Shown here: in pieces, positions 1 through 27,794 of the stretch
Layout of the letters: each line of letters opens with the position of its first letter
How positions within the stretch are numbered: position 1 is the stretch's first letter
Program-made: the position numbers and the translations under genes
Source of the DNA: a virus
Length of the DNA: 27,794 nucleotides
IMG/VR virus record: IMGVR_UViG_3300001533_001261
Location: 1-27,794 of that record
Direction: 5' to 3' (one strand)
Notes under the pieces: model-generated
Told to the model about the DNA's origin: nothing
Database searches by the model: none
Seen by the model: only the letters and a program-made list of their open reading frames with translations

Positions 1-26
1 CCGATGATAGGGATTATCCAACTCAT
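1..26 (-). CDS. Start of next tail-region gene (partial, runs off the window)
   Basis: An ATG whose first base is the last base of the upstream stop codon (TAATG arrangement) opens a frame reading MSWIIPII to the window edge. The stop-start overlap matches the coupling used throughout this operon. Only eight codons are visible, so no function can be given. Position after two distal tail genes suggests another tail-tip or fibre gene, by inference only. Confidence 0.4.
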
Positions 27-943
27 TACGGACAGCTCCCACTGATAGCATTAGGAGCAGCAATCCTCCACGCGGTTTCACCATTGGTGCAAACAACTGC
101 GTACGCTTTGACTGGTGTTCCGTTCGGTATAGCCCCAATAGCAAAATCATCCGTATCATCTTCATCTACATCTAATTGATCTGGATATACTCCTATTCCA
201 AAGGGATCGTCTGATCCAGATGCGTTTGGGTTAATTTCTTCCCAATCGGCGTAAGCTTCAATGTCTTCGGAGTCCGGAACCTTTTCCAAATGTCCAGGAC
301 CTGGGGAAGTTTGGCGTATGCGCTCACACGTATAGACATAGACACCAGTAACATCTTCTCCACCTAGCTGGTAATTCGTGCTGCTCTTAACCCTTACCCA
401 AATCTCATTTGAGACTGATGGTCCTAAGAGTATTACGCCCCAAGTATCGTCAGAGGCTGAATCCTCAACATACAGAAGGGAATAAAACCCCCCAGAACAG
501 GTAACCATCTTTTCTGAATCATCCGCCTGAACTTCAGCCGAATCCCCTTCAGCGGAATCGTCTAAACGGACCTTAGAAACGCCAATTAACAAAGCCGCTC
601 CAACAAACCCTGGAGCTATCGCCGTTTGCAAAATTCCAATAACCGCATCGCTATCCCCAGTAGGAACGGCCGCAGTCCAACGAACGTGACCACGTCCTAT
701 CGTTCCCAAAGAAGATACTGTGTTTGAAGCATTAGCTTTTTTCAATTCTACGATTGAAAAAATTGATAAGGGTTCTTCCCCATCATTATACACAGGCACA
801 GTAACTCGGCTGTTACGACTATTAAACGTCGGAGTTTGTAACCCAGGTTCCTTCTGTTGGGATGACTGAGCACGAAAATTGCGAATGTCTTGCGCTATCG
901 CAATCGCGTCTTTTTCTAGTAATTGAACGCGCTTTCCAGGCAT
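26..943 (-). CDS. Distal tail region protein of unknown function
   Basis: About 305 residues, acidic and with no membrane segment. A short helical, charged N-terminus (LLEKDAIAIAQDIRNFRAQ) is followed by a beta-rich body with many Asp/Glu/Gly stretches, such as a DEDDTDDF run near the C-terminus. I do not recognise a family. It is the second gene after the tape measure, so a structural role at the tail tip or adhesion device is inferred. A GTG at 955 would add four residues and overlap the upstream stop. I prefer the ATG at 943, which has GGAT six bases upstream. It overlaps neither neighbour by more than one base. Confidence 0.6.
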   Translation of the reverse strand: MPGKRVQLLEKDAIAIAQDIRNFRAQSSQQKEPGLQTPTFNSRNSRVTVPVYNDGEEPLSIFSIVELKKANASNTVSSLGTIGRGHVRWTAAVPTGDSDAVIGILQTAIAPGFVGAALLIGVSKVRLDDSAEGDSAEVQADDSEKMVTCSGGFYSLLYVEDSASDDTWGVILLGPSVSNEIWVRVKSSTNYQLGGEDVTGVYVYTCERIRQTSPGPGHLEKVPDSEDIEAYADWEEINPNASGSDDPFGIGVYPDQLDVDEDDTDDFAIGAIPNGTPVKAYAVVCTNGETAWRIAAPNAISGSCP

Positions 944-947
944 ACTT

Positions 948-1919
948 TTATCCACGAACCACAGTAGGTAGATTTAACCAAGACCAAGGCAATTCCCATT
1001 TAGTCCGATATTTCAAATACACAGGTGGTCGGTTAGCTGCTAAAATCCCTCCAGCGCCATCCAGTAAAACTGGTTCGTCAGATGGTTCATATTCTCCCGT
1101 GTACGGATTTTGAACCATCACCCGTTCTCTACGATAATATTTATGCGTGGAAGGATAGTAGACGACATATTGGGGGTCATCAGAAGTAGTTTCTACTAAA
1201 TAATGATAACCTTTGTCCAAAAACTCTCTGTCGTATGTTTTCCCTTCTGAACGCACTTCTATTGTATAAGAAACTCTCCAATCATAAGTGCCATCTCCCC
1301 TATTACGAACTACTGGGACAGCATTAAGAATACATCCGCCACGAGCAATAATAGGGACTTGAGCTACAATAATTGGTTCTACATTTACCGAATTGATAAA
1401 CCGATTCAAAATAACTGGGTCCATGTCGCCCCAGCTGTAAGTTTTCTCAATATTAATGACAGTACGCTTTTCAGGTTCAGTCGGAGGATCAGCATAAGGA
1501 CATAGAGCAGAGTTGGTAACAGCTATCCAATTCCCATATTGATCATAGGCTGCTGTTACAGGAACTTCTACGGTGTTCGTATTAAACCGAATGTGCGTAG
1601 CATCATCAGACGTTGTGTCATCACTAAACCCAGATGACCCACTTTTTATAGCGTATGTGGCCCTACCACTAAACGTCTTGCCTTCATTAGCATCTTCAGG
1701 ATCAGCCGTAAACTCTTGAAGCCTGGCTGAAGCTAATCCATAATCACTCAGCGTCCAAGGCAAATTGTCTAACAACCATGTATAAACAGCTGTGACGTTC
1801 GTGGTTGGGGTATCAACATCACTCCACTTAACTTGAAATTCTAAGTCGAAAGTAACGTTAGCCCCAGTAGGGCTAGAAGATCGCAGAACTAGATTTTTAC
1901 CACTATATGAAAAGCCCAT
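948..1919 (-). CDS. Distal tail protein, first gene after the tape measure
   Basis: 323 residues, rich in beta-forming and Thr/Asp/Tyr residues, no signal peptide or membrane segment. In siphoviruses the gene directly after the tape measure usually encodes the distal tail protein or baseplate hub, and that is the best guess. I see no diagnostic motif and cannot confirm it. The ATG lies four bases after the tape-measure stop, with GGGA inside the preceding codons as a likely ribosome site. The C-terminal half contains several Tyr/Trp-rich strands compatible with a jelly-roll or Dit-like fold, which is speculative. Confidence 0.65.
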   Translation of the reverse strand: MGFSYSGKNLVLRSSSPTGANVTFDLEFQVKWSDVDTPTTNVTAVYTWLLDNLPWTLSDYGLASARLQEFTADPEDANEGKTFSGRATYAIKSGSSGFSDDTTSDDATHIRFNTNTVEVPVTAAYDQYGNWIAVTNSALCPYADPPTEPEKRTVINIEKTYSWGDMDPVILNRFINSVNVEPIIVAQVPIIARGGCILNAVPVVRNRGDGTYDWRVSYTIEVRSEGKTYDREFLDKGYHYLVETTSDDPQYVVYYPSTHKYYRRERVMVQNPYTGEYEPSDEPVLLDGAGGILAANRPPVYLKYRTKWELPWSWLNLPTVVRG

Positions 1920-1922
1920 AGA

Positions 1923-4616
1923 TTACATTCCCAATCCTAAGTCGATGACCTCTGGACTTTGAGATGACATCTTTTCTAAAAGCTCATTTTGCCTGTCTAT
2001 ACTATCAGCAATCTTGTTTGTATTTTTCGCAGTAGCCTTAGAAGAATCAGCAGTGGTCTTAGCATAATTGTCTTCACGTCGAATCGTAGCATGATAGGCT
2101 TCTACCGTTCCTCTTTCTACTAGGTCCGCAAACGACTGTCCTGTATCAGTTCGTGCTCTAGTGCCTTCTAACAACTCTTTAGCTTGATCCCGTAAGATAC
2201 GACTGTATTCAGCAGCACGAGTCCGCTGAATAAGATCAACAACACGATCATTACCTTTGGCACGTTGAAGCTCAGCATCGTACCGAAGATTCATCAGCTT
2301 GATTTCTCGTTTCCAACGATCTTCAATAAGCATAGCTTCCTGACGACGGTATCGGTCTTCCCAAGATTGAATTTCCCAAGCCCGTCGTTCAGCTTCTTTG
2401 GCAGCCTGATCTAACAGTTCTTGATGTCGTCGTTTAGAAGCTAACCACCAAGTCTTTCTGACTAGTTCTTCAGCTTCAGCCACCCCCTTAACGTTTTCCA
2501 ATTCCTTAGCGAATTGCATATCCAACAAACGCATTTCACGATCATACTCATTTTGAATATGCATTAGCCGTTCTTGATGAAGTCTGTCTTCCCAACTATT
2601 GATTTTTTCAATAGCGTCTTCGGCTTCATCCAATCCACCCTCTCCTGAACCTCCAGGGGGTATAATGTTTGGAAGTTCCTTCTTACCAACTCTTGTAAAA
2701 GAGGCTTCCAATTCGCTAATCTTATCACTAATTTTTGCAACCTTGTCAAGTTGCTCATCAAGCTTCTTTTGTTCCTCTCTGTTCGCAGCTTCCCAAATTC
2801 TAAGAGTCAAAGGAATACGGGGTGTTCTCCCAGTAATTTCAGCCATAATAAAATGACCCACTCCAGGATGACTAGCAATTCCCCGAAGCGTTCTCTCATA
2901 CGACTTTTGCATCTCATGATACGTTCTTTGTTCTTGCTCTAACTCCTGTCTCAGATCTCTGATTCTTCTTTCATCTAGAATCCTATTTAGCCTTTGCTGG
3001 GCATCCGCTGCTCCTTCAATGCTGCGAGCGGCCTCATCCACCTTAATCCCTAAGTCCCCATATCTATCTTCCAATCGACCAATGACCGTTTGGGCCCAAT
3101 CCATTTCCTCATTGGTAAGATTCTGGCTTGACGACAAATCCATAAGCTTTTGAGCAAGTTCTTCGTCTTTCCGTATCTTTTGTTTTGCTGCCTGTGCTGA
3201 TTTATTCAATTTGCTAGTAGAATCACTAATTGCTTTGCTAAATTTGTAAATGCGATAAGCAGCAGCTCCAACCACAACGACGATGGCAGCAATTAAAGCT
3301 ACAATAGGATGAGCCAACAAAAAACTAAAAGCTATTGCAGTCCTTCTAATTACTACAACCAAGGAACCAAGAACCTTAACCAGTCCGCCAAAAGCCAATG
3401 CCATAGGGCCAATCAAAGCAGTTATAGCTAATATCTTTGATATGTTTTCCTGTTGAGCTTTGCTAAGACCCTTCCAACGGTCTATTAAGTTCCTTACAAA
3501 ATCCCCCATCTTCTCAAGCATAGGCAAAACAATCTTAGAAATGTCCATCCCTAACGACACAAGTTGGTTTTTTAGCTGCTTCAACCGAGCCAACGGCGAT
3601 TTCATTTGACGATCATAAACCTCTTGCATCGTTCCACCAGCTTCTAACAGCACACGTTCGTACTCTTTCATCTGAGTGGATAAACCAATAAGAGGCAAAA
3701 TAGCTCGTTGAGTACGTGCTTGGAATCCTAATTGCTCAAGGGCAACAGCACGTTGGGGGCCAGTTAGGTCCTTGAAAGCCATTTCGATGTCATGAATAAT
3801 ATCAATAAAGTTGCGGTATTCTCCTGTTGCTTGATTTATCATTCGAATACCGTACTTTTCAAAAACTTGACCGTTTTCCATATAGGCTTTCGACAACAAT
3901 CTAAAAGCCCTGCCCATCTCACTACCAGCTTTAGCACCCTTAATACCTACACCTGCGTAAGCTGCCAAGGCAGATACAACCGTTTCTAACTCAGCTCCGA
4001 ATTGTCTTGCAGCAACTGAAGCGTCATTCGTCATAGACTCTGCAAATTGCTGAACCGTTGCATTGTCCATAACGTTAGCTTGCGTCAAAACGTCGGCCAC
4101 ACGAACTAGGTTTTCCATATTCTTTTGAGCATCTTTACTAGCTAAGCCCATAGCCTTTTGAGCATCAGTCAAAAGGTCCGTTGCTACAGCCATATCAAAA
4201 GCGCCTGCCGTAGCAAACTTTTGGACTACGGGAAGTGCAGCCATGGAAGCCTCAGCATCCATACCAGCTGAAGCTAAGTAAAAATAGCTCTTGGCCAATT
4301 CATTTGCTGCTTGAACACCATTCTCCGAAAGCGTACGAGCTTGGCGTTCCATTGCTTCTCTTAAATCATCAGTCAATCCCACCATAATGCTGGTGGATTT
4401 GGTCATGGCATCTTCAAATTGAAGAAGGCTACGTATTCCTAATCCAAAAGCCAAACCTATAGGAGCACTAATGTACAAAGACATAGTAGTGCCCCAAGTT
4501 CGCAGCCGATTGCCAAAGCGCGTAAGACGAGCTTCAGCCACTCGCATCCCAGCTTCTAACCGAGTGGTGTTTAACGATATGTACGCCGCCATCGTTCCTA
4601 GCGACTCTGGTATCAT
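1923..4616 (-). CDS. Tail tape measure protein
   Basis: 897 residues, the longest gene in the window. The N-terminal 380 residues match the TP901-1/PhageMin_Tail tape-measure core: a FEDAMTKSTSIMVGL segment followed by repeated Ala-rich helices such as SYFYLASAGMDAEASMAAL. A strongly hydrophobic region (about residues 385-460, with IALIAAIVVVVGAAAYR-like stretches) is the usual membrane-interacting part. The C-terminal 400 residues are charged, heptad-like helices (many Glu/Lys/Arg) ending in a short tail. The protein sets tail length and leads DNA ejection. It starts in an ATGA overlap with the chaperone gene upstream, the standard order for siphoviruses. Confidence 0.95.
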   Translation of the reverse strand: MIPESLGTMAAYISLNTTRLEAGMRVAEARLTRFGNRLRTWGTTMSLYISAPIGLAFGLGIRSLLQFEDAMTKSTSIMVGLTDDLREAMERQARTLSENGVQAANELAKSYFYLASAGMDAEASMAALPVVQKFATAGAFDMAVATDLLTDAQKAMGLASKDAQKNMENLVRVADVLTQANVMDNATVQQFAESMTNDASVAARQFGAELETVVSALAAYAGVGIKGAKAGSEMGRAFRLLSKAYMENGQVFEKYGIRMINQATGEYRNFIDIIHDIEMAFKDLTGPQRAVALEQLGFQARTQRAILPLIGLSTQMKEYERVLLEAGGTMQEVYDRQMKSPLARLKQLKNQLVSLGMDISKIVLPMLEKMGDFVRNLIDRWKGLSKAQQENISKILAITALIGPMALAFGGLVKVLGSLVVVIRRTAIAFSFLLAHPIVALIAAIVVVVGAAAYRIYKFSKAISDSTSKLNKSAQAAKQKIRKDEELAQKLMDLSSSQNLTNEEMDWAQTVIGRLEDRYGDLGIKVDEAARSIEGAADAQQRLNRILDERRIRDLRQELEQEQRTYHEMQKSYERTLRGIASHPGVGHFIMAEITGRTPRIPLTLRIWEAANREEQKKLDEQLDKVAKISDKISELEASFTRVGKKELPNIIPPGGSGEGGLDEAEDAIEKINSWEDRLHQERLMHIQNEYDREMRLLDMQFAKELENVKGVAEAEELVRKTWWLASKRRHQELLDQAAKEAERRAWEIQSWEDRYRRQEAMLIEDRWKREIKLMNLRYDAELQRAKGNDRVVDLIQRTRAAEYSRILRDQAKELLEGTRARTDTGQSFADLVERGTVEAYHATIRREDNYAKTTADSSKATAKNTNKIADSIDRQNELLEKMSSQSPEVIDLGLGM

Positions 4617-4939
4617 TTCTTACCTTTGTTCGCCTTTGCGTCGTGAGAAAGTCCGGATAGCCACATCTTCACTCGTTTTTTCATTTCCTCTACAGACATC
4701 CGCTTACGGAAACTAGGAGGACGAAAATCCAAAAGCAAATCTTTTACACGCACACGTCCTTTAACTCGATTTTGGCGAACTTCTGCTGCTATTTGTGCTA
4801 AGTAGTAATCATGCTTTGTATGGATGTTTGGCTGCTTATCAAAGTACGCTCGCCACAATCTTATTTCTGAAAGTGGTACAGTACGTTGTAACACATGAAT
4901 CGGCTGGCCCAGCGCCATAGCCAGCCGAATCCAAAACAT
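4613..4939 (-). CDS. Tail assembly chaperone, downstream part (gpT-like), made by -1 frameshifting
   Basis: 108 codons from its own ATG, basic and helical. It follows a gene of the gpG type and directly precedes the tape measure, the lambda G/GT position. The slippery heptamer A AAA AAC sits immediately before the upstream stop. A -1 slip there continues through CTA ACA AAT TGG into this ATG without a stop, giving a fusion of roughly 240 residues. The reading frame therefore makes most sense as the T extension that binds the tape measure during tail assembly. Independent initiation at 4939 is possible, but I see no strong ribosome site. Confidence 0.8.
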   Translation of the reverse strand: MFWIRLAMALGQPIHVLQRTVPLSEIRLWRAYFDKQPNIHTKHDYYLAQIAAEVRQNRVKGRVRVKDLLLDFRPPSFRKRMSVEEMKKRVKMWLSGLSHDAKANKGKK

Positions 4940-4947
4940 CCAATTTG

Positions 4948-5346
4948 TTAGTTTTTTCCTGCTTCATCCTCAAGCTCATCTTCGGACTTGTCCAAACCGT
5001 TTAGCCGATTAGCAATTTTGGTGATTTCTTCGGTCATTCGACTCCCCCACGATTCCACTTCACTGCGCTTGACCAAACGAGCTTCACCATCTTCGGGCAC
5101 GTACCAAACGGTCCGCTGAAGCAAGTCGATGTCGGCACCAGCCAAATTCTTCACAGCCATCAAGCGTTTGGCGCCTTTTCGATCATCACCGATTTGCTCC
5201 GTACGTACATCAATAGTAGCCGAAAGAGCTTTGAGATACTCAGCCCGCGCTTTGGCTGTAAGTTCGCGCACCTCATAAGGACGGTTATCGATAGTAATAG
5301 GTTCTGACGCTAAAGTAGTGCTGTAATTCTTCACTTCATTTGACAT
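4948..5346 (-). CDS. Tail assembly chaperone, upstream part (gpG-like)
   Basis: 132 residues, soluble, with a conserved-looking opening (tIDNRPYEVRELTAKARAEYLKAL) typical of siphovirus tail assembly chaperones, and an acidic C-terminus. It lies between the tail tube and the tape measure. Its last three sense codons, GGA AAA AAC, form a frameshift site before TAA. The product should exist in a short form and in a longer -1 frameshifted form that together load the tail tube protein on the tape measure. AGGAG stands eight bases before the ATG. Confidence 0.85.
   Translation of the reverse strand: MSNEVKNYSTTLASEPITIDNRPYEVRELTAKARAEYLKALSATIDVRTEQIGDDRKGAKRLMAVKNLAGADIDLLQRTVWYVPEDGEARLVKRSEVESWGSRMTEEITKIANRLNGLDKSEDELEDEAGKN
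4951..4957 (-). promoter_or_regulatory. Programmed -1 ribosomal frameshift site
   Basis: On the minus strand the bases read AAAAAAC in the phase A AAA AAC, then TAA. This is one of the most efficient bacterial X XXY YYZ slippery heptamers and matches the G/GT position of tail chaperone genes. The -1 frame runs open into the next coding region. I did not identify a clear downstream stimulatory pseudoknot. Confidence 0.82.
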
Positions 5347-5375
5347 AATCTAGTCTCCTAAAACAAAAAGGTTAA

Positions 5376-5813
5376 TTATGACCCCTCCGTATAGTCAGGG
5401 GCTGTTTCCGTACCCTCATTGTCGTTAGTCACAACAATGACACCTTCTCCTTCAGGCTGCTCGCCTTCTACAAAGTCACCTGGTTCAAATGAACGCAAGT
5501 AGCCATAGAACACAACCGACGCACCATCCGGATAGGTAAATGTAATGGCTTGGTTGACGTTGATCGCCGCCAAAATATCATCCCATCCATCCGGATCATA
5601 CGCTGCTCGAAACGACCCATCAGTGATTTCCTTCAAAGATCGTGGAGTCTTGGTACGATAAACCGAGTTGCTATGAGTTGTGGTATCAATAGCATCTCCA
5701 CCATCAATGCCAGGAGGATTTACACTTACCGGATCAATAACCAAATTGACGTCAGTACTCGTTCCGAAAGAAACTGAAATTCCAAATCCATCTTTAAGTG
5801 CCTCAGACAGCAT
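5376..5813 (-). CDS. Major tail tube protein
   Basis: 145 residues, acidic and beta-rich, of the size usual for siphovirus tail tube proteins. The motif order is SVSFGTSTDVNLVIDPVSV, SLKEITDGSFRAAYDP and AITFTYPDGASVVFYGYLRS, then a flexible Glu-rich C-terminus. It agrees with the gpV/tail-tube fold, whose subunits stack as hexamers around the tape measure. It lies between a tail terminator candidate and the tail chaperones, the expected place. A small Asp/Glu-rich C-terminal tail is its only odd feature. Confidence 0.8.
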   Translation of the reverse strand: MLSEALKDGFGISVSFGTSTDVNLVIDPVSVNPPGIDGGDAIDTTTHSNSVYRTKTPRSLKEITDGSFRAAYDPDGWDDILAAINVNQAITFTYPDGASVVFYGYLRSFEPGDFVEGEQPEGEGVIVVTNDNEGTETAPDYTEGS

Positions 5814-5837
5814 GTTTTTACTCCTTCTTCCGTTTTA

Positions 5838-6302
5838 TCAAGCCACCGATTTAATTACGATGGCATACTCTAAATCAAACACCCAACGATTATTTTCATC
5901 ACAACCCACCGCAAACACTCCGCGATTCCGACGTGCTCGGCAAAGCGTTACTGTTTGGCCATCAGCAGCGTACGCTGCATAAGCGTCTGAGGAATCCTCT
6001 GCCCACATCCAATTGCTTACCCCATCCATAGCTGATAGGATGGCTTGGGCCTTTTTATGTCCTTCCAACTGGTTTGCCGATCTCACCCGAATCGAAACAA
6101 CATAGTTGTCCCAAATGCCCGAATGGGGACGGGAATGAATTTGTTGAGACTCATCGTAGACCGTAATACAATTTATAGGAGCTTTTGGTTCGGCTACAAC
6201 AGCCACTGACCAATCGACAGATGTATTGTAAGCGTACCCTACACCTTGTTCGATCAAAAACGCTCTTACCAAACGACTGATTGGATGAATAATAGCAGTC
6301 AT
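5838..6302 (-). CDS. Tail terminator / minor capsid-like connector protein
   Basis: About 154 residues. The opening IHPISRLVRAFLIEQGVGYA, a central beta core and length agree with the phage minor capsid/tail completion family (gpU or HK97 gp10-neighbour position). Its role would be to cap the finished tail and join it to the head. The ATG at 6302 overlaps the preceding stop as ATGA, so I prefer it to the TTG twelve bases upstream. Assignment rests mainly on size and position between the gp10-like protein and the tail tube. Confidence 0.65.
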   Translation of the reverse strand: MTAIIHPISRLVRAFLIEQGVGYAYNTSVDWSVAVVAEPKAPINCITVYDESQQIHSRPHSGIWDNYVVSIRVRSANQLEGHKKAQAILSAMDGVSNWMWAEDSSDAYAAYAADGQTVTLCRARRNRGVFAVGCDENNRWVFDLEYAIVIKSVA

Positions 6303-6724
6303 TTCGTCAACCAAGTCTTAAGCATCACGCGCAACCTTTGATAGTTGTCGTTAATGGCCCTTTCCAAAAACTTACGACCACGGGGCCAAGGGGAACGAAA
6401 TTGCGTATCAGGTTTGGCTTCGTGAACGAATAAAGCGTAAGCTGCCAATAGATATACTACACCGAACAAAGCTTGTCCAGTAGAACCTTTGTAGATTCTA
6501 CTACGATGTGATCCTTTTAGGTTTCCAGTCCGAATGGGCGTGCGGTCCATCGAAGCGTGTTGAATTTCCGTAACAAGTTGGGTAACGGCTGGACGGCAGT
6601 TTCGCTTCATTTCCTTACAAACTTTCCTAATATTGCGCCGAATTTCGGCCAAACCTGACATAGTGTGTCGGCCTGTCTTTTTATCACGACCAGTCGCTAT
6701 TTGTTTTTCCCGCCAGTACTTCAT
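6299..6724 (-). CDS. HK97 gp10-like head-tail connector protein
   Basis: 141 residues, strongly basic. The segment TPIRTGNLKGSHRSRIYKG followed by YALFVHEAKPDTQFRSPWPRG and a C-terminal KFLERAINDNYQRL helix is the hallmark of the HK97 gp10/minor tail component family. It works at the head-tail joint. The ATG at 6724 forms an ATGA overlap with the gene before it. A second in-frame ATG at 6661 (MSGLAEIRRN) could be the true start, because residues 1-21 are unlike the family. Confidence 0.8.
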   Translation of the reverse strand: MKYWREKQIATGRDKKTGRHTMSGLAEIRRNIRKVCKEMKRNCRPAVTQLVTEIQHASMDRTPIRTGNLKGSHRSRIYKGSTGQALFGVVYLLAAYALFVHEAKPDTQFRSPWPRGRKFLERAINDNYQRLRVMLKTWLTK

Positions 6725-7062
6725 ACCGTAGCTGTCCGCAAATACTCAGTTGCTCGAAGGTTCGGCAATTTACTGAAGCCTTTGATTCTTCTAGCTAAAG
6801 GAACCTCATCTGGTGTTAATCCATCCACTTCGGATAAAGTTCCCAAATACAAATATCCATTTACTTCCAAATCCCGATCTGAATACACAGTAGAATCATT
6901 CAAAACATCGTTGCTCGGAAACGATAATACAGCACCATTCACGTCTTCCCAACGACACTCAATTTCTACAGGATCAGGATAGGTCTGATCACCATCTCCA
7001 CTTTCGACAGGCGGACCCCAATAAACCGCTGTTTGCTTCCGCATTTTAGAAATAATGGACAC
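6721..7062 (-). CDS. Head closure / stopper protein
   Basis: 113 residues, small beta-barrel type composition. The N-terminus (KMRKQTAVYWGPP) and a central Cys-Arg-Trp-Glu strand are typical of siphovirus head-closure proteins of the gp16/HK97 gp7 class, which plug the portal channel after packaging. The position between the adaptor and gp10-like genes is the standard one. Sequence alone gives moderate support. The start overlaps the adaptor stop by one base. Confidence 0.65.
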   Translation of the reverse strand: MSIISKMRKQTAVYWGPPVESGDGDQTYPDPVEIECRWEDVNGAVLSFPSNDVLNDSTVYSDRDLEVNGYLYLGTLSEVDGLTPDEVPLARRIKGFSKLPNLRATEYLRTATV

Positions 7063-7490
7063 TACAAATCCTTCCCAGCATTATCCGTGTCCCAATCTGT
7101 CAACCCAACCCAAGTAATTCCAGGCGTCAATCCTCCTATACCCCTTTTCATTTTCTGGTCCAACGAAGCCAATCCACCATTGGTATCTAAAAGCTTGGCC
7201 TGTTGACCATAGGTAGTTTGATCTAAACCTAATCCAATTCGTCGGTCATACGAAGCCGAAACAGAACCAGCTTTTTCCATCGAAGCTCGAACATCTGAAA
7301 TAGCAATGAAGTGAGCAGCAAGCCAACGTTCAATAAGCTCTAACCTAGTATCATCATAGTTGCTAACGTCACCGCAGCATTCCGTAACTAATTCATTTGC
7401 CGTCGTAATGAAAGGGTCAAAATCCGTAATGACGGTTGTATCGACTTCCATAATCTTTTGAATAGCTTCTGATGTCGTTCTAACCGCCAT
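7062..7490 (-). CDS. Head-tail adaptor protein (gp6/DUF4054-like)
   Basis: 142 residues. An acidic N-terminal helix pair (FDPFITTANELVTECCGDV) is followed by DTRLELIERWLAAHFIAISD, the pattern of the gp6-like adaptor family that forms a ring under the portal. The rest is a Gly-rich extension with a Trp/Asp end. Its place after the capsid cluster and before the stopper supports this. The odd point is the DUF115-like gene inserted between it and the capsid genes. Confidence 0.72.
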   Translation of the reverse strand: MAVRTTSEAIQKIMEVDTTVITDFDPFITTANELVTECCGDVSNYDDTRLELIERWLAAHFIAISDVRASMEKAGSVSASYDRRIGLGLDQTTYGQQAKLLDTNGGLASLDQKMKRGIGGLTPGITWVGLTDWDTDNAGKDL

Positions 7491-7493
7491 AAA

Positions 7494-8102
7494 TCACCTG
7501 ATCCATTCGTCCAAATCACCTTTGGGAAAAACATCTAAAACTGAATCTGGGCCCAAATTGATTATTTCTCGTTTCGGAAAAACTTTGGGCAACGCTTCAG
7601 CTACTCGATGAAAACCATTTATGAAACGTTTGTAAGACGATTCATTAGGTTTGTTGATGTTGTCCAAGTGCCAGTTTGTTTGCCCCTTCGTCCCTTTCTT
7701 ACAATCAAACCCAAGAAGAAGCACCCGACGTGCTCCCAATACTAAAGTCAGATTGATTCCCGTCGCTCCTGTACTCATATTCCAACCTAGGGCATTAGTA
7801 TGAAGTCCATACCCTTCTCGTTTCATTGTTAAGATTGGAAGGTCCGATTGAGTGTGAAGAGCAGGTTGATTTGTGACAATGGGATTGGAAAATTGAAGCA
7901 ACGATTCTCGATGGACATTCCACCAAGGCAAATCACCGAACACACAAACGTTCACCACAGATGTGCCCAAACGATATGCGTCATTACAACCAACGACCGG
8001 CAAACCCACTAAACGTTTCCAATGGAAATTGCGTAAGGATGGTCCACCACCTAGAACCACCACGTCCATTCCGCTGTACCATCGTTGAGGATTCCAACGC
8101 AT
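7494..8102 (-). CDS. DUF115/MptE-like Rossmann protein inside the head-tail operon
   Basis: 202 residues. A beta strand and glycine loop, VVVLGGGPSL (residues 14-23), is followed by VVGCNDAYRLG and by TGATGINLTLVLGARRVLLLGFDCK near residue 125. This layout is seen in the DUF115 (6-hydroxymethylpterin diphosphokinase MptE-like) superfamily, often found near surface glycan genes and in phages. Substrate cannot be assigned; a nucleotide- or nucleotide-sugar-binding role is inferred. The ATG follows AGAGG by eight bases. It interrupts the usual capsid-adaptor gene order, so it looks like a moron. Confidence 0.7.
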   Translation of the reverse strand: MRWNPQRWYSGMDVVVLGGGPSLRNFHWKRLVGLPVVGCNDAYRLGTSVVNVCVFGDLPWWNVHRESLLQFSNPIVTNQPALHTQSDLPILTMKREGYGLHTNALGWNMSTGATGINLTLVLGARRVLLLGFDCKKGTKGQTNWHLDNINKPNESSYKRFINGFHRVAEALPKVFPKREIINLGPDSVLDVFPKGDLDEWIR

Positions 8103-8184
8103 CGGTCATGCCTCTAATGGCCTTATAAGCCACGATCTTCTCCCAGATGGGTCTTCCTACATCTAAACCCATTTGAAAGCCATA

Positions 8185-8257
8185 GGGGCCAGTTCTCACA
8201 CGTTCCTGGCCCCGAACGTGGGTGGTCCGAATGGCGTAAAAGGACCACCCACGTTCG
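8185..8257 (-). other. Tandem long hairpins downstream of the capsid genes
   Basis: Two back-to-back inverted repeats fill the gap after the gene ending at 8261. Arms 8213-8228 and 8242-8257 pair perfectly over 16 bp with a 13-base loop. Arms 8185-8192 and 8206-8213 pair over 8 bp (GGGGCCAG/CTGGCCCC). No T tract follows on the minus strand, so this is not a classic intrinsic terminator. A processing site, a 3'-end stabiliser for the abundant capsid mRNA, or a partial terminator are all possible. The rest of the gap, up to the DUF115-like start, shows no convincing gene. Confidence 0.75.
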
Positions 8258-8260
8258 TTA

Positions 8261-8647
8261 TTACAAATCCGACAAAAACTCTGCCAACTTCTTCTTCGTC
8301 AAGCCCTTCTCATTCAAAGACTCGTTGGTCTTTTCTGGTAGGGCCGCATAATACCAAGAAGCTTTCTTGAACACCACCACGCCCTTTTCGATTGCTTCGG
8401 AGAATTCGCTGGTGACATTCGTTCCCAATTCACTCTCTGCGTCCGAAAAATCAGGTGTGGGTTCTCCATCAGGTTCCGATTGACTTTCCGGTTCGTTATA
8501 AACTGGAATGTCATTCGTAGACCCCATTGGTTCAAACTTATTTTTGAACATCTGGTCCAACGGCACTTCAGACGGCACTACATCGTTCTTATGATAGGTC
8601 TTGCCATCTTGAACGTGCGAACCACCAATCAACTTATACAGTCTCAT
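8261..8647 (-). CDS. Small capsid-associated protein of unknown function
   Basis: 128 residues. The N-terminal 25 residues (YKLIGGSHVQDGKTYHKND) resemble the short beta module seen in many phage proteins encoded just after the major capsid gene. A long acidic Ser/Pro/Glu-rich linker (about 50-85) leads to a C-terminal helical region ending in a Lys-rich KGLTKKKLAEFLSDL. No catalytic motif. An AGGAG ribosome site and tight linkage with the capsid gene suggest a virion or assembly role. The C-terminal module resembles a small SAP/HeH-like helix pair, which I hold with low certainty. Confidence 0.65.
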   Translation of the reverse strand: MRLYKLIGGSHVQDGKTYHKNDVVPSEVPLDQMFKNKFEPMGSTNDIPVYNEPESQSEPDGEPTPDFSDAESELGTNVTSEFSEAIEKGVVVFKKASWYYAALPEKTNESLNEKGLTKKKLAEFLSDL

Positions 8648-8677
8648 TGTAGTCTCCTAAATCAATTAATTAATGGT

Positions 8678-9772
8678 TTACTGCACATATCCGTGAACGA
8701 TACCAGTGTTGCCGTTAAAGTCCGCACGAACCTGGGGAACCATAATGCACATAACCTTGAAGTGCTTCCGCATCCCACCGAGTTCGTCCCACTGAACAGT
8801 AACGATTTCCATGCCAACGACCGTTCGCACTACGTCGCTAGTCATCTGGACCAGAACAACATCGGTAGAATCCAGATAATCCAACGTCTGGACACTCTCG
8901 ATACCGTCAATCTGCTCCACACGCCGACGCAGCGTAATGTCGCTGTAGTCCTTGTAATCGTCGTCCAGGTACTGGCTCCATCCGCTACCAACGTACATCA
9001 CCCAAGGACCGTAGTAGTAGTTGTCAATGCTCTGCTGACGCATTGCCAATACTTCATCAACAAACTTCTTAGCAGTCCAACTACTGTCCGTAGGATCTGT
9101 AAGCACCTTGGTGAGACGACTCGTGAAATCGGTCAAGCCATAGATGCTGTAACCAGCATACTTATAGGCTGTAGTCCGCCACGTGCCCGCATGCATCTTC
9201 TCAACGATTTCCGATACCTTACGAGCAGCCAGCTCAGCTGTCGTCGTGTCCAGCGGACTGCCACCGTTACGACTGGCCGCAATCTGACGAACGGTGTAAT
9301 GAAAATCCTTGTGAACAACCGGCAGAGGCAAACCAGCCAGATCGAATTCAGGACGATCTGACTGAGCAGCTCGTGCGGGGTCCATCGACACATCCGCATC
9401 AGAAATATCGCCCATGGACTCCGTTTCCAACACGGTCTTCCCCATACCGTTGGGAACAGAGTATTCCAAACCACGACCACGCAAGTCACCCACCAGCTTC
9501 AACCGTGGCTTCGCAGCTTTGATAATTGCCGTGTCCAACTGCTTCCATTCATCCTTACGGAGCGTGGCATCAGCGTTAATCAAAGGCAAAACCACAGGCT
9601 TGCCGTTCTCAATGCGAGTAATGTAAGACCGGCGCGTAGTAGGATCAAACCACGGGCGCAACACAATCGGGTTCATCCCATTGTTCAACAACATCGTCCC
9701 AGCGTCACCAGAAAGCGAACCTCCAGTCAGCTTGCCGTTCTGGAGAAATCCAATTTTAACGTCATCATTCAT
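8678..9772 (-). CDS. Major capsid protein (HK97 fold)
   Basis: 364 residues. The N-terminal part contains NPIVLRPWFDPTTRRSYITR and LPLINADATLRKDEWKQLD, a pattern I associate with phage capsid proteins of the encapsulin-like branch of the HK97 fold. Later come NNYYYGPWVMYVG-like P-domain strands and a hydrophobic VLVQMTSDVVRTVVGMEI A-domain segment. Length and position between the decoration protein and the connectors fit. The ribosome site ACAGGAG precedes the ATG. No long N-terminal scaffold (delta) domain is present, agreeing with a scaffold fused to the protease upstream. It forms the icosahedral shell. Confidence 0.85.
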   Translation of the reverse strand: MNDDVKIGFLQNGKLTGGSLSGDAGTMLLNNGMNPIVLRPWFDPTTRRSYITRIENGKPVVLPLINADATLRKDEWKQLDTAIIKAAKPRLKLVGDLRGRGLEYSVPNGMGKTVLETESMGDISDADVSMDPARAAQSDRPEFDLAGLPLPVVHKDFHYTVRQIAASRNGGSPLDTTTAELAARKVSEIVEKMHAGTWRTTAYKYAGYSIYGLTDFTSRLTKVLTDPTDSSWTAKKFVDEVLAMRQQSIDNYYYGPWVMYVGSGWSQYLDDDYKDYSDITLRRRVEQIDGIESVQTLDYLDSTDVVLVQMTSDVVRTVVGMEIVTVQWDELGGMRKHFKVMCIMVPQVRADFNGNTGIVHGYVQ

Positions 9773-9834
9773 GACCGTACTCCTGTAATCAGGTATTTGT
9801 TTTTACTAAAATCAAACCAAACAAAAGATTGGTG

Positions 9835-10281
9835 TTACCCAGCACGACAAACCGTCAGCGTATCGGAAGCTCCACTACCAGTCAAATCCTGAGCTTCCTC
9901 AGCGTACGCCATAATCTTCTTCACGGCACCATCACTAGCAGCACTAGACTTAGCGATAAGACGCCCCTCTCCATCAGAGATCAACGCCTCACCAATACTT
10001 ACATCCTCACCAGACTTCAGCATACCTTGGAATCGGGTTCCAGGCTGAAGAATATGAGCCTGAACAAGATCGTCAGCACTGTAAGCGTCATCAATGGTAT
10101 TGCCTTGAAGAGCGTCTTCAGCAGCAACGATAACCAAGCCATAATCACCTTCACTGTCGTGCTTCTTATATTCACCGTCTGAGTTCTTCTGGATAATATG
10201 ACCAGGATAGATTTCCTCAGCCGCCAGTGCCTCATCCAACCGCCATCCGTCGCCATCCAACTGAATCCGATTTGCACTCAT
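9835..10281 (-). CDS. Capsid decoration / head stabilising protein
   Basis: 148 residues, acidic, with the pattern common to small head proteins encoded just before the capsid gene. It has a beta-rich middle (GDYGLVIVAAEDALQGNTID) followed by GTRFQGMLKSGEDVSIGEAL and a short C-terminal strand. Such proteins trimerise on the capsid surface. The start has AGGAG ten bases upstream. Assignment depends on order (protease, this gene, capsid) and composition rather than on a catalytic signature. Confidence 0.7.
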   Translation of the reverse strand: MSANRIQLDGDGWRLDEALAAEEIYPGHIIQKNSDGEYKKHDSEGDYGLVIVAAEDALQGNTIDDAYSADDLVQAHILQPGTRFQGMLKSGEDVSIGEALISDGEGRLIAKSSAASDGAVKKIMAYAEEAQDLTGSGASDTLTVCRAG

Positions 10282-10341
10282 CGTTGTTTACTCCTATAGT
10301 TTCACTTTCGTGTTGTTAACGGACCTTTTCAATAGTCCAAA

Positions 10342-11733
10342 TTACTTCGAATCGTTGGCCCAGTTGATTGTCGGCATTTCCAGCGGTTCCTCTTTGGTTG
10401 AACCTTCTGGCACATCACCGAGTCCGCTGAAATCAATGTTGCTGGTAGGTTCCTCTTTGTTACCACGAGCAATCGAAGCCACGCCACGCAACTGATCCAA
10501 CGTCATAGCCTTCAAAGCATCTTCCGAAAACGTGTTGGCTTCGTTGGCTGTGATCGTGTTGATCAAAGTCTTCTTCGTCGCAGCATGTGCCCGCTGCATT
10601 TCCAACAGCATTTCACGGTCGTCACCCGTAGCGTTTGCGATCATTTCCTTAATGGTCATTTTCTTCGGCTTCTGATCTGCCGACTGATTCGTGGTAGGAG
10701 TTGTCTTACCATCCTTGTCATCACCGGCATCCGAATCGTCTTCCGGTTCAGACTTGGAATCGTCCTTCTGATCGTCGTTGGTAGCCGGATGAATCTCCAG
10801 CGCAGGCTTCTCACTCAGAAGCTTCAGCTGGTCATCGTTCATACCTTCCAGAAACTCCTTGTCGTCCTCAGTCCAACGACCATCATTCGCAATCAACTCA
10901 CCAATAACTTTCTCTCTGTCCATAACGTTTTCCTTCTCTGAACTGTTCGTAGTGTTAGACACTACATACTCGTATTTACGTACAACTTGCTCTGGAACGC
11001 CCTGGAGCGCAACTTTGTCATCTGTAATACTGTAATCCTGTCGATAGAGTTTGTCCTTGAGTTCGTAAACGAAATATGATTCAAAAACTTCCATCACCCA
11101 AACATCGGCCACGTCCGACTTTGTCGATTCACGAATCAATATTTGAAGTTGGTCCCAAACGTCTTGGTGAGAAAGTTCGTTGCGAATAAAACCAGCACCA
11201 TCTTCAATACTACAAGCTCCAATTTGATCTGGCAAAACCGCCAAGTGATCTGGCCGAATGTTGCGTACCACTCCCTCATAGGTCTTGCCGTTGAAATCCC
11301 CTTCAACATCTTCGAAGTCCGCAAACAACCCAATGGACAACTCCATCGTCTGTCCGTTTTCAATAGCGTTCAAAACACGATCATCTACAACTTTAGCCCG
11401 ATCTTCTTCCACCCAAGCTTCAGCCTTAAGTTTACCACCATCCCATCGCGCCCCCATAATAACGCCGATTTTGTGCTTATCCAAAATAACCGGATCGCAA
11501 GCAGACGTTCCCTTACCATTGATCATAGGATGATAAACAACAACTGGCTTGTAATTCCAAACCTGCGGAAACTTCGACAGCTCATCTGCTGGATAATAAA
11601 GAGGACCGTTGCTTCCGTTCATTACGGTTTCTACAGCCATCACCATTGGGACAACCATGTACTTCCGGCCTTCCATTGTTTCCCAACGAACGTTGCCGGA
11701 TAGATTAGCAACCAAATGTTGAATCTGTCTCAT
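10342..11733 (-). CDS. Prohead protease fused to scaffold (DUF2213-type)
   Basis: About 463 residues. The first 200 residues are a DUF2213/S78-like prohead protease: VVVYHPM carries the likely catalytic His (about 68) and TMELSIGLFAD the likely Ser (about 133), ending in the IRPDHLAVLPDQIGA strand typical of this family. The remaining half is acidic and helical: a DDQKDDSKSEPEDDSDAGDD run, then Ala/Leu-rich helices, as expected of a scaffold removed during maturation. The second ATG (11733) is preferred because AGGAG lies six bases before it, whereas the ATG at 11739 directly abuts AGGAG. Confidence 0.85.
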   Translation of the reverse strand: MRQIQHLVANLSGNVRWETMEGRKYMVVPMVMAVETVMNGSNGPLYYPADELSKFPQVWNYKPVVVYHPMINGKGTSACDPVILDKHKIGVIMGARWDGGKLKAEAWVEEDRAKVVDDRVLNAIENGQTMELSIGLFADFEDVEGDFNGKTYEGVVRNIRPDHLAVLPDQIGACSIEDGAGFIRNELSHQDVWDQLQILIRESTKSDVADVWVMEVFESYFVYELKDKLYRQDYSITDDKVALQGVPEQVVRKYEYVVSNTTNSSEKENVMDREKVIGELIANDGRWTEDDKEFLEGMNDDQLKLLSEKPALEIHPATNDDQKDDSKSEPEDDSDAGDDKDGKTTPTTNQSADQKPKKMTIKEMIANATGDDREMLLEMQRAHAATKKTLINTITANEANTFSEDALKAMTLDQLRGVASIARGNKEEPTSNIDFSGLGDVPEGSTKEEPLEMPTINWANDSK

Positions 11734-11754
11734 ATCCATCTCCTATCAACCTAC

Positions 11755-11780
11755 AAAAAAGGGAACCTTTTCAGGTTCCC
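11755..11780 (-). terminator. Intrinsic terminator just before the protease gene
   Basis: On the minus strand GGGAACC, a six-base loop and GGTTCCC form a perfect 7-bp stem directly followed by six T. This is a textbook rho-independent terminator for the upstream moron cluster. It ends only about 20 bases before the protease start, leaving no room for a promoter. The 93-base space further upstream holds an AT-rich stretch with a short palindrome (ATTCTAgTAGAAT) but no convincing promoter. Confidence 0.88.
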
Positions 11781-11873
11781 TGAACAGGGTCTGCTGCTTT
11801 CAACTTATTCTAGTAGAATTCCAAGCAAAAGAAAAGTCTAGTCATTCCGTTTTCCAAATTTCTCTTAACCCTT

Positions 11874-12056
11874 TTACCGGACGTGAGTAGGAGGCAATTG
11901 CGTCTTAGTCTGGTCCAATCGGACAGGACGACCAGCTTGGAATTTGATTTCAATCGTACCGAAGAAACGGCTTCCCATTAGATCGTTCAAAACACGATCT
12001 AACCAAGCTCGTTCCGATGCTATATCTCGTTCTACTTTAGGATCACGTACGGGCAT
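11874..12056 (-). CDS. YezD/DUF2292-like small protein
   Basis: 60 residues. The C-terminal half, FFGTIEIKFQAGRPVRLDQT, resembles the beta module of small YezD-like (DUF2292) proteins, in which a GsV-I-hdGrv-ie-tek pattern recurs. Function of that family is unknown. It lies one base downstream of the GT9-like gene and is the last gene before the terminator. The match is by eye on a short sequence. A phage-specific family with similar strands is the main alternative. Confidence 0.6.
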   Translation of the reverse strand: MPVRDPKVERDIASERAWLDRVLNDLMGSRFFGTIEIKFQAGRPVRLDQTKTQLPPTHVR

Positions 12057-12057
12057 T

Positions 12058-12879
12058 TCAATTCTTCCTCATAAAACCTTTGGCAAAACCTCTGATGTAC
12101 TGAACAATTGGGCTAATACTATGCCAACAGTAGGGGATCACACGGATGGAAGCTCCTTGATGATTCTCCGCATGAAAACGGTGAAGCTTAATCGGCCAAT
12201 ATGGCTGTCCTACATCATCGTGGCCTTCGGCTACTAGACCGTCCTCATGGGAAATCAAAGCTAGTGGTCTACCACACATAAGGGCCAAGTGAGCTAATCC
12301 ATTATCCGTTGCCACTACAAGTCTGGACCTAAGCATTCCAGCTATCGTGTTGTCTAAATATCTATTTCCGTATGTATCATTCCAAGCTGCATCACAATTG
12401 ATCACACGATAGGACGAATCTGGATGCCCTGCGGCGAAAACTGAAAGTCCTTCCCCAGTAAGAAAATTTGTTAGTTCTTGCCAATGCTTCCAATTCTTAT
12501 CAGAACCGTATTGACGCCAACGTGGACAAACTGCCACGTCAAAACTATCTGGCATCCCCTTTACTGCTTGGTATGGTTGAGGAATAAAATACTTTCGTGG
12601 AGCTTTTTGATCAGGTTCGTGAAAGATAATATCCGCATCAATATTACGTTCCTGCCATAACCGCTTAGCTAAATTCAATCGGTCTGGTTCTGGCCTAGCA
12701 CGTCTGTCCTTGTCTGGTCGATAGTCTACATATTCATAATCGCAGTCTGGGTATAACGATTCCATACCATCTTCAATCATAGCTATCTTCGGTGTAGGAA
12801 TCGCATTTACCTGTGGAGCATGAAACATACAAATAAAACCAAACTCAGCCCGGTAGGGCAGAATAACTTGCAAGCTCAT
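12058..12879 (-). CDS. Glycosyltransferase family 9-like protein
   Basis: 273 residues. The C-terminal domain has NWKHWQELTNFLTGEGLSVF followed by AAGHPD and then LVVATDNGLAHLALMCGRPL (about 190-210). This is the nucleotide-sugar-binding signature of heptosyltransferase-like GT9 enzymes, where a Thr/Asp-Asn/Ser-Gly-His element holds the donor. The N-terminal half is atypical and short, so the acceptor domain may be reduced. It is the last of six consecutive surface-modification genes and starts in an overlap with the sulfotransferase upstream. A sugar-transfer role is inferred; donor and acceptor are unknown. Confidence 0.75.
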   Translation of the reverse strand: MSLQVILPYRAEFGFICMFHAPQVNAIPTPKIAMIEDGMESLYPDCDYEYVDYRPDKDRRARPEPDRLNLAKRLWQERNIDADIIFHEPDQKAPRKYFIPQPYQAVKGMPDSFDVAVCPRWRQYGSDKNWKHWQELTNFLTGEGLSVFAAGHPDSSYRVINCDAAWNDTYGNRYLDNTIAGMLRSRLVVATDNGLAHLALMCGRPLALISHEDGLVAEGHDDVGQPYWPIKLHRFHAENHQGASIRVIPYCWHSISPIVQYIRGFAKGFMRKN

Positions 12880-13556
12880 TCATTGTTTCCTTCATCTGTA
12901 TCCTTTTCCCAATCAGAATAGTAAGCACTAGTAAACCAATCTGTACTTATTTGATACATTTCCCGTTGTTCTTCAGACAATTGATCCAAAGATTGAATTA
13001 AAGTCCGTCCAGCAGAATTAACCTTTCGCTCTATTGAAACGTGTTGAATAGGAACATCGTCAATGGCCGTCCATCGGATTAACTTAGTCAAAACATTTTT
13101 ATCGGTTGTAAATTCCTCAAATCGGAAGAAAGGACATTCTTGAAAAGCTATTAAACGATGTGTTGTTTCTAAAGCCCTTCTCAAAGCTTCCAAACGACTC
13201 TCCCAACCAGGTCTAGTAAACCAAGGCAACCGATGGGATTGTTTATTCAAGCTGGAAAGCAAAATATCGTCCGGATGACGAATTAACACAGCCACTTTCT
13301 TTACACCTACATCCAAAGCCACTTCACGAAGAAATGAATTGACTTCTCCGTATCGTTCACGTCCTTGAAAACGATCAGTGACTGCTTTAATATGAGCTTT
13401 CTTAATCCTACTAATATCTTTTGGATCTGTTAGATATGAAACATATTTGGAATCCTCCCAATGTTCATGGCGTACTATCCATTTGCGACTCATTGCCAAC
13501 ACTTTAGCCAAGAACAAAGTTCCCGTTCTTCCACTTCCCGTTAGGATAAATGACAT
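12876..13556 (-). CDS. P-loop sulfotransferase-like protein (first copy)
   Basis: 226 residues. The 5'-phosphosulfate loop GSGRTGT (residues 7-13) opens the protein. VAVLIRHPDDILLSSLNK (about 89-105) matches the 3'-phosphate-binding Arg...Ser block of PAPS-dependent sulfotransferases. RFEEFTTDKNVLTKLIRWTAI matches the helix that usually follows. Substrate is probably a glycan. Start and stop overlap both neighbours, so translation is coupled. It is about as long as other compact bacterial and phage sulfotransferases, and only weakly similar to the second copy at 14.3-14.9 kb. Confidence 0.78.
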   Translation of the reverse strand: MSFILTGSGRTGTLFLAKVLAMSRKWIVRHEHWEDSKYVSYLTDPKDISRIKKAHIKAVTDRFQGRERYGEVNSFLREVALDVGVKKVAVLIRHPDDILLSSLNKQSHRLPWFTRPGWESRLEALRRALETTHRLIAFQECPFFRFEEFTTDKNVLTKLIRWTAIDDVPIQHVSIERKVNSAGRTLIQSLDQLSEEQREMYQISTDWFTSAYYSDWEKDTDEGNNE

Positions 13557-14290
13557 TCGTTGGCCTCCAATAAATTTTGCTCCATAATCCGTTGGTATCT
13601 AAGAGTTCCCATTTTGCCTCTAGAATAAACACCAGCATAGCCATCCCAGCTCGCACCACAATCCAATATCGAAACCTTACGAGCAATATTGCTATGAAGC
13701 AGCAATCTATCCGCTAGCACCGCAGCAGACATCCCCATAGAAAGGCATATTACATCAAATTGGTTATCATCAAGGGCTTGTAGAACATCATTCAGAATCA
13801 AATGGAAATAGCTATGAGCATTGATTAAAGGAACTTCCACATGGACCCAAGAATTGAACAGAACCTTAGCCGATGTGCTCAAATGAGAAGGTCCCACTAA
13901 CAACAATCGCCTGGTCCGTAGAGCAGCTATTAACTTTCCTCCCTGTCCTGAATGAACAGCTTGCCGAATTAACCTTCCTGAAGGTTGTGGTAGATGTTCC
14001 CAACCATTTTGCTTCAACCATTCCACGCCCTCATCAAATATTACTCGCCCAGGAAAAAGACCATACAAAGACAAACGCCGTCCCTCCAATGTACTAATCA
14101 AATCAGCCCTGAGTTGGGGTGTATACAATTCGCCCTGTCCATTTCGCCTTTTCTTACGGGCAATAGGATGGTCCATCATACAAAGAAATTCCCCATCACC
14201 ATAGCACCCATAATGAATAGGGACACCCTCTAGAATAGCTTTGATTAAATCGTCAGTCGTTTGGATCATAGCCTTCTCTTTCGCATACAT
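13541..14290 (-). CDS. GT-D-like glycosyltransferase (DUF1792-related)
   Basis: 249 residues. HYGCYGDGEFLCMMD (about 27-40) contains the GDGE metal/nucleotide element of GT-D glycosyltransferases (DUF1792-type). RRLLLVGPSHLSTS (about 127) and FDVICLSMGMSAAVLADRLL near residue 180 supply the expected Rossmann strands, with DCGASWDGYAG near the end. A later ATG (14269) could be the true start. Sugar-nucleotide transferase activity is inferred from the motif. The gene sits between two sulfotransferases, consistent with building a modified glycan. Confidence 0.65.
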   Translation of the reverse strand: MYAKEKAMIQTTDDLIKAILEGVPIHYGCYGDGEFLCMMDHPIARKKRRNGQGELYTPQLRADLISTLEGRRLSLYGLFPGRVIFDEGVEWLKQNGWEHLPQPSGRLIRQAVHSGQGGKLIAALRTRRLLLVGPSHLSTSAKVLFNSWVHVEVPLINAHSYFHLILNDVLQALDDNQFDVICLSMGMSAAVLADRLLLHSNIARKVSILDCGASWDGYAGVYSRGKMGTLRYQRIMEQNLLEANECHLS

Positions 14291-14909
14291 CTTTCAATTC
14301 CCGACGGAAGAATTGCAACTCATCTGGAGTAAGGACCTCATTACTCACTCCACTACGAAGCCTGCCAGCAATAGCAGCTTTCTTTGGCTTCTTCCAATTA
14401 GATGCTACAAAATCTTCAAATGGATAAGGATTAATATGAAGATTGCTATTCAACCAAAGACTGTACTGATGGAGAACAGAACCAATGCCCAAATGTTCAT
14501 ACTTAATTTCCAATACTCGAAAGGGAAACTTCGTCTTAGCATCTTTCGGCCAGCTCTGAACCAATTCTACTTGTTTCCAAAAACCTTCAGACTCTTGGTG
14601 TATCCATTGAGAAACCCTCTCCGGTGTATTCAAACCTAATCCACCACCCATACGAACTAGACCTTTGCGAACAGCCATGAAACTACGAGCGACATCCAAA
14701 GGATGCCTTTTTATACGGACAAAAACGATTTGATGTTCATGGAACAATTGAGCCAACCCAACCAATCCCAAATCACTTCTACACGGATGACACTTCCAAA
14801 ACTCCGACGCTCGTAAAACATGGACGTTCAAAGCTCCTAAAGTCTCCAAAGCCCTTAACAAAAACGTCGTTCCAGATCGTGGACAACCAAAGGCTACAAT
14901 CAATTTCAT
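14253..14909 (-). CDS. P-loop sulfotransferase-like protein (second copy)
   Basis: About 218 residues. MKLIVAFGCPRSGTTFLLRA contains a perfect sulfotransferase phosphosulfate loop (PRSGTT). VFVRIKRHPLDVARSFMAVR is the 3'-phosphate block with Arg and Ser. The N-terminal extension from an ATG at 14924 adds five unusual residues. The ATG at 14909 overlaps the preceding stop (ATGA) and places the P-loop where the family has it. A second enzyme beside the one at 12.9-13.6 kb suggests two sulfation positions or acceptors. Confidence 0.8.
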   Translation of the reverse strand: MKLIVAFGCPRSGTTFLLRALETLGALNVHVLRASEFWKCHPCRSDLGLVGLAQLFHEHQIVFVRIKRHPLDVARSFMAVRKGLVRMGGGLGLNTPERVSQWIHQESEGFWKQVELVQSWPKDAKTKFPFRVLEIKYEHLGIGSVLHQYSLWLNSNLHINPYPFEDFVASNWKKPKKAAIAGRLRSGVSNEVLTPDELQFFRRELKDVCEREGYDPND

Positions 14910-15595
14910 TTCTTTTTCGCCCATTCCTTTTCGATCTCAGCTATTCGCCTACGACGAGCTAGATTTATTTTGCCTTTGCTGATTCCACGATTCTCACGGC
15001 TGGCAATAAGATGTTCTATGATTTTTGGTTCCCATTTCGGATAGGCCCAAGGTTTATCAAAAACATAGCAATACCGACCTGGAAGTTGAACCACTTTCAA
15101 TTTAGAAAGGCTAAATCTTAACGGTGTCTTCCTTTCCAAAATATCCCGTAGATTGGCTTGTCCCCCACCCTTCCAATTTCCGTTAGCTTGTCTAGTAACA
15201 TTGACTCTTAGCCATTCATCTAGTAGCAACCGTGCCCTTTCCGTATCACCAAAATACATCGTACCGGAAAGAAACTGATTATCATTACGATTTCGATCAT
15301 AACCACTAGAAGGTCCTTGAAACCAATGGGCTGCAAAGTCACAATCTAGTGAGTCAAAATAATCAGTAGGGTCTTCATGAAACACTGCATCTACATCTAC
15401 ATAAAGCAACCCACCCCGAAGTATCTTTCTCCACCATTTTAGTAACATTGGTTTCATCGCAACAGCGTGGTCCCAATCTGGTTGAGACGAAACTTCTTTT
15501 ACAATAGGAAATATATTCAAACGATGACAAGACTGGAGCAAACGATCAGCTTCTTTTGAATATTTGCCACCTGTATGAAAGGCCACTACTCTCAT
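14906..15595 (-). CDS. GT-A type glycosyltransferase with DxD motif (first copy)
   Basis: 229 residues. GGLLYVDVDAVFHEDP (about 61-76) contains the DxD metal-binding motif (DVD at 67-69). NDNQFLSGTMYFGDTERARLL follows it in the usual place, and EHLIASREN supplies a C-terminal His. These fit a nucleotide-diphospho-sugar transferase of the GT-A fold (PF03407-like). The paralogue next to it shares the xDxDA, LSGT and HL-ASRE blocks. It probably adds a sugar to a surface or virion glycan. Confidence 0.8.
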   Translation of the reverse strand: MRVVAFHTGGKYSKEADRLLQSCHRLNIFPIVKEVSSQPDWDHAVAMKPMLLKWWRKILRGGLLYVDVDAVFHEDPTDYFDSLDCDFAAHWFQGPSSGYDRNRNDNQFLSGTMYFGDTERARLLLDEWLRVNVTRQANGNWKGGGQANLRDILERKTPLRFSLSKLKVVQLPGRYCYVFDKPWAYPKWEPKIIEHLIASRENRGISKGKINLARRRRIAEIEKEWAKKK

Positions 15596-15597
15596 AT

Positions 15598-16251
15598 CTA
15601 TCCAGCCTTCTCAATAGCTTGAATAAAATGTCGACGACGTTCTATCAATTGAGGACGACACTTGCGATCTTCACGATATTCTCTACTAGCTTGAAGATGC
15701 ATAACGATGGGCGCGCCCACATCGTATCGTTTACTTGTCCGATCAAAAACCCAACACCATTCTGGACCCAATCCCAAATCCACTTCTGGAATCGTTCGGA
15801 GAAGAACTTGTGGCTGACGTGGCAAAATAGAAGTCTTGACAGTAACCTCATTCCATTTATTTACTATACTTTTTGCCTTGGGCTCAGGGGCCACGACGAT
15901 TGTGCCTGATAGCACTTCGTTTCCCAGCTGGTGTATAGAAAAAGGCTTTATCTCATTCCGCCACGTATTAGGCAATTCTGTGCGTGGGTCACGCAATAGA
16001 ATTGCATCTGCGTCTACAAATAAAATAGGACGATCTGAAAAGAACCGCATGGCTTGGAGAACGTAGGATGGCTTGAGCCTGACAGCTTCTTTCCAAGTCA
16101 ATTTCACTCGGTTCGGAACGAACATCAAGCAGCATCGTAGTCCCTCAAAACGTTCCACGGATTTCCGTAGCCGTTCGGCTTCTTGCCGGTAGGGACCATC
16201 TGTACAGTAAGCAGCCACCACTACGTCTTGCCAAAGGTCCATGGGGTTCAT
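15598..16251 (-). CDS. GT-A type glycosyltransferase with DxD motif (second copy)
   Basis: 217 residues. RPILFVDADAILLRDPRTEL (about 74-93) carries DAD at 80-82; NEVLSGTIVVAPEPKAKSI and VMHLQASREYRED follow. All three blocks occur in the same order in the neighbouring gene, so a tandem duplication with divergence is likely. The ATG overlaps the stop of a 38-codon ORF (ATGA), and the gene stops two bases before its paralogue starts. Acceptor unknown. Confidence 0.8.
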   Translation of the reverse strand: MNPMDLWQDVVVAAYCTDGPYRQEAERLRKSVERFEGLRCCLMFVPNRVKLTWKEAVRLKPSYVLQAMRFFSDRPILFVDADAILLRDPRTELPNTWRNEIKPFSIHQLGNEVLSGTIVVAPEPKAKSIVNKWNEVTVKTSILPRQPQVLLRTIPEVDLGLGPEWCWVFDRTSKRYDVGAPIVMHLQASREYREDRKCRPQLIERRRHFIQAIEKAG

Positions 16252-16364
16252 TTCGTTTTTTCTTTCAAGGTCTTCTTAAACGCATTTTCACGAGTAGAAA
16301 CAGTTGCCATTTTACGATACTGAGTTGGTTTATTGTACTTGGAGAATGGTTGTTTTGATGCCAT
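16248..16364 (-). CDS. 38-residue basic small protein overlapping the MuF 3' end
   Basis: The frame reads MASKQPFSKYNKPTQYRK followed by MATVSTRENAFKKTLKEKTK. It starts 35 bases inside the MuF-toxin gene in another frame and ends in an ATGA overlap with the glycosyltransferase downstream. Lys-rich, no membrane segment, only a weak ribosome site (GGAAA). The clean coupling at its stop argues that it is translated. It could be chance, or a small partner of the neighbouring toxin. Confidence 0.5.
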   Translation of the reverse strand: MASKQPFSKYNKPTQYRKMATVSTRENAFKKTLKEKTK

Positions 16365-17847
16365 TAATTGTTTCCGTTCGCTTTCCGACAACTTTTAAGT
16401 TGTCACTCATCTTTACCAAAAATTCCTCTTGTAGCTTGTAATCCCCAAGAGGATTTATTAACACTGCCTTATCTGTCTTCACTTCTAAAATCGTAAACAC
16501 TGGATCATCAAATAAATCTGCTCCCAGTGACTCTGGATTAGCGTAGTACGATGCTACGTTTTTGTTCGCTGACGTACTCACCCATTTTCGCGCAGGTTCC
16601 CAAACATCTCCAATATTGGGAGCCTCATCTATTACCATTCCTCTGTAAACTACTCCTTGCCGTTTAGGAGCACTTTCAAGTATTTGCTGAATACGAGCAC
16701 CGTAAACAGGATCGTTTATGATGTCCGCGTCCGCTATGTACTCCGTAAAAAGTTCTTTATCAGATGGTGACAATGACCGCGCCCAAGTACGTTCATCAGG
16801 ATCCAAATATGTGCGGTACTTGACCAAATGGTCTTGGCTTCCTGGACCTTCCCTAACCATATTCTTTACAGCACGATCAAAGTCCACATCTACATTCTCA
16901 ATCGTCTTTGGCGTAGGCTTCTTTGTAGGTTTCTTTGTAGGTTTCTTCGTCGTTTTCGGTGGACGAATCTTAGGGGTTTTCTTAACTGTCTTGCCTGTCT
17001 TCTTGCTCACAGGAGTCCAAGCACAACGGCAATTCGGATGGACTGGGATAATACCACGAGCTTCCTTGACTTTCATTATCTCGCCTTCATACCCAGCACA
17101 AATTTCACACACCAACGAATCGCCCGAAGTAGAAAACTCAGCTTCAATTTCCACTTCCGTAATATTCAATGCTTCGTACGCATCCAACTGTCCATCAGCG
17201 TGGGCCGCAATCACTTCGGTCCGCGCTATCGTCCTTGCTCTGGTTCTAGTGAGCGTGTCAATACTCTTAGACATCTTACGAGCAATAGAAAGCGGATTCT
17301 CACCGTTAGCCAATCCTAGAGCCAAGTGACGGGATAATTGATTTCCCATCTCATCCGTCACGCCCTTCATCTCATTCCAAGCTCTGGTATACATAGCTTC
17401 GATTCTAGCCGTTTCTTCCGGCGCATCGAATGTTAGCCCCAACAGCTTTCCATCATCCGTCATTCGCAAGCCTTCTGGCGTTTCTAACAATTCACCATAC
17501 ACTTCTCGATAGGACCGTAATTGACCTTTTTTGTAAGATGATTCAATGTACTTAGCCATCCACGGCTTGCCGTCGTGACTAGTAGTGAGAATACCAGCAT
17601 CAACTTGTTCTTGTAGCCAGGAACGAAAAGCATCTACTTTTTGAGTGTCAGTTAAGAATTGATAAGCTCGTTTTTCAATATTGGTAGTAAATACTCGTTT
17701 GGTTTGCTTCAATCCAAACGCATCGTCTGTATATAAAAACTTCCGCACGGCCACACGGACCTTGCGGAAACGTTTATTGACTTCGGTTACAAACCTATCA
17801 CGTATCAACTTAGTCCGTGATGGGTCTAACTGCCTAGCTGTAGCCAT
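16330..17847 (-). CDS. MuF minor head protein with C-terminal ADP-ribosyltransferase toxin domain
   Basis: 505 residues. Residues 1-280 are a SPP1 gp7/Mu F-type minor head protein: helical N-terminus, RTRARTIARTEVIAAHADGQ (about 201-220), and the Cys/His block VCEICAGYEGEIMKV...HPNCRCAWTP (247-278). A Lys/Pro/Thr repeat linker (280-316, TKKPTKKPTKKPT) follows. Residues 320-505 form an R-S-E ADP-ribosyltransferase-like domain: VVYRGM (Arg402), KWVSTSANKNVASYYA (STS 424-426) and KLQEEFLV (Q473-E-E475). The last block is QxE rather than ExE. Proteins like this are packaged in the head and can be injected with the DNA. No separate immunity gene is obvious. Confidence 0.88.
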   Translation of the reverse strand: MATARQLDPSRTKLIRDRFVTEVNKRFRKVRVAVRKFLYTDDAFGLKQTKRVFTTNIEKRAYQFLTDTQKVDAFRSWLQEQVDAGILTTSHDGKPWMAKYIESSYKKGQLRSYREVYGELLETPEGLRMTDDGKLLGLTFDAPEETARIEAMYTRAWNEMKGVTDEMGNQLSRHLALGLANGENPLSIARKMSKSIDTLTRTRARTIARTEVIAAHADGQLDAYEALNITEVEIEAEFSTSGDSLVCEICAGYEGEIMKVKEARGIIPVHPNCRCAWTPVSKKTGKTVKKTPKIRPPKTTKKPTKKPTKKPTPKTIENVDVDFDRAVKNMVREGPGSQDHLVKYRTYLDPDERTWARSLSPSDKELFTEYIADADIINDPVYGARIQQILESAPKRQGVVYRGMVIDEAPNIGDVWEPARKWVSTSANKNVASYYANPESLGADLFDDPVFTILEVKTDKAVLINPLGDYKLQEEFLVKMSDNLKVVGKRTETINGIKTTILQVQ

Positions 17848-18195
17848 CTATGTATCCTCATCAGGATTCTTCCGAGTTCGTATGCCCAAACGTTTCGCTA
17901 TTATTCTAGCCTTTTTTGAACCAAAAATCGACTCGGACAACCGATCTAGCTGATTATAAAATTCTGCGAACCAACAACGTCCAGAATTCTCAGGCTGATC
18001 AGGGTCCTCCCAATGGGGATTATGGGCCATAACGTAGAACCTAATCAACTGCTCCACATCGTGTTGAATGGTTTTGTATCGGCGCTTGGCATTATCGGAC
18101 CGTTTCTTAAGTCGTTTGATTTCTTTTCCAGCATCCATTACAGCACGAGCATTTTTCAAATACTTTAGTTGTGCCTTAGTCACGTGTTCTTTCAT
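17848..18195 (-). CDS. Conserved-looking coiled-coil protein, unknown function
   Basis: 115 residues. The N-terminal half is basic and heptad-like (AQLKYLKNARAVMDAGKEIK). The middle is IQHDVEQLIRFYVMAHNPHW and the C-terminus is Arg/Lys-rich. No recognised domain. The ATG overlaps the preceding stop (ATGA), and the stop abuts the MuF start (TAGATG), so it is translationally coupled to the head protein on its downstream side. A role in packaging the MuF protein or toxin is a guess from position only. Confidence 0.6.
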   Translation of the reverse strand: MKEHVTKAQLKYLKNARAVMDAGKEIKRLKKRSDNAKRRYKTIQHDVEQLIRFYVMAHNPHWEDPDQPENSGRCWFAEFYNQLDRLSESIFGSKKARIIAKRLGIRTRKNPDEDT

Positions 18196-18872
18196 GTTCC
18201 AAAATTCCCTTTCAATATAGCAAAGTCGTCTATGTTTACTCTATTATCGTGATTGAAATCCCCATGCCACCAGCCTCCAATTTCCCCGAAGTTCTTTTTC
18301 AATCGGGCGAAATCATCTAGGTCCACGTCCCCATCTAAATCACAATCGCCTTTCGGAAACACCCATGGTTCCTCACGGCTAATGAACATAGCCGTAGCCA
18401 CCGAAACCTCATGGATTAGAACGTACGCTGTCGACACGTCCTGCCGATAGGTATGATGCCAATAAACTCCATAACCTTCCCATTCAACCTTAACTTCCCA
18501 AATCTCCCCAGCAGGTATGGTTCCCAATTCGTATCCGTCATAATCTGGATAACAACGATCTTCTTCCCATACACCATTTCCTGTTACGATAGGATTGCTG
18601 AGAACCGGGTGAAGGTCCATGAAATCATATTGCTCATGATACCAACGCCAATACACGTTGGGCTGATCAAGTCCCGATTCATTTTCAAACGACATATGGA
18701 CAGTGACAAAACCATCATCTTCGTAGACTTTACATTCTACTGTTCCAGCTCTACCACCTTGGCCAGATGGGAGAAACAAACGGCTATCCGAATAAAGACC
18801 GAAAAGAACACGGGGCATGAAAACGATGCAAATAATTACAATAATTGTTCGTAGCAAAATCGTTTCTACCAA
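18192..18872 (-). CDS. Exported protein with C-terminal dockerin-type repeats
   Basis: 226 residues. An N-terminal hydrophobic stretch (LLRTIIVIICIVFMPRVLFG) looks like a signal peptide or anchor. The middle (about 40-170) is beta-rich with many Trp/Tyr. The end (175-226) has two dockerin type I calcium loops, GDCDLDGDVDLDDFARLKKNFG and GDFNHDNRVNIDDFAILKGNFG (22 residues each, GD-x-D/N-x-D-x-x-V-x-x-D-D spacing, underlined by FxxLKxNFG). Dockerins normally bind cohesins on surface scaffolds. The apparent start is TTG, overlapping the ThyX stop by seven bases. Such a protein is unusual in a phage late operon; host-envelope attachment or a lysis or adsorption role is inference. Confidence 0.8.
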   Translation of the reverse strand: MVETILLRTIIVIICIVFMPRVLFGLYSDSRLFLPSGQGGRAGTVECKVYEDDGFVTVHMSFENESGLDQPNVYWRWYHEQYDFMDLHPVLSNPIVTGNGVWEEDRCYPDYDGYELGTIPAGEIWEVKVEWEGYGVYWHHTYRQDVSTAYVLIHEVSVATAMFISREEPWVFPKGDCDLDGDVDLDDFARLKKNFGEIGGWWHGDFNHDNRVNIDDFAILKGNFGT

Positions 18873-19540
18873 ATCTTTGGTTTAGTAAGTGGGCCTACCA
18901 TAATTGTGTACAAATCTTCAAAGACCGTAGGAATAGCAGTAAACAATTTATCCAACGCCATCCGCATCAATCCCCGAATTTGCCATTGCGCTCTAGGATT
19001 CAATGCTCTTTCTTTGAACACATGACGCCACTGCCGTAGATTATAGGTTGTTACCACTTCCGTTTTCGTAGCGTTAGGCAAAACGCTTCGTGCGTCCTCT
19101 GGTTTAATCCCAGCTTCGATCAAACCTGAATAGCGGGCGCAAGCTTCTTCCACCAAGGACAACCAACGCTGGAAGTTTGGCGTTCCCATTTCGATGCTCA
19201 AAGGACGAATGACTTGGAATCCCTTCTGACTGTAATTAACATACCGTTGGGACTCCTGACTGTAAGCTGCTATGCGATGCCGAACTAACTGGTGGCTCAT
19301 CGACCGATCACCGACGAATCGGACCGTCACGGCCAAATGCTCCAAAACGCTTTCATGCCCATTTCGAATAAGCATTTGAACAAACTTCTCAGCGGACTGA
19401 TCCGTGATATGATTCTCACTTTTGTAACACGTTCGTCCGATGATTTCCAAAAGTCTAGGATATTCAAGCAACCAAGCTTCCGGCGTTAGAATTTGAACAG
19501 ACGGTTGGATTATCTGGATGTCAATTTTCGGCTTTTCCAC
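18866..19540 (-). CDS. thyX: Flavin-dependent thymidylate synthase ThyX
   Basis: 224 residues, normal for the family. RHRIAAYSQESQRY (87-100) is the ThyX signature RHRxxS-type motif; GHESVLEH (61-68) and the C-terminal helices with LRQWRHVF also fit. The enzyme makes dTMP from dUMP using FAD, NADPH and methylenetetrahydrofolate, supplying thymidine for phage DNA synthesis. The GTG start follows AAAGGAG by about eight bases. It lies in the late-operon orientation between unrelated small genes and the dockerin protein, so it is best viewed as metabolic cargo. Confidence 0.95.
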   Translation of the reverse strand: MEKPKIDIQIIQPSVQILTPEAWLLEYPRLLEIIGRTCYKSENHITDQSAEKFVQMLIRNGHESVLEHLAVTVRFVGDRSMSHQLVRHRIAAYSQESQRYVNYSQKGFQVIRPLSIEMGTPNFQRWLSLVEEACARYSGLIEAGIKPEDARSVLPNATKTEVVTTYNLRQWRHVFKERALNPRAQWQIRGLMRMALDKLFTAIPTVFEDLYTIMVGPLTKPKIW

Positions 19541-19606
19541 GTACAGTCTCCTTTTCGCACCTTATAGCTTCGTTCTAACCCATCTAAAACCACGGCAAAC
19601 ACAGTT

Positions 19607-19981
19607 CTAAGACACTTTCTTCCGAAAAGCGTAGAGATACCCCATTTCGGTATAGAAGAGCTTTCTAAGGGCCAATGAAGTGAGCAATCGGTCACCTTGT
19701 TGGTCTATGACCCGCGTTGCGTTATACCAATATCGTTCTCGCCCTTGAAAAACATAGGCAACCGAAGCCGCCAAATTCATATCAGCCATTCCAGAGTAAT
19801 GCCGAAGTGCTCGATAGACTCGGTAAAACCGTTCCCACCGCACGCGCAAGTTTGACCCAGATTTGAACGACCGTTGAATTATCTCAATAAAGTCCATCCG
19901 AAGCTGGTGGGCTTTCTGTTGAATCGCTGCTTGGATTTCCGGACTCATCTGACTTTGAGTAAACACTTCCCGTCTCACCAT
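19607..19981 (-). CDS. Basic helical protein, unknown function
   Basis: About 124 residues from the ATG at 19981, which has a very good AAAGGAG ribosome site seven bases upstream. A longer frame from 20023 lacks one. Rich in Arg/Gln/Tyr with aromatic helices (ERFYRVYRALRHYSGMADMN, ERYWYNATRVIDQQGDRLL). I see no known motif. It overlaps the end of the gene upstream by about 98 bases in another frame. Confidence 0.62.
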   Translation of the reverse strand: MVRREVFTQSQMSPEIQAAIQQKAHQLRMDFIEIIQRSFKSGSNLRVRWERFYRVYRALRHYSGMADMNLAASVAYVFQGRERYWYNATRVIDQQGDRLLTSLALRKLFYTEMGYLYAFRKKVS

Positions 19982-20366
19982 ACGTAATCTCCTTTCGGGG
20001 TTCCTCCTTATTTTCTGCTTCACGCTTCATCTCATCCCACTTTCGTACTGAGAAGGATTTTACAAAATCATGAATAGCATCTAACACAGCAGGACCGTTG
20101 CGAACAACTCGCCAGGGACAACAAAAACCATCTGAATCTTCCAACCACACCCTATAGTAGTGAACGTTTACTGCTTTGAACGCTGGGAAGATGTTGCGCC
20201 ATCGCATACTCTTGAGCTTACGATGTTCAGAACGATTCAAAACCAACATCATCGGAATCGTTTTAGGACCTGAGCGAGTGGCCTTCCAAGGATACCGACG
20301 AATGTTGATGTAAAACCTCTTTTGGTACTTCATCTTCTTCTTGGTCCACTTAGTCAATCGTTTCAT
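19884..20366 (-). CDS. Basic protein with a Ser-rich tail, unknown function
   Basis: 160 residues. The N-terminal 110 residues are strongly basic and look folded (RRYPWKATRSGPKTIPMMLV, then AVNVHYYRVWLEDSDGF). The last 50 are disordered, Ser/Glu/Pro-rich and overlap the next gene in another frame. No enzyme signature seen. The overlap means the C-terminal sequence could be constrained by the downstream gene. Confidence is higher for the N-terminal part than for the full length. Confidence 0.58.
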   Translation of the reverse strand: MKRLTKWTKKKMKYQKRFYINIRRYPWKATRSGPKTIPMMLVLNRSEHRKLKSMRWRNIFPAFKAVNVHYYRVWLEDSDGFCCPWRVVRNGPAVLDAIHDFVKSFSVRKWDEMKREAENKEEPRKEITYGETGSVYSKSDESGNPSSDSTESPPASDGLY

Positions 20367-20381
20367 TTTAATTTGCTCTTT

Positions 20382-20975
20382 CTATTCAGCCTTCTTGAGT
20401 ACTCGCCTTGCCTTTGCCATACCTTTATTGGTAAGTTCCCACACACCCTTGGGAGAATGGTCTTTAATCCAACCATTATGCTTCATCTCAAGACGTTCAA
20501 ATTGAGCATATGCCCACCAACGTGGACAACGACGACTTCCATCACGAATCATTTCGTAATCAACTTTATTCAAAATAGGTCTCATCATCAACTCAACACG
20601 ACTTAACACGTCACCTATTTGACCGCTGCCTCCCATCTGGTAAAGAACTTTCAAGATTGATTCATAATAAGCCGATTGAGACGTAATGCGTTCAATATCA
20701 TCAGTATCGTTTTCACCTTCTTTCCGTTTGGGCACTGTTGGAATCAACTCATCCCATTCTTTGCACAGAATTGAGACTTTGTCCCGAATTGACTTCTTTG
20801 CTTTAGCTGTTTCTACTACTTCCTGAACTTTCTCGTATTCCTTTCTTTTAAAAGATTTGGAACCAACAACATTGAGCTTGTGTATCTCAATGTCTATTCG
20901 TTCAAGTAGCATCTCGAATGACGATAATACGTCGTTAAATTCACTCCAACTCATTTGATTTATTTGGTCGTTCAC
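20382..20975 (-). CDS. Mrr_N-like winged-helix protein
   Basis: 197 residues. An N-terminal coiled-coil region (about 1-90) precedes a domain whose order matches the Mrr N-terminal winged helix (PF14338-like): SILKVLYQMGGSGQIGDV, ILNKVDYEMIRDG, RWWAYAQFERLEMKHNGWIK and GVWELTNKGMAKARRVL. In Mrr this module binds DNA. No nuclease domain is attached here, so a DNA-binding regulator or modulator is more likely than an active restriction enzyme. The start is GTG in a GTGA overlap with the membrane protein upstream, with AAGGA six bases before it. Confidence 0.68.
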   Translation of the reverse strand: MNDQINQMSWSEFNDVLSSFEMLLERIDIEIHKLNVVGSKSFKRKEYEKVQEVVETAKAKKSIRDKVSILCKEWDELIPTVPKRKEGENDTDDIERITSQSAYYESILKVLYQMGGSGQIGDVLSRVELMMRPILNKVDYEMIRDGSRRCPRWWAYAQFERLEMKHNGWIKDHSPKGVWELTNKGMAKARRVLKKAE

Positions 20976-21190
20976 TTGTTTTCCTTGTTCTTCCTGTCTT
21001 TTTGATTATGTCTAGTGAAAAATTCTGTTCCTTCCATCTTATTTGCAGCCTCAACGGACGCGCCTATAGACACAAACAGAGCTAGAACAAAGGCCAAAAA
21101 GATGCTGCTACAAAACAACAGGTAATAAAACAAATACCACAACGGAAAGAAAACTATTATGGCTGACACCCAAGCCCAAGTAGGTAACAT
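20972..21190 (-). CDS. Small membrane protein, unknown function
   Basis: 72 residues. Residues 6-45 are nearly all hydrophobic (WVSAIIVFFPLWYLFYYLLF and SSIFLAFVLALFVSIGASVE), giving one long or two close membrane segments. The last 25 are charged and cytoplasmic-looking. An AGGAG site lies eight bases before the ATG. It is the first gene after the terminator of the noncoding RNA region and overlaps the next gene by four bases. A holin-like role is possible by size, but no lysis gene lies beside it and I do not assign one. Confidence 0.65.
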   Translation of the reverse strand: MLPTWAWVSAIIVFFPLWYLFYYLLFCSSIFLAFVLALFVSIGASVEAANKMEGTEFFTRHNQKDRKNKENK

Positions 21191-21205
21191 TTTCCTTCTC
21201 CTATT

Positions 21206-21273
21206 AAAAAAGCCTCAGAGGATACAAAGCCACGAGTTCAATAGGGCTTCGTTGTTATTATCCTCTGAGGCTT
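21206..21273 (-). terminator. Terminator-like hairpin at the end of the large RNA region
   Basis: Arms 21210-21224 and 21259-21273 pair perfectly over 15 bp. The loop of 34 bases contains an inner 5-bp AAGCC/GGCTT hairpin. On the minus strand the stem runs into a six-T tract (21206-21211, two bases of which belong to the stem). It stands about 16 bases before the ATG of the membrane-protein gene. It is the natural 3' end of the RNA starting near 22380. The long loop is less compact than in a normal intrinsic terminator. Confidence 0.7.
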
Positions 21274-21302
21274 CGTCTGACCAGGCAAACATTCTCTAGA
21301 TC

Positions 21303-21361
21303 AAGAAGTGGCTAAGCAGCCATCCCGCTGCTAGGCACTTAATAAGTCGCAGCCACTTCTT
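21303..21361 (-). other. RNA domain: 11-bp closed three-way hairpin
   Basis: Arms 21303-21313 and 21351-21361 pair perfectly (AAGAAGTGGCT with its complement). Inside lie a 6-bp AGCAGC/GCTGCT hairpin with a six-base loop and a short ACTT/AAGT hairpin. The stem is followed by no T tract, so this is an internal domain, not a terminator. Confidence 0.72.
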
Positions 21362-21640
21362 CAAAATACTTAACTAACTAGAACATGATTGCTGCCCAAC
21401 CTTTCATCTCATATTCTAAGCATTCAATGCTGCCCCACGCTACTAGGGCCAGAAGCGTTTCCACGTGTCCCACAAGGACCCATTCGCCACATAATTCACA
21501 TATCAAAAAATCTCAATGAATTAGTTTTCAATAGGGGCTTTTCAATCGCCCCGCATAAGCAACCTCCTTCCCTTTAATTCATTCTTCCATAGCATCCGAA
21601 TCGCATACGTATTATCAGGGACATGCCCCAGTTCAATTCT

Positions 21641-21702
21641 ACGACTCGTGAGTGGGACTGCCCATCCCAGCTGCGGAGGAAACAGCATAGCCCACGAGTC
21701 GT
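21641..21702 (-). other. RNA domain: 10-bp closed three-way hairpin
   Basis: Arms 21641-21650 and 21693-21702 pair perfectly (ACGACTCGTG/CACGAGTCGT). Inside are a GCTG/CAGC hairpin with a nine-base loop and a TGGGA/TCCCA hairpin with a seven-base loop that resembles an anticodon arm but lacks U33. Between this domain and the one at 21303-21361 (about 280 bases) smaller hairpins occur, for example GGGGC/GCCCC at 21534-21552 and ACGCT/AGCGT near 21437-21460. Confidence 0.65.
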
Positions 21703-21712
21703 GAGGGAAAGA

Positions 21713-21835
21713 TGGCGCTGGAGAATCCTGCGGAGAACGCACGATCACCAACAAGGCAATCGTTATCGGCAATCAAAGGAAACACCCACCCAACGGAGGC
21801 ACAATCCATGGGTTAAACAAGACTCTCCAGCGCCA
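21713..21835 (-). other. RNA domain closed by a perfect 12-bp helix
   Basis: TGGCGCTGGAGA (21713-21724) and its complement (21824-21835) enclose about 100 bases. The interior holds a GGGTGTTTCCTTT stretch on the minus strand, also found with one extra base in the domain at 22039-22114. The helix abuts the tRNA-like element next to it with no gap, suggesting coaxial stacking. Confidence 0.72.
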
Positions 21836-21837
21836 AG

Positions 21838-21911
21838 CGGTTTCGGTAGGATTTGAACCCACAACCTCTCAGACCGGTCTGAGCGCTCTTCCAATATTGA
21901 GCTACGACACC
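21838..21911 (-). tRNA. tRNA or tRNA-like element with abnormal anticodon arm
   Basis: 74 bases fold as a cloverleaf: 7-bp acceptor (one G-A mismatch), U8-A9, D arm GCTC/GAGC with GG in the loop, T arm GTGGG-TTCAAAT-CCTAC, five-base variable loop and a G discriminator. The anticodon arm is a 16-base perfect palindrome, CTCAGACCGGTCTGAG. Its loop is at most six bases, lacks U33 and can collapse to a CCGG tetraloop, so no anticodon can be named. The acceptor stem also extends three base pairs beyond position 1 and 72 (21836-21845 with 21905-21914), leaving no free CCA end. I read it as a tRNA-like domain of the large RNA. A degenerate tRNA gene is the alternative. Confidence 0.55.
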
Positions 21912-21914
21912 GCT

Positions 21915-22030
21915 GATTCTTTGCTACTCAGATTGAGAACCCGACTTACCCATGCCAGTAAGCCGTCTCTAGCTCTCAACCCACCCACTTACACCTATAT
22001 CCCATAACGGCATGCCCATCGCAAAGAATC
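21915..22030 (-). other. RNA domain closed by a perfect 10-bp helix
   Basis: GATTCTTTGC (21915-21924) and GCAAAGAATC (22021-22030) pair over the whole length. The interior contains a TTGAGA/TCTCAA stem enclosing a GCTTAC/GTAAGT hairpin with an eight-base loop. It directly adjoins the acceptor-like stem of the neighbouring tRNA-like element. Confidence 0.7.
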
Positions 22031-22038
22031 ATAATAAA

Positions 22039-22114
22039 CACGTGATGGGCAGAAGGTCACGGACTCCAATTAAGCCTTCCCCAAGGCTGCTGAAAGGAAA
22101 GCACCCATCACGTG
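22039..22114 (-). other. RNA domain closed by a perfect 11-bp helix, cloverleaf-like
   Basis: CACGTGATGGG (22039-22049) pairs with CCCATCACGTG (22104-22114). Inside, on the minus strand, are a TGCT/AGCA stem in D-arm position and an AGCCT-TGGGGA-AGGCT stem in anticodon-arm position, again with a six-base loop. A weak GGAG/CTTC stem lies in T-arm position. The layout imitates a tRNA but lacks a proper T loop. Confidence 0.68.
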
Positions 22115-22117
22115 AAT

Positions 22118-22218
22118 GAGAACCGCCAGGAATCAAACCTGGATTGATTGGTGGAAAGGATAGAAAGCCCCAACCAATTAGCGTCCAAGGTTCGTCCACG
22201 CCTTGTCGCTACGGTCCT
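22118..22218 (-). other. Expanded tRNA-like element
   Basis: Acceptor AGGACCG/CGGTTCT (7 bp, extending outward to 9 bp at 22117-22125/22212-22220), U8-A9 and a canonical T arm CCAGG-TTTGATT-CCTGG (22126-22142) are all in tRNA register, with C in the discriminator place. The D arm is replaced by a long hairpin (GCG...CGC enclosing CAAGG/CCTTG). The anticodon arm is replaced by ATTGGT/ACCAAT around a large loop. At 101 bases it is not a class I or normal class II tRNA. The acceptor/T-arm stack is what RNase P recognises, so processing at its 5' end is possible. Confidence 0.6.
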
Positions 22219-22246
22219 CACCCCAACCGCACCCAAAACAATAATT

Positions 22247-22383
22247 GAGACTACGAAAGGGTGAACAGCGGAATCGAAAAGCCGCCACCACGACGGTTGG
22301 CCAGCTCCGTCGTTAAACGTTGCCCTTTTGCGTGTCCTCTAACCAGCTAACCAGCGAAAACAACTCGCTGCTGGCGTAGTCCC
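22247..22383 (-). other. 5' domain of the large RNA, closed by a 9-bp helix
   Basis: The first transcribed bases (22375-22383, GGGACTACG) pair with 22247-22255 through nine pairs including one G-U. Inside are a CCAGC/GCTGG hairpin, a 7-bp ACGACGG/CCGTCGT hairpin with a ten-base loop (near 22293-22316) and a GCGG/CCGC hairpin whose loop contains TTCGATT, a T-loop-like sequence. The helix start coincides with the predicted transcription start. Confidence 0.65.
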
Positions 22384-22386
22384 AAA

Positions 22387-22417
22387 ATTATAACACCCTA
22401 TTCAATTGTCAATTGAA
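22387..22417 (-). promoter_or_regulatory. Promoter with palindrome for the large RNA
   Basis: On the minus strand a perfect TATAAT (22392-22387) lies downstream of a perfect TTGACA (22412-22407) with a short 14-base spacer. The -35 box is inside an exact 17-base palindrome, TTCAATTGTCAATTGAA (22401-22417), which could be an operator. Initiation seven bases after the -10 box gives a transcript starting at the GGG of the first helix. The short spacer could mean an activated promoter. Confidence 0.62.
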
Positions 22418-22421
22418 ACAA

Positions 22422-22571
22422 CTAAGACTTGTTCTTCCGAACGCTTTGCTTTTCACAAACAGCCCTGCGCTGAGAATTGTCCGGAAACTCTTTGACCATT
22501 GTTTTGTCACTCATACAACGATCAATGAATTCTTTATATTCTTCTTCTTTTCGACGAACAGGCAAAGGCAT
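22422..22571 (-). CDS. 49-residue small phage protein
   Basis: The frame reads MPLPVRRKEEEYKEFIDRC, then MSDKTMVKEFPDNSQRRAVC and a Lys-rich end. The EEYKEFIDRCM...EFPDNSQRRAVCEKQ pattern is the small module (CM-x-D...FPD-x-QR-AVC) that recurs in phage head-region proteins. Function unknown; the two Cys may bind metal. AAAGGA stands about seven bases upstream of the ATG. It ends just before the palindrome of the RNA promoter. Confidence 0.78.
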   Translation of the reverse strand: MPLPVRRKEEEYKEFIDRCMSDKTMVKEFPDNSQRRAVCEKQSVRKNKS

Positions 22572-22585
22572 TACAATTCCTTTCC

Positions 22586-22729
22586 CTAGTTGCTGAAATG
22601 TCCAGTTTCTTCGTTAGCCGTTTCGTCTGATCCGCAAATTAATGCCACCCACAATTCACGGATGATCCTGAAAAACGATGATACCAGAAAACCCAAAACG
22701 AACATGAGTACTAACATCCAACCATTCAT
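22586..22729 (-). CDS. 47-residue single-span membrane protein
   Basis: MNGWMLVLMFVLGFLVSSFF forms one hydrophobic segment, followed by RIIRELWVALICGSDETANE and an acidic end. An AAGGA ribosome site lies in the last codons of the portal gene, six bases before the ATG. No family recognised. Size and topology would also suit a spanin or holin accessory, but nothing nearby supports a lysis cassette. Confidence 0.68.
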   Translation of the reverse strand: MNGWMLVLMFVLGFLVSSFFRIIRELWVALICGSDETANEETGHFSN

Positions 22730-22732
22730 CTG

Positions 22733-24229
22733 CTAATCCTTTTCGTTTTCATCTTCCTCAATTCCGTCTTCTCCTATATCTTCGCCCGTTTCGTCTTCCT
22801 CAAGTTCGTTTTCTTCTTCGGCGATTCCTTTTTCCACTTGCTCCAACACCGCATCAACTGTTTCCTGATCCCATCCCAAAATCCGCGTCAGGTAGTAAGA
22901 CGCTGGCATCAGCATATCAACTCCGCCAGCCACGTACTTCTTGAGTGCTTCCGTAAGGATATTGGTCACTTCGGCCTTTTCCTTATCGGATGGCGTCATC
23001 ATATCCGGCCAGCTAACCCTAACTGTGTCCTTGGTCTCTGGGAGTATTCCCAACTCAATCAACCGATCTACTAATGGACGTATAACATATGGCGTTAGAT
23101 AATCGTTTTGTCGTCCTTTGATCCGTTCGGCCCAAGCCTTGGCATCCGACGTTCCTGCTAGCTTGCCTTCTTCCGTTCCCATAAATACTCGGTACGGAAT
23201 ACCCAACGTGATACAGATGGAAACGATATGGAGCTCAAAATGATCCTTGGGAGAAGCCACCTGAGACGAAAGCTGCTTAGCATTCAGTCCTGTCGTTACG
23301 ATGTAACGCTGAAGACCGTTCAAGTAGGCATTCAATTCCTTTTGAAGCGTTTCCTTAGCGTCTGAGTCAATTTCAACACCAGCTTCAGCCCAACGCGGGT
23401 CTAACTCCAAAGACAAACCAGGATAACCACCTTGCCAAAACATCTCAGCGGACCCACCACTGATTTTACGAATATCCTGAAGGCGATTAAAAACTGGATA
23501 CATCCGACTCTCACCATAAATTTCACTCATCCGCCGATTATCAGCAATATGAATCACGCGGGTCCAGTGGACTTCTCTCGTCTTGCGAACGTCCGTGTTC
23601 GTTGGATCGTTGTCACTGAACATGATTTCATACATCGTAGGCTGGCCATACCGTGGATTGGAAACGTCGTTTTCCGTCGTCTTGACATTAACAACGGTTT
23701 CATCAAAAACCCGTAGATACATCAATTGACGATCTTTTCCAGGCAGGGCTTCCTGACTCAGTTTTCCACCGTCATTAATCCCCAACAAAATCACACCGAA
23801 TCGACCAACACCACTAAGGCGATCTGCTCGTTGGAGCACTGGGAACAAGTGGAGCTTTTCTTGAATTTCGTTCCAAGCCCCTTCAAACTCCGTTTCTTCG
23901 GCTTCTTCCGTATCATAGACTTCCGGCTTGACTTTCCAACTTTCCTCAGGCAGTACACTAACTACTCGCCTAGCAATGCCCTCCTTTTTCCACATTTCCT
24001 CCAGTTGACTGATAGAAGGGTCCGTCACATACCCACACTCGGTGTCGATGTTACGGCGTGGGTCCAATAGATTTCTAAGCGTTTGCGTACGACTAGTATA
24101 AGCATTAACAACAGCTTGAGCCATTTGGTTACGAATTTGAATAGCCTGAATCTCTGCCCGATCACGCGCGTTTCGCACACTGGGTGACCGGTTCACTTTC
24201 GTCGTCGTCTTCTTCGTCGTCTTGGCCAT
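22733..24229 (-). CDS. Portal protein (DUF1073 type)
   Basis: 498 residues. The N-terminus is Lys/Thr-rich and disordered. The core begins with DPSISQLEEMWKKEGIARRV and VSVLPEESWKV, then FPVLQRADRLSGVGRFGVIL and LRVFDETVV, characteristic of the DUF1073 portal family. The clip/stem region holds GIPYRVFMGTEEGKLAGTSD followed by AWAERIKGRQNDYLTPYVIR. The C-terminal 45 residues are almost wholly Glu/Asp. It forms the dodecameric ring at one capsid vertex through which DNA passes. It follows the terminase genes as usual. Confidence 0.88.
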   Translation of the reverse strand: MAKTTKKTTTKVNRSPSVRNARDRAEIQAIQIRNQMAQAVVNAYTSRTQTLRNLLDPRRNIDTECGYVTDPSISQLEEMWKKEGIARRVVSVLPEESWKVKPEVYDTEEAEETEFEGAWNEIQEKLHLFPVLQRADRLSGVGRFGVILLGINDGGKLSQEALPGKDRQLMYLRVFDETVVNVKTTENDVSNPRYGQPTMYEIMFSDNDPTNTDVRKTREVHWTRVIHIADNRRMSEIYGESRMYPVFNRLQDIRKISGGSAEMFWQGGYPGLSLELDPRWAEAGVEIDSDAKETLQKELNAYLNGLQRYIVTTGLNAKQLSSQVASPKDHFELHIVSICITLGIPYRVFMGTEEGKLAGTSDAKAWAERIKGRQNDYLTPYVIRPLVDRLIELGILPETKDTVRVSWPDMMTPSDKEKAEVTNILTEALKKYVAGGVDMLMPASYYLTRILGWDQETVDAVLEQVEKGIAEEENELEEDETGEDIGEDGIEEDENEKD

Positions 24230-24578
24230 GATGTTTTAACCTCTCATCCAAGCGTAAACTTTCACAGTTGTTATCTTCCAAAATTCCTACAACACTCAAT
24301 TTCCATTGTCCGAAAAGATGAGGACTTGGTGGTGGTATCTTTTGCTTTTCTCCGTAATTGTAATGCGGTGTGTAATCGTTCGGCAGTTGATGGGCACGAG
24401 TACATTGATCACAGAGCAAACTACGCCGCTCAATTTCGCTAACCAATGACGCTCCGCACTCCGCACAACGAGCATCCTTCTTGGCTATGAAACGTCGGCA
24501 AGGTCCATCCTTCCGATGGCAATGATTAAATCGGTGAACGCAAAGACTGCACTCTTTATTCCACTCGCATTTACCCAA
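24162..24578 (-). CDS. Cys-rich zinc-ribbon protein between terminase and portal
   Basis: About 139 residues from a TTG that overlaps the terminase stop; an ATG at 24644 would overlap terminase by 74 bases. The N-terminal 60 residues have many Cys/His pairs (KCEWNKECSLCVHRFNHCHR, later RCAECG and LCDQC), enough for two zinc sites. The C-terminus is acidic and overlaps the portal start by 68 bases in another frame. Zinc-ribbon or HNH-like proteins are common beside terminases, but the HNH residues are not visible. A DNA-binding packaging accessory is inferred. Confidence 0.68.
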   Translation of the reverse strand: MGKCEWNKECSLCVHRFNHCHRKDGPCRRFIAKKDARCAECGASLVSEIERRSLLCDQCTRAHQLPNDYTPHYNYGEKQKIPPPSPHLFGQWKLSVVGILEDNNCESLRLDERLKHHGQDDEEDDDESEPVTQCAKRA

Positions 24579-26016
24579 GAGAAATAGCCCCGATCTGTTT
24601 TCTATTCTTAGACAACCAAGCAAAAGCCCCAGATGACGCATCAACCTGGTCTTTGTATTTAGCCAACTTCCCGAAGTTCATCAATTCCTTAAGGTATTCC
24701 GCTGTCCACTCGGCGTTGTTTACAACAACGTTTCCTGCGTTCACTTGAGCAGCGTAGGGGTCTGCTCGATAAATTTTATCACCTGTTGGCCTATGAGCAC
24801 CAACTTTGAATCCAGCTAGGTTCCGAACCGTTGCTTGCGCTGATTCTAAACCACCGGACCCTGGTTCCTGCTCTACAATTATCGTTACCGAACGGCCATC
24901 AAGCTCAGCCGTCTGCTTAATGAGCTTCTCACGTTCACCCGCATCGTACTGAACACGCTTCACGTCCAACACATAATATTTCCCATCACTCCCCTTCCCC
25001 ATCAACACGCCCACCGTATACGCTCCGCCGCCAGGAGTGGCGGCTTTGTCCCAATATCGCACCAATACCATACGGGATTCCGGCGCAACGTGACGTACTT
25101 CGATCTTAGCAACTTTGAACATACCACCAGATGGAGGCACGGGGTTCTGAAGGAATTGGCCAGCGTAGATTAATTCTCCAACGAGCTTTTGTTCAGCTAA
25201 GGCAGCACGACCAAACCGAACTGGATCAAAAAGCCCATCTACGTAGTGTGTCTTGAGTTCAGGTGGTTTGGGTTCGGGGATTCCTGGTCCCAGTTCAGCT
25301 GGAATCCTAATATGCTTAATCTTCAATCCCTTCTTTTGCCACTCTAGCATTTCAGCTGTGGGGTCCGAATCAGCCAAGCGCTGCATAATCAAAATCGTCG
25401 GCGTGCGTTCCAACGAAACTTTCCGCTTGCTAAGCGTTTGACTGATCCACTCGTTTGCAGCCTTGACTTCAGCTTCGGAATTGGACCCATTTGGGTCTAG
25501 AGGATCATCCACGATGATAACGTGTCCATGCCAACCTGTAACGCTGCCACCAGTAGAACAAGCGTATCGCCAACCACCTAGTACGTTTTGAAAAACCGTC
25601 TTGGTATTTTTATCCTTGCGGAGTCGAAGTTTGGGCCAACAAGAAAGGAAGTGGGTGCTTTGAACAATAGAACGGGACTTTTGACTCAAGTCCATTGCTA
25701 AGGAAAAATCGTAACTGCCACAAATCGTTTGTATCCAAGCCTTCCGAGTCCAAAACCAAATCGGCGCCATCACCGAAACGATTGTGCTCTTGGTGCTACC
25801 TGGGGGAACGTTAACCACTAGATCGTAGGGCTTCGGTTTTCGTTCAAAGACATGCTCAGCTAGATATTGAATCTCATCGCAAAGGTAGGGCATATGCCAA
25901 TTTGATACCATCGGTTCATCAATCGTCTCATGCCAGAATTCTTGAACGAATTCCCAAAAGCTTCCCCGACACAACGATGCCACTACTTCTGCTTCACTTA
26001 CTTCTGGTCCAATCAT
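24571..26016 (-). CDS. terL: Terminase large subunit
   Basis: 481 residues. Walker A is NVPPGSTKST (69-78, deviating from the GKS/T pattern only in the loop). Walker B is HVIIVDDPL (165-173). The coupling motif MQRLADSDPT lies near 211-220. The C-terminal RNase H-like nuclease shows RYWDKAATPGGGAYTVGV (Asp323) and IIVEQEPGSGG. This is the ATP-driven packaging motor and headful or cos cutter. The ATG is 12 bases after the small subunit stop. Full length and intact motifs argue for a functional protein. Confidence 0.95.
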   Translation of the reverse strand: MIGPEVSEAEVVASLCRGSFWEFVQEFWHETIDEPMVSNWHMPYLCDEIQYLAEHVFERKPKPYDLVVNVPPGSTKSTIVSVMAPIWFWTRKAWIQTICGSYDFSLAMDLSQKSRSIVQSTHFLSCWPKLRLRKDKNTKTVFQNVLGGWRYACSTGGSVTGWHGHVIIVDDPLDPNGSNSEAEVKAANEWISQTLSKRKVSLERTPTILIMQRLADSDPTAEMLEWQKKGLKIKHIRIPAELGPGIPEPKPPELKTHYVDGLFDPVRFGRAALAEQKLVGELIYAGQFLQNPVPPSGGMFKVAKIEVRHVAPESRMVLVRYWDKAATPGGGAYTVGVLMGKGSDGKYYVLDVKRVQYDAGEREKLIKQTAELDGRSVTIIVEQEPGSGGLESAQATVRNLAGFKVGAHRPTGDKIYRADPYAAQVNAGNVVVNNAEWTAEYLKELMNFGKLAKYKDQVDASSGAFAWLSKNRKQIGAISLG

Positions 26017-26027
26017 TCACCCAATTC

Positions 26028-26741
26028 CTAATCATTTGGTTGCCGTCTACGAATAGCAGCTAGCACTTCCTTCTTTGCCGACGTACTCAATTCATCTAAC
26101 AAATCCTCTACGCTAAACGGCTGACGCATTCCGCCAGACATATTCAAGTCTACGCTTTCTTGATATCCACGGTCCCGATTGAGCGTCTTGTTGGCGAAAA
26201 CGATAGCTGACGTATCACCTGCCTCCACGGATTGAAACAGGTGATCCTCCAAGAAATTCTTGCGGTGGTAGTGGACCTCATCCAAAAGCTTAGAAAACTC
26301 AGGGTCTTTCTCTTGCCACGTGCGAACGGTATCAAACGAAACCCCCACGAGCTTCATGGCTCTAGATGGATTGAAATTGCGAGCAATCAAGGCATGAATG
26401 AACAAGTGTTGCTTGACTCGTCTTCCCTTGTCAGCTAGCAAGGCTTGAATGCGTGCTGGACCGGTCGCCGCCTTCTCCCATCTCGTCAATTGCTTCCAAA
26501 CGTCCCGCAACTCTGGGCTCAGGTGTTCGAAGATATATTCTTGAAGTGTTTCTCCGCTGCTCTTTCGTTTCCGTCTAGCCGTCCTCAGCGCCAATCGAAA
26601 CATCGGCTTGCGGCTTCTCCATTGCTTTACGGTATCACCCCTTACACCGAGTTGGTGGGCAACGGTGGCGTCGGTTTCTCCGCTCTTGGCGAGTTCGTAG
26701 GCCTGGAATACAAAATCGTCTTTCCATTTTTTCACGGGCAT
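26028..26741 (-). CDS. terS: Terminase small subunit
   Basis: About 237 residues from the ATG at 26741, chosen because AAGGAG lies eight bases upstream. An upstream ATG at 26879 would add 46 residues that look noncoding and cross the promoter. Two helix-turn-helix units are visible: ETDATVAHQLGVRGDTVKQW (about 22-41) and PSRAMKLVGVSFDTVRTWQE (about 125-144). The rest is helical. It binds the packaging site and regulates the large subunit. The C-terminal helix is Lys/Arg-rich. Confidence 0.82.
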   Translation of the reverse strand: MPVKKWKDDFVFQAYELAKSGETDATVAHQLGVRGDTVKQWRSRKPMFRLALRTARRKRKSSGETLQEYIFEHLSPELRDVWKQLTRWEKAATGPARIQALLADKGRRVKQHLFIHALIARNFNPSRAMKLVGVSFDTVRTWQEKDPEFSKLLDEVHYHRKNFLEDHLFQSVEAGDTSAIVFANKTLNRDRGYQESVDLNMSGGMRQPFSVEDLLDELSTSAKKEVLAAIRRRQPND

Positions 26742-26763
26742 CCGTTCTCTCCTTCCATACAGG

Positions 26764-26769
26764 ATTATA
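26764..26769 (-). promoter_or_regulatory. Possible -10 box of the leftward late operon
   Basis: TATAAT on the minus strand, 23 bases before the terminase small-subunit ATG. At 17 bases upstream the -35 place reads TTTCTA, a poor match, so activator help or another sigma factor is likely if it is used. Confidence 0.4.
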
Positions 26770-26856
26770 GAAAAACGGCAGGCACGTAGAAAGCCTAAAT
26801 CAACTAGTCCCAATTCCCGTACGGAAATTTTGGGGTGAAAATGAGGCTGGGAAAGA

Positions 26857-26903
26857 AGATTTTTGCTGGGGATAGACATTCGATAGACCTAGATTTTTGC
26901 TGG
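26857..26903. repeat. 13-bp direct repeats in the divergent intergenic region
   Basis: AGATTTTTGCTGG occurs at 26857-26869 and 26891-26903, 34 bp apart centre to centre, with GATAGAC twice between them (26871-26877 and 26882-26888). Ordered repeats between divergent units suggest a binding site for a regulator or packaging protein. The remainder of this roughly 300-bp region (26742-27042) is AT-rich and contains the two promoters only. Confidence 0.6.
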
Positions 26904-26963
26904 ACTTACGTTCAATTTGAGAGCAGGATTGAAAAAAGTCCAACCGAAAGCGGATTTTTCCTC

Positions 26964-26992
26964 TTAACTAATATCGGTCTAGCCGATATAAT
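26964..26992 (+). promoter_or_regulatory. Rightward promoter with operator-like palindrome
   Basis: TTAACT (26964-26969) and TATAAT (26987-26992) are separated by exactly 17 bases. Within the spacer lies an inverted repeat ATATCGG-TCTAG-CCGATAT (26971-26989) overlapping the -10 box. The layout is that of a repressor-controlled sigma-70 promoter. It drives the gene at 27043 onward, opposite to the late genes. Confidence 0.7.
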
Positions 26993-27042
26993 GACTGTTG
27001 ACGATGAGGATAAAAGGAAACAACCAGACAGGAGAACGAACG

Positions 27043-27375
27043 ATGGAACGAATCAACGACAAGACGAAGACGCAAATTCGGAAGATGGCCCACGAATGCT
27101 CCAAGCTCGCCGACGCAACCACAGGACTCAACATTGACAACTGGAGCATGGAGGGTATCAGGCTTCAATCCGAAGCGTTCGTGCTCCGTTTCGTTTTGGC
27201 CTTCAACACCGTTGGTGGGGTGGAGTCGTGCATCAGAGAAACCCGGAAGGCCGCCAGGCAGCTCATGGTTGGCTACGAAGACCACGAAACGGAAAGAGCA
27301 CGACGACACGCACGTGCTAATGGGATGCTGAACGCTATTAACATGCTGGAAGCCGTCTTGAAGTCCAATCGGTAG
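27043..27375 (+). CDS. Small rightward-operon protein, unknown function
   Basis: 110 residues from an ATG with CAGGAG eight bases upstream; earlier ATGs lie in the promoter leader. Helical, Arg/Glu-rich, with GLNIDNWSMEGIRLQSEAFV in the middle and NGMLNAINMLEAVLKSNR at the end. No known domain. First gene of the rightward unit behind an operator-controlled promoter, so an early or regulatory role is likely but not shown. Codons are clearly more GC-rich than in the leftward genes. Confidence 0.65.
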   Translation: MERINDKTKTQIRKMAHECSKLADATTGLNIDNWSMEGIRLQSEAFVLRFVLAFNTVGGVESCIRETRKAARQLMVGYEDHETERARRHARANGMLNAINMLEAVLKSNR

Positions 27376-27388
27376 AACCCCAACCAAC

Positions 27389-27416
27389 GCCACCCAGGGC
27401 TTCGGTCCTGGGTGGC
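27389..27416 (+). other. UUCG-capped 12-bp hairpin between rightward genes
   Basis: GCCACCCAGGGC and GTCCTGGGTGGC pair over 12 bp (one G-U) around a TTCG tetraloop. It starts 14 bases after the stop of the previous gene and ends where the next ribosome site begins. No T tract follows, so an mRNA processing, stabilising or translation-control role fits better than termination. Confidence 0.75.
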
Positions 27417-27429
27417 AGGAGAACGAACG

Positions 27430-27794
27430 ATGAACGCACAGCACGAAAACGGATTCGGTATCGGAAAACTCGACGGTCTGACCTGGAGCACAATCGAAGG
27501 CTATGCGGCCGAAGTCACCCGTGAGGATGGGGCCGTGACCTACCGAAGTCAATACATTTGCACGGTGTTCGACGACGAATGGGGTGGCGACATTATCGAC
27601 GCCGACGGCAAATCCATGACCGAATCGCAGGTCCAGGCCGCCATTGACGAAATCGACGCCCGCGCCGTCAACTCCCACGCGGACCTGCTGGAAGCCTGCC
27701 AGGGGCTGCTTGCGCACCTCCCAGATGATGACTGGTCGGACGACCCGGACCCGACCTGCCCGTTGTGTGGACGGCCCAACCCCTATGCGACAGA
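27430..27794 (+). CDS. Rightward-operon protein with a zinc-knuckle end (partial)
   Basis: An open frame of at least 121 codons runs past the window edge: MNAQHENGFGIGKLDG, an acidic middle rich in Asp, and PTCPLCGRPNPYAT at the edge, the start of a Cys-x2-Cys metal site. The ribosome site and the bases up to the ATG (CAGGAGAACGAACGATG) are identical to those of the preceding gene. Function unknown; cannot be judged until the rest is seen. Confidence 0.65.
   Translation, partial: MNAQHENGFGIGKLDGLTWSTIEGYAAEVTREDGAVTYRSQYICTVFDDEWGGDIIDADGKSMTESQVQAAIDEIDARAVNSHADLLEACQGLLAHLPDDDWSDDPDPTCPLCGRPNPYAT

What the first reader, a model, noticed from the sequence alone, without database searches (positions are those of the whole stretch)
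21206..22382. A 1.18-kb, domain-organised noncoding RNA inside the phage late region
A 1.2-kb gap in an otherwise gene-packed operon has its own consensus -10/-35 promoter, a terminator-like 3' end and nine consecutive local domains, most closed by perfect helices of 9-12 bp. Coding potential is very low. The 5'-most helix begins at the predicted transcription start. Large ornate RNAs of phages (GOLLD, ROOL) have this scale and genomic setting near tRNAs and form oligomeric cages. Whether this one belongs to them or is a new class is unknown.
Basis: partly seen in the sequence, partly recalled or inferred. Interest (0 to 1): 0.92.

Follow-up and report, generated by a model that had tools for sequence, protein, structure and literature searches.

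The report
Orphan giant phage RNA, tRNA-like core
A virus that probably infects Bacteroidota bacteria carries, among its head-building genes, a stretch of about 1,170 bases that very likely makes a large folded RNA instead of a protein; it has a disabled tRNA built into its middle and matches no known RNA family, so it looks like a new, so far solitary, RNA similar in style (not in sequence) to the giant cage-forming phage RNAs.

Summary
Minus strand 22378-21206 is a protein-poor, highly structured stretch: eight strong inverted repeats against 0.63 expected, local fold z = -7.5, the strongest of 22 segments, weak coding signal, a strong terminator and a promoter. The promoter is Bacteroidota-type (TTG-N19-TAATTTTG), not sigma-70; relatives of the phage lie in Bacteroidota. 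A second, expanded tRNA-like domain (22218-22118) is suggestive only. GOLLD, ROOL and every other Rfam family except tRNA fail. No homologue turned up in phages, plasmids, relatives' loci or about 1,190 sampled Bacteroidota genomes, so covariation, the decisive test, could not be run. Best reading: a discrete, new large structured phage RNA that may work like GOLLD (RNA scaffold with a covalently embedded tRNA) but is not a member of it. Existence is likely (about 0.75); the mechanism rests on analogy.

The parts
22383..22412 (-). Promoter-like sequence TTG-N19-TAATTTTG (Bacteroidota type: TTG 22412-22410, -7 element 22390-22383); predicted start 22378 or 22377
   Evidence: consensus TAHHTTTG with start 4-5 nt downstream from F. 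johnsoniae, PMC6847099. Sigma-70 reading has a 14-nt spacer (sequence; not listed)
22245..22385 (-). Domain A: outer inverted repeat (10 pairs plus one G.U) with two inner hairpins; part of the 5' arm lies upstream of the predicted start
   Evidence: fold alone z = -1.4, not better than shuffles
22118..22219 (-). Domain B: four-way junction with a T-arm-like hairpin (CCAGG-UUUGAUU-CCUGG); possible enlarged tRNA-like domain (22218-22118)
   Evidence: Rfam tRNA 25.2 bits, end to end, below the cut-off of 29; only 9.1 bits with a Bacteroidota tRNA model; fold z = -3.6
22039..22114 (-). Domain C: 11-bp perfect closing helix, two inner hairpins
   Evidence: (z = -3.3)
21914..22031 (-). Domain D: 11-bp perfect closing helix with a long inner hairpin
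   Evidence: (z = -4.9)
21838..21911 (-). Domain E: tRNA-Arg(UCG)-derived cloverleaf with shortened anticodon loop in the palindrome CTCAGACCGGTCTGAG; acceptor helix extended by two G-C pairs (21913-21836)
   Evidence: Rfam tRNA 45.4 bits; 49.1 bits with model R3; 82-83% identity over 62-63 nt to Bacteroidota tRNA-Arg; not reported by ARAGORN
21713..21835 (-). Domain F: closing helix of 18 pairs (two of them G.U) enclosing two well-defined hairpins
   Evidence: (z = -6.9)
21641..21702 (-). Domain G: 10-bp perfect closing helix, two inner hairpins; weak tRNA-like score
   Evidence: (z = -4.4); 11.4 bits
21515..21583 (-). Domain H: 9-bp perfect closing helix with a GGGGC/GCCCC hairpin
   Evidence: (z = -2.2)
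21379..21510 (-). Segment I: weakly structured stretch with small hairpins and one weak inverted repeat (21418/21379)
   Evidence: 21510-21410, z = +0.3
21303..21361 (-). Domain J: 11-bp perfect closing helix, two inner hairpins
   Evidence: (z = -3.1)
21206..21273 (-). Domain K: 15-bp perfect stem with nested hairpin followed by six T (21211-21206): intrinsic-terminator-like 3' end
   Evidence: (z = -7.1); longest terminator-like stem found in the window
20972..21190 (-). Downstream gene, 72 aa, hydrophobic N-terminal half; starts 16 nt after the T run
   Evidence: no PHROGs or Pfam match
22422..22571 (-). Upstream gene, 49 aa, similar to the N-terminal end of the protease gene in relatives L141 and L085

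Best explanation
The stretch is a gene for a discrete structured RNA of about 1.17 kb. A promoter read by the Bacteroidota primary sigma factor starts it just after the 49-aa gene, and an intrinsic terminator ends it just before the 72-aa gene. The transcript folds into a chain of about ten locally closed domains. A tRNA-Arg cloverleaf without a normal anticodon loop lies in the middle, held between the long helices of domains D and F; a second, enlarged tRNA-like domain may lie near the 5' end. I think it most likely works like GOLLD: an abundant RNA scaffold, perhaps self-assembling, that carries a covalently linked tRNA-shaped module and presents it to the host's tRNA-handling machinery or encloses it in an RNA particle. 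Shown from sequence: structure above chance, weak coding signal, tRNA homology, altered anticodon loop, terminator, promoter match. Inferred: transcription as a separate RNA. Analogy only: assembly and function.
For: Eight strong inverted repeats against 0.63 expected; 4 G.U and 0 A.C mismatches on the transcribed strand. Local fold z = -7.5, lowest in the window; six domains individually at z from -3.1 to -7.1. Low codon-usage scores, no protein families. Promoter-like site directly in front (PMC6847099) and the strongest terminator directly behind. tRNA domain by two models, with the acceptor stem rewritten on both strands yet still paired, and the anticodon loop shortened. [quoted passage not shown]
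Against: No homologue, hence no covariation. No expression data. A and I fold no better than shuffles. Another 1.18-kb segment of the window, mostly coding, reaches z = -6.4. The promoter pattern occurs three times on this strand. Self-complementary loops are not enriched, so there is no sequence sign of self-assembly.
Confidence: 0.45

Rival explanations
1. It is a cis-acting structured leader or attenuator: the terminator stops most late transcription here and the upstream RNA, or a phage factor bound to it, controls read-through into the downstream head and tail genes, in the manner of antitermination RNAs.
For: The strongest terminator of the window lies in mid-operon, a few bases before the start of the next gene, and minor head, capsid and tail genes follow on the same strand.
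Against: 1.17 kb with a cloverleaf and about ten domains is far more than the short antitermination RNAs known to me; the orphan genes, not the structural genes, directly follow; 104 relatives transcribe portal and minor head without such an element between them (gap typically about 0.3 kb).
Confidence: 0.25
2. It is a decayed insertion of a phage tRNA gene (or small tRNA cluster) plus palindromic DNA elements: the structure reflects old tRNA genes and DNA repeats, with no present RNA function.
For: Domain E is clearly derived from a tRNA-Arg and has lost its anticodon loop; B and G are the next best tRNA scores of the window; relatives carry repeat-rich ORF-poor segments in other places.
Against: Decay should break helices, but they are perfect and long; the acceptor stem changed on both sides and kept pairing; the region is not repetitive; mismatches are G.U, not A.C.
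Confidence: 0.17
3. It encodes small proteins that were missed, and the RNA structure is incidental.
For: In relatives an ORF-poor stretch of about 617 nt before the portal gene turned out to be two conserved genes of 85-87 aa, so a gap is not proof of noncoding sequence; the frame 21542-21772 scores 0.07.
Against: Frames are 76 aa at most; other frames score about zero or below; no family and no relative; structure far above chance.
Confidence: 0.08
4. An OLE-like RNA that works with a small membrane protein encoded next to it.
For: Hydrophobic small proteins of 47 and 72 aa lie on either side; OLE RNA works with the membrane protein OapA (PMC12286853).
Against: No OLE match; small hydrophobic proteins are common in phage late regions (own knowledge).
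Confidence: 0.05

Closest known systems
GOLLD RNA (Rfam RF02032)
   Same: Phage-encoded, over 800 nt, many domains; a tRNA can lie inside the molecule (PMC12286853)
   Different: No match to the GOLLD covariance model; the tRNA here lacks a normal anticodon loop and is joined directly to long helices, not to a loose linker; no evidence of assembly
ROOL RNA (Rfam RF03087)
   Same: Phage-encoded, large, multi-domain
   Different: No match; ROOL is about 600 nt, this is about 1.17 kb; ROOL is described near tRNA islands, here the only tRNA-like sequence of the record is internal
Bacteroidota tRNA-Arg(UCG) (Rfam RF00005)
   Same: Domain E: D arm, variable region and T arm sequence, cloverleaf
   Different: Anticodon loop shortened, acceptor helix rewritten and extended, embedded between two other domains
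OLE RNA
   Same: Large structured RNA with small hydrophobic proteins encoded next to it
   Different: No match to any Rfam family other than tRNA

Membership tests
GOLLD | Match to the GOLLD covariance model (conserved 3' region) | tested here: not met
   No match
GOLLD | Phage origin and length above 800 nt | tested here: met
   Late operon of a viral record; predicted length about 1,173 nt
GOLLD | Near tRNA islands, or a tRNA within the molecule | tested here: met
   No tRNA island in the record, but an internal tRNA-derived domain
GOLLD | Homo-oligomeric cage | not testable with these tools
   Needs in vitro RNA; palindromic loops are not enriched
ROOL | Match to the ROOL covariance model | tested here: not met
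   rang in no control genome, so it is the weaker negative
tRNA (domain E) | Cloverleaf with D and T arms | tested here: met
   45.4 bits, 49.1 bits
tRNA (domain E) | Seven-base anticodon loop with a readable anticodon | tested here: not met
   Loop of six bases at most (ACCGGU), against CUUCGGA in tRNA-Arg; ARAGORN negative
tRNA (domain B) | tRNA model above the curated cut-off | tested here: not met
   25.2 of 29 bits; 9.1 bits with R3
tmRNA | tRNA-like domain plus tag reading frame | tested here: not met
   ARAGORN and Rfam negative
Structured noncoding RNA in general | Covariation among homologues | tested here: inconclusive
   No homologue found; only the tRNA acceptor stem could be compared

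The most novel reading that the evidence does not exclude
A new class of giant phage RNA that includes tRNA-derived modules: at least one, perhaps two or more tRNAs that lost decoding, were enlarged and locked between long helices, and now form an RNA particle or decoy that engages the host's tRNA machinery during late infection.
Probability: 0.25. Interest if true: 0.88.

Novelty: new variant of a known kind. Interest (0 to 1): 0.62.

Why it matters
GOLLD and ROOL are among the few RNAs known to build large protein-free particles, and what they do is unknown. An unrelated phage RNA of the same scale, with a tRNA inside that has lost its anticodon loop, would suggest that large tRNA-bearing RNAs arose more than once in phages and would point to tRNA biology as a shared purpose. 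I know of no such RNA from a Bacteroidota phage (own knowledge, not a search result).

Tried and rejected
(1) GOLLD/ROOL membership: rejected. (2) Homologue hunt: blastn against phages and plasmids, blastn and nhmmer on loci of terminase and portal relatives, whole records, 396 Bacteroidota genomes by DNA (only host tRNA-Arg genes), single-sequence covariance models R1 and R2 on loci, records and about 1,190 sampled Bacteroidota genomes: nothing. The 197-aa neighbour and ThyX led to no shared cassette. (3) Exact palindrome and short-loop tRNA patterns in viral contigs: chance or unrelated tRNAs. (4) Structured-looking gaps in relatives (L013, L018, L139, L143, L144) are repeat-rich, and the 617-nt conserved stretch of L107/L018 is coding. 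(5) Self-complementary (kissing) loops: 3 of 25, not beyond chance (p = 0.17). (6) The idea that all domains are tRNAs: only E is clear; B and G are weak. (7) A known GOLLD-bearing mycobacteriophage as positive control for cmscan was not in the collection.

Full report
Setting. The window is a 27.8-kb viral record. Its genes run on the minus strand: terminase small and large subunits, portal, minor head, protease, capsid and tape measure proteins. Part of the large terminase (residues 10-301) is 51.5% identical to that of Croceibacter phage P2559Y. The terminase relatives found in cellular genomes lie in a Bacteroidales MAG, two Riemerella and a Chitinophagaceae MAG. The host is therefore most likely a member of the Bacteroidota (inference). 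About 150 loci of terminase and portal relatives were collected; the closest, L141, has 56% terminase identity and has portal and minor head side by side. In 104 relatives the portal-minor head gap is typically about 0.3 kb and at most 4.6 kb; in the window it is 4.9 kb. The RNA lies in that cargo segment, together with genes without relatives and a thymidylate synthase ThyX.

Is it there? Yes. Between the 49-aa gene (ending at 22422) and the 72-aa gene (starting at 21190) the transcribed strand has no frame above 76 aa, and codon-usage scores are at or below the low end of those of real genes. No frame has a Pfam match at its cut-off. In the same 1.2 kb, inverted repeats of score 9 or more number 8, against 0.63 in dinucleotide shuffles with a maximum of 3 in 60. 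With pairing limited to 140 nt the fold is 7.5 standard deviations better than shuffles, the lowest of 22 segments of this length; another segment, at 8461, reaches -6.4, so folding energy alone would not prove the case. Domains C, D, F, G, J and K are individually better than shuffles (z from -3.1 to -7.1), while A and the segment 21510-21410 are not. Mismatches inside the inverted repeats are 4 G.U and 0 A.C on the transcribed strand, which points to pairing in RNA rather than only in DNA, though the number is small.

Ends. The same bases contain TTG-N19-TAATTTTG (22412-22383), which fits the Bacteroidota consensus; in Flavobacterium johnsoniae the -7 element is TAHHTTTG and the start lies 4-5 nt further on (PMC6847099). 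The pattern is found three times on the minus strand of the window, so it is supporting evidence, not proof. The 3' end is a 15-bp perfect stem followed by six T, the longest terminator-like stem in the window.

The tRNA inside. Rfam's tRNA model matches 21911-21838 end to end (45.4 bits), and a model built here from 29 Bacteroidota tRNAs gives 49.1 bits with all filters off. It is the only tRNA hit above cut-off in the record. ARAGORN does not report it, and a likely reason is visible: compared with Bacteroidota tRNA-Arg(UCG), 82-83% identical over 62-63 nt, the anticodon loop CUUCGGA has become CCGG (or ACCGGU counted from a five-pair stem) within the palindrome CTCAGACCGGTCTGAG. The elbow sequences are kept (GG in the D loop, UUCAAAU in the T loop). 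The acceptor stem has been rewritten but remains paired: positions 2, 3 and 5 differ on both sides from the host tRNA, position 4 is a G.A mismatch, and two further G-C pairs extend the helix. It is joined directly to the long closing helices of domains D and F. I read this as a tRNA shape kept while decoding was given up (interpretation; a sequencing error in the loop cannot be excluded from one record). Domain B (22218-22118) matches the Rfam tRNA model over its whole length with 25.2 bits when searched alone, below the curated cut-off and not listed in the wider search; with the Bacteroidota model it gets only 9.1 bits. Domains E, G and B are nevertheless the three best tRNA scores of the whole window. 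I treat B as suggestive and G as doubtful.

Relatives.

What it is. The best-supported statement is that this is a gene for a large, discrete structured RNA of an undescribed family (about 0.75). What it most resembles in working is GOLLD: similar size, phage origin, many domains, and a tRNA within the same molecule; in the GOLLD work phage-encoded tRNAs are described as sometimes present in the linker region, and the open cage is drawn exposing covalently linked tRNAs (PMC12286853). It is not a GOLLD or ROOL by the sequence-structure models. Cage assembly here is a guess; a search for self-complementary loops gave nothing beyond chance. The main rival is a cis-acting control element: the strong terminator sits in mid-operon, upstream of the genes for minor head, capsid and tail, and something must let transcription through or restart it.

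Verdict. Observation confirmed; interpretation partly supported; a solitary but well-formed candidate for a new large phage RNA with an embedded tRNA-Arg that has lost a normal anticodon loop. Interest 0.62, limited by the lack of homologues and of expression data.

Noticed in passing
22422-22571 (-); L141:9004-9129; L085:8994-9131: The 49-aa gene just upstream of the RNA is about 50% identical to the N-terminal end of the protease gene of relatives; the window's own protease (10342-11739) aligns to L141 only from after that piece, so the piece seems to have become a separate gene 11 kb away.
   Followed up: partly
17848-22729: The segment between portal and minor head is a variable cargo site: 4.9 kb here against typically about 0.3 kb in 104 relatives; apart from ThyX (about 50% relatives in viral contigs) and the 49-aa gene its proteins had no relatives in the loci searched.
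   Followed up: partly
12058-16251 (-); L141:4965-8681: A cassette with weak matches to glycosyltransferases and a sulfotransferase lies inside the head operon and is shared, in the same order, with the closest relative L141 (23-59% identity).
   Followed up: no
24571-26016 (-): Large terminase: the match to Croceibacter phage P2559Y covers residues 10-301 at 51.5% only, which may mean a mosaic gene.
   Followed up: no
L107:7295-7817; L018:13654-14177; also L111, L125: A stretch of about 617 nt before the portal gene in relatives looks noncoding with a 90-aa ORF limit but holds two conserved neighbouring genes of 85-87 aa.
   Followed up: yes
L013:1-900; L018:11459-12440; L143:2439-5491; L144:3974-5153; L139:999-1925: Repeat-rich ORF-poor segments of 0.9-3 kb, often near the terminase genes, with dense short palindromic repeats; function unknown.
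   Followed up: partly
L209:8900-8971 (-); L211:1196-1267 (+): Viral-contig tRNAs that ARAGORN reports with four-base anticodons (aaag and gcga), possible frameshift-suppressor tRNAs.
   Followed up: no
22586-22729 (-); 20972-21190 (-): Small proteins of 47 and 72 aa with hydrophobic segments lie on either side of the RNA; neither has a known family.
   Followed up: no
26968-27717 (-): A 249-aa open frame with a negative codon-usage score (-0.09) and no family match; it may not be a gene as listed.
   Followed up: no
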